Source of the DNA: Actinokineospora enzanensis DSM 44649
GTDB lineage: Bacteria; Actinomycetota; Actinomycetes; Mycobacteriales; Pseudonocardiaceae
Length of the DNA stretch: 64,000 nucleotides
NCBI RefSeq assembly: GCF_000374445.1
Contig: NZ_KB894403.1
Span: 458,435-522,434, forward strand
Direction of reading: 5' to 3'
Below the pieces are notes generated by a model that worked only from the letters and a program-made list of their open reading frames with translations, was not told the DNA's origin and did not search any database. Each line of letters opens with the position of its first letter. Position 1 is the first letter of the stretch. Position numbers and translations under genes: made by a program. Of this stretch, positions 1-64,000 are shown piece by piece.

Positions 1-2212
1 GTCGATGGGCACCGCGATCCTGGTGCCCAGCCTGGCCCCGCACGCGCCGGGCGGGCTCGACCTGCCCGCCGGTGGCTGGCGGCTGGCGCCGGGCGCGCGA
101 GGCGCGGTGGAGGACGTGGCGCCGGTGCCCGCCGAGGAGCGCGAGCCGGGGCCGGGCGAGGTCGAGATCGAGATCCGCGCGGCCGGGATCAACTTCCGGG
201 ACGTCCTGCTGGCGCTGGGTTCCTACCCGGGCACCGGGGCGATGGGGGTGGAGGCGGCGGGCGTGGTCGGCCGCGTCGGCCGGGACGTCACCGCGTTCGC
301 GCCGGGCGACCGGGTGTTCGGCGTGGTCCCCGGCGCCTTCGCGGTGCGGGCGGTGACCGATCAGCGGCTGCTGGCCCACCTGCCCGCGCACTGGTCGTTC
401 GCCACCGCCGCCACGGTCCCGGTCGCCTACCTGACCGCCTGGCACGGGCTGTTCGACCTGGGCGGCCTGCGTGCCGGGCAGACCGTGGTCGTGCACGCGG
501 CCGCGGGCGGCGTCGGCATGGCCGCGGTGCGGCTGGCGCAGCTGGCGGGCGCGCGGGTGCTGGCCACCGCCTCGCCCGGCAAACACGACCTGGTGCGTTC
601 GCTGGGCGTCACCGAGGTGGCCTCGTCCCGGGACGCCGGGTTCGCCGAACGGTTCCGCGGCGCCGACCTGGTGCTCAACTCGTTGACCGGGCCGCTGCTG
701 GACGCCTCCCTGGACCTGCTCGCGCCCGGCGGGCGACTGATCGACATGGGCAAGCTCGACCCGCGCGACCCGGACCAGGTGCGCCGCGAGCACGGCGTCG
801 AGTACCGGGCGTTCGACCTGTTCGACTCCGCCGGGCCCGACCGGCTCGGCGAGCTGCTCGGCCTGCTGGTCGCGCTGGCCGGACGCGGCGAGCTGGGCCC
901 GGTGCCGCCGCGGGCGTGGGACGTCCGCGACATCGCCCGACCGCTGCGGCTCATGCGCGCGGGCGCGCACACCGGCAAGCTCGCGGTGACCCTGCCACCC
1001 GGCACCGAGCCGGGCACGACTACACCCCGCAGGCTCGCGACCGGGACCGTGCTGGTCACCGGTGGCACCGGCGCGCTGGGCCGGATCCTGGCCAGGCACC
1101 TGGTGCGCGAGCACGGCGCCCGGCACCTGGTGTTGGTCAGCCGGTCGGCCGCGCCGGAGGACCCGCTGGCCGCCGAGCTGCGGGCCGACGGCGCGGAGTC
1201 GGTGGTGATCCGCGCCTGCGACGTCACCGACCGGGCCGCGCTCGCCGCCGTGCTGGCCAAGATCGAGGTGGACCGGCCGCTGGTCGGCGTGGTGCACGCG
1301 GCGGGCGAGCGGGCCGACGGCGCAATCGGCGCGCTGACGCCGCGCCAGGTCGAGCGGGTGCTGCCCGCCAAGGTCATCGGCGCCGGGAACCTGCACGAGC
1401 TGACCGCCACCGCGGACCTGGACCTGTTCGTGCTGTTCTCCTCCGCGTCCGGGGTGCTCGGCGCGGCCGGGCAGGCACACGACGCGGCGGCCAACGCCTA
1501 TCTCGACGCGCTGGCCCGCACCCGGCGATCGGTCGGGCTGCCCGCCACCTCGCTGGCGTGGGGAGCGTGGGCGCACCTCGGCGCGCGGACCGCCGACCTG
1601 GGCCGGAACGCGCGCACCGGCATGGCCCCACTGTCCATAACAGACGCACTGGCCCTGTTCGACCGCGCACTGGGAATCCCGGACCCGGTGCTGGTGCCGT
1701 TGCGGCACAGCGGGATCCCCACCGGCTCGGCCGATCGTGGGCCGGACCCGACAGCGGGGCAGGCGAGCGAGGCGAGCACGGACGTGCTCACCCTGGTGCG
1801 CCGCGAGGTGGCCACGGTGCTCGGGCACCGCGACGCCGCCGCGGTCGACCCGGCGCGCCAGTTCCGGGACCTTGGTTTCGACTCGCTGTCCGCGGTGGAA
1901 CTCCGCAACCGGCTCAGCGCGGCGACCGGCAGGCCGCTGCCGCCGACGCTGGTGTTCGACCACCCCAACCCGGTGGCGCTCGCCAGGTACCTGGCCGCCG
2001 GGACCGGGTCGGGCGCCGGACCCGTCGTTCCCATTCCCGAACCCGTTCCCATTCCCGAACCGATCACCGTGTCGATCGCCACACCGGCGGACCAATCCAC
2101 CCGACGGTCCGCGATTTCCGCCGCCACACCGGCGATTCCGACCGCCGTGCCCGTTCTGCCCGACCAACCACAAGACGATCTTATAAGTGGATGGGATTAC
2201 CCCGGTCAGTGA
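1..2212 (+). CDS. Modular type I polyketide synthase, C-terminal part (ER-KR-ACP)
   Basis: This is the 3' end of a modular PKS gene that enters from the left edge, so its upstream domains are not visible. Counting from the Met codon at base 5, the domains are an MDR-type enoylreductase (about 20-335, with NFRDVL and the NADPH motif AAAGGVGM), a ketoreductase (about 345-560, with TGGTGALG) and an acyl carrier protein (about 590-665, with LGFDSLSAVEL, whose Ser is the phosphopantetheine site). The KR keeps FSS, the Lys of PAKV and the Asn of AAANA. However, its catalytic Tyr is Asp (codon 1481-1483) and the LDD motif reads ERAD, so it is probably inactive. There is no thioesterase; after the ACP comes a Pro-rich tail containing PIPEP twice. 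The chain probably passes to another protein or is released in trans. The exporter and SARP genes follow on the same strand. Confidence 0.95.
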   Translation, partial: SMGTAILVPSLAPHAPGGLDLPAGGWRLAPGARGAVEDVAPVPAEEREPGPGEVEIEIRAAGINFRDVLLALGSYPGTGAMGVEAAGVVGRVGRDVTAFAPGDRVFGVVPGAFAVRAVTDQRLLAHLPAHWSFATAATVPVAYLTAWHGLFDLGGLRAGQTVVVHAAAGGVGMAAVRLAQLAGARVLATASPGKHDLVRSLGVTEVASSRDAGFAERFRGADLVLNSLTGPLLDASLDLLAPGGRLIDMGKLDPRDPDQVRREHGVEYRAFDLFDSAGPDRLGELLGLLVALAGRGELGPVPPRAWDVRDIARPLRLMRAGAHTGKLAVTLPPGTEPGTTTPRRLATGTVLVTGGTGALGRILARHLVREHGARHLVLVSRSAAPEDPLAAELRADGAESVVIRACDVTDRAALAAVLAKIEVDRPLVGVVHAAGERADGAIGALTPRQVERVLPAKVIGAGNLHELTATADLDLFVLFSSASGVLGAAGQAHDAAANAYLDALARTRRSVGLPATSLAWGAWAHLGARTADLGRNARTGMAPLSITDALALFDRALGIPDPVLVPLRHSGIPTGSADRGPDPTAGQASEASTDVLTLVRREVATVLGHRDAAAVDPARQFRDLGFDSLSAVELRNRLSAATGRPLPPTLVFDHPNPVALARYLAAGTGSGAGPVVPIPEPVPIPEPITVSIATPADQSTRRSAISAATPAIPTAVPVLPDQPQDDLISGWDYPGQ

Positions 2213-2280
2213 ATCACCGTCCACAATCGAGAGGTGTCCCGCGGCCGAACGCTGCCCGAGGTTTCAGAAAGGACGAACCG

Positions 2281-3414
2281 GTGCCCGAGAATCGGACAAG
2301 CGCACTGGGTCGCCTTTCCGATGACCCGGTGGCCACGCCCGCGAGAATCACCGACCCGCGCATCGACGTCGTCGACCTCGGCAAGACATACGACCAGGTC
2401 ACGGCGCTGGCCGGGGTGAACCTGCAGGTCGCGGCAGGCAGTGTGGTCGCGGTCCTCGGGCACAACGGGGCCGGGAAGACGACCCTGGTCGACATACTCG
2501 CCACCCGGGTCAAGCCCACCTCCGGCACCGCGACAGTGTGCGGATTGGATGTCGTCCGCGACAGCCACGAGGTGCGCCGACGGATCGCGCTGACCGGACA
2601 ATTCGCCTCGATAGACGAAACGCTCTCCGCGAAAGGAAACCTCGTTCTGGTCGCCCGACTCCTCGGCGCGCCGAAGCGCGCGGCGAAAGCCCGCGCGGAG
2701 GAACTGGTCGAGGTGTTCGGATTGGTCGACGCGGCCGATCGACCGGCCATGACCTATTCCGGCGGCATGCGGCGCAGGCTCGACCTGGCCGCCTGTCTGG
2801 TCGGCTCGCCCGAGGTGCTGTTCCTGGACGAGCCGACCACCGGGCTGGACCCGGTGAGCCGCATCGGGCTGTGGGACACCGTCCGGCAGCTGGCCGCGCT
2901 CGGCGCCACGGTCGTGCTCACCACCCAGTACCTGGAGGAGGCCGACCGGCTGGCCGACCGGCTCGTGGTGCTGGCCGCGGGCGCGGTCGTGGCGGGCGGC
3001 ACCCCGGCCGAGCTGAAGGCCAGGGTGGGCGCGCGCACCGCCGCGGTGTCCTTCCCGGACGCGTTCTCCGCGCGTTGGGCGCTGGAGGAGTTCCACCGGC
3101 TGGGGCTGCGGCCGACCCTGGATCCCGGTTCGCACACCGTGCACGCGCCCATGCCGTCGCCCGGCATGATCGTGCCGCTGGTGCGTGAGCTGGACCGCTA
3201 CGGCCTGCGGGTGCTCGACCTGACCGTCACCGAGCCCACCCTGGACGAGGTCTACCTCGCCCTGCACCACGCCGCCTGGTCGGCGGAGGGCGTCGGCGCC
3301 GACCAGGCGGCGGCAGGCGGATCGGGCGACGACCCGGAGGCCACCGGTCCGGTCCCGGTCGTCCCGGTTCCCGGACCCGCCCGTCCCGCCGATCCCGCGG
3401 AGGAGTCCGCATGA
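2281..3414 (+). CDS. ABC transporter ATP-binding protein, DrrA type
   Basis: This is the ATPase of a two-gene antibiotic-type exporter (daunorubicin-resistance DrrA family), expected to energise efflux or self-resistance for the polyketide made here. It has 377 residues. Walker A is GHNGAGKTT, the signature is SGGMRRRLDL, Walker B is LFLDEPTTGLD, and a DrrA-type C-terminal domain with a low-complexity tail follows. The GTG at 2281 was chosen because GAAAGGA lies just upstream and the family alignment begins soon after. The same frame stays open far upstream inside the PKS gene, but that part is not protein-like. It begins 68 bp after the PKS stop and overlaps the permease gene by 4 bases (ATGA), which indicates translational coupling. 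Confidence 0.93.
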   Translation: MPENRTSALGRLSDDPVATPARITDPRIDVVDLGKTYDQVTALAGVNLQVAAGSVVAVLGHNGAGKTTLVDILATRVKPTSGTATVCGLDVVRDSHEVRRRIALTGQFASIDETLSAKGNLVLVARLLGAPKRAAKARAEELVEVFGLVDAADRPAMTYSGGMRRRLDLAACLVGSPEVLFLDEPTTGLDPVSRIGLWDTVRQLAALGATVVLTTQYLEEADRLADRLVVLAAGAVVAGGTPAELKARVGARTAAVSFPDAFSARWALEEFHRLGLRPTLDPGSHTVHAPMPSPGMIVPLVRELDRYGLRVLDLTVTEPTLDEVYLALHHAAWSAEGVGADQAAAGGSGDDPEATGPVPVVPVPGPARPADPAEESA

Positions 3415-4439
3415 GCACCGACCACCCGCGGGCGTCCAGCCGGGCCGAGCGGCGCCGGGCGGTGGGCGCGCTGGCCCGCGGCACCGCGGCCAGGAACACC
3501 GCCGCCGCCAAGGGTTCCGGCACTCCCGACACACCCGCCAGTCCCGACGGGGTCGAGGCAGGCCAGGACGCCCGGCACCCGGGAACCCGGGCGGGCAAGG
3601 CGAAGCCGGACGGGCACGGCAACGCCGAGGACGGCACGTCGGCGGCCGACCGAGCGGCCTGGACCGGCAGCTCCGTGCGGACGCAGGTGTGGGTGCTCAC
3701 CACGCGCTCGCTCCGGGCCGCGTTCGGCAACTACCGGCTGGTGTTCTTCGGTTTCCTGCAGCCGGTCGTGCTGCTCCTGTTGTTCAGCCAGGTCTTCTCC
3801 GGCGTCAGCGCGCTGCCGGGGATGGCCCAGTACGCCGGCTACATCAACTACCTGATGCCCGCCACCCTGGTGAACATCGCGCTGCTCACCGCCATGGGCG
3901 CGGGCGCAGGCCTGATCGCCGAGACCTACTCGGGGGTGGTCGGCCGGTTCCGCAGCCTGCCGATCAGCCCGGTCTCGGTGCTGGTGGCCCGCACGTTCGC
4001 CGACACGGCCCGGCTCGCGGTCCAGCAGACCTCGATCGCGGTGGCGGCCGTGCTGTTCCTGGACTTCGCCCCGGACGGCGGCCCGCTCGGCCTGGCCGCC
4101 GCGATCCTGCTGACCCTGGTCGTCGGCTGGGGCCTGAGCTGGATCTTCGTGGCCATCGCCACCTGGCAGCGCAATGTCGAGCTGATGCAGGCGATCTCGT
4201 TCATCGCCATGTACCCGCTGATGTTCACCAGCAGCGCGTACATGCCGCTGCAGAGCATGCCCGCGTGGATCCGGGCGGTGGCCGCGGTGAACCCGCTGAC
4301 CTACGCGATCGACGCCACCCGCGCGCTCGCGCTTGGCCGGATCCCGGGCTGGTCGCTGCCACTGGCGGTGGGCCTTGCCCTGGTCGCCGCGCTCGCCGGG
4401 GCCGCAACCGCCGCCCGGAACTTCCGCCGGGTGACCTGA
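3411..4439 (+). CDS. ABC-2 type transporter permease, DrrB type
   Basis: This is the membrane half of the DrrAB-like exporter, 342 residues. The first ~80 residues are a hydrophilic Ala/Arg/Gly-rich leader, longer than in typical DrrB proteins. About six hydrophobic segments follow, for example around VFFGFLQPVVLLLLF, LVNIALLTAMGAG and the final LAVGLALVAALAGAA. The pattern of long membrane helices with a loop around RFRSLPISP is that of ABC-2 permeases. It is coupled to the ATPase gene by an ATGA overlap, and the regulator gene starts 12 bp downstream, so all three probably share one transcript. The substrate cannot be read from the sequence. Confidence 0.92.
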   Translation: MSTDHPRASSRAERRRAVGALARGTAARNTAAAKGSGTPDTPASPDGVEAGQDARHPGTRAGKAKPDGHGNAEDGTSAADRAAWTGSSVRTQVWVLTTRSLRAAFGNYRLVFFGFLQPVVLLLLFSQVFSGVSALPGMAQYAGYINYLMPATLVNIALLTAMGAGAGLIAETYSGVVGRFRSLPISPVSVLVARTFADTARLAVQQTSIAVAAVLFLDFAPDGGPLGLAAAILLTLVVGWGLSWIFVAIATWQRNVELMQAISFIAMYPLMFTSSAYMPLQSMPAWIRAVAAVNPLTYAIDATRALALGRIPGWSLPLAVGLALVAALAGAATAARNFRRVT

Positions 4440-4451
4440 CCGAGGACCGTC

Positions 4452-6314
4452 ATGACCATACGTATCGAGATCGTGGGCGCGCTGCGCGGCAGCCTGGACG
4501 ACGTGCCGGTGACCCCGTCGCAGCCCAAGCTGCGCAGGCTGCTTGCGCTGCTGGCGGCCAACCCGGGCACCGTGGTGCGACACGAGACGATCACCGACGA
4601 GCTGTGGTCCGGGCCGCCGTCGGCCAAGTACGCGCGGATCGTGCAGACCTACGTGTCCCAGCTGCGCAAGCTGTTCGGCACCGCCGACATCTGCGTGCAC
4701 ACCCCGAAGGTGGGCTACCGGCTGGCGCTCGCGCCGCCGGACTACCTCGACGCCGAGCATCTGCTTCGGTTGCGTGACAACGCCGAGTCGCACCTGCGCG
4801 CGCACGACACCGCGGCCGCGGCCGACGTGCTGGGCGCCGCGGTCGACCTGTGCCGGGGCGACGTGCTCTCGGACGTGTCGCTGGGGCCGGTGCTGCGCCG
4901 CGAGAAGACCCGCCTGGACCTCGTGCGGGTGGGCGTGCTGGAGCGGTACCTGCGGGTGCAGCTGGACCTCGGGCACCCCGAGGCCGTGCTGGCCCAGGTG
5001 GACCGGGTGATGCGGGAGGACCCGCGGCACGAGCAGCTCTACGCCTCGCTGCTGCTGGGGTTCGCGCACGCCGGGCAGCGGGCCCGCGCCACCGACCTGT
5101 TCCACGAGGTGCGCTCGCGGCTGGCCCGCGAGTCCGGCCTGGAACCGGGGCAGGCACTGCGGTCGGCGTTCGAGCAGGCGCTGCGCGACGAGCCCGCGCC
5201 CACCGGCGTCCTGCCGGGGCTCGGCTCGCCCGCGGGCGCGGTACGGCCGTTGCGCGGCCCGCGACGGGACCGGCCGGAGCAGGTGCTGCCCGCCGGGGAG
5301 GTGTTCGGGCACGACCCGCAGGCGGCGTTCGCGCGCGCCGAGCTGACCCGGTCCGCGCGCACCGGGCCCGCGGTGCTGGCCGTGGTGGGCGCGCCCGGCG
5401 TGGGCACGAGCACGTTCTGCGCGCGGGTGGCCGAGGAGGTGCGCGCGGCCTACCCGGACGGCAGGCTGCTGGCCGACCTGGCCGAGCACTCCCCCGCCCG
5501 GGTGCTCGGTGACTTCCTGCGCGCGCTGCGCCCGGACGCGCCCGTCCCGGACGGCCTGTCCGCGCGCGCGGCCCTGTTCCGCAGGCACACCAGAGACACC
5601 CGGCTGCTGGTGATGCTGGACAACGTGAACGACACGACCGACCTCACCGCGCTGACCCCGGGTTCGCCGGACAGCGCGCTGGTGCTGGGCTGCTCGTCGC
5701 GGCTGTCCGCGCCGGTGGTGTCGGTGGAGCTGCCGCGGATGTCCGGTGACGAGCTGCTCGCGCTGTTCGCCGCCCGGGTCGGCCCGGCCAGGGTGGAGCG
5801 CGAGCCCGCCGCCGCCTGGTCGCTGGTGACCCGCTGCGCGGGCCTGCCGCTGGTGGCCGCGGTGCTCGCCGAGCTGGCCCGGTTCCGTCCACATTGGTCA
5901 CTCGGGCGGCTGGCGCAGCGGCTGGCCGACCCGCCACCCGCGGCCGGGAAGCTCGACCTGGCCACGAGTGTGGCGCGCAGCGCCGCCGCGCTGGGCACCG
6001 CCGAGTGGGGCGCGCTGGCCCGGCTGGCGCACCGCGACGGTCGCCCCGACGCGGTGTCCGCGGAGTGGGTGAGCCGGGCGGTCGGCCTGCCCCGCGCGTC
6101 CGCCGCCGACCTGCTCGACCGGCTCACCTGGGTGCGCCTGGCCGACCCGGCGCCGCCGGGCAACTCGCGCGCGGGCATGCGGTATCGCATCGATCCGCTC
6201 TACCTGCGAGCGGTCCGCGAGCTGTGCGCGAGGTCCTCCAGGCGTGACACGACGGCCTGGGCGCCGCCCGCCCGGTCGAACGACGTGCGCACCCGGCAGG
6301 CCGCCTCCACGTAA
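4452..6314 (+). CDS. SARP/AfsR-type transcriptional activator with degenerate NTPase domain
   Basis: This is a 620-residue activator of the Streptomyces antibiotic regulatory protein type. Residues 1-95 form an OmpR-like winged-helix DNA-binding domain, about 100-245 a bacterial transcriptional activation domain, and 280 onward an NB-ARC-like NTPase module. The P-loop reads GAPGVGTST: the Lys of GxGK(S/T) is Thr (codon 5406-5408), so nucleotide binding is doubtful. A Walker-B-like stretch, LLVMLDNVND, remains. It follows the exporter genes by 12 bp and is the obvious candidate regulator for the polyketide genes; a matching heptamer repeat lies at 19460-19488. Its last 115 bases overlap the end of the converging glycosyltransferase gene. 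Confidence 0.92.
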   Translation: MTIRIEIVGALRGSLDDVPVTPSQPKLRRLLALLAANPGTVVRHETITDELWSGPPSAKYARIVQTYVSQLRKLFGTADICVHTPKVGYRLALAPPDYLDAEHLLRLRDNAESHLRAHDTAAAADVLGAAVDLCRGDVLSDVSLGPVLRREKTRLDLVRVGVLERYLRVQLDLGHPEAVLAQVDRVMREDPRHEQLYASLLLGFAHAGQRARATDLFHEVRSRLARESGLEPGQALRSAFEQALRDEPAPTGVLPGLGSPAGAVRPLRGPRRDRPEQVLPAGEVFGHDPQAAFARAELTRSARTGPAVLAVVGAPGVGTSTFCARVAEEVRAAYPDGRLLADLAEHSPARVLGDFLRALRPDAPVPDGLSARAALFRRHTRDTRLLVMLDNVNDTTDLTALTPGSPDSALVLGCSSRLSAPVVSVELPRMSGDELLALFAARVGPARVEREPAAAWSLVTRCAGLPLVAAVLAELARFRPHWSLGRLAQRLADPPPAAGKLDLATSVARSAAALGTAEWGALARLAHRDGRPDAVSAEWVSRAVGLPRASAADLLDRLTWVRLADPAPPGNSRAGMRYRIDPLYLRAVRELCARSSRRDTTAWAPPARSNDVRTRQAAST

Positions 6315-7381
6315 CCCGGATCGGAGATCACCGCGCGCAGCGCGGCGGCGATGTCGTCGGCGCGCGCGTGGTCGAAGCGCAGCCGCACGCCCGCGCCCGC
6401 GGTGACCACCTGGTCGGCCAGCACCGGCTGGTCGTCGCGGATCGGCGCGATCACCAACGGCACCCCGTTCGCCAGCGTCTCGCACACGGTGTTGTGCCCG
6501 CCGTGGCAGACCACCGCGGCGGCGCGCGGGATCAGGTCCAGCATCGGCGCCGCGGGCACCACGATCACGTCCCCGGACGCGGTCAGGAAGCCGCCGGGGT
6601 CGGCGATCACGCCCTGCAGGTCCGGCTGCTCGGTCAGCTCCGCCAGGGCCAGCGCGGCCTCGGCCAGGAACCGGCCGCCCGCCTCGGAGTTCGTCGTGCC
6701 CAGCGTCACCAGCACCAGCCGGGCGTCCGGGCGCAGCCGCGCCCAGGGGAACTCCACCGGGCGGCGGTGCGCCAGCGACGGACCGACGTACCGCGGGTCC
6801 TTCACCGCGACCACCGGCTCCCCGGCCAGCTCCACGGTGCTGAACACCACCGTCGAGTACGGCGAGAATCGCAGGTCGTCCTCGCCCGGCACGCCGTGCC
6901 TGGCGCGCAGGCCGCGCTGCTGCTCGCGCACCCAGTCGCCGATCTTGGGCAGCCCGCCGAGCGGGTCGGCCAGCTCCGCCGAGGTGCTGGCCGAGGTGAC
7001 CCAGGGCAGGCCGAGCCGCTCGGCGACCAGCGCGCCCGCGAACGTCTGCTGGTCCACCACGAGCAGGTCCGGGCCGAAGTCCTCGACCGCGGCCAGCACC
7101 CCGGGCACCATCGCGTCGGCCAGCGGCACCAGGAAGTCGGCCCACAGGAACCGCAGCGCGGCGAACGCCCGCAGGCCCGCGGGCCGCCGCTCCAGATAGG
7201 ACCCGGCGGGGTAGACCCGCTCCCCCACCAGGTCGCGCACGACCGGACACGGGCCGACCCAGGCGACCTCGTGCCCGCGTTCCATCGCCGCGGCGGCCAC
7301 CCCGATTAGTGGGTTGACGTGGCCTGCCAGCGGCGGTACGACGAACAACAGCCTGCTCATCCGCGGTGCTCTTTCATCCAC
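6200..7381 (-). CDS. Family 1 glycosyltransferase (macrolide/MGT type)
   Basis: This is a 393-residue GT-B-fold transferase of the UGT/MGT family, which moves an activated sugar onto a hydroxyl of a natural product. The N-terminal acceptor half begins VVPPLAGHVNP. The C-terminal donor half has the family signature around CHGGHNTVCETLANGVPLV, followed by DDQPVLADQV, where the Asp-Gln pair contacts the sugar. The start is the GTG at 7381, 5 nt after AGGAGGA; an internal ATG at 7360 is a weaker option. It is the last gene of the PUFA-type PKS operon, 52 bp after the hydrolase gene, so the expected substrate is the lipid-like polyketide. No deoxysugar genes are visible nearby, so the sugar probably comes from primary metabolism. 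Confidence 0.9.
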   Translation of the reverse strand: MDERAPRMSRLLFVVPPLAGHVNPLIGVAAAAMERGHEVAWVGPCPVVRDLVGERVYPAGSYLERRPAGLRAFAALRFLWADFLVPLADAMVPGVLAAVEDFGPDLLVVDQQTFAGALVAERLGLPWVTSASTSAELADPLGGLPKIGDWVREQQRGLRARHGVPGEDDLRFSPYSTVVFSTVELAGEPVVAVKDPRYVGPSLAHRRPVEFPWARLRPDARLVLVTLGTTNSEAGGRFLAEAALALAELTEQPDLQGVIADPGGFLTASGDVIVVPAAPMLDLIPRAAAVVCHGGHNTVCETLANGVPLVIAPIRDDQPVLADQVVTAGAGVRLRFDHARADDIAAALRAVISDPGYVEAACRVRTSFDRAGGAQAVVSRLEDLAHSSRTARR

Positions 7382-7433
7382 ACTGCTCCTCCTCCGCCGC
7401 TCCTGCTCGCGCCCGCGCCCGGCGGGCCGCTCC

Positions 7434-8231
7434 CTACCCGTCCGTGACGGGCGTGCCGTGCCTGCGCACCCAGTCCACGAGCAGCCCGCGCACCGCGCGG
7501 TGCTGCTCGACCAGCACCGAGTGGCCCTGGTCGTCGAACACGTAGAGCTCCCCGCGCGGCATCAGCGAGGTCAACGCGTCCAGGTCGTCGGACTGGTAGC
7601 CGTACCGGCCGAGGATGGACAGCACCGGGACCTCGATCGCGGACACGTCCTCGATCGACATCAGCGCCCCGGTCGGCACCTCGTCGGCCATCGTGGTGTC
7701 GGTGAACCGCTTGGCCGCCAGCCGGGCCAGCCGCCGGTGGTGCGCGCCGAAGTTGGCCTCGATCCAGTCGTAGTTCTCCTCGACCGACAGCATCTCCAGC
7801 GTCGCGGCCAGGGTGAAACGCATCTTCGTCGCCCAGATCTCGGTGGGCGGCTCGGACTCGATGGACACCACGCTGCGCACCCGCTCCGGGAACCGGGCCG
7901 CGAACGCGTAGGCGATGGTGCCGCCGAAGCTGTTGCCGACCAGGTGCACCCGGCGGTCCCCGACCAGCGCCACGATCAGCTCGTGCAGGTCGGCCACGAA
8001 GTCGGCCAGCGCGTAGCCGCTGACCGGCCGCTCGGACTTGCCGTGCCCGCGCAGGTCGTAGCTGATCACATCGATGCCCGCGGCGGCCACCGGCGGGGCC
8101 AGCGTCAGATAGAAGCTGGCCAGGCTGTCGGTGCCCATCCCGTGGATGAACACGACCGACTCGGTCGGCTCGCCCGCCCCGGACAGCACCTGGTAGTTGG
8201 TGCGCAGTCCGTTGACCTTCAGCTCCGGCAC
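7434..8231 (-). CDS. Alpha/beta hydrolase, possible chain-release thioesterase
   Basis: This is a 265-residue alpha/beta-hydrolase. The oxyanion region is FIHGMG, the nucleophile elbow GNSFGG carries Ser, and DQGHSV supplies the catalytic His near the C-terminus. No signal peptide is seen, so it is cytoplasmic. It starts with GTG directly after the ACP stop (TAG-GTG) behind GGAGGAGGA, so the two are translated together. Neither PKS protein of the operon carries a thioesterase domain. I therefore infer that this enzyme releases or edits the ACP-bound chain, although an epoxide or ester hydrolase role cannot be excluded. Confidence 0.88.
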   Translation of the reverse strand: MPELKVNGLRTNYQVLSGAGEPTESVVFIHGMGTDSLASFYLTLAPPVAAAGIDVISYDLRGHGKSERPVSGYALADFVADLHELIVALVGDRRVHLVGNSFGGTIAYAFAARFPERVRSVVSIESEPPTEIWATKMRFTLAATLEMLSVEENYDWIEANFGAHHRRLARLAAKRFTDTTMADEVPTGALMSIEDVSAIEVPVLSILGRYGYQSDDLDALTSLMPRGELYVFDDQGHSVLVEQHRAVRGLLVDWVRRHGTPVTDG

Positions 8232-8522
8232 CTAGTCCTCCTCCCGGAGGCGGTCGGCGACGTACTCGGCGATCTCGCCGACGGTCAGGCCGATGACGTC
8301 GTCGAGGTCGTACTCGGCCAGGTGCGCGGCCAGGTTGACCCGGGGGCCGAAGCGCTCGGCGAGCAGGCCGCCCAGGGTCACCAGGTCGATGCTCTCCAGA
8401 CCGAGGTCCTCGTGGAAGGCGGTGTCCCGGCGCACCTCGACGCCGAGGATGTCCAGGTCGTCGCCGACCAGGCCGCAGATCAGCTCGACGACGTCGTCGA
8501 ATACGGTGCTCGTGTCAATCAT
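8232..8522 (-). CDS. Free-standing acyl carrier protein
   Basis: This is a 96-residue acyl carrier protein with the phosphopantetheine site LGLESIDLVTL, where Ser carries the prosthetic group. ATG 8522 was chosen: the upstream part of the open frame lies inside the PKS gene and is not ACP-like, and this start overlaps the PKS stop by 8 nt. It sits between the DH-containing PKS and the alpha/beta hydrolase. The partner PKS proteins contain only one internal ACP, so this free carrier may hold the starter, the growing chain or the release intermediate. Confidence 0.92.
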   Translation of the reverse strand: MIDTSTVFDDVVELICGLVGDDLDILGVEVRRDTAFHEDLGLESIDLVTLGGLLAERFGPRVNLAAHLAEYDLDDVIGLTVGEIAEYVADRLREED

Positions 8523-11500
8523 CTCCGGTGGTCCTCTCCACTCGGGCGGAGACCGCGTTGGGCCCCGCGGGCGCGAGGGCGACCCGCAGCGCGGGCACCT
8601 CCAGGCCATGGTGTCCGGACACGCGGAGACGGTCGCCGTCCCCGGTAACCAGGATCTCGGCGGGGAACACCCGCTCCACCCCGTGCGCGGCCAGCCAGGC
8701 CCGCACGGCGTCCTTGGCGGCGAACCGCCCGAGCAGCCAGGCGCGCAGGTCCCGCGGCGGGACCGCCGCCAGCTCCGCGCGTTCGGGCTCGCTCAGGTAG
8801 ACCCCCACGAACAGGTCGCGGGCGGCCACGGTCGGCCACCGGTCCTCGACCCGCCACCAGCCGTCGGCCTGCGGCCGGGACAGCTTGTGGTCCTGTGGGA
8901 ACGCGTAGACGGCGTGGTCGGCGCGGTCGCAGTCGAGCCGCAGGTCGTGCCAGCCGGTGACGCGCGCCCACACCCGGCCGCCGGACAGCACGTCCGCGTC
9001 CATCTCCAGCGCCCGCTCGTCCGGGATCCGGGCGTCGGCGACGCAGTCCACCGCGGCGCCCAGTGGCGGGGGCGGGCCGTGGAAGGTGATCGAGTCGACC
9101 CGCACCGGGAACGCGAGCCTGCGCTCATCGGAGCGCACGTGCAGCCAGCAGGCCAGCATCTGGCCGACGTTGTCCAGCACGAAGCCGGGCGCGGGCAGCA
9201 CCTCGATCCGGCCGCACACCTTGTCCTCGGCGTGCGAGGTGACCTCGGTCAGGCCCTGGTACTGCGGGCCGTGGAACATCTGCCGCTCGTCGTAGATCTC
9301 CGTCGGGGTCAGCGCGGGGCCGACCTGCGGGCCCGGGTGCCTGCGCGGCTCCGGGGCGGGCGGGTAGCTGTCGGCGAGGTCCACCGTCATGCTCGCCGAC
9401 TCTCCCATGTGGACGGTGACGGGACCGTCCAGGACCGGCCGTTCCAGCCGGATCTCCAGGTCCTGCGCGGGTTCCGCGAGCGTCCAGCGGGTGAACCGGA
9501 TATCCCGCACGGTGACCGCGACCTGGCCGGGCCAGGCCTGTTCGGCGGCCCGCTGGGCCCACTCGACGAGCGTGGTGGCGGGCACCACGGGTCGGTAGTC
9601 GGACTCGTCGGGCCAGTCCGCGCGCTGCCGGAAGAACCGGTGGCTGCGCAGGTAGGGCATCGCGTCCACGGAGATCCGCAGCCGCGTGGTGCGGACCGTG
9701 CCGCCCTCCTCCACCGACACCGTCCGGGCGGGCGGGGCAGGCTCCACCGGCTTGTCCTGTGACACCTGGGTCTGTCCGGCCGCGGTGGGCCGGGCCGCCA
9801 GGGCGCGGCGGGGCGCGCGTTCCGGGCGCGGCCGGGCCTGGGCCACGGCGGCGACCACGGTGCGCACGGCGTCGTCGGTCTCGGTGATCAGCGCGGACAG
9901 CTCCGCGGCGATGTCGCCGGGAATCCCGGCGGGCAGGCTCGGACGCGGACCCGACCGGCGGTCGAGCATCCCGCGCACGGACTCGCCGACCGAGAGCGAG
10001 GAGGTGGTGACCCGTACCTCGATCTCCCCCATCGCCGAGGCCTTGCGCCCGGTGTCCTTCTTGTCCCTGCCACGAACACGCCGACCGGATGAATCCACAG
10101 CGGACTGTCCAGTCGACCGGACAGGGTCCAAAGCGGACAGGTCCGGATCGGCGCCCTCGACCCACAGCGCGGTCGCCAACCGACGCAGCTGCGCCACGCC
10201 GGGACGCGCCGAGGACGCGGCCGGGACGACCAGGTGCGGCCGGTCGGCCAGGGTGTCGGCCACGAACGAGCCGAGCTGGCCCGCTCCCATGTGGACGAAC
10301 ACGCGGTAGCCCTCGGCGTACATCCGGTCGACCAGCTCGCGGAACCGCACCGGCTTCAGCAGGTGGTCCGCGGACAGCCGGTACAGCTCCAAGGGGTCTT
10401 CCGGGTACCGGTCGGCGATGGTGGCCGACCAGATCGGCGCCGTGGTCGGCCGCACGCCGATCTCGGCGAACGCCGCCAGGTAGAGGTCGAGGTAGGGCGC
10501 CATCATCGGGGTGTGGAACCCGGTGCGGAACGGCAGCGGCCGGGCGAACACGCCCGCCTCGCGGAACCGGGCCGCCAGCCGCTCGATCGCCTCGCCCGGA
10601 CCGCACACGACCGTCTGCCGGGGCGCGTTGTCGTGCGAGAGCACGACGTCCGGCTCGTCGGCGATGCCCGCCATGGCCTCGTCGACCGAGCAGCCCAGCG
10701 CCAGGTAGTCCACCTCCGCCATGGGCAGGCCGACCAGGCCCGCACCCGGCCGCTCGTCCTGGTACATGCCCGCGGCCATGGACGCGGACCACTCGCCGAT
10801 GCTGTGCCCGGCGAACCCGTCCGCGTGCACGCCGAGCCGCAGCACCGCGTGGTGCAGCAGCACGCCCGCCACGGACACCGCCGCCACGTGCGCGCCGACG
10901 CTGTCGGTCTCGAACGTGGGCGGCTCGATGCCGAGCAGCGCGGCCACCTCGTCCATCCTGGGCGCGAAGTCGGCCTCCAGGCCGGGGAAGACGAACGCGG
11001 TCTTGGCCCCGGGCTCGCGCAGTAGCGGCGCGCCGGTGAACCAGACGTCGCCGGAGGACCAGGTCCAGCCGGGCTGGCCTGCGCGAGCCAGCACGCGGCG
11101 GGCCACCGACCGGCGCTTCTCGTCCGGCCCCACGATGCCCAGCCGGTAACGCCCGGCCGGGTCGCCCAGCGGCTCCGCCGTCGCACTGCCGTCGCCCGCG
11201 TGCCGGTCCAGCAGCTCGTCCAGCTCGCCCGGGTCGTCGGCGGCCAGCCGCAGCACGCGCTCCGGCTCGGCGATCGTCGTGCTCGCCCGTCGCGCCGGGC
11301 GGCTGACGTCCTGCTCGATGACCACGTGCGCGTTGATGCCGCCGAAGCCGAACGCGTTGACCGCGGCCCGGCGCGGGCCCACGCCATCCCACGGCTTGGC
11401 CGCGTCCAGCGGGTGGAACCGGGTCTTGGCCATCAGCGGGTTCGGTTCCGAGCAGTGCAGCGTGGGCAGCAGCACGCCGTGGTACACCGCCAGGGAGGAC

Positions 11501-12726
11501 TTGATCAGGCCCGCGATGCCCGCGGCAGGCATGGTGTGGCCGATCATCGACTTCACCGAGCCGATCACCGCCGAGGCCCCGGCCGGGGCGCCGAACACGT
11601 CGGCCAGCGCGGTCAGCTCGGCCGCGTCGCCCACCGGGGTGCCGGTGCTGTGCGCCTCGACCATGCCGACCGAGTCCGGCGCGGCCGGGTCCAGCCCGGC
11701 CGCGGCCCAGGCCATCCGCAGCGCCTTGCGCTGCCCGTCGGCGTCCGGGTTGAACAGGCTCTGCGTGCGGCCGTCGCTGGCCGAGCCGACGCCGCGGATC
11801 ACCGCGTAGACCCGGTCGCCGTCGCGGTGCGCGTCGGCGAGCCTGCGCAGCACCACCATGCCCGCGCCCTCGCCGATGAGCAGCCCGTCGGCGTCGGCCG
11901 ACAGCGGGCGGATGCACTCGGTCGGCGAGAGCGCGCGCAGCTGGCTGAACACGGCCCAGAACGAGTCGTCGTGGCCGTGGTAGACCCCGCCCGCCAGCAC
12001 CGCGTCGCAGCGGCCGGACATCAGCTCGTTCACCGCCTGGTCCACCGCCAGCAGCGAGGACGCGCAGGCGGCGTCCACGGTGTAGGCGGGGCCGCGCAGG
12101 TCCAGCCGGTTGGCCACCCGGGAGGCGGCCAGGTTCGGCACCAGGTTGATCGTCGACTCCGGCTGCATCGGGCCGAGCGACTCCTGCAGCGCGTCGCGCA
12201 GCCGGTCCAGCTCGGCGTCGGTGATGCCGGGGCTGAGCTCGCGCTGCATCCGCAGGAACATGCGGATCGCGCGGACCCGCAGGTCCAGGCCGACCATGCG
12301 CGGGCCGACGTAGCCGCCGCGGCCGAGGATCACGCCGACCCGGTCGGAGTCGCCCAGGGCGGACAGGCCGCCCGCGTCGGCCACCGCGGCGGCCGCGACC
12401 CGCAACGTGAGCAGCTGGTCGGGCTCCACGGTGTTGACCGAGTTGGGCATGATGCCCAGCGCGACGGCGTCCACGCCGAACGGGGCGAGGAACCCGCCCC
12501 GGTGGCAGTAGGTGCGGTCGGCGGGGACCGGGGCCATCGGGTCCGCGGTCTCGGCGTGGAAGAGCGGGTCGCGCCGCTCCTCCGGGATCGGGGTGATGGC
12601 GTCGAAGCCGGTGCGCAGGTTGTGCCAGTAGGTGTCCAGGTCCGGCGCGCCGGGCAGCATCACCGCCATCCCGACGACCGCGACCGCGGCGGGCCCTCCG
12701 GCCGATGGGGCAGACACCGGCGTCAC
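8515..12726 (-). CDS. Iterative type I PKS, KS-AT-DH with C-terminal PPTase-like domain (HglE/PUFA type)
   Basis: This 1403-residue protein has a ketosynthase at about 15-470 (Cys221 in DAACASS, His359 in EAHSTGTP, His397 in GHTMPAAG, all present). An acyltransferase-like domain lies at about 575-860, with Ser642 in GHSIGEW and FHTPMM; the usual GQGSQ is replaced by GLEAD. After a long linker comes a hotdog dehydratase (about 1010-1270, with DNVGQ as the second catalytic motif). The last ~110 residues, with GRFAAKDAVRAWL, resemble the C-terminal phosphopantetheinyl-transferase-like domain of enediyne and PUFA-like synthases. The usual upstream GIDVE metal motif is not visible there. The start is the GTG at 12726, overlapping the preceding stop (GTGA). 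The architecture matches the HglE/PfaC side of iterative lipid PKSs and should work with the upstream protein on shared ACPs. Confidence 0.9.
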   Translation of the reverse strand: MTPVSAPSAGGPAAVAVVGMAVMLPGAPDLDTYWHNLRTGFDAITPIPEERRDPLFHAETADPMAPVPADRTYCHRGGFLAPFGVDAVALGIMPNSVNTVEPDQLLTLRVAAAAVADAGGLSALGDSDRVGVILGRGGYVGPRMVGLDLRVRAIRMFLRMQRELSPGITDAELDRLRDALQESLGPMQPESTINLVPNLAASRVANRLDLRGPAYTVDAACASSLLAVDQAVNELMSGRCDAVLAGGVYHGHDDSFWAVFSQLRALSPTECIRPLSADADGLLIGEGAGMVVLRRLADAHRDGDRVYAVIRGVGSASDGRTQSLFNPDADGQRKALRMAWAAAGLDPAAPDSVGMVEAHSTGTPVGDAAELTALADVFGAPAGASAVIGSVKSMIGHTMPAAGIAGLIKSSLAVYHGVLLPTLHCSEPNPLMAKTRFHPLDAAKPWDGVGPRRAAVNAFGFGGINAHVVIEQDVSRPARRASTTIAEPERVLRLAADDPGELDELLDRHAGDGSATAEPLGDPAGRYRLGIVGPDEKRRSVARRVLARAGQPGWTWSSGDVWFTGAPLLREPGAKTAFVFPGLEADFAPRMDEVAALLGIEPPTFETDSVGAHVAAVSVAGVLLHHAVLRLGVHADGFAGHSIGEWSASMAAGMYQDERPGAGLVGLPMAEVDYLALGCSVDEAMAGIADEPDVVLSHDNAPRQTVVCGPGEAIERLAARFREAGVFARPLPFRTGFHTPMMAPYLDLYLAAFAEIGVRPTTAPIWSATIADRYPEDPLELYRLSADHLLKPVRFRELVDRMYAEGYRVFVHMGAGQLGSFVADTLADRPHLVVPAASSARPGVAQLRRLATALWVEGADPDLSALDPVRSTGQSAVDSSGRRVRGRDKKDTGRKASAMGEIEVRVTTSSLSVGESVRGMLDRRSGPRPSLPAGIPGDIAAELSALITETDDAVRTVVAAVAQARPRPERAPRRALAARPTAAGQTQVSQDKPVEPAPPARTVSVEEGGTVRTTRLRISVDAMPYLRSHRFFRQRADWPDESDYRPVVPATTLVEWAQRAAEQAWPGQVAVTVRDIRFTRWTLAEPAQDLEIRLERPVLDGPVTVHMGESASMTVDLADSYPPAPEPRRHPGPQVGPALTPTEIYDERQMFHGPQYQGLTEVTSHAEDKVCGRIEVLPAPGFVLDNVGQMLACWLHVRSDERRLAFPVRVDSITFHGPPPPLGAAVDCVADARIPDERALEMDADVLSGGRVWARVTGWHDLRLDCDRADHAVYAFPQDHKLSRPQADGWWRVEDRWPTVAARDLFVGVYLSEPERAELAAVPPRDLRAWLLGRFAAKDAVRAWLAAHGVERVFPAEILVTGDGDRLRVSGHHGLEVPALRVALAPAGPNAVSARVERTTGDD

Positions 12727-15700
12727 ACCCAGGCCGTGTACACGACCGCGCGGCTGTCCGGGCCGCCGTGGGTGAGCTCGCGCATCAGGCAGTCGGTGCC
12801 CTCCTCCGGGTCGATCAGCCGGATGCCGCGCCGGTCCAGGTCGCGGGCCAGCTCGTCGGACACCATCCCGGTGTGCTCGCCGCTGGGCACCCACGGTCCC
12901 CAGTGCACGGTCACCACCCGGCAGCCGGTGCGCTCGGCGAACGCGGTGCCCAATGTCTCCAGCGAGTCGTTGCCCGCCGCGTAGTCGATCTGGCCGGGGT
13001 TGCCGAACACGCCGGACACGCTGCCGAAGAACAGCGTCAGGCCGGGTCGCACGCCCGCCTCGGTGATCCCGTCGAGCAGCGCCCGCGCGCCGTCGACCTT
13101 GGTCGAGTAGACGAAGCGGAACGACTCGTCGTCCTTGTCCAGCATCAGCTTGTCGTCCAGCACGCCGGAGGCGTAGACGACCGCGTCGAGCCTGCCGTGC
13201 CGGGCGTGCACGTCCTTGATCAGCTGCCGCACCGCGGCGCCGTCGCGCACGTCGACCTGCCGGTAGTCCACCCGGCCGCCCGCCGCGCGGATCTGGGCGA
13301 CGGTCGAGGACACCTCGCGCTGGGTCACGATGGCGCGCACCGCGCGCTCGATCTCCGGCAGCGGCGTGCCGCCCGCGGCCAGCGCGGCGCGCAGGCCGTT
13401 CTCGTCGGCGGTGGCCAGCTCCGGCGACAGCGCCGACTCCGGCGGCCAGGGCGTCCGGCCGGCCAGTTCCAGCTGGCAGCCCGCGGCGGCGGCCAGGGCG
13501 ATGCCGCACCGGGCGGTGATGCCGCGCGCGCCGCCGAGGACCAGCACGACCGAGTCGCGGTCCAGGCCCAGCTCGCCCGCGCCCGCCGCGTCCAGCTCGG
13601 CCTCGACCACCTCGAAGGTGAACCGGTCGGTGCCGCTGTGCCGGACCACCGGCAGCTCGGCCCGATCGGCCAGCTCGCCCGCCAGCAGCCTGGCCAGCGC
13701 GACGGGGTCGATGTCCGGCTCCACCTCGACCAGACGGGCCAGCAGGTCCGGCCGCTCGACCTGCACCGAGCGCAGCATCCCGCGCAGCCCGGCGGTGTGC
13801 GTGGGCGCCTGCCCGGCCTCGTGCGGGGTGACGACCACCAGCGTGCCGGTACCCGCGGCCACCGCGTCGCGCAGGGTGGCGAACACCTGCGGCGCGATCG
13901 GCTCGTCGGCCGGGGTCAGCGGAGTGAGCAGGACCAGGGTGTCGGCGTCGTCGGTCGTGGTGGTGGCGCCGTGCGCGGTCACCATCTCGGCGACCGCGGC
14001 CGCGTGCTCGATCCGGGAGGGGTCGTGCACCACGCGCACCCGCTTGCCGGACAGGTCGGGCGCCGCCGCCACCGCGGCCGTGGGTACCGCGCGCTGCAGG
14101 AACCGGCGCGGCCGCACCCCGGTGATCTCCCGTTCGACGACCGGCGCGGGCGCGGCGCCGATGCCCATGCGCTCCTCCAGCCAGTACGCCATGGCCTGCG
14201 CGCTGCGCCTGCGGTGCAGCTCGTCGTGCACCGTGCCCTCGACGGTCACGCCGAGCTTGGCGATCAGCGTGCCCGCGATCTCGGTGCGCTTGATCGAGTC
14301 GATGGACAGGTCGGCCTCCAGGTCGAGGTCGCCGTCGATCATCTCCGGCGGGTAGCCGGTCCGCGCGCTGATCACCTCGACCACCGCGGCCAGCACGTCC
14401 ACCGGACCGTCCACAACGGACACCTCGGCGACCGCGTCGGCGGGGGCCGCCGCGGCCTCGGTGAGCGCGGGCGCCTGCTCCAGCACCGGGGCCGCCGCCA
14501 TCAGCACCGGCGCGGCCGGGGCGAGCGGCGCGGCGGGGGCGGCGGCCGCGGCGCCGAAACCGAGGTAGCCGAGCAGCACGTCGCGCTGCGCGGTGACCAT
14601 CTCCCGGTTGGTGCGCAGGAAGGCGGCGACGACCTCGTCGCGGGGGTCGCGCTCGGTGGACGTGGTGTCGGTTGACATCAGGGACCTCGTGATTCGTCGG
14701 GCGGGGACCAGGGCCCCGGGCGGGATGGTGCCGTCGGCGCGGCGGACCAGCTGGCCGTCGACCGTCCAGGGGGCGACGCCCGCGGCGGGCGTCGCGGCCG
14801 ACAGGGTCCGGTCGCGGCCGCGCACGAGCCAGTCGGTGTCGACCGGCACCCCCGCGGCGGCCAGCCGGGCGAGCGCGGTCAGCAGGCCGCGCAGTCCTGG
14901 GGCGCCGGGGTCGGTGGCCACGGCGGTGTGCGGGGCGTCGCCGAGGATCGCGCCGACCAGGCCGGTGAGCACCGAGCCGGGGCCGACCTCGACGAAGGTG
15001 CGCGCGCCCGCGGCGTGCATGGCGCGCACCTGCTCGACGAAGCGCACCGGCGAGGCGACCTGGGCGGCCAGCTCGGCCCGAACGTCCGCACCGGACCCCG
15101 TCTCCGGGGATTCCGGGGACCCGTAGGGCGCCGCGGTCCGGTTGGCGTACACCGGGAGCCGGGGCGCGCGCAGGTCCTCCTCGGCCAGTGCGGCGGCGAA
15201 CAGGTCGGCGGCGGGCGCCACCACGGCGCTGTGGAACGCGCAGGCGACCGGGAGCCGCTTGGCGGACAGTCCCTCGCCGCTCAGCCGTTCCACCGCGGCG
15301 GTCACCCGCTCGGTCGGACCGGACAGCACGATCTGCTCGGGGCCGTTGTGGTTGGCCAGCACCACGTCGCCGTCCAGGTCCCACTCCCGCAGCAGCGCGG
15401 CGACCGTGTCGGCGGGCGCGCGCACGGCGGCCATGGTGCCCGGATCGGCGCCCGCCGCGGTCATGATCGCCTCGGCCCGCCGGGCGCTGAGCCGCAGCAG
15501 GGTGGCCCGGTCGAACGCGCCCGCCGCGGCGAGCGCGACCAGCTCGCCGTAGCTGTGCCCGCCCAGCAGGTCCGCGCGCACGCCCACCCTGGTGAGCAGC
15601 TCGTGCACGGCCGTGCCCGCGATCCCGAGCGCGGGCTGGGCGGCGCGGGTGTCGCGCAGCGCGACGTCCTGTTCCGCGGCGGCGTCCGGGTGGAACGCGG

Positions 15701-18700
15701 TGGGCGGGAACATCAGCGGGGCGACCGCGTCGGCCGCGCCGTCCAGGCTCGCGCGCAGGTCCGGGAACGCGACGAACAGGTCGGCGAGCATGCCGGTGCG
15801 CTGGCTGCCCTGGCCGGGGAACAGGAACGCCACCTTGCCGGGGTCGGCGTCGGGCACGGCCGGGAACAGCGCCCGGTCCGGCCTGCCGTCGACCGCCGCG
15901 GCCAACGCCCGCGCCAGCTCGGCGTGGTCGCGCGCCACGACGGCGAACTTCACCGGCTCCCGCCGCGGCCAGGACGACACCAGGGCCGCGAGGTCCGCCA
16001 GCGACCGCGCCCCGCTGCCGACCGCGTCCGTGGTGAACGCCAGCAGGTCCTTGACCGCCGAGACCGAGCGCAGCAGGAACAGCTCGGCGTCCCAGTCGCG
16101 CAGCGCGTGCCGGTCCAGCGGGCCGCCGGGGCCGGTGGTCAGCACGGCGTGGAAGTTGGTGCCGCCGAAGCCGAACGCGCTCACCCCGGCCACCCGCCGC
16201 TCACGCGGCGTCAGCCACGGCCGCGACGAGGTGCTGAAGGTGAACGGGCTGCGCTCGCGATCCCAGCCCGCGACCGGCTCGGACACGTGCAGGGTCGGCG
16301 GGATGACGCCGAACCACAGCGACAGCGCGGTCTTGATCACGCCTGCCAGGCCTGCCGCACACTTGGCGTGCCCGATCTGGCTCTTCACCGAGCCCAGCGC
16401 GCAGGACGCGGGCGCGGCGCCCGCGTCGGCGAAGAACCCGGTCAGCGTGGCCAGCTCGGTACCGTCGCCGACCACCGTGCCGGTGCCGTGCGCCTCGACC
16501 AGCCCGACTGTCGCCGGGGACACGCCCGCCATCCGGTACGCCCGCTCCATCGCCCGCCGCTGGCCCTCCGGGCGCGGGGCGGTGAGGCCGAGGGAGCGGC
16601 CGTCGCTGGCCGTGCCGACACCGCGGACCACCGCATAGACCCGGTCGCCGTCGCGTTCGGCGTCGGCCAGCCGCTTGAGCACCAGGCAGGCCACGCCCTC
16701 GCCAAGCGAGATACCGTCGCTGTCGCTGCTGAACGGCCTGCACCGGCCGGTGGGCGAGAGCGCGCCTGCCGAGGTGAACGCCAGGTAGTCGGCGATGCCG
16801 TTGTGCACGTCCACCGCGCCGCACAGCACCATGTCGCTGCCCTCGTGCGCGAGGTCCCGGCAGGCCAGGTCCAGCGCGGCCAGCGAGGAGCCGCAGGCGG
16901 CGTCCACGGTGAAGTTGGCGCCGCCCAGGTCGAGCCGGTTGGCGATGCGGCCCGCGATGACGTTGGTGAGCGTGCCGGGGAAGGAGTCCTCGGTCACCAT
17001 CGGCAGCTGCGCCAGCAGCTCGTCCGGCAGACCGTCCAACCAGGACGGCAGCAGCGCGCCCGCGATGTTGGCGTTGGCCAGGTCGCCGCCCGCCTCCGCG
17101 CCGAAGATCACGCTGGTGCGCTCGCGCGGGAAGGCGCGGTCCAGGTAGCCCGCGTCGGCCAGCGCGCGGCGGGCCACCTCCAGCGAGAGCAGCTGGGCCG
17201 GGTCGATGCTGCCCATGGACGCGGGCGGGATGCCGAAGGAGGTCGGGTCGAACGGCACCTGCGGCAGGAAACCGCCCCACTTGGACGGGGTCGTCCCGCG
17301 TTCGCCGCCGCCCTGGCGGAAGAAGATGCGCGAGTCCCAGCGGTCCGGCGACACCTCGGTCACCTCGTCGCGGCCGCGCAGGATCCCCGACCAGAACCCG
17401 GGCAGGTCGGTGGTGCCGGGGAACACGCACGCCATGCCGACGATCGCGACGTCGACCGGGGCCAGCTCCGGCTCCTCCACCCGCGCCTGCACGAACTGCC
17501 TGGCGCCCAACAGGTCCGCGGCGTCCGCGGTCACCTGGCGGTGCAGGGTGGCGATGTCGGTCAGCTCGTCGCGCAGCACCGCGACCTGGCCGACCATGTA
17601 CATGCCCTCGGCGACCTGGCCGTCCTCGTCCACCCGGACCAGCTCCGCGCCCTCGCGGCGCAGGCCCTTGCTGGCGATGCGCAACCGGCCGACGTTGAGC
17701 TCCTCCAGCACCTGCCACCGGTCCCGCACGGACACGCCGCGCTCGGTGAGGTCGGCGGCGACGGCCTGGAACTGGTCGACGAACGGGCTCGGCAGGCACC
17801 GGGTCTCGTGGCCGGGCGCGGTGCGCACGGTGACGGTGCGGTCGGCGTCCATCACCTCGCGCTGGTACCGGCCGGTGATCGCGCCGTGCCGCACGGCCTC
17901 CTCGGTGAACAGGTAGGCGGTGCCCATCAGCACGCCGATCCCGGCGCCCCGGCGGGCGGCTGGCGCGGCCATCGCGGCCACCGCGGCGGCGGAGACCTCG
18001 TCGTGCACGCCACCGGCGAACAGGACCTCCACATCGGACACGTCGGCCCGCTCGGCCAGCACGCCGAGCTGGGCCTCCCACAGCGAGAAGCTGGAGCGTG
18101 GGCCGATGTGGCCGCCGCACTCCATGCCCTCGAACACGAACCGGCGCACGCCCTGGTCGAGGAACTGGCCCAGCAGCGTGGGCGATGGCACGTGCAGGTA
18201 GGCGGTGATGCCCTCGGCCTCCAGGGCGGCGGCCTGCGCCGGGGTGCCGCCCGCGACCAGCACGCTGGCCGGGCGCACCGCGCGGATCGCGGCCAGCTGG
18301 GCGGCGCGCAGCTCCTCGGGGACGAAGCCCAGGATGCCCGCGCCCCAGGGGCGGTCACCGAGCAGGTCACCGGTCTCTCTCAGCAGTGCCTCGGTGCGCG
18401 GGCCGTCGGCGAGGGCGACCGCGACATACGGCATGGCGCCCTGCTCGGCCACCGCGAGGGCGAACCCGGGCTGGTCGCTCACCCGGGTCATCGGGCCCTG
18501 CGCGATGGCGTGCTCGACACCGAGCGACCGGCACACCGGGGCGCCCTGCGCGCGCGGGTCGACATCGACGCCCGCGGTGTCCAGGTCCCGTTGCAGGGCA
18601 CGCACGAACGCCTCGGCCGAGCGGTAGCGGCCCGCGAGGCTCGACGCGAGGTGGGCGTCCTCGCCGAGCGGCAGGTCGGTGCCGCGCAGCACCCGGTGGC

Positions 18701-19322
18701 CGTCCCGCAGTTCGGTCTCGGTGCCATCCGCGGCGGCCAGTCGGGCACGCGATTCGGACGACAGGTCGCTTTCGGTGAAAAGCCCCAATTGGCTGTCCAG
18801 CACGACACCCGCCGCGCCCACCGCCACCGCGCCGAGCGCGGTGTGCGGGCCGATTCCGCCGCGCACCCACACCGGGGCGTCCAGCGGCAACAACCGTTGC
18901 AGCAGCACGAACGAGGTCAGCTCGCCGACCGCACCCGCGGCCTCGACCCCCACCGCCACCAGCCCGTGCGCGCCCGCGTCCAGCGCGGCGCGCGCGGCGT
19001 CGACCTCGGTCACCTCCACCAGGACCGGCAGGTGCGCCGCCACCTCCGCGACCGACCACGGCGCGTCCGGGCCGAGCACCACCAGTTCCACGCCGTGCCC
19101 GGCCAGGTCGGCCGGGGACAGCGGGCAGCCGGGCCGCACCCGGGCGCCGACCCGGTCGGCCAACCCGGCCGCGCGGGCCAGGACGGCCGGGGCGTCGGCG
19201 TCCAGGTCGAGCACCCCCAGTCCGCCGCCCCGGCCGACAGCGCCCGCCAGCCGCGGGTCGGGCAGCTCGAAGGGGCTCATCCCGAGCACGCGCCACCGGG
19301 CACCGACCTGCGCGTCCGACAT
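12723..19322 (-). CDS. Iterative type I PKS with N-terminal nitronate-monooxygenase-type ER: NMO(x2)-KS-AT-ACP-KR
   Basis: This 2199-residue multidomain protein starts at ATG 19322, 4 nt after AGGAGG. Residues 1-235 look like a degenerate FMN-type TIM barrel (VRGGIGPHTALG). Residues 255-530 form a second, better conserved nitronate-monooxygenase barrel (QGPMTRVSD, EGMECGGHIGP, FAGGVHD), the PfaD type of enoylreductase. The KS spans 622-1070 (Cys810, His945, His985) and the AT 1163-1460 (Ser1257 in GHSYGE, His1364). One ACP lies at about 1640-1720, with the PUFA-type motif SIDSIKRTEI (Ser1676). A KR follows to the end, with GGARGIT, SGVLDDK, FGSVSG and an intact Tyr in DYAAGND. Family knowledge points to iterative synthesis of a reduced lipid-like chain. 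The ER is normally a separate protein (PfaD), so its fusion in front of the KS is notable. A Met with GAGG upstream (14678) opens the ACP-KR part. Confidence 0.92.
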   Translation of the reverse strand: MSDAQVGARWRVLGMSPFELPDPRLAGAVGRGGGLGVLDLDADAPAVLARAAGLADRVGARVRPGCPLSPADLAGHGVELVVLGPDAPWSVAEVAAHLPVLVEVTEVDAARAALDAGAHGLVAVGVEAAGAVGELTSFVLLQRLLPLDAPVWVRGGIGPHTALGAVAVGAAGVVLDSQLGLFTESDLSSESRARLAAADGTETELRDGHRVLRGTDLPLGEDAHLASSLAGRYRSAEAFVRALQRDLDTAGVDVDPRAQGAPVCRSLGVEHAIAQGPMTRVSDQPGFALAVAEQGAMPYVAVALADGPRTEALLRETGDLLGDRPWGAGILGFVPEELRAAQLAAIRAVRPASVLVAGGTPAQAAALEAEGITAYLHVPSPTLLGQFLDQGVRRFVFEGMECGGHIGPRSSFSLWEAQLGVLAERADVSDVEVLFAGGVHDEVSAAAVAAMAAPAARRGAGIGVLMGTAYLFTEEAVRHGAITGRYQREVMDADRTVTVRTAPGHETRCLPSPFVDQFQAVAADLTERGVSVRDRWQVLEELNVGRLRIASKGLRREGAELVRVDEDGQVAEGMYMVGQVAVLRDELTDIATLHRQVTADAADLLGARQFVQARVEEPELAPVDVAIVGMACVFPGTTDLPGFWSGILRGRDEVTEVSPDRWDSRIFFRQGGGERGTTPSKWGGFLPQVPFDPTSFGIPPASMGSIDPAQLLSLEVARRALADAGYLDRAFPRERTSVIFGAEAGGDLANANIAGALLPSWLDGLPDELLAQLPMVTEDSFPGTLTNVIAGRIANRLDLGGANFTVDAACGSSLAALDLACRDLAHEGSDMVLCGAVDVHNGIADYLAFTSAGALSPTGRCRPFSSDSDGISLGEGVACLVLKRLADAERDGDRVYAVVRGVGTASDGRSLGLTAPRPEGQRRAMERAYRMAGVSPATVGLVEAHGTGTVVGDGTELATLTGFFADAGAAPASCALGSVKSQIGHAKCAAGLAGVIKTALSLWFGVIPPTLHVSEPVAGWDRERSPFTFSTSSRPWLTPRERRVAGVSAFGFGGTNFHAVLTTGPGGPLDRHALRDWDAELFLLRSVSAVKDLLAFTTDAVGSGARSLADLAALVSSWPRREPVKFAVVARDHAELARALAAAVDGRPDRALFPAVPDADPGKVAFLFPGQGSQRTGMLADLFVAFPDLRASLDGAADAVAPLMFPPTAFHPDAAAEQDVALRDTRAAQPALGIAGTAVHELLTRVGVRADLLGGHSYGELVALAAAGAFDRATLLRLSARRAEAIMTAAGADPGTMAAVRAPADTVAALLREWDLDGDVVLANHNGPEQIVLSGPTERVTAAVERLSGEGLSAKRLPVACAFHSAVVAPAADLFAAALAEEDLRAPRLPVYANRTAAPYGSPESPETGSGADVRAELAAQVASPVRFVEQVRAMHAAGARTFVEVGPGSVLTGLVGAILGDAPHTAVATDPGAPGLRGLLTALARLAAAGVPVDTDWLVRGRDRTLSAATPAAGVAPWTVDGQLVRRADGTIPPGALVPARRITRSLMSTDTTSTERDPRDEVVAAFLRTNREMVTAQRDVLLGYLGFGAAAAAPAAPLAPAAPVLMAAAPVLEQAPALTEAAAAPADAVAEVSVVDGPVDVLAAVVEVISARTGYPPEMIDGDLDLEADLSIDSIKRTEIAGTLIAKLGVTVEGTVHDELHRRRSAQAMAYWLEERMGIGAAPAPVVEREITGVRPRRFLQRAVPTAAVAAAPDLSGKRVRVVHDPSRIEHAAAVAEMVTAHGATTTTDDADTLVLLTPLTPADEPIAPQVFATLRDAVAAGTGTLVVVTPHEAGQAPTHTAGLRGMLRSVQVERPDLLARLVEVEPDIDPVALARLLAGELADRAELPVVRHSGTDRFTFEVVEAELDAAGAGELGLDRDSVVLVLGGARGITARCGIALAAAAGCQLELAGRTPWPPESALSPELATADENGLRAALAAGGTPLPEIERAVRAIVTQREVSSTVAQIRAAGGRVDYRQVDVRDGAAVRQLIKDVHARHGRLDAVVYASGVLDDKLMLDKDDESFRFVYSTKVDGARALLDGITEAGVRPGLTLFFGSVSGVFGNPGQIDYAAGNDSLETLGTAFAERTGCRVVTVHWGPWVPSGEHTGMVSDELARDLDRRGIRLIDPEEGTDCLMRELTHGGPDSRAVVYTAWV

Positions 19323-19459
19323 CGCGCCTCCTATTTCCGTGAGCTGGTCGTTCGGCCGCCGTCGAGCCACGGCCATTTCCGGGAAAATGTGAACACCGCA
19401 TGGCGGCTCGCTGACAATGCCCGCATCGATGGCCGGTTGGCCACATTCAAAGAATAGGT

Positions 19460-19488
19460 TTGAGTGCGGCTTGAGCGGAATTTCAGCC
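19460..19488 (+). promoter_or_regulatory. Candidate SARP operator: three heptamers at 11-bp spacing
   Basis: Three similar heptamers, TTGAGTG (19460), TTGAGCG (19471) and TTCAGCC (19482), are spaced exactly 11 bp apart. That is the layout bound by SARP activators such as DnrI and ActII-ORF4. The site lies between the divergent PKS operon (start 19322) and the SDR gene (19597). The repeats read on the + strand, as expected for a target to the right. A TAGCGT hexamer at 19514 could be the -10 of the SDR promoter, although the gap is longer than the classical 8 bp. A second, weaker pair (TTCGGCC 19351, TCGAGCC 19362) lies inside the PKS leader. Confidence 0.6.
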
Positions 19489-19596
19489 AACCGGCACCAC
19501 ACCTCGGAACGTGTTAGCGTCGCGGGCGTCCAGGAATTCACTGATGCCATTTTCCCAGATTCAGCGACATAGTTCGCAGGTACGCAGGGAGAACTC

Positions 19597-20433
19597 ATGG
19601 AGCTCACCGGTCGCGTGGCCGTGCTCACCGGGGCGGGCCACGGCATGGGCGCGGCGATGGCCAGACGGTTCGCCGCCGAGGGGGCGCGCGGAATCGTGGT
19701 CTCCGACCTCGACGGCCGGTCCGCCGCCGAGGTGGCCGCGTCGATCAACGCCGCGGGCGGCCGCGCGGTGGCCAGGGCCGCGGACGCGGCCAGCAAGACC
19801 GACCTGCGGGCGCTGGTCGCGCTCGCCAACGAGCTGTACGGCGGCCTGGACGTGTTCTGCTCCAACGCGGGCCTGGCCGTCGGCACCGGTGTGCACGCCT
19901 CCGACGAGCAGTGGCAGAAGTCGTTCGGGCTCAACGTCCTGCAGCACGTCTACGCCGCGCAGGCCGCGCTGCCCACCATGCTCGCCGCCCGCGAGGGCTA
20001 TCTGCTGATCACCGCCTCCAGCGCGGGCCTGCTCAGCCTGCCCGGCGACGCGCCCTACTCGGTGACCAAGCGCGCCGCGGTGGCACTGGCCGAATGGCTC
20101 GCGGTGACCTACCGCAGCCGCGGCATCCGGGTCAGCGCGCTGTGCCCGCTCGGCGTGCGCACCCCGTTCCTGGAGGACGGTGTGCGCGCCAACCACCCGG
20201 CCGCGGCCGCGGTCGTGGCAATGGGCCCGCTGATGGAGCCGGAGGAGGTCGCCGACGTGGTGATCACCGCGATGCGCCAGGAGAAACTGCTGATCCTGCC
20301 GCACGCCAGCGCGGGCGAGAGCTACGCGCGCAAGGCGGCCGACCCGGACGAGTGGCTGCGCGAGACCATCGCCACCCTGCCCACCCGGCAGCCCGCCGCG
20401 GACACGTCCGGTATCACGACCGGGAGGGGATGA
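19597..20433 (+). CDS. Short-chain dehydrogenase/reductase
   Basis: This is a 278-residue classical SDR, an NAD(P)-dependent oxidoreductase acting on an alcohol/ketone pair. It shows the Rossmann motif TGAGHGMG, the NAG structural motif (CSNAGL), the catalytic Ser in ITASSAG and YSVTK with Tyr and Lys. The first strand ends VSDLDG, with an Asp that favours NAD(H). The start is ATG 19597 after GGGAGAACTC. Only 3 nt separate it from the aldo/keto-reductase-like gene, so the two form one unit behind the SARP-like operator. It may adjust the oxidation state of the polyketide or of a sugar. Confidence 0.92.
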   Translation: MELTGRVAVLTGAGHGMGAAMARRFAAEGARGIVVSDLDGRSAAEVAASINAAGGRAVARAADAASKTDLRALVALANELYGGLDVFCSNAGLAVGTGVHASDEQWQKSFGLNVLQHVYAAQAALPTMLAAREGYLLITASSAGLLSLPGDAPYSVTKRAAVALAEWLAVTYRSRGIRVSALCPLGVRTPFLEDGVRANHPAAAAVVAMGPLMEPEEVADVVITAMRQEKLLILPHASAGESYARKAADPDEWLRETIATLPTRQPAADTSGITTGRG

Positions 20434-20436
20434 GCC

Positions 20437-21447
20437 GTGCGATACCGGCACCTGGGCAACTCCGGTCTGATGGTCAGCGAGATCGGCTTCGGCAACTGGG
20501 TGACCTTCGAGAGCGGCGCCGCGGCGGAAGCCTGCGTGCGGACCGCGATCGACGAGGGCATCACGCTGTTCAACACCGCGGCGGCATGGGGCAGGGGCGG
20601 TGCGGAGGAGTCCCTGGCGCGCGGCCTCAACGGCGTCCCGCGGGACGCGGTCGTGCTCAGCACCGGCGTGTTCTGGCCGGAGGACGACGCCCCGCACCAG
20701 GGCGGCCTGAGCCGCAAGAACCTCTTCGCCTCGCTGCACGGGTCCCTGCGCAGGCTGCAGACCGACCACATCGACCTCTACCACCTGCTGCGCTACGACT
20801 ACCAGACCCCGCTGGAGGAGACCTTCATCGCCCTGTCCGACATGGTGCGGCAGGGAAAGGTGCATTACGTGGCCACCTCGGAGTGGACCGCGGAGCAGAT
20901 CCAGCAGGCCGCCGCACTGGCCGAACGGCACCGGGTGCCGCTGGTGGGCAACCAGCCGCAGTACTCGATGCTCTGGCGGGTACCGGAGTCCCAGGTGATC
21001 CCGGTCTGCGAGCGGCTGGGCATCGGCCAGCTGGCCGTCGTCTCGCTCGCCCAGGGCGTGCTCGCGGGCCGTTATAACGGTGGGAATTTCCCAGCGGATT
21101 CCCGGGTCGCCACCGGCGGCGACCTGGCCCGCGCGCTCATCTGGCCGTTGCTGCACGAGGACCTGCTCGGCCGGATCGAGCCGCTGTGCGGGGTCGCCGG
21201 GCACTGCGGGCTGACCATGGCCCAGCTGGCTTTGGCGTGGGTGCTGCAAAACCCGCTGGTGGCCACCGTGATTACCGGCGCGTCCCGGCCGGAACAGATC
21301 AGGGAGAACGTGGGCGCGGTGGGCGTGACGCTTGAGCTGGATGTCCTAGGACAGGTGGACCAGCTATTGGGAACTTTCGTACAAACCGACCCAAGGCTGA
21401 CATTCACACCACCGCAATATCGGGCAATAGATCCGGCAACGTTGTAG
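20437..21447 (+). CDS. Aldo/keto-reductase-fold protein lacking the catalytic tetrad
   Basis: This 336-residue protein clearly belongs to the AKR superfamily (Kv-beta-like branch): LGNSGLMVSEIGFG at the start, GLSRKN, SEWTAEQI, NQPQYSML, SLAQGVLAGRY and a C-terminal GASRPEQIRENV. All four catalytic tetrad positions are changed: Asp to Asn46 (FNTAAAWG), Tyr to Trp51, Lys to Gly77 (STGVFWP) and His to Leu118 (YHLLRYD). The nucleotide-binding C-terminal motifs are kept. It may therefore be a non-catalytic NADPH sensor or partner, or use different chemistry. It starts with GTG 3 nt after the SDR stop and is probably regulated with it. Confidence 0.88.
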   Translation: MRYRHLGNSGLMVSEIGFGNWVTFESGAAAEACVRTAIDEGITLFNTAAAWGRGGAEESLARGLNGVPRDAVVLSTGVFWPEDDAPHQGGLSRKNLFASLHGSLRRLQTDHIDLYHLLRYDYQTPLEETFIALSDMVRQGKVHYVATSEWTAEQIQQAAALAERHRVPLVGNQPQYSMLWRVPESQVIPVCERLGIGQLAVVSLAQGVLAGRYNGGNFPADSRVATGGDLARALIWPLLHEDLLGRIEPLCGVAGHCGLTMAQLALAWVLQNPLVATVITGASRPEQIRENVGAVGVTLELDVLGQVDQLLGTFVQTDPRLTFTPPQYRAIDPATL

Positions 21448-21471
21448 TCCCCGGTGGCAACAAACCGCCCC

Positions 21472-21477
21472 TATAAT
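21472..21477 (+). promoter_or_regulatory. Possible -10 element (TATAAT) upstream of the LysR gene
   Basis: A perfect TATAAT lies in the 203-bp gap between the AKR-like gene and the LysR gene. I see no convincing -35 hexamer at 16-18 bp. If it is used, transcription would begin about 165 bp before the LysR start. An exact -10 consensus is unusual in such GC-rich DNA, which is the only reason for listing it. Confidence 0.35.
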
Positions 21478-21650
21478 GGCTGGGCGGTCCGACCGACCGC
21501 TTTCTCTTACTGTGAACGGCGAATCCGTCTTCCGGCACCCGGCGCGCCCGGGTGCCGGTGTCCCGAGGCGGCCGCCGTTCCCGATCGGGCGCGTCGTGCC
21601 GGCCGACGAGGAAAGCGAGGCGCCCCAGCCCTGCGGACGGAGACAACACC

Positions 21651-22622
21651 ATGGAGGTCGAGATCCGCCATCTGCGCGTGATCGTGGCCATCGCCGAGTC
21701 CGGGAGCCTCAACCGCGCCTCGAAGGTGCTCGGGCTGTCCCAACCCGGACTCACCGGTCAGCTGCAGAGAATCGAGAACACCCTGGGTGGCCAGCTGTTC
21801 TTCCGCGCCGAACGGGGATCCAGCCCCACCCCGTTCGGGCACAACGTGCTCGCCGAGGCCCGCGCCGTGCTGCGCGGGCTGCAGGGCATCCGCCGCCGGG
21901 CCGAGTCCCAGGCCCAGCTGGCGGGCGCGCCCCCGGTGCGGGTGGGCGGCTGCGGCGGCCCACTGCACATCGAGCTGAGCCGCTGGCTCGACGGCCTGGA
22001 GTGGGTTCCCGGGCTGCGCCTGACCGAGGAGAACGACCCCCAGTCCAGCGTCGACCGGGTCGCCAACGGCTCACTGGACCTGGCCGTGGTCTACGAGTGG
22101 CCCGGCTTCGGCGCGCGGCTGGCCGAGGGCGTGCACAGCGAGATCATCGTGCCGGAGGAACCGGTGCTGGTCATGCTGGCCCCGGACCACCCACTCGCCG
22201 AGGAACACGCGATCCGGCTGGAGGCGGTGTCGGAGTACCCGTGGGTGGACGAGCCCCCCGGCATGAGCCAATGGCCGATCTACCTGCGCCGGGTGTGCCA
22301 CCGCCACGGCGTGTCGATGGACCAGCAGCACGAGGTCCTGTTCGCCCCCACCGCCCACGAGCTCGTCGCCACCCGCGCGGCCCTGGCCCCCGCCCTGGTC
22401 ACCGGTCAGGAGATCCCGGGCCGGGTCCGCCTGCGCGGCCTGGTCGGCAGCCCGCTGCGGCAGTGCCTGCGGGTGGTGTACCGGCCGGAGACGCTGGTGG
22501 GGGAACACATCGAGGAGGTGTGCGCGGAACTGGTCGACATCTACCAGCGACAGGGCGCGCGCAACGAGTACTTCCGTCGGTGGTGGGCCAACGAGGGCAG
22601 ACACCTGGCACCCACGTTCTGA
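21651..22622 (+). CDS. LysR-family transcriptional regulator
   Basis: This is a 323-residue LTTR. The N-terminal winged helix-turn-helix (EIRHLRVIVAIAESGSLNRA, then LGLSQPGLTGQL) is typical, and a substrate-binding effector domain fills the rest. ATG 21651 was chosen because GGAG lies about 10 nt upstream and the family begins here; the frame is open further upstream without similarity. It is on the same strand as the SDR/AKR pair but 203 bp away with its own likely promoter. It may sense a pathway intermediate or control the divergent genes. A strong terminator follows. Confidence 0.93.
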   Translation: MEVEIRHLRVIVAIAESGSLNRASKVLGLSQPGLTGQLQRIENTLGGQLFFRAERGSSPTPFGHNVLAEARAVLRGLQGIRRRAESQAQLAGAPPVRVGGCGGPLHIELSRWLDGLEWVPGLRLTEENDPQSSVDRVANGSLDLAVVYEWPGFGARLAEGVHSEIIVPEEPVLVMLAPDHPLAEEHAIRLEAVSEYPWVDEPPGMSQWPIYLRRVCHRHGVSMDQQHEVLFAPTAHELVATRAALAPALVTGQEIPGRVRLRGLVGSPLRQCLRVVYRPETLVGEHIEEVCAELVDIYQRQGARNEYFRRWWANEGRHLAPTF

Positions 22623-22634
22623 ATAGTCCACTGT

Positions 22635-22666
22635 GGACGCCCCGGGGTCGTTTCCCCGGGGCGTCC
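22635..22666. terminator. Hairpin terminator between convergent genes
   Basis: A perfect 13-bp stem (22635-22647 with 22654-22666) and a 6-nt loop lie between the LysR stop and the end of the converging gene at 22679. The stem is G/C-rich with no clear T-run, as is usual in actinomycetes, and could serve both strands. Confidence 0.75.
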
Positions 22667-22678
22667 GCGGGTATCGGG

Positions 22679-23638
22679 TCAGGAGGGCAGGGCGTCCACC
22701 CACTCGCAGGTGACGCTGAACGTGTCGCCCTCGCCCGCGCTCGTCGCGGCGCCGTCGAAGGTGACGATGAACGAGGTGCCGTGCACCCGGCCCGTCGCCG
22801 GGTCCACCACCAGCCGGTAGTCGCCCGGGAGCAACAGGCCCTGGCCACCCGGGACCGGCCCCAGCGTCCGCACGCCGGGTAGCTCGGCCAGCAGCCGGAA
22901 CGCGGCGGCGCGGGTGCCCGGTTCGGCGGGGACGGTGGACAGCAGCGAGGACAGCGCCAGGTACAGGCCATCGGCTCGGTCGGCGTCGGTCAGCGGGCCA
23001 GCGCCGGTGCGGGCGTCGCTGTCGGCCAGCGCGTCGACCAGCACGGCCCGCAGCGCGGCGGGCTCGGTCGGCAGCGCCCGCAGCCGGTCGTAGTCGAGGG
23101 TGACCAGGCCCAGCCTGAACACCCGGGACCGGCCGCCCACCATGACCCGGCCCTCGGTCTTCACGTCCCGGAACCACGTCAAGCCGTCCTTGTCGACCCA
23201 CACGTCGTACGGCGGGTCCACGACCGAGCTGACGCGGACATGCCAATACCTGCCGGAGGTGGCGGGCGCCCGGGCTGCCGCGGTCGCGGCGGCGAGCAGC
23301 ACCGCCGGCCCGGAGACCGGCGTTTCCTGGCCGGTCACCGGCACAGTCGTCGGCATGAGCCGACCGGTCGCGGGCAGGCTCGTGCTCCCCGACCCCGACG
23401 CCGCGGGTGGGCCGGACGGCGGCGACTGCGCGGGCACGACCGCGATCACGACGACGGCGGCGGCAGCACCGGCGGCGACCCCCGCACCCGCGATCCGCCA
23501 CCCCACGCGGACGCGTGCGGTGGGCGGCCCGTTGGTGATCCGGTTGCGCAGCCGGTGCCCGCTGCGGTCGATGACCTCCTGGTCCGGCTCGGGCACCGCG
23601 AGCGTGGAGCGGACCAGCTCGTCGGTCTCGTCAGTCAT
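22679..23638 (-). CDS. Membrane-anchored sigma-factor partner, CU044_5270-like
   Basis: This 319-residue protein has a cytoplasmic N-terminus, one transmembrane helix at about 46-70 (VGWRIAGAG followed by an Ala/Val run) and a long extracellular part. This is the layout of the CU044_5270-type proteins often coded next to actinobacterial ECF sigma genes. It overlaps the sigma gene by 8 nt, so expression is coupled. It probably acts as an anti-sigma factor or surface sensor. I see no HxxxCxxC zinc-binding anti-sigma motif, so how it would bind the sigma factor is open. Confidence 0.75.
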   Translation of the reverse strand: MTDETDELVRSTLAVPEPDQEVIDRSGHRLRNRITNGPPTARVRVGWRIAGAGVAAGAAAAVVVIAVVPAQSPPSGPPAASGSGSTSLPATGRLMPTTVPVTGQETPVSGPAVLLAAATAAARAPATSGRYWHVRVSSVVDPPYDVWVDKDGLTWFRDVKTEGRVMVGGRSRVFRLGLVTLDYDRLRALPTEPAALRAVLVDALADSDARTGAGPLTDADRADGLYLALSSLLSTVPAEPGTRAAAFRLLAELPGVRTLGPVPGGQGLLLPGDYRLVVDPATGRVHGTSFIVTFDGAATSAGEGDTFSVTCEWVDALPS

Positions 23639-24203
23639 CGGGAGTCTCCTTGGTGAGAATGGCGTCGAGCTTCCGGCGGGCGCGGCTGAGCCGGGAGCCG
23701 ACCGTTCCCGCCGAGATCCCCAGGGCGACAGCCACCTCCTCGTAGCCGAGCTGGCCCAGGGCGACCAACAGCAACACGTCCCGCTCCCCCACCGACAGCC
23801 GGGCCAGCGCCGCCGCCAGCCGCGGCCGCAGCCCGCGGGCCGCGACGGCGGCGACGACGCGGCTCTCGTGGCTCTCGACCGCGCCGGGCGGCCCGACCCG
23901 GGCGAGCGCCCGGTAGTGCCGGGCCTCGGCGCGCCGGTGTCGGGCGAGCAGGTTGGTGGCGATGCCGAACAACCAGACCCGCAGCGTGCCGCGGTCGGGG
24001 TCGAACGTGCCGCGCCGGTCGAAGGCGACCAGGAACGTCTCCGCCGCGATGTCCTCCGCGGCCCCGGCGCCCAGTCGCCCGGCGACGTACCGGTAGACGG
24101 CCGTGAAGTACCGGTCGTGCACCTCGGTGAACAGCTCCGGGTCCCGCGTGAACCGGGCGGCCAGTTCGGCGTCGGTGACCCGTTCCCCCGTCTCCGCCGT
24201 CAT
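23631..24203 (-). CDS. ECF-type RNA polymerase sigma factor
   Basis: This is a 190-residue group 4 sigma factor. Region 2 is seen around DRYFTAVYRYVAGRL, EDIAAETFLVAF and LRVWLFGIATNLL. Region 4 is seen in LSVGERDVLLLVALGQLGYEEVA and GISAGTVGSRLSRARRKL, the -35-binding helix-turn-helix. It heads a two-gene unit with the downstream membrane protein, which likely controls it. The stimulus and regulon cannot be inferred from this window. Confidence 0.92.
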   Translation of the reverse strand: MTAETGERVTDAELAARFTRDPELFTEVHDRYFTAVYRYVAGRLGAGAAEDIAAETFLVAFDRRGTFDPDRGTLRVWLFGIATNLLARHRRAEARHYRALARVGPPGAVESHESRVVAAVAARGLRPRLAAALARLSVGERDVLLLVALGQLGYEEVAVALGISAGTVGSRLSRARRKLDAILTKETPDD

Positions 24204-24285
24204 GTACCTGCCCCTGTCATCCGGGATCCCCCCGGTCGGCGAACACTCACACCCGTACTTCGCCGCAGGCCGGTTTCCTCTTCCC

Positions 24286-25527
24286 TCACCTGTCGAGCGC
24301 GGCCACCTTCCGCTCCAGTACCGCGCGCTCCCGGTCGTTCCCGCACAGACCTATCGCGGTCGTCAGCTCGGCCCGCGCGTCCTCGATCCGCCCCAGCCGG
24401 ACCAGCAGTTCCCCGCGCACGCTCGGCAACAGGTGCGAGCCCGCCAGCGAGCCCGCCGCCACCAGCTCGTCCACCACGGCCAACGCCGCCGCTGGCCCCT
24501 GCGCCATGGAGATCGCGACCGCCCGGTTCAGGTCGACCACCGGCGACGGCGCGAGCCTGCCCAGCGCCTCGTAGAGCAGCACGACCCGGTCCCAGTCCGT
24601 GTCATCCACCGATGGGGCGACGGCGTGACACTCCGCGATCGCCGCCTGGAGGCCGTACGCGCCGAGGCCGCGGCCCACCTTGCCTGCCTGGACGAGGGCC
24701 GCGCGGCCACGGCGGATCGCCGACCGGTCCCAGCGGTGGCGTTCCTGGTCGGCGAGCAGCACCGGTTCGCCGTCCGGGCCGGTGCGCGCGGGGAAGCGGG
24801 CGGCGGTCAGTTCCAGCAGCGCCAGCAGGCCGTGCACCTCGGGTTCGTCCGGCACCAGCCGGGCCAGCACGCGGGCCAGGCGCTGCGCCTCGCCCGCGAG
24901 GTCGAACCGGATCAGGTCGGTGCCCGAGGTGGCCGACGACCCCTCGGTGAAGATCACGTACAGCACGCTGAGCACGGACCCGAGCCGCTCGTGCCGCTCC
25001 TGCGCGGTGGGCACCGCGAACGGCACCCTGGCCGCGCCCAGCGTCTTCTTCGCCCGGGTGATGCGGGCCTGCGCGGTCGCCGTCGGCACCAGGCACGCCT
25101 TGGCGATCTCGTCGCTGGTCAGACCCCCGACGACGCGCAACGTGAGCGCCACCCGGGACTCCCGGGCCAGCACCGGGTGGCACGCGGTGAAGATCAGCGC
25201 GAGCACGTCGTCGTCCACCCGGTCCGGGTCGTAGAGCACGTCCTCCGCGACCTCCTCCTCGGCGAGGACCGCGTACTTCTCGTCCAGCACGGACCGCCTG
25301 CGGTAGGTGTCGATCGCCCGCCGCTTGCCGACCGTCAGCAGCCACCCGGCCGGGTTGCGCGGCAGCCCGTCCCGCGGCCAGGTGACCAGCGCCTCGGCCA
25401 ACGCCTCCTGGGCGAGGTCCTCGGCCAACGCGAGATCGCCGGTGTACCGCGCGAGCGCACCGACGATCCGCGCCGACTCGATCCGCCACACGGCGGCGAC
25501 GGCCTCCCGGCCGGTGGGGTCGGCCAC
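24286..25527 (-). CDS. ECF sigma factor with long C-terminal extension (ECF42 type)
   Basis: This 413-residue protein has sigma regions 2 and 4 in the first ~180 residues (GDLALAEDLAQEALAEAL, GWLLTVGKRRAID, GLTSDEIAKACLVP). A long helical TPR-like C-terminal domain follows (RAALVQAGKVGRGLGAYGLQ region, VVDLNRAVAISMA). This architecture defines the ECF42 family, which normally lies beside a DGPF/YCII protein and lacks an anti-sigma factor; the C-terminal domain is thought to set activity. That partner is the immediately upstream gene: its stop at 25528 abuts this start at 25527. Family knowledge suggests a stress or antibiotic-response role. Confidence 0.9.
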   Translation of the reverse strand: MADPTGREAVAAVWRIESARIVGALARYTGDLALAEDLAQEALAEALVTWPRDGLPRNPAGWLLTVGKRRAIDTYRRRSVLDEKYAVLAEEEVAEDVLYDPDRVDDDVLALIFTACHPVLARESRVALTLRVVGGLTSDEIAKACLVPTATAQARITRAKKTLGAARVPFAVPTAQERHERLGSVLSVLYVIFTEGSSATSGTDLIRFDLAGEAQRLARVLARLVPDEPEVHGLLALLELTAARFPARTGPDGEPVLLADQERHRWDRSAIRRGRAALVQAGKVGRGLGAYGLQAAIAECHAVAPSVDDTDWDRVVLLYEALGRLAPSPVVDLNRAVAISMAQGPAAALAVVDELVAAGSLAGSHLLPSVRGELLVRLGRIEDARAELTTAIGLCGNDRERAVLERKVAALDR

Positions 25528-25947
25528 TCAGAGCTGCCCGGTGGCCTCGCGCCAGGCCCGCTCCTTGATGATCCACTCGTTGTCCTGCGGGAACTCGTCG
25601 ATGGACGCGACCCGGCGGATCTCGGTCTTGAACCCGGCCCCGCTGATCGGCGACCGCTTCGCCCACTCGACCGCCTCCTCCTTGGAGGCGACGTTGAGGA
25701 TGTAGAACCCGTTGAACAGCTCCTTGGTCTCCCCGTACGGCCCGTCGGTCACGATCGGCGGCTCCGCGGAGTAATCCACCACGACCCCACCGGCCGCGTC
25801 GTCGAGCCCCTCGGCGGCGACCAGCACGCCCGCCCGGATCAGCTCGTCGTTGTACTTGCCGATGGTGGCCAGCATCTCGTCGAAGTCGATGGCACCCATC
25901 GACGCGAACGCCTCGTCGGTGGCCCGCATGATCAGCATGTACTTCAT
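25528..25947 (-). CDS. DGPF/YCII-family protein, partner of ECF42 sigma
   Basis: This small protein has 139 residues. It begins MKYMLIMRA and carries the family motif as TDGPYGETKE, followed by GFYILNVASKEEAVEWAKR. These proteins adopt a ferredoxin-like YCII fold and are the usual neighbours and targets of ECF42 sigma factors; their biochemical role is not settled. The start at 25947 has GGAG about 9 nt upstream; a longer open frame upstream is not family-like. It is the first gene of the pair, directly abutting the sigma gene. Confidence 0.92.
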   Translation of the reverse strand: MKYMLIMRATDEAFASMGAIDFDEMLATIGKYNDELIRAGVLVAAEGLDDAAGGVVVDYSAEPPIVTDGPYGETKELFNGFYILNVASKEEAVEWAKRSPISGAGFKTEIRRVASIDEFPQDNEWIIKERAWREATGQL

Positions 25948-26175
25948 GGTGTCGGTCTCCCTGGTTCGTCCGGCCCCTCCCTGGGACCCTCTCACCCTGG
26001 AGTCGAACGGCGGACATCCGGGATCGACACACGCCCGAAAGTTTTCCCGGACAACTTTGCGTGACCTATTCGTCACGCTTCGTCCGAACGGGAAAGAAGC
26101 ATCCCGAGATCGGTCGGACCGGCGCTGAAGGTGATCTCCGCAGTCCACCGGCGACCGTGTCGACCGAGCCCACGG

Positions 26176-26775
26176 TCAGGCCTGGACGACGTCGCGGAGG
26201 GGTTCCGGGATGGACGGGGACGCGCGGCGGGCCATGGTGACGATCTGGTCGAGCATGATCCGCAGCCGCTCCGCCACCTTCCCATCACTCGGCACCCCCG
26301 CAGCGTCCAACCGGATCGCCGGACTCGTGGCCGTGATCCCCAACGGCGTCGGCCACCCCCGCAGCGCGTGCGCGATGGTCCGCAGCGTCGCGAGCGTCGA
26401 GTACGCCCCCTGATCCCCGTCCCCCACCGCCACACACCCCACCGGACGGCCGTCCAGGAACGGCGAAGGCGCACCGGCAAGATCATTCAGATAGTCGAGT
26501 GCGTTCTTGAGAACCCCGGGAACCGTCCCGTGATACGTCGGCGACACCAACAACACCCCATCCGCCTCGGCCACCCCCGACACCAACCGTTGCGCGGCCG
26601 CACCACGAAGAGTCGGAAGTGGACGGTAGTGCGGCAGGTCCAGCGCGTCCCCCTCGAACACACTCGTACGAACACCCATCGCGGTCAGCTCGGCGGCGCA
26701 CCACGTGGTCAGGAGGCCCGTGGTGGAGGCCGGGCGCAGCGAGCCGCCCAGGCAGACGATGTGCGGGGTGGTCAT
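26176..26775 (-). CDS. NAD(P)H-dependent FMN reductase
   Basis: This is a 199-residue flavodoxin-like reductase. It begins HIVCLGGSLRPASTT, the FMN-phosphate-binding loop of this family, and carries SPTYHGTVPGVLKNALDYL, the typical flavin-ring and dimer segment. Such enzymes supply reduced flavin or reduce quinones. It overlaps the short acyl-CoA dehydrogenase gene by an ATGA, making it the third gene of a three-gene operon. A link to the flavin chemistry of the two dehydrogenases is likely, but the exact partner is unknown. Confidence 0.9.
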   Translation of the reverse strand: MTTPHIVCLGGSLRPASTTGLLTTWCAAELTAMGVRTSVFEGDALDLPHYRPLPTLRGAAAQRLVSGVAEADGVLLVSPTYHGTVPGVLKNALDYLNDLAGAPSPFLDGRPVGCVAVGDGDQGAYSTLATLRTIAHALRGWPTPLGITATSPAIRLDAAGVPSDGKVAERLRIMLDQIVTMARRASPSIPEPLRDVVQA

Positions 26776-27701
26776 GAGGCGTCCCTTCCGGCCGGGAGGA
26801 TCAGGTCCGACAGCTCGGCGCGCAGGGTGGCGGGGTCGCCGCCGTGGGCGTGGTGCCAGAGCGCGCGGCGGTACCACTGGTGGGCGGGGTGCTCCCAGGT
26901 GAAGCCGACCGCCCCGAGGGTCTGGATGGCCGTCTCCCACGCCGCCACGGCCGTCTCGCGGGTGGCGCAGGCGGCGGCGAGCGCGTCCGCCCGTGCGGAC
27001 GGTTCGCCCTCGCCGACGCTCCAGGCCGCGCGGTAGGCCAGCGAGTGGGCCAGTTCCACCGAGGCGTACACCTCGGCCAACGGGTGCGCCACGGCCTGGT
27101 TCACCCCGATCGGCCTGCCGAACTGCACCCGCGTCCCCGCGTGCTCGACCGCGACGTCCACCGCCCGGCGGGCCGACCCCACGGCCTCGCACGCGTACAG
27201 GGTCAGTGCCAGGTCGTCCATCTCGAACGCGCCGTCCAGCGCGCGCGCCGGGGTGCCGTCGAAGACCACGTCGTAGGCGTCGCGGGTGGTGTCCCAGGCG
27301 TGCTCGACCGGCACGAGCGTGGTCTGCGACAGGTCGACCACGAACAGCCCGTCGACCACGCAGTCCGCGCAGAGGATGGCGTCCGGCGGCGCGGTGGCGC
27401 GGCCGTGCAGCACCCACTCGTCGCCGATCTGCTCGAACGAGTAGTCGCCGGTCTGGGCCAGGGTCGTCGGCCGGGTCAGCGGCACCAGGCCCGCCACGGT
27501 CGCGGTGGTCACCCACGGGCCGCGGTGCAGCGCGTATCCGCACTCCTCCGCGATGACGCCCGCGGTGACGGTGTCCAGGTCCGGGTCGGTCCAGCCGAGT
27601 TCCACCGCGCGGGCCCAACCGGCCTCGGGCGGGAGGTCGGCCAGGGCTTGTCGGGCGACGTCGGCGATCGCGGTCTGTTCGGCCGTGCGGGCGAAGTCCA
27701 C
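26772..27701 (-). CDS. Short acyl-CoA dehydrogenase homologue (likely non-catalytic subunit)
   Basis: This 309-residue protein has the acyl-CoA dehydrogenase fold but is about 70 residues shorter than a standard subunit. The C-terminal helical part (LGAVGFTWEHPAHQWYRRA) is characteristic of the shorter subunits of actinobacterial heteromeric dehydrogenases such as ChsE1. The usual catalytic Glu context (x-EGGTSE near the end) is absent here but present in the adjacent gene. I infer an alpha2beta2 enzyme formed with the 27717-28865 product. The spacing is 15 nt, and the flavin reductase gene overlaps downstream. Confidence 0.85.
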   Translation of the reverse strand: MDFARTAEQTAIADVARQALADLPPEAGWARAVELGWTDPDLDTVTAGVIAEECGYALHRGPWVTTATVAGLVPLTRPTTLAQTGDYSFEQIGDEWVLHGRATAPPDAILCADCVVDGLFVVDLSQTTLVPVEHAWDTTRDAYDVVFDGTPARALDGAFEMDDLALTLYACEAVGSARRAVDVAVEHAGTRVQFGRPIGVNQAVAHPLAEVYASVELAHSLAYRAAWSVGEGEPSARADALAAACATRETAVAAWETAIQTLGAVGFTWEHPAHQWYRRALWHHAHGGDPATLRAELSDLILPAGRDAS

Positions 27702-27716
27702 CGGTTGTCCTTCCCG

Positions 27717-28865
27717 TCAGCGGGATTTGGGCAGGCGCAGCACGCGGTGGGCGACGATGTCGCGCAGGATCTCCGACGTGCCGCCTTCGAGCGTGTTGCC
27801 GCGGCTGCGCAACAGTTGGGTGCGCCAGTACGCGCGCCACGGGCCGCCGTGCGCGTCGGCGACCCGCACGGCGAGGTGGGCGAGCCGCTGGTTGGCCCGC
27901 GACCACCGGAGCTTGACGATCCCGGTCTCCGGCCCCGGGGAACCGGTGCGGCGCAACGTGGTCAGCGACCGCAGGTTGGTCCACCGCAGCCCGGCCAGCT
28001 CCACCCACAACGACACCAGCTCGTCGCGCACCAGCGGGTCGTCGTCGGCGCCGCAGTCGCGGGCCATGCCCATCAGCCGGTCCAGCTGGACCTCCAGGCG
28101 GGCGGTGAGGGTGAACCCGAACGTGCCGCGCTCGTGGGCGAGGGTGGTCATGGCGACCTTCCACCCGTCCCCCGGCGGACCGACCACCGCGGCCGCGGGT
28201 ACCCGCACGCCGTCGAACCGGAGTTCGGCGAAGTCGGACGCGCCGGTGATCTGCCGCAACGGCCGCACCTCGACACCCGGCGACGCCAGGTCCACCAGCA
28301 GGCAGCTGAGCCCGGCGTGACCGGTGGCGTCCGGGTCGGTGCGGGCGAGCACCAGGCAGTGGTCGGCCAGGGGTGCGTAGGAGGACCAGAGCTTGCCGCC
28401 GTCGAGACGGTAGCCGTCGCCGTCGGGGATGGCCCGGGTGCGCACGGCGGCGAGGTCGCTGCCCGCCTCGGACTCGGAGAAGCCCTGGCAGAACACCGTG
28501 TCCCCGGACAGGATGCCGGGCAGGAACCGGGCCCGCTGCTCGGGCGTGCCCCAGGCGATGACCGTCGGCCCGACCATGCCGACCCCGATCACCCCGGCGT
28601 GCTCGGCCGCCCCGCGCCGCGCGGTCTCCTCCAGGAACACGGCCTGGCAGCCGATCGGGAGATCCTGCCCGCCGTACTCCCTGGGCCAGCCGAGCCCCGC
28701 GTACCCGGCCTCCCATAGAGCGGTGGTGTAGCCGCGCACGAACTCGCGGTCCTGCCAGCGTCGCGCGGCGCGCTCGGCGTCGGGCTCGTCCGGCACGGCG
28801 GTGGCCAGCCAGTGCCGGAGCCGGGTGCGGAAACTCGCCTCGTCCGGTCCGTCGCGTAGGTCCAC
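27717..28865 (-). CDS. Acyl-CoA dehydrogenase (catalytic subunit)
   Basis: This 382-residue flavoprotein would oxidise an acyl-CoA to the 2-enoyl-CoA. The FAD/substrate region FCQGFSESEAGSDLA, LDGGKLWSS and the C-terminal SRGNTLEGGTSEILRDIVA, with the presumed catalytic Glu, are all present. GTG 28865 was chosen: a TAGCGT -10-like hexamer ends about 7 nt upstream, suggesting a leaderless message, and the protein fits the family from here. It heads the operon with the short homologue and the flavin reductase. The substrate is unknown; steroid-like or branched acyl-CoAs are typical for related pairs. Confidence 0.9.
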   Translation of the reverse strand: MDLRDGPDEASFRTRLRHWLATAVPDEPDAERAARRWQDREFVRGYTTALWEAGYAGLGWPREYGGQDLPIGCQAVFLEETARRGAAEHAGVIGVGMVGPTVIAWGTPEQRARFLPGILSGDTVFCQGFSESEAGSDLAAVRTRAIPDGDGYRLDGGKLWSSYAPLADHCLVLARTDPDATGHAGLSCLLVDLASPGVEVRPLRQITGASDFAELRFDGVRVPAAAVVGPPGDGWKVAMTTLAHERGTFGFTLTARLEVQLDRLMGMARDCGADDDPLVRDELVSLWVELAGLRWTNLRSLTTLRRTGSPGPETGIVKLRWSRANQRLAHLAVRVADAHGGPWRAYWRTQLLRSRGNTLEGGTSEILRDIVAHRVLRLPKSR

Positions 28866-28990
28866 GGCACGGACGCTAGCCCCGGGTCCGCTGTGGACAA
28901 CACCCGCGCGCGCCGAGGGTTCCGCCGCGCTCGCCGCCGGTGCCACGATGTCGCTCGCATCCGCGACCAGGATCGATCGAGGAGAACCCG

Positions 28991-29251
28991 TTGGCCGCGC
29001 CCGAATCCGCCCCCGCACCGGACACCACGGCAGCCGTGAGCTTCGCGGCGCACATCCGCCCGCTGTTCCGGGAGATGGACATCGCCGAGATGACGTTCCT
29101 GCTGGACCTCACCGACCTGGACGACGTCCGCGAGTACGCCGACGCCATCCACGAACGCGTCGCCAACGGCTCCATGCCCTGCGACGCTCCCTGGCCCCCG
29201 GAGAACGTCACCCTGTTCCGCTCCTGGGTCGACGGCGGCTGCCTGCCGTAG
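28991..29251 (+). CDS. Small protein of unknown function (TTG start)
   Basis: This is an 86-residue acidic protein starting with TTG at 28991, 6 nt after AGGAG; no ATG or GTG in frame fits as well. The core runs FAAHIRPLFREMDI, then FLLDLTDLDDVREYADAI, and ends SMPCDAPWPPENV and LFRSWVDGGCLP. I know the same pattern (a short helical protein with MPCD and a final W-x-D-G) from many actinomycete proteins, but no function is established. It is the first gene of a four-gene coupled operon, 3 nt before the phosphopantetheinyl transferase. Confidence 0.75.
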   Translation: MAAPESAPAPDTTAAVSFAAHIRPLFREMDIAEMTFLLDLTDLDDVREYADAIHERVANGSMPCDAPWPPENVTLFRSWVDGGCLP

Positions 29252-29254
29252 GCC

Positions 29255-29905
29255 ATGCTGATCACACAGCTGGTGCCCGCGGCCGTGCGCGCGGTCGAGT
29301 GGTTCGGGGACCGGCCGGACGCGACCGTCTTCCCCGGCGAGGACGGTCACCTGCGCCGCGGCGACAGCGCCCGGCGCCGGGAGTTTGCCACGACCCGGGC
29401 CTGCGCGCGCGAGGCGCTCGCCGGGTTGGGTGTGCGGCCGGGGCCGATACCGGTGGGCGCCGACCGGTCGCCCGGCTGGCCCGCGGGCGTCGTGGGCAGC
29501 CTGACGCACTGCGCCTGCTACCGGGCCGCCGCCGTCGCCAACAGCCGGGCGGTGCGGTCCGTGGGGATCGACGCCGAACCCGCCCATCCCCTGCCCCGTC
29601 GGGTACTGGAGCGCGTGACCACGCAGGCCGAGCGGGCTGCGCTGCCCGCGGATATCCACCCGTTGGACCGGGTGCTGTTCTCCGCCAAGGAGACCCTGTT
29701 CAAGGCCTGGTATCCCATCACCCGCCGCTACCTCGGGTTCCTGGACGCCACAGTCGAGATCCGGCCGCCGCACCGGTTCCTGGCCAGGATCCTGGTCGAC
29801 GACTGCCCGACGAGCCTCCGCGGCCTGCTGACCGGCCGCTACATCGTGGAGCGCGGCCTGGTGATCACCGCGTTGACCGTGCCGCACGAAGGGGAGCGAT
29901 CGTGA
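29255..29905 (+). CDS. 4'-phosphopantetheinyl transferase (EntD/Sfp superfamily)
   Basis: This 216-residue enzyme transfers phosphopantetheine from CoA to the Ser of carrier proteins, activating ACP/PCP domains. The Mg-binding motif is VGIDAE and the second motif is FSAKETLFKAWYP. An upstream VGSLTHCACYRAA matches the substrate-binding SH.....A region of this family. It can serve the ACPs in this window (PKS, 8232, 33666) and any carrier of the condensation enzymes. It is coupled by GTGA overlap to the kinase-like gene downstream. Confidence 0.93.
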   Translation: MLITQLVPAAVRAVEWFGDRPDATVFPGEDGHLRRGDSARRREFATTRACAREALAGLGVRPGPIPVGADRSPGWPAGVVGSLTHCACYRAAAVANSRAVRSVGIDAEPAHPLPRRVLERVTTQAERAALPADIHPLDRVLFSAKETLFKAWYPITRRYLGFLDATVEIRPPHRFLARILVDDCPTSLRGLLTGRYIVERGLVITALTVPHEGERS

Positions 29906-30960
29906 CCGCCATCGAGCATGTCACCCGGCCCGACCGGATCACCCCGGACTGGCTCACGGCCGCGCTCCGCCGGTCCGGTGCCGCGCAGGGATCCGTCCGG
30001 GACTTCACGGTAGAGCCGTTGGGCGAGGGCAATGTCGCCGACTGTGTCCGGATAACCCTGGACTGGGCCGGTTCCGGACCCGCGTCGGTCGTGGCGAAGT
30101 TCCCCGCCGCCGACGAACGCAGCCGCGCGACCGGACAGGCCAGCGGTTCCTACGAGCGCGAGGTCTCCTTCTACCGGACCCTCGCACCGCTCACGCCGCT
30201 GCCGGTGCCTGCCTGCCATCTGGCCGAGCATGATCCGGGGACCGGCGAGTTCGCACTCCTGCTCGCCGATCTCGCGCCTGCCCGGCCCGGGGACCAGCTC
30301 GCGGGCTGCGCGGCAGGCGAGGTGGCCGATCTGCTGCCCCGGCTCGCGGCGCACCAGGTCCGGCTGCGGGACGAGATCGAGGGACAACCCTGGCTTCCGG
30401 TTCGTTCGGCGGACGGCGGGCGGAACCGGGCGGCGATCTACCGGCTGGTCGGGGACAGGTTCCTGGAGCGCTTCGGGGACCGGCTCTCGGCGGGGGCGGT
30501 GGCGGTGTTGGAGCGGTGTCGGGCGGCGATGCGGGCGTGGGGGCGGGCTGACCGGGGACCGTTCACCGTGCTGCACGGGGATCTGCGGGCGGACAACCTG
30601 TTGTTCGGGGCCGACTCGGTGACGGTGGTCGACTGGCAGACGGTCACGGTCGGGCCGGGGGCCAGTGATGCCGCGTACCTGGTCGGGGGAAGTCTGCCGA
30701 CCGAGGTTCGGCGGGGGTGCGAGGGTGAGCTGTTCAACTGCTATCTCGCGGGGCTGTTGGCAGGCGGGGTCGAGGCCGACCGCGACCGGGTGTGGGCCGA
30801 CTACCGGGTGAACACGCTGGCCGGGCTGCATATGACAGTGGTCGGGGCGATGCTCGTCGGGCCCGGTGAGCGCAGCGACGAGATGTTCGTGACGATGACC
30901 GAGCGGCACGCGGCGCATATCGCCGACCTTGATCCGTTCTCGGCGTTGGAGGCGGTGTGA
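29902..30960 (+). CDS. Aminoglycoside-phosphotransferase-family kinase
   Basis: This is a 352-residue APH/ecdysteroid-kinase-like protein. The nucleotide-binding N-lobe (VEPLGEGNVADCVR, VVAKFP with the ATP-binding Lys) and the catalytic loop HGDLRADNLL plus VVDWQ (metal-binding Asp) are intact, so it should be an active small-molecule kinase. The start is the GTG at 29902 inside the PPTase stop (GTGA) with GGGGAG upstream. It overlaps the next gene in the same way. The substrate is unknown; in such settings these kinases act on hydroxylated lipids, sterols or antibiotics. Confidence 0.88.
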   Translation: MTAIEHVTRPDRITPDWLTAALRRSGAAQGSVRDFTVEPLGEGNVADCVRITLDWAGSGPASVVAKFPAADERSRATGQASGSYEREVSFYRTLAPLTPLPVPACHLAEHDPGTGEFALLLADLAPARPGDQLAGCAAGEVADLLPRLAAHQVRLRDEIEGQPWLPVRSADGGRNRAAIYRLVGDRFLERFGDRLSAGAVAVLERCRAAMRAWGRADRGPFTVLHGDLRADNLLFGADSVTVVDWQTVTVGPGASDAAYLVGGSLPTEVRRGCEGELFNCYLAGLLAGGVEADRDRVWADYRVNTLAGLHMTVVGAMLVGPGERSDEMFVTMTERHAAHIADLDPFSALEAV

Positions 30961-31853
30961 TGTTCGCGCATCTTGCCGAGGCCGGGGGGCGGCCGCACCG
31001 GCACTGGCGGGAGAGTGTGTTCTTCGTGGCGCATCCGGTGGGGGGTGGGGATGTGCTCGCGGCCACGGTGATCGCCCGGCCTCGCCGGGGGTCGGTCGAG
31101 GCGTATGTCATGGCTCGGGTGGATGGGGAGCTGAGCTTCACCCGGTGGGCTCGGGCGCCTGGGGATCCGGCGTGTGAGCCGCTGGCCGTGGGGGGTGTGA
31201 CAGTCGATCTTGCGGACTCCGGCCGGATCCTGGTGCGGGCCGATGATCCGGCAGCGCCGGTGGGGTTCGATCTGGAGTGGACTGCTCGGACCGAGCCGTA
31301 TCGGCTTCCGCATGGGACGGTCACCGACGACCGAGGGCCCGTCTGGGATCAGGATCATCTGTTTCAGTCGGGGTGGTTCAACGGTTCCTATCGGGTCGGG
31401 GATGAGGTGCGGGGGGTCGAGAACTGGTGGGGGCAGCGTGATCACTCGTGGGGGATTCGTGATCACCGGCGGACGTCGATGTGGTTGTGGCTCGCCATCC
31501 AGCTTCCCGACGGGATGCTCGGTGCCTGGTGCTGGGAACGAGCCGACGGGACTCGCGCATATACCGAGGGCTGTTGGGCTCCCACCGACGGGGCGCCGGT
31601 CCCGCTGACGCATCTTGCCCACGATCTCCATTGGGAGGGCGACCATGGCCTGGGTGGATCTGTCGAGTTCGGACTGTCCACTGGCTACACAATCGCGATC
31701 ACGGGCGCGGGCGAGTTCGCTTCTCGCTATGGGCGACTTGGTGGTGGGCAGCAGCTCATGTCCGTACGGACTTCCGATGGGCGAGTGGGGACCGGCATCT
31801 ACGAGCTCACCGGTTCGCTGCACAACCGCTACTTCCCCGGCTCGCCGGAGTAG
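30957..31853 (+). CDS. DUF7064-like beta-barrel protein
   Basis: This 298-residue protein is rich in beta-strand residues, without a signal peptide. It contains ENWWGQRDHSWGIRDHRR, the motif I associate with DUF7064 and AttH/CrtC-like lipocalin-fold hydratases and isomerases. It lies in one coupled unit with the kinase-like gene (GTGA overlap). That pairing is one I recall from other actinobacterial lipid or steroid loci. It may bind or modify a hydrophobic substrate. No catalytic residues can be named with confidence. Confidence 0.65.
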   Translation: MMFAHLAEAGGRPHRHWRESVFFVAHPVGGGDVLAATVIARPRRGSVEAYVMARVDGELSFTRWARAPGDPACEPLAVGGVTVDLADSGRILVRADDPAAPVGFDLEWTARTEPYRLPHGTVTDDRGPVWDQDHLFQSGWFNGSYRVGDEVRGVENWWGQRDHSWGIRDHRRTSMWLWLAIQLPDGMLGAWCWERADGTRAYTEGCWAPTDGAPVPLTHLAHDLHWEGDHGLGGSVEFGLSTGYTIAITGAGEFASRYGRLGGGQQLMSVRTSDGRVGTGIYELTGSLHNRYFPGSPE

Positions 31854-31889
31854 TCCGGCACCGAGGTGGGTTCCGAGGTTCGGGGCACT

Positions 31890-31942
31890 GACAACGGACG
31901 ACGGCCGTGCCGGGATCACCGGCACGGCCGTCGTCCGTTGTC
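31890..31942. terminator. Bidirectional terminator, 24-bp perfect stem
   Basis: A perfect 24-bp inverted repeat (31890-31913 with 31919-31942) with a 5-nt loop sits between the converging DUF7064-like gene and the carbamoyltransferase gene; the latter's stop is 2 nt away. It is strong enough to block transcription in both directions. Confidence 0.88.
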
Positions 31943-31943
31943 G

Positions 31944-33632
31944 TCAGGGTTCGTTGGAGTAGAGCGTCCCGTTGGACCACACGTGTGCCGTGCAGCCCCA
32001 GCGCATGGCGGACTCCGCGTCGGGGAAGAAACCGCTTCCCTTGAAGTTCGCACTGGTATTGCACAACACCGGCACCCCGGTACTGCGCTCGTACGCGGTC
32101 AGCAGCCGGAACATCAGGTCGTTGTCCGGGCCCACCGTCTGCAACCGGGCCGTCCCATCCAGGTGGACGATCGCCGGTACCTTGTCCCTCCACTCCGGAC
32201 GGACCATGTGGTCGAACAGCATGTACGGGTCCGGTGTGCCCGGGTCGAACACCTCCGGCGCCCGGTGCTCCAGGCAGATCGGCGCCACCGGACGGTACGA
32301 CTCCCGGTTCTTGATCTCGTTGAGGCGGTCCTTCATCCCCTCCGACACCGCCGGGGCGATGATGCTCCGGTGTCCCAGCGCACGTGGCCCGAGTTCCGCA
32401 CGGCCGCTGACCACCACCACCGGCTCGCCACGGACCTCCAGCAGCTTGGCCAGTTCGTCGATGTCGCAGGCGCGGGCCGTCCAGCCCGCAGGCGGGTGCC
32501 CGGTCTCCACCACGTCGGGACCGGCGAAGACCGACCACTCCAGCGCCGAGTTGCCGGTCAGCCGGACCATCTCGGCGGTGGCGCTGCCGATCGCCGAGCC
32601 CGAGTCGTTCGGGAACGGCGGCACCCAGACGTCCTCGAACAGGCCGCTGGCGCGCAGGCCCGAGTTCCATTTGATGTTCAGTGCGCAGCCGCCCGACATG
32701 CACAGCGGCAGGCCCGCCAGGTCGGGTCGGCGGGCGAACATGTCCTTGATGCCCTCCAGCAGGGCCCGGAACAGGTACTGCTGGAGCGAGCCGATCAGGG
32801 TCGGGTCGGACAGCCCCAGACCGTCCGTCGCCGTCAGGACCTTGCGGGTCCACAGGTAGGCCGGGATCGCGCCGTCGACCAGCCGCACCGCGTCGGTGGC
32901 GTGGCGCATCGCGACGATGGCGTCCTCGGAGACCTCGTCCAGCGCCGCGTAGGCCATGGCCTTGCCCGCGATCGGCAGCAGGGCCTCCAGGCCGGGGCCC
33001 GCGTTCTTGGACATCCGGTCCGAGTGGTTCACCCGGAACGCGTCGAAGTGCGAGGAGAAGATCGGGAACAGCGCGCCGGAGATCGGGCCGACCGGGCCGA
33101 GGCACTCCAGGTGGCGGGTGCCGGGGTCGAACACGTACAGGCACGGCGGCATGCCGCCGTCCCACACGATCACCAGCGCGCGCTTGCCCGCGCGGGCGAA
33201 CGGGCTGGTGCAGTACGAGGCGAAGACGTGGCCGGTGGCGTGGGTGAAGCTGCGGAAGCCGGTGTTCGCGGTGCCGAACAGCGGGCTGGTGCCGGTGACG
33301 CCGTCGAGCATGCCGGTGGCGCCCGGTTCGTCGTGGTAGAGCGCGACCTCGACCGGGTTGGCCGTGCCCGCGTCGTCGAAGACCTCCACCCAGGTCTCGC
33401 CCTCGGCGCCGCGGGCCCAGCCGTCCACCGCGACCGCGGCCAGGTCGGCGGGGGCCAGGTCGTGGTCGGCGAGCCGGGCGGCGAGGTCGGTCGCGACGTT
33501 CATCGGGGCATGCCGATCCCGGTTGGCCAGCTTCTCCGCCTCGGTGGAGAACAGCAGCTCGCCGTCGGCGACCACGGCCACGCCGCCGTCATGGGTCAGT
33601 TTCAGACCGCAGATCAAGTCCGAAGTGGACAA
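31944..33632 (-). CDS. O-carbamoyltransferase (TobZ/NovN/CmcH family)
   Basis: This is a 562-residue natural-product carbamoyltransferase. These enzymes make carbamoyl-adenylate from carbamoyl phosphate and ATP, then move the carbamoyl group to a hydroxyl. The N-terminal Kae1-like domain carries FTHATGHVFASY with the metal-binding His residues. The C-terminal YrdC-like domain shows SGRAELGPRALGHRSI and KNRESYRPVAP. The start is TTG 33632, about 8 nt after GGAG; no other start fits the conserved CGLKLTHDGG beginning. An ACP gene lies 33 nt upstream on the same strand, so carbamoylation of an ACP-bound or finished product is plausible. Confidence 0.92.
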   Translation of the reverse strand: MSTSDLICGLKLTHDGGVAVVADGELLFSTEAEKLANRDRHAPMNVATDLAARLADHDLAPADLAAVAVDGWARGAEGETWVEVFDDAGTANPVEVALYHDEPGATGMLDGVTGTSPLFGTANTGFRSFTHATGHVFASYCTSPFARAGKRALVIVWDGGMPPCLYVFDPGTRHLECLGPVGPISGALFPIFSSHFDAFRVNHSDRMSKNAGPGLEALLPIAGKAMAYAALDEVSEDAIVAMRHATDAVRLVDGAIPAYLWTRKVLTATDGLGLSDPTLIGSLQQYLFRALLEGIKDMFARRPDLAGLPLCMSGGCALNIKWNSGLRASGLFEDVWVPPFPNDSGSAIGSATAEMVRLTGNSALEWSVFAGPDVVETGHPPAGWTARACDIDELAKLLEVRGEPVVVVSGRAELGPRALGHRSIIAPAVSEGMKDRLNEIKNRESYRPVAPICLEHRAPEVFDPGTPDPYMLFDHMVRPEWRDKVPAIVHLDGTARLQTVGPDNDLMFRLLTAYERSTGVPVLCNTSANFKGSGFFPDAESAMRWGCTAHVWSNGTLYSNEP

Positions 33633-33665
33633 CTCGGTGCTCCGTTCTCCCCGGTCCCGGTTCGA

Positions 33666-33935
33666 TCAGCTCGCGGAACGGCTCGCGACGACGGCGACAC
33701 AGTCGTTGATGGTCGGGTTCTCGAACAGCAGGAACAGGTCGATGACCTCGCCGTAGCGCTCGTTGATGTCGTTGCAGATCTGCATCAGCTGGATGGAGTC
33801 CAGACCGAGGTCGAAGAAGCTCTCGTCCGGGCGGACCTCCACACCCGCGACACCGACGACGATCTCGCGCACCACCGCGGCGGGGTCGGCGTTCTCGCTC
33901 TTCTCCGCCTGGTCGGTCGGGTTGGGCAGAGTCAT
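33666..33935 (-). CDS. Acyl/peptidyl carrier protein
   Basis: This 89-residue carrier protein has the prosthetic-group site FFDLGLDSIQLMQI. ATG 33935 has GGAG about 9 nt before it; a GTG at 33950 in the same frame would add five residues but lacks a ribosome site. It is the first gene of a pair with the carbamoyltransferase. Candidate loading enzymes are the aryl-AMP ligase at 36156 and the free condensation enzymes, but no single pathway can be fixed. Confidence 0.9.
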   Translation of the reverse strand: MTLPNPTDQAEKSENADPAAVVREIVVGVAGVEVRPDESFFDLGLDSIQLMQICNDINERYGEVIDLFLLFENPTINDCVAVVASRSAS

Positions 33936-34086
33936 CTGGGTTGTCTCCACTTCGCGGGGCCCGGACGCACGGGCGGGTCGGACTGCCTGGCGGGTCGACG
34001 GTATGCGCGGTCCTGTGTGTACGACAAGCGTTTCCGTTACCCCGCAGGCGGTTCGCGCGCGCTCCGGCCGTTGCTACCGTGCCCGG

Positions 34087-34731
34087 GTGACCTCCACCGT
34101 CTCTCCCCCGACGCTCCGGATCCGCGAGCTGCGCAAGGACGAACGGCGCATGGCCGCGGGGCTCACCGCGCGCGCCATGCGCGACAACCCGACCACCATC
34201 GCCATGTTCGGCGACGAGCCGCTGGACCGGCTGGTGGGCATGCTGTCCATCTGGACGGCCTTCTTCCACCACCCCGCTCCCCCGCAGCTGGGCGCCTTCT
34301 ACCGGGGTTGCCTGGTGGGCGTGGGCGCCGCGGTCCCGCCCGGCGGCTGCATCGGCGACGCGCTCGGCGCCGACGCGGACGACCTGGCCGCGGGCGAGGC
34401 CCCGCCGATCGGGCACCCGGGCCGGGCGCAGTACGTGCGCGCCAAGTACGCGGTGCACGACCTGGCCACCCCGCACTGGCACGTCGGCCCGGTCGCGGTC
34501 GAGCCCCGGTTCCAGGGCAGGCGCATCGGCGAGACGCTGATGCAGGCGCTGCTGGACATCATGGACGAGGACGGCAGCCCGTCCTGGGGCGAGACCGACA
34601 CCGAGGCCAACGTGCGCTTCTACCGGGCGCTGGGCTGGGAGCTGGTCAAGACCGAGGAGGTGATCGGCATCCCGCTGTGGTTCCTGGTACGCGGTGGCAA
34701 GGGCGCGCCGATCGAGATCCCGCAGGGTTGA
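34087..34731 (+). CDS. GNAT-family N-acetyltransferase
   Basis: This 214-residue GNAT protein has an acetyl-CoA-binding segment at HVGPVAVEPRFQGRRIGETL (the Q/RxxGxG/A motif is QGRRIG) and the C-terminal ANVRFYRALGWELV. GTG 34087 was chosen: a TACCGT -10-like hexamer ends 6 nt upstream, so the message is probably leaderless, and no ribosome site is seen. It is divergent from the ACP/carbamoyltransferase pair. The substrate is unknown; self-resistance by acetylation or a tailoring role are possible. Confidence 0.88.
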   Translation: MTSTVSPPTLRIRELRKDERRMAAGLTARAMRDNPTTIAMFGDEPLDRLVGMLSIWTAFFHHPAPPQLGAFYRGCLVGVGAAVPPGGCIGDALGADADDLAAGEAPPIGHPGRAQYVRAKYAVHDLATPHWHVGPVAVEPRFQGRRIGETLMQALLDIMDEDGSPSWGETDTEANVRFYRALGWELVKTEEVIGIPLWFLVRGGKGAPIEIPQG

Positions 34732-34732
34732 G

Positions 34733-34758
34733 AAGGGCGGGCCGACCGGCCCGCCCTT
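34733..34758. terminator. Bidirectional hairpin terminator
   Basis: An 11-bp perfect stem (34733-34743 with 34748-34758) and a 4-nt loop lie between the converging GNAT and acyl-CoA dehydrogenase genes. It is flanked by A-run and T-run remnants on the two sides. Confidence 0.82.
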
Positions 34759-34764
34759 TCCCGG

Positions 34765-36018
34765 TCAGACCGCGCGCAGCACGGCCTGCAGCTCGGCCCA
34801 CGGGTCGAGCCCGAGCGTGACGCGCCCGATGTACTCCATGGCCTCCAGCGGCGAGTACGGCTGCATGAACCCGCCCGCCCGCACGTCCCGGTAGAGCCTG
34901 CCCAGGATGTGCCCGGTCCGGTAGGCCTGTCCGCCGGTGACCGACATGGCGGTGTCCACGATCGCGCAGGCCGCCTGGTTCACCACCAGCTTCGCCAGCT
35001 GGAAGTCCTGCACCGCCGCGTGCACCTCGGCCATCTCGTGCTCGCCGTCGGGCCGGGTGAGGAACTCGTCGATCGCCTCCGCCGCGCTCGCCAGCGTCGA
35101 CCGGGCGGCCGCCAGCCGCACCCGCATGTCGGCCACCGCCAGCTGCACCGGCGAACGGTCGGCCAGCAACGTCCCGAACGGCTGGTGGCGCTTCTTCCCC
35201 GCCGCCGCCACGGTCAGCTCCAGCGCCTTCTCCGCGATGCCGACATAGGCCGCGACCAGCGGGAAGTTCACCGCGAGCAGCCCACCCCACTCGGTGGCGA
35301 GATCCCCGAACGGGCGGCCGACCACCATCATCTCGGCGGGCACCAGGCAGTCGGCGAACCGCACGTCGTGGCTGCCGGAGCCGCGCATGCCCAGCGCGTC
35401 CCAGGTGTGCTCGACGGTCATGCCCGGGGTGTCCCGCCGGACCATCGCCGTGCCCGCCGCGTACCCGCCCTCGGGGCGCGGGACCCGGGTGAAGACCACG
35501 ACCAGGTCGGCGATCTCGGAGTTGGTGGCGAAGATCTTGTGGCCGTTCACCAGGTAGCCGCCGTCCACCGGTCGGGCCTCGGTGGACGGGAAGGACAGGG
35601 CGCCGCCGCCGGGCTCGGTGCCCGCGTGCGACATGACGATCCGGCCCCGGCCCAGCAGCCGCAGCAGCATGGTCAGCTGCCGGTTGTCCGACCCGCCGGT
35701 GTGCCGCCAGGTGCGGGCCATCGACAGCCCGAACCCCAGGTGCATGTTCGCCGCGATCGCCGTCGACGGGCAGCCCCTGGCCAGCCGGTCGACGGCCACC
35801 ACGAGGTCCCGCACGGTGTCGACGCCCATGCCCCCGGTCTCCTCCGGCGCCGTCGCCCCGAGGAACCCGGACTCCCGCATGGCGTCGAAGTTCTCCCGGA
35901 CGAACGTGCCCTCCCGGTCGTGCATGTCGGCCCGACCGGCGAAGTCGGCCGCGTGCTCCTCGGCCAGCTTCACCATCCGCGCCCCGGCCGCCGTCCGCGC
36001 CTGCAGTTCCCTGGTCAC
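34765..36018 (-). CDS. Acyl-CoA dehydrogenase family protein
   Basis: This 417-residue member of the acyl-CoA dehydrogenase fold shows LAEEHAADFAGRADMHDRE, SHAGTEPGGGALSFP at the flavin region, VNGHKIFATNSEIAD, LGMRGSGSHDV and a C-terminal SVTGGQAYRTGHILGRLYRDVR. The start is the GTG at 36018 behind GGAGGAG. It stands alone between a terminator and the divergent aryl-AMP ligase gene. It could dehydrogenate an acyl-CoA or acyl-ACP substrate of the neighbouring ligase; related proteins also act as flavin-dependent hydroxylases. Confidence 0.88.
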   Translation of the reverse strand: MTRELQARTAAGARMVKLAEEHAADFAGRADMHDREGTFVRENFDAMRESGFLGATAPEETGGMGVDTVRDLVVAVDRLARGCPSTAIAANMHLGFGLSMARTWRHTGGSDNRQLTMLLRLLGRGRIVMSHAGTEPGGGALSFPSTEARPVDGGYLVNGHKIFATNSEIADLVVVFTRVPRPEGGYAAGTAMVRRDTPGMTVEHTWDALGMRGSGSHDVRFADCLVPAEMMVVGRPFGDLATEWGGLLAVNFPLVAAYVGIAEKALELTVAAAGKKRHQPFGTLLADRSPVQLAVADMRVRLAAARSTLASAAEAIDEFLTRPDGEHEMAEVHAAVQDFQLAKLVVNQAACAIVDTAMSVTGGQAYRTGHILGRLYRDVRAGGFMQPYSPLEAMEYIGRVTLGLDPWAELQAVLRAV

Positions 36019-36155
36019 CGGGCTCCTCCCAGCCGAGTGGCGTGCAACTGCGGCGTTTACTCAGTCGCACCTGGGCTCGCAGGATAGGAACGGCGGCACC
36101 CGCACGGCAATCACCCGCCGCCTTCCGTCCGAACTCGACAGACGAGGAGCCCCCG

Positions 36156-37730
36156 GTGCTCGACGGGTGCGTGCCCTGGCCGCCGGAACTGGCCGAGCGA
36201 TACCGCGAACAAGGCCTCTGGACCGGCGAGCGCCTCGGCGACCTGCTCCGCCGCCATGGCGACCGCGTCGCCCTGGTCGACGGCCCCCACCGCTGGACCT
36301 ACGCCGAGCTCGACGCCCGCGCCGACCGGCTCGCGGCGGGCCTGGCGGACCTCGGGATCCGCCCCGGCGACCGCGTCCTGGTGCAGTTGCCGAACAGCGC
36401 GGCCCTGGTGTATGTGAGCGTCGCCCTGTTCCGCCTCGGCGCACCCCCGGTCTACGCGCTGCCCGCCCATCGCAGCGCCGAGATCACCCACCTGGCCGAG
36501 GCCACCGGCGCCGTCGCCTACATCGCCCCCGACCGCATCGGCCCCTTCGACTGCCGGGCCCTGTCCCTCGCCGGTCCACACTGGACAGTCATCGACGGTG
36601 ACCCCGGCCCGCACCTGTCCCTCGCCGACATCACCGCCGCCCCGAGGCCACTGCCGCCCCCGGACCCCGGCGGCGTGGCGTTCTTCCTGCTCTCCGGCGG
36701 CACCACCGGCCTCCCCAAACTCATCCCCCGCACCCACGACGACTACGCCCTCCAACTCCGCTCGGCGGCAGCGTCGATGGGCGTCGACGAGCACTCGGTC
36801 TACCTGGCCGCCCTCCCCGCCGCCCACAACGCCGCGCTCGGCTGCCCCGGCGTCCTGGGCACCCTCCGCGCGGGCGGCAAGGTCGTCCTGGCCCGCACGC
36901 CCAGCCCCGACGAGGTCTTCCCCTTGTTGACGGAGGAGGGCGTCACCATCACCACCCTCATGCCCCCACTGCTGTCCGCGTGGACCGAGGTCGCTCCCCT
37001 GCTCGGCGTCGACCTGACCGGCCTGGTGGTCGAGGTAGGCGGCGCGGTACTGCAACCGGAAGCGGCCCGCCGCGCCCAGGACGCGGGCATCCGCCTGAGT
37101 CACTGGTTCGGCATGGCCGAGGGCGTCCACTGGCACACCCGCCTCGACGACCCGCCCGAACTGGCGGCCACCACCCAGGGCCGCCCCCTGATCCCCACCG
37201 ACGACTACCGGATCATCGACGAGAACGGCGACGAGGTCCCCCCGGGCTCCCCCGGCGAGTTCCTGGTCAGCGGCCCCTGCACGCTACGCGGCTACTACGA
37301 CTCCCCCACCTACAACGAATCCGCCTTCACCCCCGACGGCTACCTCCGCACCGGCGACCTGGTGCGGTTGGACCCGCACGGCAACCTGGTGGTCACCGGC
37401 CGCGTCAAGGACGTCATCAACCGGGGCGGCGAGAAGATCGGCCCGGCGGAACTCGAAGGCCACATCGAAACCCACCCGGACATCCGCACGGCCGCCGTCA
37501 TCGGCCTCCCGGACTCCTCCCTCGGCGAGAAGATCTGCGCCGCCATCGTCCCCGAGCCCGGCAGCACCCCGACCCTGGCCGCCCTCCGCACCTACCTGAC
37601 CGCACGCGGCGTGGCCACCTACAAACTCCCCGACCACCTGCGCATCGTGGACACGCTGGCCCTCACCGCCACCGGCAAGATCGACAAACGCACCCTCCGC
37701 GCCACCCTCACCACGGAGTCGACTCGATGA
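36156..37730 (+). CDS. Aryl-acid AMP ligase (EntE/DhbE-like)
   Basis: This 524-residue adenylation enzyme starts at GTG 36156 behind GAGGAG. The opening PPELAERYREQGLW and the core SGGTTGLPKLIPRTHDDY match 2,3-dihydroxybenzoate/salicylate-AMP ligases. AHNAALGCPG retains the Asn after His that binds the aryl hydroxyl and carboxylate in EntE. A7/A8 appear as YLRTGDLV and GRVKDVINRGGEKI, and A10 as TGKIDKRTLR with the catalytic Lys. It is coupled (ATGA) to a hotdog thioesterase, a pairing reminiscent of EntE and EntH. No isochorismate genes are visible, so the aryl acid must come from elsewhere. The carrier at 33666 is a candidate acceptor. Confidence 0.9.
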   Translation: MLDGCVPWPPELAERYREQGLWTGERLGDLLRRHGDRVALVDGPHRWTYAELDARADRLAAGLADLGIRPGDRVLVQLPNSAALVYVSVALFRLGAPPVYALPAHRSAEITHLAEATGAVAYIAPDRIGPFDCRALSLAGPHWTVIDGDPGPHLSLADITAAPRPLPPPDPGGVAFFLLSGGTTGLPKLIPRTHDDYALQLRSAAASMGVDEHSVYLAALPAAHNAALGCPGVLGTLRAGGKVVLARTPSPDEVFPLLTEEGVTITTLMPPLLSAWTEVAPLLGVDLTGLVVEVGGAVLQPEAARRAQDAGIRLSHWFGMAEGVHWHTRLDDPPELAATTQGRPLIPTDDYRIIDENGDEVPPGSPGEFLVSGPCTLRGYYDSPTYNESAFTPDGYLRTGDLVRLDPHGNLVVTGRVKDVINRGGEKIGPAELEGHIETHPDIRTAAVIGLPDSSLGEKICAAIVPEPGSTPTLAALRTYLTARGVATYKLPDHLRIVDTLALTATGKIDKRTLRATLTTESTR

Positions 37731-38212
37731 CCCTGCACCGCCTGGACCAACGAGCCACCATGCTGGAGACCGACTGCTTCGTGTGCAGCGCGTCCAACGA
37801 ACACGGCCTCCGGATCCCGTTCACGTATGACGATGAGGCAGAGCTGGTCACGGCGGAGATGACGTTCGGGATCGAACACTCGGGCGCCCCGACCTACGTC
37901 CACGGCGGCCTGAGCCTCGCCGTGCTGAACGAGTCCATGGCATGGGCTGTCGTCGCGACCACGAGAGGCTTCGCCATCACCATCGCCATGAACAGCGAGT
38001 TCCACCGACCGTTGCGGATCGGCACCACCTACCGGGTCGAGGCCCGCGTCACCGGCAGCGAGCCCAACCTACGACACGCCGAGGCCACGCTCCGCAACCC
38101 ATCGGAAGACCCCTGCGTCACCACCACGGCCACCTTCCGAACCCTCTCCGACAACGTCTCCAACCGCCTACGCGCGCGGGTGGCCAGGAACCAGTCCCCG
38201 GCAGCCACATAA
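37727..38212 (+). CDS. PaaI/EntH-like hotdog thioesterase
   Basis: This 161-residue hotdog-fold protein carries the PaaI-type helix motif YVHGGLSLAVLNESMAW. A CFVCSASNEHGLRIPF start is common to 4HBT-type proteins. It begins inside the stop of the aryl-AMP ligase gene (ATGA). By analogy with EntH, which clears wrongly loaded aryl carrier proteins, a proofreading role for the ligase is likely; hydrolysis of an aryl-CoA is the alternative. Confidence 0.85.
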   Translation: MTLHRLDQRATMLETDCFVCSASNEHGLRIPFTYDDEAELVTAEMTFGIEHSGAPTYVHGGLSLAVLNESMAWAVVATTRGFAITIAMNSEFHRPLRIGTTYRVEARVTGSEPNLRHAEATLRNPSEDPCVTTTATFRTLSDNVSNRLRARVARNQSPAAT

Positions 38213-38237
38213 CCCCACAGGGCACCCGTTTGGACCG

Positions 38238-39323
38238 TCAGCGAGCATCCAGCCGATACAACCGATGAAACCGATGCTCCACCGGCAACACCGTCATCCG
38301 AAACCCAGCCTCCTCCGCATACCCCCGCACCACCTCGGGCCGCAAAACCGCCCCACTCCCCACCGACCCCTCCCCCATCCCCACCGGCAAACAATGCAGA
38401 ACACTCACCGCATACAAAAACCGCTCCACATCATCAGCAGGAGCCGAGAACTCCTCCCCACCCCGAGGCTCCATCAACAACACACACCCCCCATCCCCCA
38501 AAACCTCCCGGCACTCCCGCAACACCCCCACCGGATCCCCCATATCATGCAAAGCGTCAAACACACAGACCAACTGATATCCCCCAGGCTCCCCCAACTC
38601 CCCCACCCGCCCGGCGGCAAACGTGATCCGCCCGGTCACCCCAGCAGTCACAGCATTGGCCCCGGCCTCCGCGACCAACCCCGATGACAGCTCGAACCCA
38701 TCCACCCGAGCCATCGGATAAGCCCGAGCCAACGCGATGGAAGACCACCCCACCCCACACCCCACGTCAGCCACAGCAGCCCCCGGCCGACTCAACAACG
38801 CATGCACGTCAGGCAACGCGGTCCGCACCCACCGAGCCAGCTCATGCTCGAAGATCGGCCGGTTCATCCCGGTCTGGGCAACCCGCAACTCATCCCCGTA
38901 GTCCGAGTACTCCAGCCCCTCACCCGACCGATAAGCCTCGGCCAACAACGGCAACGCGGGCGCGATCCCCGCCACCGGCAACACGGCCAACGGCAACACC
39001 GACATCGGTCCGGTGTGGTCGGTCAGCGCCCGCCGATGCCCTTCCGGCAGAACGAACCGGCGCGACAACGGCTCGGCGACAACGTCCTCCACCTCCACGA
39101 TCCCCGAGGCGGCCTGCTGCTCCAGCCACTCCCGCGCGTACCGGACCCCGATGTCCGCCCGCGCCGCCAACTCTCCCGCCGTGGCGGGCCCTTCGGCCAG
39201 TGCCCGGTAGAGCCCGAGCCGTTCGCCAAGGTAGACGACCATCAGTTCGGCCGCCCCCAGGCTCGCCGTGAACAACCGGCTGCTCAACAGCCGCGCCTGC
39301 TGGGCCGGGTTGGAATTCGCCAC
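38238..39323 (-). CDS. SAM-dependent methyltransferase (class I)
   Basis: This 361-residue protein has an N-terminal winged-helix/dimerisation region (ELMVVYLGERLGLYRAL, RYAREWLEQQAASGIV) and a Rossmann methyltransferase domain with the SAM motif VADVGCGVGWSSIALA, followed by VDGFELS and FDALHDMGDP. GTG 39323 was chosen because AGGGG lies 7 nt upstream and the preceding open frame is not protein-like. It converges on the thioesterase gene and is divergent from the condensation-domain gene. It probably methylates O, N or C of a small molecule. Confidence 0.88.
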   Translation of the reverse strand: MANSNPAQQARLLSSRLFTASLGAAELMVVYLGERLGLYRALAEGPATAGELAARADIGVRYAREWLEQQAASGIVEVEDVVAEPLSRRFVLPEGHRRALTDHTGPMSVLPLAVLPVAGIAPALPLLAEAYRSGEGLEYSDYGDELRVAQTGMNRPIFEHELARWVRTALPDVHALLSRPGAAVADVGCGVGWSSIALARAYPMARVDGFELSSGLVAEAGANAVTAGVTGRITFAAGRVGELGEPGGYQLVCVFDALHDMGDPVGVLRECREVLGDGGCVLLMEPRGGEEFSAPADDVERFLYAVSVLHCLPVGMGEGSVGSGAVLRPEVVRGYAEEAGFRMTVLPVEHRFHRLYRLDAR

Positions 39324-39392
39324 CGTCGTCGCCCCTTTTGCCGAGACCTGAACAATCGCTTCCGGAAGCCTGCCGCAATTAGACTCGCCCGC

Positions 39393-40712
39393 ATGACTGG
39401 GCGTGAAGTACCGGCCTCCATCGGCCAGCGGCTGCTGTGGTTCCTGGAGCATTATCGGGCGGATACGACTTCGCTCAACTGTCCCGTCGTGTGCAGGCTG
39501 CACGGCCCTCTCGACGTCGGCGAGCTGCAGGTCGCGCTCGACCGGCTGGTGGCGCGGCACGAGGCGCTGCGCACCACCCTGCACCGCAGGGGCCGCCACC
39601 TCGTCCAGCACGTGCACCCGGCGGGGCCCGTCGACCTGGTGCGGCGGACGCTGACCGCGCCGACCCCGGAGGGCATGGAGGGCGTGCTGGAGCAGGCCGT
39701 CGCGGACGAGGTGCGCTCGACCGTGGACGTGTCCGAGTGGCCGGTGCGGATCACCCTGTGGGAGCTGGGGCCCGCGGAGCACGTGCTCGCGGTGAACATG
39801 CACCACCTGGTGTCCGACGCCTGGTCGTGCGGCATCATCGTGCAGGATCTGATCCGGTTCCTGGACGCGGGTCCGGACGTCGAGCCCGAGCTGACCCCGG
39901 TGGGCTGGCAGTACCCGGACTACGCGCAGTGGCAGCACGACCAGCGGGAGAGCGGCGCGCTCAAGCCGCACCAGGACTACTGGTCCGGCAAGCTGACCGG
40001 GATGACGCTGCCCGAGGTGCCCCGCCTCGACGTCGACCCGGCCGCCACCGACCGGCGCAGCTTCGTGGAGGCGGGCACGATCGAGCGCGGCACGTTCAAC
40101 CGGCTGCGGCTCATCGCGCGCACCGAGCGGACCACCCTGTTCGCGGTCATGCTGTCGCTCTACTACTTGATGCTGGGCCGCGAGACCGATCGCACCGACC
40201 TGACCGTGGCGTCGCTGTTCGCCAACCGGTCGCGGCGCGAGGTGCAGTCCACGGTCGGGTTCTTCGCCAACATGCTGATGCTGCGCACCACACTCGACCG
40301 GGACGCGACGTTCAGCGAGGTCGTGCGCGCCACCCGGCAGACGGTGATCGACGCGTTCCTGCACGAGGGCATCCCGTACCAGATGCTGCCGATCAGCAAG
40401 CCCGGCGGCCGCGCCGACGACGTGGTGTTCCAGATGCTGCTGACCCCGCCGCCGGGCACCAAGGTGGAGGCCCGCGGCGTCCAGTTCGACCTGTACGTGC
40501 CGGAGGCGCTGCGCAGCCGGTTCGGGCTGGAGCTCGGCCTGATCCCGCAGCCCGCGGGCGACTGCCGGGCGCTGCTGTTCTACGACGACCAGTTCGCCCC
40601 AGAGTGGGCGAAGTCCTTCCTGGCCGGTTACCTGGAGCTCGCCGAGCGGGCAGCGGCCGATCCGGGGACCGTGCTGCCCGCGCGGGCGGGCTCGGCGGCT
40701 ACTGCTCGGTGA
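39393..40712 (+). CDS. Free-standing condensation-domain enzyme (copy 1)
   Basis: This 439-residue NRPS-type condensation fold has the active-site motif MHHLVSDAWS (HHxxxD), the opening ASIGQRLLWFLEHYRA and the C-terminal half with TVGFFANMLMLRT, all complete. Free-standing C enzymes such as SgcC5 join an acyl or aminoacyl carrier to a hydroxyl or amine. A TAGACT -10-like hexamer lies 7 nt before ATG 39393 with no ribosome site, suggesting a leaderless message. A second, clearly paralogous copy lies at 53409. The donor may be the carrier at 33666 loaded by the ligase at 36156. Confidence 0.9.
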   Translation: MTGREVPASIGQRLLWFLEHYRADTTSLNCPVVCRLHGPLDVGELQVALDRLVARHEALRTTLHRRGRHLVQHVHPAGPVDLVRRTLTAPTPEGMEGVLEQAVADEVRSTVDVSEWPVRITLWELGPAEHVLAVNMHHLVSDAWSCGIIVQDLIRFLDAGPDVEPELTPVGWQYPDYAQWQHDQRESGALKPHQDYWSGKLTGMTLPEVPRLDVDPAATDRRSFVEAGTIERGTFNRLRLIARTERTTLFAVMLSLYYLMLGRETDRTDLTVASLFANRSRREVQSTVGFFANMLMLRTTLDRDATFSEVVRATRQTVIDAFLHEGIPYQMLPISKPGGRADDVVFQMLLTPPPGTKVEARGVQFDLYVPEALRSRFGLELGLIPQPAGDCRALLFYDDQFAPEWAKSFLAGYLELAERAAADPGTVLPARAGSAATAR

Positions 40713-41150
40713 CTACTCGGGCCTGATCTCCTGCCAGCCCGGCTGCAGGTCCACGTGGTCGCTCAGCTTCTGCCAGAACGTCCACGTGTGACCGCCGAGG
40801 TCGTCGGCCATGTAGATGCGGGCACCGTAGGGCTGGTCGGTCGGGGCGGGCGCGTCCAGGCCCGCCGCCACGGCACGCGCGTGGTGGGCATCGACGTCGT
40901 CGACGTAGACGATGCTCATGCCGCCCGCGGGCGTGGCGGGCGGCTCGTCGGCCGGGCCGCCGCCGTGCAGCATGATCAGCGTGTCGCCCGCGAACAGCTC
41001 GGCCTCGCGCACCACGCCCTCGGCGTCGAGGAATCGGACTTTCTCCTGGAAACCGAACTTGTCGGCGAGCCAGTCGAGGGCCGCGGCGCCGTCGGCGTAG
41101 TAGAGGTACGGGCTCAGCCCGCCGAAACCGGCGAAGGGTGGGTTTGCCAT
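40713..41150 (-). CDS. VOC/glyoxalase-fold protein
   Basis: This is a 145-residue vicinal-oxygen-chelate fold protein with tandem beta-alpha-beta-beta-beta halves (LSPYLYYADGAAALDWLADKF; AHHARAVAAGLDAP). Members include bleomycin-type resistance proteins and small isomerases. The start at 41150 is preceded by a TACTTT -10-like hexamer only a few bases away, so the message may be leaderless. It is divergent from the exporter gene, which would suit a drug-binding or resistance role, but the ligand is unknown. Its stop abuts the stop of the condensation enzyme gene. Confidence 0.82.
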   Translation of the reverse strand: MANPPFAGFGGLSPYLYYADGAAALDWLADKFGFQEKVRFLDAEGVVREAELFAGDTLIMLHGGGPADEPPATPAGGMSIVYVDDVDAHHARAVAAGLDAPAPTDQPYGARIYMADDLGGHTWTFWQKLSDHVDLQPGWQEIRPE

Positions 41151-41252
41151 GGCGAAAAGTATGTCAGGAGAACCGGAACGACCGATCGTGCCGCGACGGT
41201 CCCCGGCGGTAGCGTCCACTCCGCCCAGCATCTGTGCCAGGAGGACCCACCC

Positions 41253-42689
41253 ATGACCGGATCACACACCCAGGACGCCGCGGCCACCGCCCCACCCGGT
41301 CCGGCGCGGCCGGGCCTGGTGCTGTTGGTGGTGTGCCTGGCGCAGTTCATCGTCGTGCTCGACGTGTCCATCGTGAACCTCGCGCTCCCGCACGTCGCCG
41401 ACGAGCTGGGCATGAACGACGCGGACGTGCAGTGGGTGGTCAACGCCTACACCGTCACCCTGGCCGGGTTCCTGCTGCTCGGCGGCCGACTGGCCGATCT
41501 GTACGGTCGCAGACGGATGTTCCTGGTGGGCCTTGGCCTGTTCGTGCTGGCCAGCCTGGCAGGCGGGCTCGCCCAGGGCGGGCTGTGGCTGGTGATCGCC
41601 CGCGCCGTGCAGGGCCTGGGCGCCGCGGTCGTCGGCCCCACCACACTCACCGTGCTGACCACCTCGTTCACCGACCCGGCCGCGCGCGGCAAGGCCATCG
41701 GCGCGTGGAGCGCGGTCGCGGCGGGCGGCGGCGCGGTCGGCGCGCTGCTGGGCGGCATCCTGACCGAGTACCTCACCTGGCGCGCGGTGCTGCTGGTCAA
41801 CGTCCCGCTCGGACTCATCCTCATGGTGCTGGCCGTCTCCGCCATCACCGAGGCACCGGGCACCGGCAAGGCCAAGCTGGACATCGCGGGCGCGGTCAGC
41901 GTGACGGCGGGGCTGGCGGCCGTGGTGTACGGGATCGTCGCGGTCGCCGATCACCCGTTCGGTTCGGTCGAGGTGCTGCTGCCGCTGCTGGCCGGGGTGG
42001 CGCTGCTGGTGGTGTTCGTCGTGGTGGAGCGGACGGTGGCGGCGCCGATCGTGCCACTGGACTTCTTCAAGCACCGCAACCTGACGCTCGCCAACATCGT
42101 GGCGCTGATCGGCGGCACGGCGATGGTCGCGATGTTCTTCTTCCTGTCGCTGTCGATGCAGAAGGCGTTCCAGTGGAGCGCGGTCGAGGCGGGCCTGGCG
42201 TTCCTGCCGCTGTCCGGCGCGGTCGTGGTCGGCTCCATGGTGTCGATGAAGACGCTGAAGGCACTGGGCCCGCGCCCGCTGCTGGTCGTGGGCGGTCTGG
42301 TGGCCACGGCGGGTCTGCTGTGGATGTCGCGCACGCCGGTGGACGCGTCCTTCGTGGTCGACCTGCTCGGACCGACCGTGCTGGCCGGGCTCGGCATGGG
42401 CCTGGTGATGGTCCCGATCACCTCGGCCGCCACCAGCGGCCTCGAACCCGCCCGCGCGGGCCTGGCCTCCGGCGTGATCAGCACGACCCGCCAGCTCGGC
42501 GGCGCGATCGGCCTGGCCACCCTGGTGACCGCGGCGACGGCGCACGCGGCCTCGCTCACCGCGTCGGGCACCGCCCGGACCGCGGCCCTGACCTCCGGCT
42601 ATGACCGGGGATTCCTGCTGTGCGCGGCGCTGCTGCTGGTCGGCACGCTGGTCAGCGGGCTGCTCCCGGGCCGTCCCAAGCCCGCCTGA
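41253..42689 (+). CDS. MFS drug exporter, DHA2 (EmrB/QacA) type
   Basis: This 478-residue proton-driven exporter has 13-14 hydrophobic segments. Motif C-like and family signatures are present: DVSIVNLALPHVADEL, WVVNAYTVTLAG, GGRLADLYGRRRMF (motif A) and VIARAVQGLGAAVVGPTTL. The start at 41253 has AGGAGG about 8 nt upstream, and TAGCGT (41209) is a likely -10. It would export a compound made locally or an unrelated toxin. The divergent VOC gene and the TesB-like gene 24 bp downstream are its neighbours. Confidence 0.93.
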   Translation: MTGSHTQDAAATAPPGPARPGLVLLVVCLAQFIVVLDVSIVNLALPHVADELGMNDADVQWVVNAYTVTLAGFLLLGGRLADLYGRRRMFLVGLGLFVLASLAGGLAQGGLWLVIARAVQGLGAAVVGPTTLTVLTTSFTDPAARGKAIGAWSAVAAGGGAVGALLGGILTEYLTWRAVLLVNVPLGLILMVLAVSAITEAPGTGKAKLDIAGAVSVTAGLAAVVYGIVAVADHPFGSVEVLLPLLAGVALLVVFVVVERTVAAPIVPLDFFKHRNLTLANIVALIGGTAMVAMFFFLSLSMQKAFQWSAVEAGLAFLPLSGAVVVGSMVSMKTLKALGPRPLLVVGGLVATAGLLWMSRTPVDASFVVDLLGPTVLAGLGMGLVMVPITSAATSGLEPARAGLASGVISTTRQLGGAIGLATLVTAATAHAASLTASGTARTAALTSGYDRGFLLCAALLLVGTLVSGLLPGRPKPA

Positions 42690-42713
42690 GCCATTCGGAA
42701 AGGTGCACCGGTC

Positions 42714-43583
42714 ATGGGCGATCTCGCCGAGGACACCACCCTCACCCCCGTGGACGACTCCGGCCTGCTCTTCCAGGCCGAGCTCAACGACGACTGGGCC
42801 CTCATCGGCCCCAACGGCGGCTACCTCGCCGCCGTCGCCCTCCGCGCGGCGGCCGCGGCGACCACGCTTCCCCGCCCCGCGAGCCTGTCCTGCCAGTTCC
42901 TCAGCCCACCCCGTTTCGGCCTGGTGGAACTGGAGGTCGTCCGCCTACGCGCCACCCGACGCGCGGCGGCCCTGCGGGTGTCGATGCGACAGTTCGGCAA
43001 ACCGGTACTGGAGGCCCTGGTCTGGGCCGCACACGACGGCCTGTCCGGACCGAGGACCGACTGGACCCCGATGCCGTCGGTCCCCCCGCCGGACGACCTG
43101 CCGGACCTGAAGGACCTGCTGGTGGCGGAGGGCCGCGGCATCCCACCCTGGCACGACTCGGTGAACCTGCGGGAACTGTCGGGCCGCACGACCCAGAAGA
43201 CACCCGCCCCGGTGGCCTTCTGCTGGGGCCGCTTCCTGCCCCGCAGCACGTTCGACGGGGACTGCTGGCTGGACGCCTGTCGCAGCGTGGTACTGATCGA
43301 CAGCCTGCAATGGCCCGCGGTGATGAACGCGTTCCCCGAGTTGGAGCAACAGCTGTTCGCACCGAGTATCGATCTGTACGTCGGCTTCCACGACTTCGCG
43401 GTCGCTGATCCGTGGCTGCTGGTGGACGCATCCGGTCGGGCGGCTGGTGGGTCTGGGGTGTTGGCGGGGGACGCGCGGGTGTGGGCGCCGGATGGGCGGC
43501 TGTTGGCTACGGGGGCACAGCAGATGCTGAGCACGTCGACGCGCCGGAACGCGGCACTGGCGAGCATGGGGCGCCGGGCCTGA
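42714..43583 (+). CDS. TesB-like acyl-CoA thioesterase
   Basis: This 289-residue double-hotdog thioesterase shows IGPNGGYLAAVALRAA in the N-terminal half (the GG..A motif of TesB-like proteins), CQFLSPPRFG, and a C-terminal half ending GAQQMLSTSTRR. It would hydrolyse an acyl-CoA; it is probably cotranscribed with the exporter 24 bp upstream. Its last ~77 coding and trailing bases recur at 44921-44995, beyond a toxin/immunity pair. Confidence 0.85.
   Translation: MGDLAEDTTLTPVDDSGLLFQAELNDDWALIGPNGGYLAAVALRAAAAATTLPRPASLSCQFLSPPRFGLVELEVVRLRATRRAAALRVSMRQFGKPVLEALVWAAHDGLSGPRTDWTPMPSVPPPDDLPDLKDLLVAEGRGIPPWHDSVNLRELSGRTTQKTPAPVAFCWGRFLPRSTFDGDCWLDACRSVVLIDSLQWPAVMNAFPELEQQLFAPSIDLYVGFHDFAVADPWLLVDASGRAAGGSGVLAGDARVWAPDGRLLATGAQQMLSTSTRRNAALASMGRRA
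43501..43577 (+). repeat. Direct repeat, copy 1 (3' end of TesB-like gene)
   Basis: These 77 bases code for the end of the TesB-like thioesterase and recur, with a few substitutions and one lost G, at 44921-44995. Weaker similarity continues past the stop, where both copies carry a GTCCACACG block. The two copies flank the immunity and toxin genes. Confidence 0.85.
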
Positions 43584-43591
43584 ACCATCGA

Positions 43592-43630
43592 AGGACTGTC
43601 CACACGTACGCCTATCGTGTGGACAGTCCT
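43592..43630. terminator. Hairpin terminator, 15-bp stem
   Basis: A perfect 15-bp stem (43592-43606 with 43616-43630) and a 9-nt loop sit just after the TesB-like gene and before the end of the converging immunity gene. It could terminate both. Confidence 0.82.
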
Positions 43631-43688
43631 GTCACCGCCCGAATGGCTTCGTTCAGCCTTCGTTCAGCGAAATCACCGGCATGCCGAC

Positions 43689-44126
43689 CTATTCCCGCGG
43701 AATCTTGTCGCACTGGTCGAGCCGCCCGGTTTCGAGGACCGCCAACGCCGAATCGGAGACGACCAGGGCACCCTCGCCATCCAGCCCGAAGTCGTCGACC
43801 CCGGCCCTGCCGGTGACGTCCAACCAGCTGAACACGGGATAGGATCCGAAGTCCTCGATCATGTCGACACCCTCGGGCGCGAGTGTGGTCGCCGCCGCGC
43901 GCAGCTCGAACCCGGTCGATCCCGACTCGGCTATCCTGCGGGCCATCGTCTCGGTCACCAGGAACACCGGATCACTGGTGACCAGATCGTCGCCAAGCCA
44001 GTCGTGGAACGCGAACTCCACCCGGCGAACCACCCACGGAACGACCGTACGGTCCACGTCGGAGCCCGGCCCGAGCTGCCCGGGAACCTCCGGTTCAAGC
44101 CGGTAGTAGCGCGTCACCCGGCTCAC
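43689..44126 (-). CDS. Candidate immunity protein for the adjacent nuclease toxin
   Basis: This is a 145-residue acidic protein with no signal peptide or membrane segment. It begins near TRYYRLEPEVPG and contains FLVTETMARRIAESGSTGFEL and GALVVSDSALAVLE. This pattern resembles the small Imm11/DUF1629-like immunity proteins, though I hold that family call loosely. Its GTG at 44126 overlaps the toxin stop (GTGA); a GTG at 44117 is the alternative start. The order toxin then immunity gene, tight coupling, small size and low pI are the classical layout. The base composition is visibly less GC-rich than the neighbours. Confidence 0.65.
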   Translation of the reverse strand: MSRVTRYYRLEPEVPGQLGPGSDVDRTVVPWVVRRVEFAFHDWLGDDLVTSDPVFLVTETMARRIAESGSTGFELRAAATTLAPEGVDMIEDFGSYPVFSWLDVTGRAGVDDFGLDGEGALVVSDSALAVLETGRLDQCDKIPRE

Positions 44127-44833
44127 CTTACCGGAGGCCGGAACTCGGTCCCGTACTTTTCGTCGATCGAGGTGGCCCAATCGAGCAGCTGTTCCTTGGT
44201 CACCTTCTTGCTCTTGTTTGCGCGATAGAAGATGTTCCACTCCTTCCGGATGGCGCTCAGGTGGACCCTGTTGTTCGTCGCGCCGGTCGGGATTCCTCTC
44301 GGGTTCTCCAGCGAGTGGATTTCTTCCGGCGTCAGTCCGGCATCCGGGAACCGATCCATCGCCTGTTGTTCCACAGCATGGTGTACCCACACCGTGCCGC
44401 TGAGATCCGGGTGCGCCTCGAAGAAGGTCCTCTTGTAGTTGGTCGACTCACTACGGCCGAACGTGGCTCTGGCGGTCGGCGACCTCGGGCCGTTGTCGTT
44501 GTTGGCCTCGGCTGCGGACGTGGATACCGATCGCGGACCCGTAGGTGGGTCCATCCCCGGTGCTCCGGCTCCTCGTCTGCCGTGGTGACCGGCAGCGTCG
44601 ACGATCGCGGTACGCACTTGGCCCAGAGTGCGTTCGAGCTGTTCGAGAGTGCTTCTCACCGACTCCAGCAGGCCCATGACGGTGCCTGACCCGGCCGAAT
44701 GCCCCAGGGTCAGCTGAACGGTCCGGGTCGTCTCGTTCAGCCACGCGGTGAAGGGGTCCACCAGCACCGTCAGCGACTCCGAGACGGTCTCGCTCAGCGC
44801 GTGTAAACGTTCGGCTTCGCTTTCGATGGACAC
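44123..44833 (-). CDS. Polymorphic-toxin-like protein with C-terminal HNH-type nuclease domain
   Basis: In this 236-residue protein, residues 1-90 are helical and lack a signal peptide, similar in style to WXG100/LXG-type secretion leaders. A Gly/Pro/Ser-rich linker follows, then a C-terminal toxin domain. That domain carries VWVHHAVEQQAMDRFP, SLENPRGIPTG, VHLSAIRKEWNIFYR and a final EKYGTEFRPP. The HH-x2-EQ ... RGIP ... HLS-x-IRKEWN-x-FY pattern is one I recognise from the C-termini of Rhs/WapA-type toxins, probably a His-metal nuclease. The start is the GTG at 44833. It is coupled to a candidate immunity gene. Confidence 0.72.
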   Translation of the reverse strand: MSIESEAERLHALSETVSESLTVLVDPFTAWLNETTRTVQLTLGHSAGSGTVMGLLESVRSTLEQLERTLGQVRTAIVDAAGHHGRRGAGAPGMDPPTGPRSVSTSAAEANNDNGPRSPTARATFGRSESTNYKRTFFEAHPDLSGTVWVHHAVEQQAMDRFPDAGLTPEEIHSLENPRGIPTGATNNRVHLSAIRKEWNIFYRANKSKKVTKEQLLDWATSIDEKYGTEFRPPVR

Positions 44834-44920
44834 GTGTTCGCACCCTACTGGGAGGGCCCGACAGCCAGTTTCGGATCGGGCCGTGCCGCGAGGACCGGGG
44901 CGACGCGTGGCGGCATCGAT

Positions 44921-44995
44921 TGTCGGCTACGGGGCACAGCAGTTGCCGAGCACGTCGACGCGCCGGAATGCGGCACTGGCGAGCATGGGGCGCCG
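44921..44995 (+). repeat. Direct repeat, copy 2 (orphan fragment of the TesB-like gene)
   Basis: About 75 bases nearly identical to the end of the thioesterase gene (copy 1, 43501-43577). A missing G shifts the frame and no upstream part of the gene is present, so this is a gene-tail remnant. It marks the right border of the toxin/immunity insert. Confidence 0.85.
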
Positions 44996-45027
44996 GTGAA
45001 CCCGGCCTGCACGAACGTCCACACGGG

Positions 45028-45690
45028 TCAGTGGTCGGGCAGGTCGTCCAGCAGCAGCCAACCATCCTCCAGACCCCGAGCGAGCAGCTCGGCCTTGGTC
45101 GGCGCCGACCTGCCCGCACCCGTGTACTTGACCCGCACCCGTTCCAGGTAGGTGCTCAACGTCCGGGTGCTGACATTGAGCCTGCGCGCCGCGGACTGTT
45201 TGGACGGGGCCGCGAACCACGCCCGCAGCGCGCAGAGTTCCATCTCGGAGAGCCTCGGCCGGGTCGGATCGGTATTCGAGGCGATGGCGCCGCTGAGTGC
45301 GGGCGGCAGGTAGAGCCTGCCGTCGGCCGCGGCGTGGATCGCGGCCACCAAGTGCTGCTCACCCTCCCGTTTGGTCACGAAGCCCAGTGCACCCGAGTCG
45401 AGACAGCGCAGGGCGATCCTCTTGTCCGTGGAAGCGGTGTAGACGACGACCTTCCGTCCTTCCTTGGCCAGCCTGCCCAACACCGCGAACTCCAGGCATG
45501 GGCCGGTCAGCTGCAGGTCGAGGACGACAACGTCCGCGGTCGCGCCCGGGCCCGTCCAGACGTCGACGAGCTTCGCGCGGGCGTCGATCACCGTGATGGG
45601 CGGACTCGCGCGCTCGCACCAGGAGCGCACGCCTGCCGCCACCACCGAGTGATCGTCCACGACCACCGCGGTGATCACGCGGTCCGCCAT
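45028..45690 (-). CDS. LuxR/NarL-type response regulator
   Basis: This 220-residue response regulator has a receiver domain with the acidic pair (VVVDDHSV), the phospho-acceptor Asp in VVVLDLQL, Thr in YTAST and Lys in FVTKREG. The C-terminal helix-turn-helix (LSEMELCALRAWFAAPSKQSAARRLNVST, with RTLSTYLERVRVKY) binds DNA. The start at 45690 overlaps the preceding kinase-like gene by 16 nt. It is the last gene of a three-gene signalling operon and likely binds the paired dyad at 48000-48048. Confidence 0.92.
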   Translation of the reverse strand: MADRVITAVVVDDHSVVAAGVRSWCERASPPITVIDARAKLVDVWTGPGATADVVVLDLQLTGPCLEFAVLGRLAKEGRKVVVYTASTDKRIALRCLDSGALGFVTKREGEQHLVAAIHAAADGRLYLPPALSGAIASNTDPTRPRLSEMELCALRAWFAAPSKQSAARRLNVSTRTLSTYLERVRVKYTGAGRSAPTKAELLARGLEDGWLLLDDLPDH

Positions 45691-46778
45691 CTGACCTCCA
45701 CCCAGGTGAGATCGTCCTGCCGGAACTTCTCCACCTCGATTCCCTCGTGATCCGGATCGGTGAGCTCGATCTCCCCGCAGTCCGCGACGACACTGATCGT
45801 CAGCAGCCCGGGGGTGCCCAGCGCGGTGACCCGCGCGGACGTCCGCGCGGTGGCGAGCACCTCCAACGGCGCCTGGGTCAGCGCGCGGCGTAGGGAACGG
45901 TCGGGGAGGCTCCATGCACCCGCGAACTCCAGGTCCACGATCACGCCGCGACGTTCCGCGACATCCGCGCAGTGCGCGAGTTCGTGCATGAGCGGGTTGG
46001 CCACGTCCTCCACCTCCGCGAACAACCTGCGCAGGCGAGCCGCCTCGATCGCGCACGCCCGCTGCACACCGGGGTCCTCGGGGTCGAGCACACCGTCGGC
46101 CAGGCCGCGCAACAGCGGGACGGCCGACTGGTCCAACTCGGCGAGCCGCTCCCGACGTTTGCCGTGCAGCGCGGCGGAGACCTCCTCGGCCGACCGCACC
46201 TGTTCGACCTGATCGGCTGCCCGGTGTGCGCGTGCGGCGATCGAACGCAGGACCGTGGCCCCGAAGCCGGTGCCGAGCGGGAACCCGATCCCGCCCACGG
46301 CGGCGACGAGCGCGTTGAGCACCGACATCCCGGTCGGGGCACCGAGCAGCACGACGGCCACCGTGGTGGCCTCGTGCAGCGCCAGGAACCACACGAGGTG
46401 GGTGAACCGCTGGTCCAGCAGGAGCACCACACCGACCCACCCGGTCGTGCCGTAGGCCCAGTCCAGCGCAGTGGTGTTGCGGCCTGCGCCGAGCCCCACG
46501 GCGGACACCACGGCCGCCGCGTAGCCGAACCCCAGACCGATCCAGCGGAACCGACCCCATGACCTGCCACGCGCCGACAGGACCAGTTCGGCGGCCATGA
46601 TGGCCGCGTCGGTGCCGAATGCCGCCAACTGGGGCCACAGCGGGTGATAAGCGGCGAGGTTCCGGAACAGGCTCGCCGTCGCCAGCACGGCGGTGGTGAT
46701 CACCAGGATGCCCACCCGCAGCCCGACCACGAGCCTGCCCGCGGTGCCGAGGGTGGCGTCGGTGCCCTGCTCAGCCAC
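45675..46778 (-). CDS. Degenerate sensor-kinase-like membrane protein
   Basis: This 367-residue protein has about six N-terminal transmembrane segments (VGILVITTAVLATASLF; AAVVSAVGLGAG; TTVAVVLLGAPTG), then a coiled linker (ADQVEQVRSAEEVSAAL) and a cytoplasmic domain. The arrangement resembles NarL-type sensor kinases, but I find neither a phospho-acceptor His in an LHD context nor N- and G-boxes. The ATPase region seems worn down, ending DDLTWVEVRW. It overlaps the true kinase gene by 8 nt and the regulator gene by 16 nt. It may be a non-catalytic partner that tunes or scaffolds the active kinase. GTG 46778 is the start. Confidence 0.7.
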   Translation of the reverse strand: MAEQGTDATLGTAGRLVVGLRVGILVITTAVLATASLFRNLAAYHPLWPQLAAFGTDAAIMAAELVLSARGRSWGRFRWIGLGFGYAAAVVSAVGLGAGRNTTALDWAYGTTGWVGVVLLLDQRFTHLVWFLALHEATTVAVVLLGAPTGMSVLNALVAAVGGIGFPLGTGFGATVLRSIAARAHRAADQVEQVRSAEEVSAALHGKRRERLAELDQSAVPLLRGLADGVLDPEDPGVQRACAIEAARLRRLFAEVEDVANPLMHELAHCADVAERRGVIVDLEFAGAWSLPDRSLRRALTQAPLEVLATARTSARVTALGTPGLLTISVVADCGEIELTDPDHEGIEVEKFRQDDLTWVEVRWRTA

Positions 46779-47937
46779 GCGGCCACCGCAGCGTGACCGA
46801 GGTCCCGCCGCCCGGCGTCGAAGCGACGGTGGCCGAGCCGCCGATGCCGTCCAGTCGGCCGTGGATCGAGTCCTGCAGACCGTGCCGGGTGTCACTCACC
46901 CGCGCCGGGTCGAAACCGCGCCCGTGGTCGGTGATCGTGACGACCACACCGTCCTCGTGCGGACCGGGATGCCGTACCCGCAGGTATGCCTCGTCCACAC
47001 CCGCGTGCCGCGCGACGTTCCGCACCGCCTCCGCGCTCGCCTGCGCCAAGCCGCGGGCCACGGCGCCCGGGACGACGATCCGCGTCGGCACGTCCAGGTG
47101 CGTCTCGACGGCGGCGTGCCACGCGACCGATCGCAGCAAGGGGACCAAGTCGGTCTCGGCTGAGCTCTCCATGTCCGCGGAGAGCAGGAAGTCCAGGTCG
47201 CGCCGTGCCTGTCGGTGCAGAGCGGGGTCACCGGAGGCCACCTGTCCGAGACCGACCATCAACAGCGTGGTCGCCGCGGTGTCGTGCAGCGCGACGGCCA
47301 GCTGACGCTCGTCGGCCCGGACGGCGCGCCGGACCCGCTGGTCGGTGCGCGCGGCCGCGGCCGCGTCGATCGCCTTGTCCGCCACCGCGGCCGCGCGGCT
47401 GACGAGCGTCCACAGCACCCTGGCCAGCAAGGCGATCACCAGCGACCAGCAGACCGATACCACGGACGGCAGCGGCACCCGGCCGCGGTAGGCGACGACT
47501 ACTCCAACGGCCAGGCAGGCGTGGATAAATACCGCAAATGAGACACCGATGATCACTCGAAGGTGATATTGGTACGCGACGCATGCCGGCGTGAGCAACG
47601 GGATCAGCCAGGACTTGCCCGTGGCCAACCAATCCGGGGGAATCGCGACCGGAGTGCTCAACGCCAGGGCGCCGAGAGCGGTGGTGTCCAGGCAGGCAGT
47701 CCACAATCCCGTGCCGTACCACATTCCCCACAGATAGACCGCGCTCGCGACGAGCACGAGGGCGAGAACGACCGTCGTCGGCCCGATCGTCGCCCGCGTC
47801 GCGGCGAGCACGCCGACCGCGGCGACGGGCAGGAACGCCACGACCCGTATCCAGGTCGCGTACTGCCGCCCGAGCGAGCCGACCCTGGCCGACGTGACGC
47901 CAGGCGGCCGAACCCCGGCCGATGACAGGCTGGTCAT
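46771..47937 (-). CDS. Sensor histidine kinase (HisKA_3/NarX type)
   Basis: This 388-residue membrane kinase has about five or six N-terminal transmembrane helices and a coiled linker. The phospho-acceptor region is QLAVALHDTAATTL (His in LHD), and the HATPase domain has its N-box in AEAVRNVARHA and G-box in DHGRGFDPARV. The start at 47937 has GGAGG about 8 nt upstream. It heads the operon with the kinase-like protein and the regulator. It is divergent from a small secreted-protein gene across a symmetric putative operator, which suggests autoregulation. Confidence 0.92.
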   Translation of the reverse strand: MTSLSSAGVRPPGVTSARVGSLGRQYATWIRVVAFLPVAAVGVLAATRATIGPTTVVLALVLVASAVYLWGMWYGTGLWTACLDTTALGALALSTPVAIPPDWLATGKSWLIPLLTPACVAYQYHLRVIIGVSFAVFIHACLAVGVVVAYRGRVPLPSVVSVCWSLVIALLARVLWTLVSRAAAVADKAIDAAAAARTDQRVRRAVRADERQLAVALHDTAATTLLMVGLGQVASGDPALHRQARRDLDFLLSADMESSAETDLVPLLRSVAWHAAVETHLDVPTRIVVPGAVARGLAQASAEAVRNVARHAGVDEAYLRVRHPGPHEDGVVVTITDHGRGFDPARVSDTRHGLQDSIHGRLDGIGGSATVASTPGGGTSVTLRWPRG

Positions 47938-47999
47938 CTCTGCGCGCCTCCGTGGGATGCGATCGGGTACAGCTTGCATTCCCGTTTTCCCACTTGTGC

Positions 48000-48048
48000 C
48001 GGTCGTTCGACCGACACCGAGCGTTACCGGTTGTCGGTCGAACGACCG
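48000..48048. promoter_or_regulatory. Paired dyad: likely operator between signalling operon and secreted-protein gene
   Basis: A 17-bp perfect inverted repeat (48000-48016 with 48032-48048) is centred on a 15-nt spacer. Each arm itself contains a small dyad, GGTCG-TT-CGACC (48001) and GGTCG-AA-CGACC (48036), 35 bp apart. It lies 62 bp upstream of the kinase start and about 90 bp upstream of the secreted-protein start. The position suits a dimeric regulator binding twice; an RNA hairpin or terminator is less likely between divergent genes. Confidence 0.65.
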
Positions 48049-48139
48049 ACCGGCGCGGCGCCGCGCCGATTTACGTTTGGCTCGTCCTCGGGAGAACCCC
48101 GGGGACGGGAACCGTTGGGACAGCGTAAGGAGCCTGGAC

Positions 48140-48427
48140 ATGCGGACCTTGAGCAAGGGCATGGCGGCCGTCGCCATCGCGACCGGTGTGCTCGTGCCGG
48201 TCTCGATCGCCACCGCCACCCCCGCCGCCGCGCAGAGCAACTGCCGTGCGGGCACCTGGGGCGGGATCTACGGCTGGGGCGAGTGCGGCGGCCAGGGCAG
48301 GTGGCAGTTGAAGGTGTCCTGCACCTGGGGTGGCGACGCCACCAGTTCGGTGCTTTCCGGGCCCGGGCACGTGGACGTCCGGTGCCCGTGGGGCAGTGCT
48401 CGCAACGCGTCGATCATCTACCTCTGA
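48140..48427 (+). CDS. Small secreted four-cysteine protein
   Basis: This 95-residue protein has a clear signal peptide (RTLSKGMAAVAIA... ending ATPAAAQS, likely cut after about residue 32). The mature ~63-residue protein is rich in Gly, Trp and Ser and has four Cys (NCRAG, GECGG, SCTWGG, RCPWGS), probably two disulfides. ATG 48140 follows AAGGAG at 8 nt. I recall similar small actinomycete secreted proteins without known function. Its position opposite the sensor operon suggests it is the regulated output or a signal. A terminator follows directly. Confidence 0.82.
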   Translation: MRTLSKGMAAVAIATGVLVPVSIATATPAAAQSNCRAGTWGGIYGWGECGGQGRWQLKVSCTWGGDATSSVLSGPGHVDVRCPWGSARNASIIYL

Positions 48428-48439
48428 TCGACGGGAGCG

Positions 48440-48477
48440 CATCGGTGCCCGCGCGTTCGACGGCGCGGGCACCGATG
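48440..48477. terminator. Hairpin terminator, 15-bp stem
   Basis: A perfect 15-bp stem (48440-48454 with 48463-48477) and an 8-nt loop lie between the secreted-protein gene and the converging VOC gene. Confidence 0.83.
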
Positions 48478-48491
48478 GTGCCGCCGCACGA

Positions 48492-48914
48492 TCAGCCCGC
48501 GGGGATGGTGGTGGGCTCGTGGCTGGGCTGGTAGGTGCCGATGACCCAGACATGGCCTTCCGGGTCGCGGGCGGCGTAGCCGCGGGAGGTGCCGAAGTCC
48601 TCGTCGCGGAGTTCGCGGATGATCTCGGCGCCCGCGGCGACCGCGCGGGCGTAGTGTGCGTCCGGGTCGTCGACGACGAGGTAGATGCCGCCCTGGCCGA
48701 CCTCGGTGGCGAGGCGGACGCCGGTGCCGATGGAGTTGACCATGACGGAGTTGCCGTGCCAGCCGAGTTCCGCGTGCGCGATGGTGCCGTCCGGGCCCTC
48801 GAACTGGATGTTGCGGGTGAAGCCGAACGCCTCGACGAGCCAGTCGATGGCCTTGCGGGCGTCCTTGTACAGCAGGCACGGGTAGAGGCCCGCCTTCGGG
48901 ATGTCTGTCGTCAT
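48492..48914 (-). CDS. VOC-family protein (PhnB/glyoxalase-like)
   Basis: This 140-residue VOC-fold protein (PCLLYKDARKAIDWLVEAFGF; DDPDAHYARAVAAGAEIIREL; ARDPEGHVWVIGTY) is a common small actinobacterial type with no set function. It begins 12 nt after the P450 stop. A TAATAC hexamer overlaps the P450 stop codon just upstream and no ribosome site is visible, so it may have its own leaderless promoter rather than depend on the upstream operon. Confidence 0.88.
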   Translation of the reverse strand: MTTDIPKAGLYPCLLYKDARKAIDWLVEAFGFTRNIQFEGPDGTIAHAELGWHGNSVMVNSIGTGVRLATEVGQGGIYLVVDDPDAHYARAVAAGAEIIRELRDEDFGTSRGYAARDPEGHVWVIGTYQPSHEPTTIPAG

Positions 48915-48926
48915 AAGGAAACCGTA

Positions 48927-50198
48927 TTACAGCGGCCAGCGGACCAACAGCCGCTCGGGGCCGTGGAAGGACGTGTTCGCCGGGTGCGCGAAATCCTGGC
49001 CGGGCACCAGACGCATTCCCGGCAGGCGGGTGGACAATTCCTCCAGGAACACCCGCAGCTGCAACCGGGCGAGCGTCGCGCCCAGGCAGGCGTGATTGCC
49101 GTCGCCGAAAGTCAGGTGGCGCCGCGCGCCGCGCCGGGCGATGTCGAATGTGTCCGGCTCGGGGAACACCGAAGGGTCACGGTTGGCCGACGCGGTCACC
49201 AACAACAACGGCGCACCCTCCGGAATCGACGTCCCGCCGACAGTCGACGTGCGCGTGGCCTTGCGGCGCCAGGCAACCACGGAAGGCCGATACCGCAGGC
49301 ATTCCTCCACCGCGCCAGGAATCAACCGTCGATCCGCGCACACCGCGGCCCAGGCCGAGGGATTCTCCAGCAACGACCACACCGCGTTCGCCGCCCCGGC
49401 CGCCGTCGTCTCGTGGGCGGCGGTGGCGCCGTTCAGCACCAAGGACTGCAAGTACGTGTCACTGAACAACTCCGGCGAACGACCCTGCGCCTTCACCGCG
49501 TGGGCGATCCACCCACCGTCCTCGCGCGGGCATTCCTTCAGCTCACGCACCATCGTCTGCGCGTAGGCCCAGAACCGGCCCATCACCTCACACGACTCGA
49601 CCTGCTCGTCCTCGGTCGGCAGCCCCCAGTTGAACACCGCCTGGGACGTCGACAATGAGGCCACTTCGGACAGTTGTCCGCGCGGAACGCCGATGAACAG
49701 CAACGCGACCAGGGCAGCCGTCTCCCAGAACAACTCCCCCACCAGATCAGCCTCACCCCGCCGGGAGAACCGCTCGATCCGCGAGACCACCAGCTCGCGG
49801 ACCGATTCCTCAAGCAACGCAACACGATTCCGGGTAAAGGGACGAGCCAACCGCCGACGCCGCCTACCGTGTACCGGCTCGTCCTCGTTCGCGATCACCG
49901 GCCCACCCGTGAACCGATGCCGGACCAGCGCACGCAAAGCAGGCCGACCCGGCGGCCGGATCGGGTCCATCGCATTGGCGGCGGAGAAGATCTCCGGGGC
50001 CCGGAAGACCGACCGGATGTCCCGATAACGGGTCACCACCCAGTACCCGGTGGTCCCGTCCCGATACACCGGCCGGTGTTCCCGGCATTCCGCCAACGAC
50101 GCGCCCGCATCCGCCTGGTACTCGGGTCCGAACAGGTCCACCCCGGGCGACTCGGCACCGAAGCCGAACGGGCACCCGGACACGGCTTCCGCACTCAT
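48927..50198 (-). CDS. Cytochrome P450 (bacterial class I type)
   Basis: This 423-residue soluble P450 has an I-helix oxygen-activation region at NGATAAHETTA, ExxR at EECLRYRP and a heme-binding loop FGDGNHACLGA with the Cys ligand. The start overlaps the stop of the FAD-oxidoreductase gene (ATGA), so the two are translated together. It needs ferredoxin partners that are not coded here. It probably hydroxylates or couples a natural product made by the surrounding tailoring genes. Confidence 0.93.
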   Translation of the reverse strand: MSAEAVSGCPFGFGAESPGVDLFGPEYQADAGASLAECREHRPVYRDGTTGYWVVTRYRDIRSVFRAPEIFSAANAMDPIRPPGRPALRALVRHRFTGGPVIANEDEPVHGRRRRRLARPFTRNRVALLEESVRELVVSRIERFSRRGEADLVGELFWETAALVALLFIGVPRGQLSEVASLSTSQAVFNWGLPTEDEQVESCEVMGRFWAYAQTMVRELKECPREDGGWIAHAVKAQGRSPELFSDTYLQSLVLNGATAAHETTAAGAANAVWSLLENPSAWAAVCADRRLIPGAVEECLRYRPSVVAWRRKATRTSTVGGTSIPEGAPLLLVTASANRDPSVFPEPDTFDIARRGARRHLTFGDGNHACLGATLARLQLRVFLEELSTRLPGMRLVPGQDFAHPANTSFHGPERLLVRWPL

Positions 50199-51607
50199 GA
50201 CACTCCCGTCATCGGGCCGGACACGCCCGCCAGGCCCTCGAACTCCGCGCGGTCGGGACCGTCCAACTGCTCCGCGGGCAGCGGTCGATCACCCAGGTGG
50301 GCCACCACGCGCTGGACGACCTCGCGGTCCCCGAGCAGCTGGGTCGGCGTGATCAGCAGGTGCGCCATCCGCCCCAGGCCCCGACCGACGACCTCGTCCC
50401 GCGCGGCCAGGTCCTCCATGCCCGCCATCAGCCGGGCGAACGGATCGGTCGGCGGATCGGGCCGCTCGCCGCGCAGTCCGGCCGCCATCCGCGCGAGGCC
50501 CGCGGAGTCGGCGACGATCTGCGTCCGGTACCAGACACCCAGGTTTCGCTCGGTCCACTCGTCGAACTCCACCGCGAACCGATACGGATCGTCGATGAAC
50601 TCCAACCCGCCCGCGAGCTGCTGGGCGTGCGCGAAAGCCAACGAAACCCCACGCCCATATGTCGGGTTCGTCTGCAATGCGGCGTCACCGAGCAACACGA
50701 GCCCGACCACCGCGGGCCCGTCCGGTCCCGCCAGCCGCTGCCGGCGGTTCTCGATCCGGGACATCATGTGCACCGGCCCCTCGGGCACCCCGCGCACCGC
50801 CCAGCGAGCCGTGTGCGGGACGGCGTCCACGAACCGGTCCCAGACCTCGGGGTTCCGCAGCGCGTGCCGCATCGGGTCCTCGGTGGACAGAGTCACCGAC
50901 AGCGAGAACGTCCGACTGTCAGCCGGAAACGCCAGCGTGGCCGCATACCCGAGACTGGTCGCCAACGGACGGTCGAGAGCCGGGATCTCCTGACCGGGCA
51001 ACAGCCGATAATGCCTGGTCAGATACACGAACCCACACGTGTGCACCTCCGGCGAGGGCAGGTTCGGCAGGTCCAGCCCGTCCGCCAACCGCGTGTGCCG
51101 ACCGCCCGCGTCGACCACGAGGTCCCCGGACACGACCTCGCCACGGTCCAACCGCACACCGGTCACCCGCGGCACGTCCCCGGCCACGGTCGCGAGCCCC
51201 ACGACCCGCGCCCCGGCACGCACGACCACCCCGGGTTCCCGGTCGGCCGCGCGCCGCAGGACCGCCTCATAGGCGAGCCGCCGGGCAGCGAGCGCGTAGT
51301 CGGTGAACTCGCCCCGGCCCGCGTCGAACCGGCTCACCGGCACCCGGGCCGCCCCGGCGCGCAGCAGCGCGTCCAGCACGTCCGGGGCCTCCTGCTCCAG
51401 GACCCGGCAGGACCGGCCGAGGAACTTGTGCGAGTGCCTGGCCTGCGGGACGCCCGGCCGGTGCCAGGCGTCGAACGCGGTGTCCGGGCCGTCCGGGGCC
51501 GTGGCGACGTCACGTTCCAGCACGGTCACCCGGTGGCCGCGGCGGGCGCAGAACAGCGCCGCCGACAGCCCTGCCATCCCACCGCCGACGACGACGATGC
51601 GCGTCAT
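50195..51607 (-). CDS. FAD-dependent oxidoreductase (GGR/halogenase-like fold)
   Basis: This 470-residue flavoprotein has the N-terminal dinucleotide-binding motif VVVGGGMAGLSAAL with VLERD, and the second FAD motif GDAALQTNPTYGRGVSLA. It resembles the geranylgeranyl-reductase/halogenase superfamily, but I do not see the WxWxIP motif of tryptophan halogenases. ATG 51607 begins the Rossmann motif directly. It lies 22 nt after the aromatic hydroxylase gene and overlaps the P450 gene. A ring oxidation or epoxidation role is likely; the substrate is unknown. Confidence 0.85.
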   Translation of the reverse strand: MTRIVVVGGGMAGLSAALFCARRGHRVTVLERDVATAPDGPDTAFDAWHRPGVPQARHSHKFLGRSCRVLEQEAPDVLDALLRAGAARVPVSRFDAGRGEFTDYALAARRLAYEAVLRRAADREPGVVVRAGARVVGLATVAGDVPRVTGVRLDRGEVVSGDLVVDAGGRHTRLADGLDLPNLPSPEVHTCGFVYLTRHYRLLPGQEIPALDRPLATSLGYAATLAFPADSRTFSLSVTLSTEDPMRHALRNPEVWDRFVDAVPHTARWAVRGVPEGPVHMMSRIENRRQRLAGPDGPAVVGLVLLGDAALQTNPTYGRGVSLAFAHAQQLAGGLEFIDDPYRFAVEFDEWTERNLGVWYRTQIVADSAGLARMAAGLRGERPDPPTDPFARLMAGMEDLAARDEVVGRGLGRMAHLLITPTQLLGDREVVQRVVAHLGDRPLPAEQLDGPDRAEFEGLAGVSGPMTGVS

Positions 51608-51629
51608 GGTGCTCCCTCGCCCGAGCGGG

Positions 51630-53348
51630 TCAGCGGCGGATCTTGCCGAAGTGCTCGAACCCGGTCTGCGCGAGCGTGCGCGCGGTCCAGCCCTCCTGCT
51701 CGACCGGGACCCGGGCGAACACCCGCTCCAGCGCGCCGCGCAGCTCCGCCGCACAGTCCTCCGGCGCGGTCAGCGAACGCCACGCGACCAGGCCGTCGGG
51801 GCGCACCAGCAGCGCGGCGTCCGGGCCCAGCTCGTAGCGCTTCCGGACCTCACCGGTCGGGTCGGCCAGGTCGGCGCCCAGCGCGTGCACGGCCAGACCG
51901 AAGCCCAGCTCGGTGTCCAGCGCCTCCGCCGCCGCCCGCCACGGCGAGTCGGCGGAACCCAGCAGCAGCACGTGCGAGCGGCCGAACAGGTCGACCATGG
52001 ACGCGTCCGCGCCGTCGCGCAGGATCGGCACATGCGGGGCCCGGCTGCCCGGTCGGGCGAGCGCGGTGACCGGGTCCTCCAGCAGGGTGCCGTCGTCGTC
52101 CGGCTCGGACACGACGTGCGCGGAGTGCACGCGGTAGCCGAGGTGCTCCCAGATCGCGGAGACCTCCTCCGGGAACTCCAGCACCTTCAGCTGCGGTGCC
52201 ATCCGGTCGGAGAGCCGGTGCAGCTGGCGGTTTGTGGTGGACTCGCCGATCGCGCGGCGCTCCACGTCGTAGCTGTCCAGCAGCGCGCTGCCCGCCTGCC
52301 CGGTGTGCACGGCGGCGATGCGCCAGGCGATGTCGTAGCCGTCCTGGATGGCCATCGCCCCGCCAAGGCCGCCGGTCTGCGGCATGACGTGCGCGGAGTC
52401 GCCCGCCAGGAACACCCGACCCTCGCGCATGCGGTCGGCGACCCGGTGCGCGATGACGAAGGTGGACTGGTCGGTGATGGTCACCGCCAGCTCCGGCCTG
52501 GCCATCGCCTTGCGGATCAGCTCGGTGCAGTACTCGTCGGTGAAGTCCTCCTCGCGGTCGCCGCGCTCCAGGAAGAAGTTCACGCCGATGAGGTGCGCGC
52601 CGGAGACGCCGAAGACCTCGATGGCGTTGTCCAGGTAGGCGTAGAGGCCGGTGAAGTCGTCACGCTTGAAGTAGGTCAGCAGCGCCTTGCGACCGGCCAG
52701 GATCTCGTCGAGGTCGGCGTCGAACAGGATCGTGCGGCACCGCCACAGCTCGCCGACGCCGTGCGTGGGGATGTCCAGCCAGTCGCGCACCGGGGCCTGC
52801 CAGCCGTCGGCGGCCACCAGGTAGTCGGCGGCGATCGTGTACGCCCGCCCGGTGTCCACATCGGACACTCGGGCGACCACGCCGTCGTCGTCCTCGTCGA
52901 AGGACTCCAGACGGGTCGAGAAGCGCAGGTCCGCGCCGTTCTCCTCGGCCGCGTGCCGCAGGATCAGCTCGATCTTGGACTGGGGCAGCGCGCCGAACCC
53001 CGCCGGGGTCAGGCCGGTGAGGACGGACATGGTGTCGTCGTTGCCCGCCAACAGGACCTCGGGGTCCGGGTCGGCCATGTCGTGGGCGATGGTGATGTGC
53101 GCCTCGTTGACGAAGTCGATGACGTCGGCGGCGAGGATGCGTGGTTCGAGACCGGGGATCTGGCGGAACAACTCCATGCTCCGGTGCACGATGCCGAAGG
53201 CCTTCGGCTGCACGGAGGTCGCGGGGTGTCGCTCGACGAGCAGGACCGGGACGCCGCGCCAGGCCAGGAACAGCGCCGCGGTGAGCCCCGCGTACCCCGC
53301 TCCCACCACGATGACGGTCGTCCGCTCGGTGGCCGTTTCCGAAGGCAT
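51630..53348 (-). CDS. FAD-dependent aromatic hydroxylase (PheA/TfdB type)
   Basis: This 572-residue flavin monooxygenase has GxGxxG in VVGAGYAGLTAAL, the internal DG motif in YLVAADGWQAPVRDWL, and the GD motif in GDSAHVMPQTGGLGGAMAIQDG. A thioredoxin-like C-terminal domain typical of the phenol-hydroxylase and polyketide-hydroxylase subgroup follows. It heads the operon with the second flavoenzyme and the P450. Its start region is divergent by 60 bp from the second condensation enzyme. It likely hydroxylates an aromatic or polyketide ring. Confidence 0.92.
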   Translation of the reverse strand: MPSETATERTTVIVVGAGYAGLTAALFLAWRGVPVLLVERHPATSVQPKAFGIVHRSMELFRQIPGLEPRILAADVIDFVNEAHITIAHDMADPDPEVLLAGNDDTMSVLTGLTPAGFGALPQSKIELILRHAAEENGADLRFSTRLESFDEDDDGVVARVSDVDTGRAYTIAADYLVAADGWQAPVRDWLDIPTHGVGELWRCRTILFDADLDEILAGRKALLTYFKRDDFTGLYAYLDNAIEVFGVSGAHLIGVNFFLERGDREEDFTDEYCTELIRKAMARPELAVTITDQSTFVIAHRVADRMREGRVFLAGDSAHVMPQTGGLGGAMAIQDGYDIAWRIAAVHTGQAGSALLDSYDVERRAIGESTTNRQLHRLSDRMAPQLKVLEFPEEVSAIWEHLGYRVHSAHVVSEPDDDGTLLEDPVTALARPGSRAPHVPILRDGADASMVDLFGRSHVLLLGSADSPWRAAAEALDTELGFGLAVHALGADLADPTGEVRKRYELGPDAALLVRPDGLVAWRSLTAPEDCAAELRGALERVFARVPVEQEGWTARTLAQTGFEHFGKIRR

Positions 53349-53408
53349 GGCACAGATCTAGCACGCGCGCAGGCCCGTTCAGTAGTGCTCCGCTCCTACA
53401 CTCCCCCC

Positions 53409-54668
53409 ATGCCACGACAGCTTCCCGCCTCCATCGGCCAGCGCCTGATGTGGTTCCTGGGCCACTACCGCGCCGAGTCGGCCTCGGTGAACTGCCCGGC
53501 CGCCTTCCGCATCCACGGCCGCCTCGACGACGACCGGATCGCCGCCGCCGTGACCCGCCTGGAACGACGCCACGACGCCCTGCGCACCACCCTCGAACGC
53601 GACCGCCGCGAGCTGGTGCAGGTGGTGCACGAGGAACCCACCGCGCGGATCGAGTGGACCTCGCTGCCCGCCGGAGCGGAGGATGAGCTCACCGAGCAGT
53701 ACGCCGCCGAGCTGCGGGCCCCCATCGCCGTGCGCGAGTGGCCGGTGCGCTGGCACGTGTGGCGGCTGGGCCCCGAGGACACGGTGCTGGCCGCCAACAT
53801 GCACCACCTGGTGTCCGACGCCTGGTCCTGCGGCGTCCTGATCGACGACGTGCTGGCCCTGCTCGGCGCGGACGGCCCGGCCGCCGACCTGCCGCCGATC
53901 GGCTGGCAGTACCCCGACTACGCCGCGTGGCAGCACGGCGACGCGGAGAACGGCGCCCTGGCCGCGCACCAGGACTACTGGAAGTCCAAACTGGACGGCA
54001 TGCGCATGCCCGCGCTGCCCGGCACGGCGGCCGCCACCGGCGAGCCCGCGCTGGCCCTGGGCACCATCCCGGCCGACCAGGCCGACGCGCTGCGCACGTT
54101 CGCCAAGACGCACCGCACCACGCTGTTCTCGATCATGCTGAGTCTCTACTACCGTCTGCTGCACCAGGAGACCGGCCAAGCCGACCTCACCGTGGCGTCG
54201 CTGTTCGCCAACCGGATGCGGCCCGAGGTGCAGAAGACGGTCGGCTTCTTCGCCAACATGCTCGCCCTGCGCACGACGCTGGACCCCGACCGGCCGTTCA
54301 CCGACCTGCTCCGCGCGACCCAGCGGACGGTGATGGACGCGGTGGTGCACCAGTCGGTGCCGTACCAGATGGTCCCCGTCCCGTCCCTGCGCGACTCCGG
54401 CGGCCGGGTCGACGACGTGGTGTTCCAGATGCTCCCGGACCGCCGCCCGGAATCCTGGAACCCCACCGACGTCGGCGCCGGCCTGCGCATCGACACCTTC
54501 CGCCCCAGCCAGGGCCTGAGCCGCTTCGGCCTGAACCTCACCGTCATCCCCCGAGCCACCGGCTTCGACGTCCGCCTCTCCTACACCCGCGACCGCTTCA
54601 CCGACGCGTGGGCCGAGGACTTCGTCCGCCGCTACGTCGCCCTGGTACCGACCATCCTGGGTGTGTGA
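53409..54668 (+). CDS. Free-standing condensation-domain enzyme (copy 2)
   Basis: This 419-residue condensation-fold protein is paralogous to the one at 39393. Both share ASIGQRL-x-WFL-x-HYRA, MHHLVSDAWSCG (intact HHxxxD), WQYPDYA-x-WQH and TVGFFANML. TACACT (53397) lies 6 nt before ATG 53409 with no ribosome site, so the transcript is probably leaderless, as for copy 1. It should form an ester or amide from a carrier-bound acyl group. It is divergent from the hydroxylase operon and ends at a large hairpin. Confidence 0.9.
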   Translation: MPRQLPASIGQRLMWFLGHYRAESASVNCPAAFRIHGRLDDDRIAAAVTRLERRHDALRTTLERDRRELVQVVHEEPTARIEWTSLPAGAEDELTEQYAAELRAPIAVREWPVRWHVWRLGPEDTVLAANMHHLVSDAWSCGVLIDDVLALLGADGPAADLPPIGWQYPDYAAWQHGDAENGALAAHQDYWKSKLDGMRMPALPGTAAATGEPALALGTIPADQADALRTFAKTHRTTLFSIMLSLYYRLLHQETGQADLTVASLFANRMRPEVQKTVGFFANMLALRTTLDPDRPFTDLLRATQRTVMDAVVHQSVPYQMVPVPSLRDSGGRVDDVVFQMLPDRRPESWNPTDVGAGLRIDTFRPSQGLSRFGLNLTVIPRATGFDVRLSYTRDRFTDAWAEDFVRRYVALVPTILGV

Positions 54669-54703
54669 GTTGGCTGTGTTTATTGGCTCGGCTTCGCCTC
54701 GCG

Positions 54704-54797
54704 GCGGGATCGCCTTCAGCCGGTCTCTTCCCACCCGATCCCACTCGGCCCTGGGGGCCTCCTGGGATCGGGTGGGAAGAGACCGGCGCGATCCCGC
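54704..54797. terminator. Very long hairpin between convergent genes (25-bp plus 10-bp stem)
   Basis: A perfect 25-bp stem (54719-54743 with 54763-54787) is extended outward, past a 5-nt bulge on the left side only, by a further 10 bp (54704-54713 with 54788-54797). The loop is 19 nt. The hairpin is 35 bp of stem in total, longer than a terminator needs, and lies between the condensation enzyme gene and the converging P450 gene. Confidence 0.8.
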
Positions 54798-54838
54798 GTG
54801 GGGGCTGGGTTTACCGCCCCGCGTGGGGGCTGGGTTTA
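54796..54838 (+). repeat. Tandem 25-bp-spaced direct repeat
   Basis: An 18-base block beginning GCGTGGGGGCTGGG occurs twice (from 54796 and from about 54821), differing only after TTTA. It lies between the two hairpins downstream of the condensation enzyme gene, so the gap between the convergent genes is built almost wholly of repeats. Confidence 0.75.
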
Positions 54839-54845
54839 TCGCAGA

Positions 54846-54882
54846 ACAGGCCCGGCGCCCTGTGGTGGGGGGCCGGGCCTGT
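54846..54882. terminator. Second hairpin before the P450 stop
   Basis: An 11-bp perfect stem (54846-54856 with 54872-54882) with a 15-nt loop lies 37 nt before the stop of the converging P450 gene. It probably terminates that gene. Confidence 0.75.
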
Positions 54883-54919
54883 CTGTGGTCTGGCTTGCCG
54901 TGCCGTTCGTGAAACCGGG

Positions 54920-56293
54920 TCAGGTCGCGGGGACCTCGCGAGGTTCTGCGATCACAGAGGCACCTCTGGAGGGGGTCAGTAGGACGTGGGAGGTCTTTTG
55001 TTGTTCGGGGGCGGAGCCGGGGGCGGCGCGTAGGGTCATTCGGCGTACCACTTCCGGGATGACCGCCTTCATCTCGATCATGGCGAACTGCGCGCCGAGG
55101 CAGTGCCGCCGACCGCCGCCGAAGGGGACGAACGCGCTCTTGGGCACGTCGTCGCCCAGGAATCGCTCCGGCCGGAACTCGTCCGGCGAGGCGAACGACT
55201 CCTCGCGGGAGTGCAGCAGCGGCACCGACGGCGCCACCCACCAGCCGGACGGGATGCGGTAGCCTGCGATCTCCAGGTCGCCGGACAGCGCGCGCGGCAT
55301 GACCGGGACGATCGGCCGGGTGCGCATGGTCTCCTTGATCACCGCCTCCAGGTACGCCTCGTCACCCGTGGCGCACTCGTCCACCAGCTTCCGGTACACC
55401 TCGGGCTGGCGCACCAGCCGCTCGAACACCCACGCCATCGCGGCGGCGGTGGTCTCGTAGCCTGCCTCCAGGAGCGTCATCAGCGCGTCGCGCAGCTCCA
55501 GGTCGGTCATCGGGGTGCCGTCGTCGTCGGTGGCCCGCAGCAGCTGGGACATGATGTCCTTGCGCTGCTCGTTGTCCGGCTCGGCGCGGCGGCGGCGGAT
55601 CTCGTCGTACAGCACGGCGTCGCAGTCCGCGCGGGCCTTGCTGAACTTGGCCGCCGCGCTGCCCGGGATGCGCCGGAAGATCGGCTCGATGCCCGCCCAC
55701 GCGGAGCGGGACAGCACGAATGCCAGGGTCTCCATGGAGGAGGCCGAGGCGGTCAGCCGGGGCAGCATCTCGCGCAGCTGGGCGACCCGTTCGAGGTCCT
55801 TGATGCCGAACACCACGCGCAGCAGCACGTCCAGCGCGACGATCTGCATCTTGGGCCGCAGCGGGAACTCGACCCCGGTGTCCCAGGTGTCGATGGACTC
55901 GTTGGCGATCTCCCGGATCTGCTCCTGGTAGCTCTGCAGGTACCGGGTGTGGAACGCGGAGCCGATCATCTTGCGCTGGCGCAGCCACTCGTCCCCGTCG
56001 AGCACCAGGATGGAGTTGTCGCCGACCATGCGCTGCAGGAAGTCCTGCCTGGTCCGGCCCGCGTTGCCCACGCTGCGGTCGGTGGCGAACACCTGGCGCA
56101 CCAGGTCCGGGTCGGCCACGTACACGATCGGCGGCATGCCGACCAGGGTGACCTTGAAGATGTCGCCGAACTCCGCGTGCGCCTTGGCCAGGAACTCGAT
56201 CGGGCCGCGCACGAACTTGCCGGTCTGGGCGAAACGGGACCCCTTCGGGCCGGGCGGGAGCTGGCCGGTTTGTCGGGGCGGTGCGGAAGTCAT
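54920..56293 (-). CDS. Cytochrome P450 (CYP102/CYP110-like soluble monooxygenase)
   Basis: This 457-residue P450 is distinct from the one at 48927. It has PPGPKG near the N-terminus, an I-helix LEAGYETTAAAMAW, ExxR in IKETMRTRP, a PERF motif (EFRPERFLG) and the heme loop FGGGRRHCLGAQ. Its layout resembles fatty-acid or terpene-type bacterial P450s more than the macrolide type. ATG 56293 was chosen because the protein begins normally here, although the ribosome site is weak; the longer open frame upstream is not P450-like. It is divergent from the amidase gene. Confidence 0.92.
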   Translation of the reverse strand: MTSAPPRQTGQLPPGPKGSRFAQTGKFVRGPIEFLAKAHAEFGDIFKVTLVGMPPIVYVADPDLVRQVFATDRSVGNAGRTRQDFLQRMVGDNSILVLDGDEWLRQRKMIGSAFHTRYLQSYQEQIREIANESIDTWDTGVEFPLRPKMQIVALDVLLRVVFGIKDLERVAQLREMLPRLTASASSMETLAFVLSRSAWAGIEPIFRRIPGSAAAKFSKARADCDAVLYDEIRRRRAEPDNEQRKDIMSQLLRATDDDGTPMTDLELRDALMTLLEAGYETTAAAMAWVFERLVRQPEVYRKLVDECATGDEAYLEAVIKETMRTRPIVPVMPRALSGDLEIAGYRIPSGWWVAPSVPLLHSREESFASPDEFRPERFLGDDVPKSAFVPFGGGRRHCLGAQFAMIEMKAVIPEVVRRMTLRAAPGSAPEQQKTSHVLLTPSRGASVIAEPREVPAT

Positions 56294-56483
56294 GTCAGGG
56301 CATCCCCAATCCTCGTCACGGGTGGCATCCGCTGGGGCGCTGTCGTCCACCCGTCCACCCGGGACGGAGCGCCGCGTGGCCGCCCCGGCCAGGGTCGCCG
56401 CCGGGGTACGGCGTGCACAAGTGTTCCCGCCGGCCAACCGGGGAATCTCCCCGCTCGCCCACCCGCCGCCCTACCGTGGCCCG

Positions 56484-57929
56484 GTGACCCTCGCGATGTC
56501 CACGGCCGCAAACCTGCTGCGGATGCTGGCCGCCGGTGAACTGTCCAGCACGGAACTCCTGGAACACCACCTGGAACTCGTGCGCGCGCGTAACCCGGCG
56601 GTGAACGCCGTGGTCGCGCTGGACGAGACCCGCGCCCGCGCCGCCGCCCGCCGCGCCGACGACGCCCACGCCCGCGGCGAGTCCCTCGGCCCCCTGCACG
56701 GCCTCCCGATGACGGTGAAGGACGTGTTCGAGACCGCGGGCCTGGTCACCACCGCGGGCTCCGCCGACCTCGCCGCCCACGTGCCCGCCACCGACGCCGA
56801 GGCCGTCGCCCGGCTGCGGGCCGCGGGCGCGGTGATCTTCGGCAAGACCAACGTCCCCCCGTACGCGGGCGACCTGGAGACGGCCAGCGAGCCCTACGGC
56901 CTCACCCGCAACCCGTGGGACCCCACCCGAACCCCCGGCGGTTCCTCCGGCGGCTCGGCGGCAGCTCTCGCCGCGGGCCTGACCCCGCTGGAACTGGGCA
57001 GCGACATCGCGGGCTCCATCCGCCTCCCCAGCCACTTCTGCGGCGTCTACGGCCACCTGCCGACGTTCGGCGCCGTCCCGACGCGGGGCCACATCCCCGG
57101 CGCTCCCGGCAGCCTCGCGACGTCCCCGCTTGGCGTGGTCGGTCCGATGGGCCTGTCCCCGGGGGATCTGGCGCTGACCCTGTCGGTCCTGGTCGGCCGC
57201 GACCTCGCCTGCGTCCCCGGTGGCGCGCTTCCCCCGGCCGGTGACTGCCGTCTGAAGGGCCTGCGCATCGCCGTCTGGCTGGACAACCCGATCGTCCGGA
57301 CGTCGCGTGAGGTGAAGGACGTGCTGCGCGGCCTGGTCGACCAGCTGTCGGACCTGGGCGCCATGATCGACCGCCGCCCACGCCCGCCGCGCCCGTTCTA
57401 CGAGGCCTACGAGACGTATTTCGACCTGCTGCTGGGCGTGATGAGCAGCGACTTCCCCGAACCCACGTTCCGCAGACTGACCCGGATCGCCACAGCGGCC
57501 CGCCCCGACGACGACCGCCCCGTGGTCCGCCTCGCCCGCGCCGTCGCCCAGCCCTTCCGCCAGTGGCGCGCCGCCGAGGAACGCCGCGCCCGGATCGCCG
57601 CCGCCTGGGAGTCCCTGTTCGACGACATCGACCTGGTCCTGACCCCCGTCGCCCCGACGACCGCGCGACCGCACCAGACCGACGTGCCCCCGCTGGCCCG
57701 CGAACTGGTCATCGACGGCCGCCCGACGCCGTACTTCGGCCAGGTCGTCTGGGCCACCCTGGCCAGCTCGGCCCGCCTGCCCGCGACGGTGGTCCCGGTG
57801 GGGGCGAGCGGCGAAGGACTGCCGATCGGCGCCCAGTTGATCGGCCCCCGCTGGAGCGATCTCACCCTCCTCACCCTCGCCGACCGGATCACGGCGACGA
57901 CCGGATCCCTGCGCCTCCCCACTCGCTGA
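56484..57929 (+). CDS. Amidase-signature family hydrolase
   Basis: This 481-residue amidase-signature enzyme carries the catalytic Ser-cisSer-Lys set: Lys in MTVKDVFE, the Gly/Ser-rich GGSSGGSAAALAAGL, and the nucleophile region LGSDIAGSIRLPSHFCGVYG. It hydrolyses an amide; the substrate is unknown. The start is GTG 56484: a TACCGT hexamer ends 6 nt upstream, identical in spacing to the GNAT gene, which suggests a leaderless message. ATG 56496 is the alternative. It is divergent from the P450 gene by 190 bp. Confidence 0.9.
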   Translation: MTLAMSTAANLLRMLAAGELSSTELLEHHLELVRARNPAVNAVVALDETRARAAARRADDAHARGESLGPLHGLPMTVKDVFETAGLVTTAGSADLAAHVPATDAEAVARLRAAGAVIFGKTNVPPYAGDLETASEPYGLTRNPWDPTRTPGGSSGGSAAALAAGLTPLELGSDIAGSIRLPSHFCGVYGHLPTFGAVPTRGHIPGAPGSLATSPLGVVGPMGLSPGDLALTLSVLVGRDLACVPGGALPPAGDCRLKGLRIAVWLDNPIVRTSREVKDVLRGLVDQLSDLGAMIDRRPRPPRPFYEAYETYFDLLLGVMSSDFPEPTFRRLTRIATAARPDDDRPVVRLARAVAQPFRQWRAAEERRARIAAAWESLFDDIDLVLTPVAPTTARPHQTDVPPLARELVIDGRPTPYFGQVVWATLASSARLPATVVPVGASGEGLPIGAQLIGPRWSDLTLLTLADRITATTGSLRLPTR

Positions 57930-58022
57930 ACCACGAGACCGCGAACACCAAGATCCCACGTTCGCCCGGACACCCGCCGCAACGCAACCCCCGCCCACCC
58001 AGGGGGCGACCCCACTACCAAT

Positions 58023-58092
58023 CTATGCGATCACGGCCGCTGTCAATGTCGCCCAGCCGTGCCCTGTGGACGGATCGCGATGGTTGTGGACA
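58023..58092 (+). repeat. Element copy A, ending in a DnaA-box sequence
   Basis: This copy begins CTATGCGATCA, contains TGTCAAT and CCTGTGGA, and ends TTGTGGACAA, the reverse complement of TTGTCCACAA. TTGTCCACA is the actinomycete DnaA-box consensus. Copy B at 58426 matches it along its whole length in the same orientation. Confidence 0.65.
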
Positions 58093-58425
58093 AGTCCGAC
58101 CGGACTCGATGTCCACTGTGGACTCATAGATGCCCGCGTCCTGCCGGACCGACTGTCCGCACCGATCGCGCCGAGGCGGCGCGCGGATGTCCGGCTGCGG
58201 TACGGACGTACACCTGATCTCGCCGAACCTGGTGGACGCGCGGCCGGGTGGGCAGCACCGGCGAGGACGTGCCGCACTCGATCGCCTCACTGCCCCTCAT
58301 CGGTCCCCGACCACCCGACCGGCAATCCCACCTGCACGACCCGGATCGAGTGACTCTCGTCCCGCTTCGCCCGACCGGGCCTCAAACACGCCCCGCCCCA
58401 CCAGGGGGCGGGCCCAAAAACGACG

Positions 58426-58496
58426 CTACGCGATCATGGACGTTGTCAATATCCCCCGGTCGAGACCTGTGGATGAATGGCAGGGGATGTGGACAA
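58426..58496 (+). repeat. Element copy B, ending in a DnaA-box sequence
   Basis: This copy begins CTACGCGATCA, contains TGTCAAT and CCTGTGGA, and ends TGTGGACAA, the reverse complement of TTGTCCACA. A G/C hairpin followed by an A-run (58393-58420) precedes it and may terminate transcription. It lies 9 nt beyond the stop of the small gene at 58505. Confidence 0.65.
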
Positions 58497-58504
58497 CCCA
58501 GACC

Positions 58505-58807
58505 TCAACCATTCCCCGCGTCCACCGCCGCCGACCAAGCCGCACTGGCCGCCGCCCGCGCGCTCGCATGGGCATCGCGGGTCAACACGCACCGCTCCCC
58601 CGCACCCGCATCACGCGCGCGCCCCAACCCCACCGCCGCCTCCACAGCCGCCACCAGTGCCACATCCACCGCGACGCGGTCATCGGCGCCGGCACGGAGC
58701 AGGGCAAGCGCGTCCGAGAGGAGCGACACCGCCTGGTCGACCGGATGGACCCGCACCCGCGCCACGCCGTTGACGTTCACCGTCTCCTCCGTTCGGGTCA
58801 CCGTCAT
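58505..58807 (-). CDS. Small helical protein of unknown function, coupled to the rhamnosidase
   Basis: This 100-residue protein begins TVTRTEETVNVNGVARVRVHP and continues as a helix-rich Ala/Val/Asp stretch (DQAVSLLSDALALL; DVALVAAVEAAVGL). No membrane segment, signal peptide or known motif is seen. Its ATG overlaps the stop of the rhamnosidase gene (ATGA), which is the main evidence that it is real. I do not recognise a family. Confidence 0.6.
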   Translation of the reverse strand: MTVTRTEETVNVNGVARVRVHPVDQAVSLLSDALALLRAGADDRVAVDVALVAAVEAAVGLGRARDAGAGERCVLTRDAHASARAAASAAWSAAVDAGNG

Positions 58808-61185
58808 CGCCCCGCCGTGATCAGTTCGAACGTGCCCGCCGGTTCGTGCCGCACGGTGCCGTCGAGGTCCAGCTGGATCGGCACCGGCGAGTCGACCCAC
58901 ACCCGGTCCCGGGACACCTCCACCGTGATCGGCCCGTGCGGACTCGGCACCGCACCCCGCGCCCACGAGAGATCCCCGAGCCGAGGCGCCACCCGCACAG
59001 CGTCGAAACCGGGCAACGCGGGACTGACCCCGAGCACATACATCGGCAGGTCCCGGGTCGGCGTCGACGACCACCCGTGGCAACGCGAGCCGCCCGACCA
59101 GGTCTCCGGCCACGTGGTGGCCCCTTCGAACACAGCCCAGTCCCGGCAGAGCTCACCGACGCTCCCACCCAGCAACGCCACCGCGTCATGCACCACATAC
59201 CGGAAGAACGGCTGAGCCTCCACAACCTCCGAGGCGACATCCCAATCCGGCGCGGGCGGCCCCATCGCCGCCATCAACGGCATCACCCCGAACGACCAGG
59301 CCCGACGAACCCGATCCCCCCGCTCAAGCAGGAACGACAGCACAGCGTCCCGACGCCCGAAAGGAACCAGCCCCCCAACCACCGCAGCAGCCGAAGCGTG
59401 GTCACTCATGGAAGGAGAACCCAGCCAGTCCCGGTAAGCACCACGGGACTCGTCCCAGAAAGCCGCATAGGCACCACACAACCGAGCATGGTGATCGCGC
59501 GCCCACCGAGCACGCCCCTCATCCCCCAACCACGAGGCCATCTCAGCGAAGTCCAGCAGCGCCCGCCCCCACAGCCCGTTGAGCACCGCCCCCGCCCCAC
59601 GCCCCTGCACGCTCGCCCAGTCCAGCAGCACCCACCCGGTCACATCGGTCAACAACCCGTCACGCACATACCGCGCAAACCACCGCAGCAGGTTCTCGAC
59701 GACCGGTAGCAGCGACGCGACGACCTCGCCGTCCCCCGTCCAGCGCCACAGGTTGTGCACGGACCGCACCCAGTGCAACGCCCAGTCCGGGATGTAGCTG
59801 GTGCCGTGGTGCTCGAAGTCGCACACCACCGCCATCGGCAGCATCCCGTCCGGCCGGGGCGCCGCCGCCAGCAACGGATAGGCCTTCGCCAGCGACCAGT
59901 CCGGGTTGGTCAGCAGGTCCACGGACTGGTGCACGACCGCGTCGCCGATCCACGCGCGCTGTTCCCGCGTCGGGCAGTCCACATACGCGTCCTGCGCCGT
60001 CAGATCCACCGTGCGCAGGCCGACCTCATAGATCCGGTTCAGAACCGGATCCGAACACTCGAAGAACGCCCCCGACGGTCGCGGCCGTAACCGCTCCCGC
60101 ACCGCGATCCGTCGCAGTGACACCCGCCCGCGCCCGTGCACCACCACGACCGCGTACCGACCACCCGTCGGATCCGACGACTCGAACCGGTTCTCACCGT
60201 CACGGGTCACACAGCGCATCGCGAACTCGGACGCGCCCCCGTCCAGGGACTCGGCCATCCGCGCCGTCACCACCACCCCGGGTTCGGCGTCCACGCACAG
60301 TTCCACCGTCCCCGCGACCATCCGCCCCCAATCGGCGGTGAACACCACGGCCGCGTCCGAGTCGACCGAGACAGGCAACTCCACCGGATCACCCGCGACC
60401 GAGAACCCGACCGCCATGGTCAACTCCACCGGCCCCAGAGAGAGGTCAGCCGCAACCACTCTCCGACAGACGGACTCCGGCAGCTGATCACGCGCCGAGG
60501 AGACCCGACGATCCCCCTCGGGCAACGGCCCATACGGATCCGTCGGCGGCACAGACCGCCCGATCCCGCCAAGATGCAACGCCGTCAACACCCGAGCAGG
60601 CACCCACCCGGAATCGTCGAACCCGGCAGACGTCCACGCCGGATCCAGCAACCGACCGTCGAAGACCTCCGGCAGCACGCTCCCCACGCCACGCGGCCGC
60701 TGCGGTGTCCACGCCTCCGACACCTGGCACCGCCAGTCCCGGTCGGTGCCCAGCAGCCCGTCCGGCAACGCCAGCTCGGCCGCCAACACCCCGGCCCCAT
60801 GGCTGAACGTCGGCGTCGCGGGCACCCACCACGCGTTCGGCAACCCATAGAAGCGGACCAGGACGGCGATGGCGTTGCGCCCCGTGCGCAACGCCCCCGC
60901 CACGTCCAGCACATCGTGGTGCAGCCGCCACGGATGCGTCCGCACCGGCCCGCGCCCTACCTCGACCCCGTTGACCCACACCACATACCGCGAGTCGGCG
61001 GCGATCCGCAGCAGGCACGACGCGGGCACCGGGCCGAGGTCGAACTCACGGCGGAACAGCACCCGCCGATCGTGCGCGTCCTCCGCCACGACCGGATGAC
61101 CGGAGAACTCCCCGGTGCGCCGGATCCACGGCCGCGGACACCACACCCACCGACCCGTCCACGCCCCCTGGTCGTTCCCTGCCAC
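58804..61185 (-). CDS. Alpha-L-rhamnosidase-like glycoside hydrolase (GH78 type)
   Basis: This is a roughly 793-residue multidomain enzyme. N-terminal beta-sandwich modules come first (RRVLFRREFDLGP; RIAADSRYVVWVNGVEVGRGPVR, typical of the GH78 N domain). The (alpha/alpha)6 catalytic barrel carries VDCPTREQRAWIGDA, the expected acidic substrate-binding motif, and the C-terminal sandwich has SRCHGWSSTPTRDLPMYVLGVSP. No signal peptide is visible, so it is intracellular. GTG 61185 was chosen because AAAGGG lies 6 nt upstream; GTG 61206 has no ribosome site. It may trim a rhamnose or related sugar from a natural product or scavenged glycoside. Confidence 0.88.
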   Translation of the reverse strand: MAGNDQGAWTGRWVWCPRPWIRRTGEFSGHPVVAEDAHDRRVLFRREFDLGPVPASCLLRIAADSRYVVWVNGVEVGRGPVRTHPWRLHHDVLDVAGALRTGRNAIAVLVRFYGLPNAWWVPATPTFSHGAGVLAAELALPDGLLGTDRDWRCQVSEAWTPQRPRGVGSVLPEVFDGRLLDPAWTSAGFDDSGWVPARVLTALHLGGIGRSVPPTDPYGPLPEGDRRVSSARDQLPESVCRRVVAADLSLGPVELTMAVGFSVAGDPVELPVSVDSDAAVVFTADWGRMVAGTVELCVDAEPGVVVTARMAESLDGGASEFAMRCVTRDGENRFESSDPTGGRYAVVVVHGRGRVSLRRIAVRERLRPRPSGAFFECSDPVLNRIYEVGLRTVDLTAQDAYVDCPTREQRAWIGDAVVHQSVDLLTNPDWSLAKAYPLLAAAPRPDGMLPMAVVCDFEHHGTSYIPDWALHWVRSVHNLWRWTGDGEVVASLLPVVENLLRWFARYVRDGLLTDVTGWVLLDWASVQGRGAGAVLNGLWGRALLDFAEMASWLGDEGRARWARDHHARLCGAYAAFWDESRGAYRDWLGSPSMSDHASAAAVVGGLVPFGRRDAVLSFLLERGDRVRRAWSFGVMPLMAAMGPPAPDWDVASEVVEAQPFFRYVVHDAVALLGGSVGELCRDWAVFEGATTWPETWSGGSRCHGWSSTPTRDLPMYVLGVSPALPGFDAVRVAPRLGDLSWARGAVPSPHGPITVEVSRDRVWVDSPVPIQLDLDGTVRHEPAGTFELITAGR

Positions 61186-61236
61186 TGTCCACCCTTTCTC
61201 CAGCACGGCGGAGGGAAGCGAACCCCCGAGGAGGGA

Positions 61237-62415
61237 TCACATCATCCAGGGGTCCGGCACCGGCACGCCCAGCTGCGCGCGCCCGACGCGGGTCTCGTGG
61301 TACTCGGAGAAGTAGCCGTGATGGCTGCCCGCGTTGATGTCCCGCCAGCAGCGCTGCAACGGCGAGTGGTCGAACAGCGCGCTGCCGCCCGCCAGCCGGA
61401 ACACCGAGTCCACGACCTCCACCCCGGCCCGGATCGCGTGCCCGGTGGCCAGCCGCACCGAGGCGCGGTCGTCGATGGTCATCTCGTCGCCCGCCAGCGT
61501 GCGGTCCCAGGCCTTGCCGAGCACGTCGTGCACGTAGGCCTGCGCGGCGCCCAGACGGCCTTCCGCGCGCGCCACGGTGATCTGCACGGACTGTTCCTCG
61601 GCCAGCGTCCGGCTGCCGCGCGACTTGTGCTCGGCCATCGCGACGAACTCGTCCAGCGCGCGGCGGGCGATGCCCAGCGGGAAGCCCGCGAACAACACAC
61701 CCATCAGCGCGAAGAACGACCAGCGGAACACCGGGCCGTCCACCCTGGCCGGTTCGAAGATCGGGTTGGCGGTGTACTCGGGCGGCACGATGACGCCGTT
61801 CATCCGCACGTCGTTGCTGCCGGTGCCCTTGAGCCCGGCGACCGCCCAGGTGTCCATGACCTCCACGTCGGCCTTGGGCACGAACACCAGCCGCCAGTCC
61901 GGGCGGCCGGGCGGCACGATCGCGGGCTTGTCGCCGTCCTGCACCATGACGCCGTTGGCGAACCAGGAGGCGTTGCGACAGCCGGTGTTGAACGGCCAGC
62001 GCCCCTCCACCCGCAGCCCGCCGCCCGCCTCCGGGTAGGCCTTGCCCAGCGGGGCGAACACGGTGGCGATCGCGCGCGGCCGGTCGGCCAGGATCGACTT
62101 GGCGACCTCGGCCTCCAGCCAGGCCACGAAGAACGTGGAGTTCAGGCTCAGCACGGTGAACCCGGCCGAGCCGTCCGCCCTGGACAGCTCGGTGATGACG
62201 TCCACCACGGTGGACGGGTCCAGCTCCAGCCCGCCGTACTCGGCGGGCAGCAGCAGGTCGATCAGGCCCGCCGCGGACATCGTCTCCAGCAGGTCCTCGG
62301 GCAGGCAGCCGATCCGCTCCCCTTCCTGGGCGCGGTCGGCGACCGCTGGCGCGATCGCGCGCGCCGCGGCCAGGGCGTCCTCCCGGGTCGTCGGACGCTC
62401 GGCGGTCTGTGTCAT
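61237..62415 (-). CDS. Acyl-CoA-dehydrogenase-fold flavin enzyme (possible DszC/HsaA-like monooxygenase)
   Basis: This 392-residue protein of the acyl-CoA dehydrogenase fold shows LLLPAEYGGLELDP, VEGRWPFNTGCRNASWFANG, WAVAGLKGTGSNDVRM and a C-terminal RLAGGSALFDHSPLQRCWRDINAGSHH. The final His-rich motif and the WPFNTGC stretch resemble flavin-dependent monooxygenases (HsaA/DszC/HpaB-C group) more than true dehydrogenases. ATG 62415 follows GAGGAG at 7 nt. It lies downstream of the LLM and thiolase genes on the same strand, so joint regulation is likely. Confidence 0.82.
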   Translation of the reverse strand: MTQTAERPTTREDALAAARAIAPAVADRAQEGERIGCLPEDLLETMSAAGLIDLLLPAEYGGLELDPSTVVDVITELSRADGSAGFTVLSLNSTFFVAWLEAEVAKSILADRPRAIATVFAPLGKAYPEAGGGLRVEGRWPFNTGCRNASWFANGVMVQDGDKPAIVPPGRPDWRLVFVPKADVEVMDTWAVAGLKGTGSNDVRMNGVIVPPEYTANPIFEPARVDGPVFRWSFFALMGVLFAGFPLGIARRALDEFVAMAEHKSRGSRTLAEEQSVQITVARAEGRLGAAQAYVHDVLGKAWDRTLAGDEMTIDDRASVRLATGHAIRAGVEVVDSVFRLAGGSALFDHSPLQRCWRDINAGSHHGYFSEYHETRVGRAQLGVPVPDPWMM

Positions 62416-62491
62416 GACATGCTCCTCACCACTGGGCGAATCCGGCCCGGCGTGGGCCAGTCTGCCAACTCGACGCCGTCCCCGACAGCGA

Positions 62492-63388
62492 TCACACGTG
62501 CACGTTCCTGCCCACTGACGCAAATCCGGCCGCTGTGTCCACTACGGACTCCAGCAGCGCGTACCAGCGCGGCTCCAACGGGTCCGGCGGCGCCACGATG
62601 GCCAGGTCGATTCCCAGCCCCGCGAGCACGCGCAGCCGGGACACCGCGGTCTCGACGTCCGCCCGGCCCGCCAGCTCCAAGCGGCCGAAGCTGGTGCGGG
62701 TGATGTCGTCGAAGTCGCGGCCGACCTCGTCGCAGTACTTGCGGAGCAGGTCCAGCTTGAGCCGCACCAGGTCGGGACCGCCGTCCTCGAACAGGTTGCA
62801 GGCGTCCCCGTAGCGCGCGACCAGGCGCAGCACCCGGCGCTCGTGGGCGCCGCCGATGAGGATCGGCGGCGGCCGCACGGGCGGGGGCCGCAGCACCGGA
62901 CCGTCCAACCGATAATGCTCGCCGTGGAAGGCCCCCATGTCGCCGCCCCACACCTGACGCGCCAACTGCAACGTCTCGGTGAGCCGGGCGAACCGTTCCG
63001 GCCACGGCGGCACGGGAATCCCGAAGGCGCGCTGCTCCTCCTCGTGCCACGGCGGGCCGATGCCCAGCCAGGCCCGGCCGCCGGACAACGCGTCCAGGGT
63101 GCTGACGATCTTCAGCAGCAGACCGGGATGCCGATAGGTGGCGCCGGTGGTCAGCGTGCCCAGCTCCAGCTTCTCGGTGACGGCGGCGAGGAAGCCGAGC
63201 GCGGTGTAGGACTCGGGCACGGGCTCGGTCGGGTCGCCGAAGGTCGGGATCTGCCAGAGATGGTCGTTGAGCCAGATACCCGCCGCACCCGCCTTCTCGG
63301 CGGCCCGGCCGATCCAGGCGAGTCGACGGCCGAGCCCGGCGTCGCCGCCGGGACCGTGGAAGGTCGGGATGAACACGCTGATCCGCAC
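62492..63388 (-). CDS. LLM-class flavin/F420-dependent oxidoreductase
   Basis: This is a 298-residue luciferase-like TIM-barrel oxidoreductase: GIWLNDHLWQIPTFG near the N-terminus, LGTLTTGATYRHPGLLLKI, GRAWLGIGPPWHEEE and PILIGGAHERRVLRLVARYGD. These features fit the F420-dependent branch common in actinomycetes, but FMN use cannot be excluded. GTG 63388 follows GGAGGAG. The thiolase gene ends 11 nt upstream of the start, so both belong to one operon. Confidence 0.9.
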   Translation of the reverse strand: MRISVFIPTFHGPGGDAGLGRRLAWIGRAAEKAGAAGIWLNDHLWQIPTFGDPTEPVPESYTALGFLAAVTEKLELGTLTTGATYRHPGLLLKIVSTLDALSGGRAWLGIGPPWHEEEQRAFGIPVPPWPERFARLTETLQLARQVWGGDMGAFHGEHYRLDGPVLRPPPVRPPPILIGGAHERRVLRLVARYGDACNLFEDGGPDLVRLKLDLLRKYCDEVGRDFDDITRTSFGRLELAGRADVETAVSRLRVLAGLGIDLAIVAPPDPLEPRWYALLESVVDTAAGFASVGRNVHV

Positions 63389-63399
63389 GGCTCCTCCGG

Positions 63400-64000
63400 T
63401 CAGATCCGCCGGAGCACGGACGCGGTGCCCTGGGCGCCGCCGCAGCACATGGTCACCAGCGCGAGCTCGCCGTCGACCCGTTCGAGCTCGTGCAGCGCCG
63501 TGGTGAGCAGGCGGGCACCCGTGGCACCCATGGGATGGCCGAGCGCGATGGCGCCGCCGTTGCCATTGACGCGTTCCGGGTCGACGTCCAGCCGCTGCGC
63601 CCAGGACAGCACGACCGACGCGAACGCCTCGTTGACCTCGATGACGTCCACATCGGACAGACCGAGACCGGCCCGGTCCAGGATCCGGCGGGTGGCGTCG
63701 ACCGGGCCGTCCAGCAGGAAGTACGGGTCGGAGCCGGTGACGACCTGGTGGGCGAGCCGGGCGCGCGGGCGCAGGCCGTGGCGTTCGGCCGCCTCCGCCG
63801 ACATCCACAGCACGGCCGCGGCACCGTCGGAGACCTGGGAGGTGGTCCCGGCGGTGTGCAGGCCGTCGCGGCGGGCGGGTCCCAGGGCGGCGAGGCCCTC
63901 GGGGGTGCTGTGGCGCAGGCCCTCGTCCACGGTGAAGTCCGGCGCCTCGGGCACGGTGACCACCTCGCGGTCGAACCGGCCGTCCTGCCAGGCCTTCGCG
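63400..64000 (-). CDS. Thiolase / acetyl-CoA acetyltransferase (5' end outside window)
   Basis: These are the C-terminal ~200 residues of a thiolase, open at the right edge. Motifs present: QVSDGAAAVLWMS, DVIEVNEAFASVVLSW (NEAF), GNGGAIALGHPMGATGARLL (catalytic His in GHP) and MCCGGAQGTASVL (catalytic Cys in CxG). The N-terminal acyl-Cys part lies beyond base 64000. It cleaves or forms 3-ketoacyl-CoA. With the LLM enzyme and the dehydrogenase-fold enzyme it may form a degradative or precursor-supply unit. Confidence 0.9.
   Translation of the reverse strand, partial: AKAWQDGRFDREVVTVPEAPDFTVDEGLRHSTPEGLAALGPARRDGLHTAGTTSQVSDGAAAVLWMSAEAAERHGLRPRARLAHQVVTGSDPYFLLDGPVDATRRILDRAGLGLSDVDVIEVNEAFASVVLSWAQRLDVDPERVNGNGGAIALGHPMGATGARLLTTALHELERVDGELALVTMCCGGAQGTASVLRRI

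Follow-up and report, generated by a model that had tools for sequence, protein, structure and literature searches.

Gene content of the operon

The locus lies in a 64,000-nucleotide stretch of the genome of the soil bacterium Actinokineospora enzanensis DSM 44649, here called the window. Five coupled genes run on the minus strand from 19322 to 6200 and encode two polyketide synthases (PKS1 and PKS2), a free acyl carrier protein (ACP), an alpha/beta hydrolase and a GT1 glycosyltransferase. Pfam recognizes NMO, KS, AT, PP-binding and KR domains in PKS1; KS, AT and a weak PKS_DH_N in PKS2; and PP-binding, Abhydrolase and EryCIII-like/UDPGT in the three small proteins, respectively. PKS1 starts with an ATG that has AGGAGG upstream. 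The GTG start of PKS2 overlaps the PKS1 stop by 4 bp, PKS2 and the ACP gene overlap by 8 bp, the ACP and hydrolase genes adjoin with a 0-bp gap, and 73 bp separate the hydrolase and glycosyltransferase genes (52 bp with GTG 7381 as the start of the latter). A tRNA-His predicted at 11620-11708 on the plus strand falls within PKS2 in antisense orientation and was dismissed as spurious. The operon features are as follows (window coordinates, strand, basis in parentheses).

12723..19322, minus: PKS1, tandem NMO/FabK-like ER-KS-AT-ACP-KR, a PfaD-PfaA-like fusion, 2199 aa (Pfam, profile models, alignment)
18678..19322, minus: PKS1 residues 1-215, first FabK/NMO-like barrel (structure model; matches the second barrel by profile with probability 97.3)
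17565..18521, minus: PKS1 residues 268-586, second barrel (ER), Pfam NMO (Pfam, model, fold matches)
16284..17453, minus: PKS1 KS, catalytic C810/H945/H985 (Pfam, KS trees, alignment)
14235..14387, minus: PKS1 ACP, DSIKRTEI, Ser1676, single copy (Pfam, alignment)
12891..13550, minus: PKS1 KR (Pfam)
8515..12726, minus: PKS2, KS-AT-PKS-type DH-truncated PPTase remnant, 1403 aa, GTG start (Pfam, alignment, model)
8935..9699, minus: PKS2 DH, residues 1010-1264, His1029/Asp1185 (alignment, fold match)
8518..8829, minus: PPTase remnant at the PKS2 C-terminus (profile and row comparison with relatives)
8232..8522, minus: free ACP (Pfam PP-binding, alignment)
7434..8231, minus: alpha/beta hydrolase, putative release enzyme, GNSFG nucleophile (Pfam, alignment)
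6200..7360, minus: GT1 glycosyltransferase, MGT/YjiC-like (Pfam, NCBIfam, solved-structure match, alignment)

The first PKS1 barrel was not recognized by Pfam here. The structure model of the ER has a FabK/PfaD-like fold, with fold matches to FabK and PfaD. The model of the PKS2 end is of modest confidence (mean pLDDT 68.2, pTM 0.55) and only its DH part was used, which matches a PKS-type fold. The PKS2 C-terminus gave no Pfam ACPS match in a scan from an internal ATG, 19 residues short at the N-terminus. The PPTase is truncated both in the window and in its six sister species. The domain survives in a minority of relatives, with both PPTase motifs in 17 of 59 PKS2 rows and ACPS above cut-off in relatives L101 and L021. 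The best solved match of the glycosyltransferase is the UDP-glucosyltransferase YjiC. Pfam scans of 44 of the 51 called window genes revealed no NDP-sugar gene, which makes the sugar donor a guess.

An earlier note on the window had described a five-gene operon on one strand, and the ORFs and Pfam matches place all five genes there. The domains of its NMO-KS-AT-ACP-KR protein are found in PKS1, but the N-terminus carries two NMO/FabK-like barrels instead of one. KS, AT and DH of its KS-AT-DH-PPT-like protein are likewise present in PKS2, but the PPT part is the remnant described above.

Relationship to secondary-lipid synthases

In the careful tree the PKS1 KS groups with Type P and PfaA, with modular KSs apart (node supports 94/94, 91/66 and 98/92). 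Constraining it with the modular KSs gave p = 0.030 in an AU test (LG+G4), run after the quick tree was already known. The KS trees and this test rule out a modular PKS identity for PKS1. The PKS2 KS has no firm placement in the careful tree, which does not resolve how PfaC-KS, PKS2-KS and modular KSs branch at depth; the quick tree places these three in one clade (SH-aLRT 95), on which we do not lean.

Strict membership in the PUFA synthases fails. The best NCBIfam match of PKS1 is the PfaA model TIGR02813, at 826.7 bits against a curated cut-off of 1010.1 bits. Another protein of the same genome scores 1197.8 bits, and none of 14 named control genomes has a protein above the cut-off. The tandem ACP array of PfaA is absent, with one PP-binding domain in PKS1 and one free ACP. 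The KS-CLF pair and FabA-like DH/isomerase of PfaC are absent as well, PKS2 having one intact KS, an AT and a PKS-type DH. The FMN-type FabK/NMO enoyl reductase typical of PfaD is present, fused and doubled in PKS1. A canonical PUFA synthase is ruled out by the PfaA cut-off, the lack of a CLF and of a FabA-type DH, and the single ACP, although the operon shares with PfaA-E the KS relationship and the PfaD-like ER fold.

The secondary-lipid synthases of Shulse and Allen are recognized by a proximal KS that groups with validated secondary-lipid KSs, as is the case for PKS1. Their Type M, published without a known product (Shulse and Allen 2011, PMC3098273; the Renibacterium arrangement is in PMC13291983), is compared here by its published description, and the synthase matches it by anatomy. 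The fused pfaD-pfaA order is that of PKS1, the fused pfaB/C protein has a PPTase domain in relatives, and the actinobacterial range agrees. The difference is that the PPTase in or next to the pfaBC protein is only a remnant at the Actinokineospora operon. Glycosyltransferase and hydrolase, regular members here, are not mentioned in the part of the Type M text of PMC3098273 that was consulted.

The closest named KS in the careful tree is that of Type P (phenolic lipids of Azotobacter; Beijerinckia pBIND02 record), joined to PKS1 at the 98/92 node with 52% identity over the KS. Type P differs in having two KAS-III-type genes of its own and a separate PPTase gene, and the Beijerinckia record gave no match to models of the operon ACP, hydrolase and glycosyltransferase. 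The hgl synthases, by description, have a KS-CLF-AT protein without DH, whereas the operon lacks a CLF and has a DH. A hybrid cluster of Ottowia thiooxydans, again by description, shares the fused pfaD-pfaA, the fused pfaBC without a KS-CLF pair and a glycosyltransferase, but adds PKS-NRPS and NAPAA-type NRPS genes (PMC13291983).

Conservation of the operon

Fused-ER synthase relatives occur in 167 of 390 sampled Pseudonocardiaceae genomes (E <= 1e-40). The order PKS1-PKS2-ACP-hydrolase-GT is present in 63 of 68 assessable loci, including the window and one Bacteroidales MAG, far more often than expected by chance. This count combines 60 of 70 loci scored by script with L133, L144 and L021, which were confirmed from their ORFs directly; contig ends truncate L013 and L019, which lie outside the 68. 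Exceptions are L119 and L136, where the synthase lacks matches to the ACP, hydrolase and GT, L109 without a GT, and the incomplete L017 and L018. The GT is the last operon gene in nearly all loci and belongs to one subfamily; L021 has three consecutive GT matches.

Catalytic residues were counted as alignment columns over aligned rows, with reference loci and short rows left out. The C/H/H of KS1, S/H of AT1 and His of the second barrel are present in 67/67 PKS1 rows, the ACP Ser in 66/67 and the KR Tyr in 59/67, the remainder being gaps. In PKS2, the KS C/H/H, AT S/H and DH H/D are present in 55/55 rows. His14 of the GT is found in 62/63 rows (one gap) and His286 in 62/63. The hydrolase nucleophile is Ser in 59 and Cys in 4 of 63 rows, with its His in 63/63. 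Since the order is kept so widely and these residues are near-invariant, the putative release and glycosylation steps are, by sequence, part of the synthase family.

The Actinokineospora island

The operon forms part of an island of 17 genes and 36 kb with sharp borders, present in seven Actinokineospora species (C1:444821-481056, contig coordinates). All 17 genes are present in six of six relatives at 61-87% identity; the window part of the left PKS, as an extra row, has 54-69%. None of 4 left-flank and 19 right-flank genes had a counterpart at 50% identity in the flanks examined of the six relatives. Besides the operon, the island encodes an ABC-2 exporter, a SARP regulator, SDR, AKR and LysR proteins, two type I PKSs, an APS kinase, a sulfotransferase and an arylsulfotransferase. 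The members listed below fall in the window.

1..2212, plus: left type I PKS, 3' part, ER-KR-ACP inside the window; the gene begins at C1:455802, left of the window (Pfam, island comparison)
2329..3414, plus: ABC transporter ATPase (Pfam, island comparison)
3411..4439, plus: ABC-2 transporter membrane protein (Pfam, island comparison)
4452..6314, plus: SARP/AfsR-like regulator (Pfam, NCBIfam, island comparison)
19597..20433, plus: SDR oxidoreductase, divergent (Pfam, island comparison)
20437..21447, plus: aldo/keto reductase (Pfam, island comparison)
21651..22622, plus: LysR regulator, right-hand island end (Pfam, island comparison)

The sulfation enzymes belong to the Pfam families Sulfotransfer_4 and ASST, with solved relatives 9kf1/9kf2 and 9kf4/9kf6. 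An in-frame signal-peptide-like stretch precedes the called start of the arylsulfotransferase. Orthologs of the sulfotransferase and close orthologs of PKS1 occur in exactly the same 7 of 16 genomes of the genus; among the matches listed in the search of Pseudonocardiaceae, the sulfotransferase does not lie near PKS1 outside Actinokineospora. Genome G094 keeps the SARP and ABC genes without the sulfation block. This, together with the missing pairing outside the genus, means that the block may serve another product.

A PAPS-type sulfotransferase with an arylsulfotransferase in one cluster, the caprazamycin-type two-step trait, is a likeness at the level of enzyme families. The arylsulfotransferase of caprazamycin synthesis, Cpz4, prefers sugar hydroxyls, according to the part of PMC13426309 consulted. 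In that pathway a pyrone made by a type III PKS relays the sulfate, whereas the neighbors of the sulfation enzymes in the island are two type I PKSs, and the island has no type III PKS that could make a sulfate carrier.

The earlier note had placed the locus at 6200..19322. The operon is real, but these limits are too narrow, the island being the conserved unit. A PUFA-type synthase, also claimed, survives as a PUFA-related synthase of the secondary-lipid kind. The KS domains were not seen to group with ordinary modular PKSs, a grouping that the note had named as evidence against it; the comparison of gene order that it proposed agrees with it, and its view of chain building, release and glycosylation in one operon is supported by the finding that hydrolase and GT are regularly present in one Bacteroidota MAG as well as throughout a class. 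Nor was the other counter-result that it named seen: the papers searched, MIBiG excluded, contained no described cluster whose product is known. New here are the conserved hydrolase and GT in the synthase unit and the bounded island with sulfation and export genes.

Predicted product and alternatives

We suggest, with a probability of about 0.55, that the island makes a glycolipid that is exported and, in this genus, probably carries sulfate on the sugar. The functions, chain length, reduction pattern, sugar, sulfate and product given here are predictions from the gene set. PKS1 and PKS2 would form one iterative synthase, in which the KS, AT and ACP domains would extend the chain, and the KR, PKS-type DH and FMN-type tandem ER would reduce it to a variable extent, so that some hydroxyls persist. 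The free ACP and the hydrolase could pass the chain on and set it free, either hydrolytically or by transferring it to an alcohol; the hydrolase nucleophile is Cys in a few relatives. The GT would attach a sugar to a hydroxyl, the probable donor being UDP-glucose or a comparable housekeeping compound, and the ABC-2 transporter would export the product. In Actinokineospora, the APS kinase would make PAPS, and the phosphatase-like domain fused to this kinase may dispose of PAP. The PAPS-type sulfotransferase could sulfate a carrier, possibly the product of the two neighboring type I PKSs, and the secreted-looking arylsulfotransferase would transfer the sulfate to the sugar extracellularly.

A fortuitous grouping of unrelated genes is ruled out by the conserved order and the conserved island. 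It is possible, though we hold it rather unlikely, that two neighboring pathways were merely co-inherited: the core with exporter, SARP and SDR/AKR would make a plain glycolipid, and the type I PKSs with the sulfation genes a separate sulfated polyketide. The core without the block outside the genus (G094 and G136, among the matches listed) and the block's own KS-bearing PKSs of modular type fit such a division; the single bounded unit without conserved flank in 7/7 species, and the coincidence of the block with close PKS1 orthologs within the genus, argue for one pathway. With scores below cut-off throughout, the GT resembles the MGT model and, weakly, self-immunity GTs including OleI. It is nevertheless improbable that it is a self-protection enzyme of the macrolide-inactivating kind, with the sugar as a temporary shield and the aglycone as the secreted active product, given its position and single subfamily, the three matches in a row at L021, and the lack of a beta-glucosidase-like partner among the scanned genes of the conserved island. 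Least probable is a PUFA-like synthase making a free fatty acid for the membrane, with hydrolase and GT incidental. The PKS1 KS does adjoin PfaA, and the best NCBIfam match of PKS1 is PfaA, below cut-off, but the conservation of hydrolase and GT extends to their catalytic residues, the FabA-type enzyme, CLF and ACP array are missing, and the genome has another protein above the PfaA cut-off.

Beyond the preferred reading of an exported, probably sulfated glycolipid, a more specific scheme is a long shot. In it, the core would supply the biosynthetic type still missing for actinobacterial lipids built of glucosylated long-chain hydroxy fatty acids, such as the cycloviracin/fattiviracin/glucolipsin macrodilactones; the hydrolase would act as dimerizing acyltransferase, and Actinokineospora would add extracellular sulfation by a relay in which the type I PKS pair, not a type III PKS, makes the sulfate carrier. 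The likeness lies in the glucosylated long-chain hydroxy fatty acids (the consulted part of PMC4365757) and is a chemical analogy, no gene cluster having been found for these compounds. One producer belongs to the same family as Actinokineospora.

The gene set is common to many actinobacteria, and the published type that it resembles has no known product. With release and glycosylation genes in the conserved unit, a cryptic PUFA-like cluster becomes a concrete, testable prediction of a glycolipid, and the bounded island defines the exact DNA to delete or move. The island points to an undiscovered sulfated glycolipid, and the sulfation relay, if real, would be the equivalent, for a lipid, of the caprazamycin system.

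Gene content and domain organization of the operon

The five operon genes lie nearly gapless on the minus strand of the window (19322-6200), which belongs to an 8.1-Mb genome; all members of the close-packed, one-strand set proposed by the earlier note were found.

Operon genes and their Pfam/NCBIfam domains
19322-12723, minus strand: PKS1 (NMO, KS, AT, PP-binding, KR)
12726-8515, minus strand: PKS2 (KS, AT, weak PKS_DH_N)
8522-8232, minus strand: ACP (PP-binding)
8231-7434, minus strand: hydrolase (Abhydrolase_1)
7360-6200, minus strand: glycosyltransferase, GT (EryCIII-like_C/UDPGT)

The PKS2 start and the PKS1 stop share 4 bp (GTGA), and the GT scores under the cut-off of the NCBIfam MGT model TIGR01426. 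All domains of the proposed NMO-KS-AT-ACP-KR order were matched in PKS1, but its N-terminus holds a second FabK/NMO-like barrel at residues ~1-215 (profile-profile comparison with the other barrel: probability 97.3, E 2.4e-11). The predicted model of the N-terminal region (623 residues, mean pLDDT 82.3, pTM 0.86), built on an alignment of 10 rows, contains two series of eight strands; its top Foldseek matches are FabK (TM by target ~0.8), with PfaD also among the matches.

For PKS2, the KS, AT and PKS-type DH of the proposed KS-AT-DH-PPT-like order stand, and the predicted DH fold (mean pLDDT 68.2) resembles PKS dehydratases in Foldseek. The C-terminal PPTase domain, however, is incomplete: its start is retained, its catalytic half is missing, and the Pfam scan gave no ACPS match (PF01648) in the window PKS2. 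ACPS is above cut-off in a Streptomyces locus (L101) and a Bacteroidales locus (L021). In a motif search of 59 PKS2 rows, some of them cut, G[IV]D[IVL]E and KEAxxK occur together in 17 and at least one of them in 21; neither is found in any of the 7 Actinokineospora rows. A separate PptT-like PPTase gene (window 29255-29905; score under the PptT model cut-off) could act on carrier proteins that have lost a PPTase domain of their own. A tRNA-His called by ARAGORN at window 11620-11708, antisense within PKS2, was treated as a false positive.

Synthase family and KS phylogeny

Assignment of the operon to the PUFA synthases in the strict sense was not borne out, as PKS1 reaches 826.7 bits against the PfaA model TIGR02813 (cut-off 1010.1). 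Another protein of the same genome, on contig C32, served as the positive control and scores 1197.8 bits, above the cut-off. The PfaA-scoring protein parts lie at contig ends (C32:86012-90049 and C70:1-2685) and are probably one PUFA-type synthase split by assembly at the ACP repeats.

The 55-row KS tree included ten modular KSs, two of them from the island's own left PKSs. The PKS1 KSs form a single clade (100/98), with the KS of the Beijerinckia Type P synthase as its sister (98/92) and PfaA next out (91/66). The modular KSs and the PKS2 KSs each form a clade of their own (both 100/100); the branching order among the deep clades is not fixed by this tree. Grouping of the PKS1 KS with ordinary modular KSs, named in the earlier note as the outcome that would speak against its reading, was rejected (p-AU 0.030).

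Types A-T of secondary-lipid synthases were set out by Shulse and Allen 2011 (PMC3098273). Type M was reported there from Actinosynnema, Frankia, Renibacterium and S. avermitilis, with its product not known, and 'glycosyl' is absent from the available portion of that text. Fused pfaDA and pfaBC genes with a PPTase are said to closely resemble the Renibacterium cluster (PMC13291983, in the portion available). The window operon has the same fused pfaDA and pfaBC architecture and is therefore classed as Type M-like by anatomy, although its PPTase is eroded; the comparison is with the published description of Type M.

Conservation of the five-gene order

The PKS1 N-terminal region was matched in 167 of 390 family genomes (E <= 1e-40) and, in a class-wide sample of 394 genomes, in 54 (E <= 1e-60). 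We read 70 loci: the window, 11 genome-contig loci, 60 stretches from the matches listed and one plasmid record, minus three duplicates. The complete PKS1-PKS2-ACP-hydrolase-GT order was found by script in 60 of the 70, and by direct ORF check in L133, L144 and L021. Two loci that run out at contig ends (L013, L019) are not assessable, and thus the order is complete in 63/68 assessable loci. Among the others, L017 and L018 keep the GT and have no recognised ACP, L018 also having no recognised hydrolase or PKS2; L109 is without the GT; and L119 and L136 have no ACP, hydrolase or GT matches. Catalytic residues of the operon are near-invariant in alignment columns across loci.

In Streptomyces sp. 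NBC_00984 the five genes stand on a record titled as a plasmid, and a SAM methyltransferase follows the GT. The genes after the GT differ among eight scanned loci (four methyltransferases, a WS/DGAT acyltransferase, an ABC exporter, an AMP-ligase and a weak GHMP-kinase match), a pattern to be expected for a core with variable decoration. The Bacteroidales MAG locus L021 has 38% identity to PKS1. In it, three GT matches follow the same operon in series (L021:22357-27179), hinting at a multiply glycosylated product.

The Actinokineospora island and its sulfation block

The island (C1:444821-481056) begins 13.6 kb left of the window, ends at window 22622 and is kept whole in six relatives (G007, G008, G010, G013, G016, G019). 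There, 17 island genes have 61-87% identity, and the window part of the left PKS, compared as its own row, has 54-69%. None of the next 4 left and 19 right genes reaches at least 50% identity, the relatives' flanks compared being a few to ~10 kb long. The part left of the window (C1:444821-458434; L009:4822-18435), conserved with the operon in all six, includes two type I PKSs.

Island members
Left of window: subtilisin-like protease
Left of window: PKS with KS, AT, weak KR and ACP
Left of window: PAPS-type sulfotransferase
Left of window: APS kinase with a fused inositol-monophosphatase-like domain
Left of window: arylsulfotransferase
Island: KS-DH-ER-KR-ACP PKS (no AT matched in its L167 orthologue)
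Island: two ABC-2 transporter genes, SARP, the operon, SDR, AKR, LysR

Within the genus, the genomes with the sulfotransferase orthologue are precisely those with the close PKS1 orthologue (7 of 16); elsewhere in the family, no relative of the sulfotransferase lies close to PKS1 among the matches listed. Genome G094 keeps SARP and the ABC genes close to the operon and has no sulfation block there. Judged by eye, an in-frame signal-peptide-like stretch lies upstream of the called arylsulfotransferase start, and the six relatives have similar starts. Solved relatives of both sulfotransferases come from a single deposit series (9kf1/9kf2 and 9kf4/9kf6). In caprazamycin sulfation, Cpz8 is the PAPS-dependent partner. 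The sulfate there passes from PAPS via a type III PKS pyrone (PMC4924298), and the enzyme Cpz4 prefers sugar hydroxyls (PMC13426309), according to the portions of these papers available.

A second, right-hand cluster contains type II-like KSs, an ACP, condensation-domain proteins, P450s, acyl-CoA dehydrogenases and an alpha-L-rhamnosidase-like protein (window 58804-61206). Two of its carbamoyltransferase (NodU-like) genes lie at window 31944-33617 and L010:9242-10924.

Product leads

Cycloviracins and fattiviracins are described, in the portion of PMC4365757 available, as macrodilactones of glucosylated trihydroxy fatty acids, with chains given as C22 to C33, and glucolipsins as simpler macrodilactones. 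No gene cluster for these lipids is named in the passages available from open-licence PMC papers on them, nor in the titles or abstract openings listed by further searches of such papers. Kibdelosporangium albatum, which makes cycloviracin, has since been renamed Allokutzneria albata and likewise belongs to the Pseudonocardiaceae. Glucolipsin A was annotated by mass in an extract of Actinokineospora spheciospongiae co-cultured with Rhodococcus (table entry -, -, +; PMC7918646, in the portion available), a weak lead to the product.

Judged from gene content, the operon appears to encode a secondary-lipid synthase with Type M architecture, widespread and uncharacterised, and its core takes in putative release and glycosylation genes; in Actinokineospora, this synthase sits within a sulfation-bearing island.
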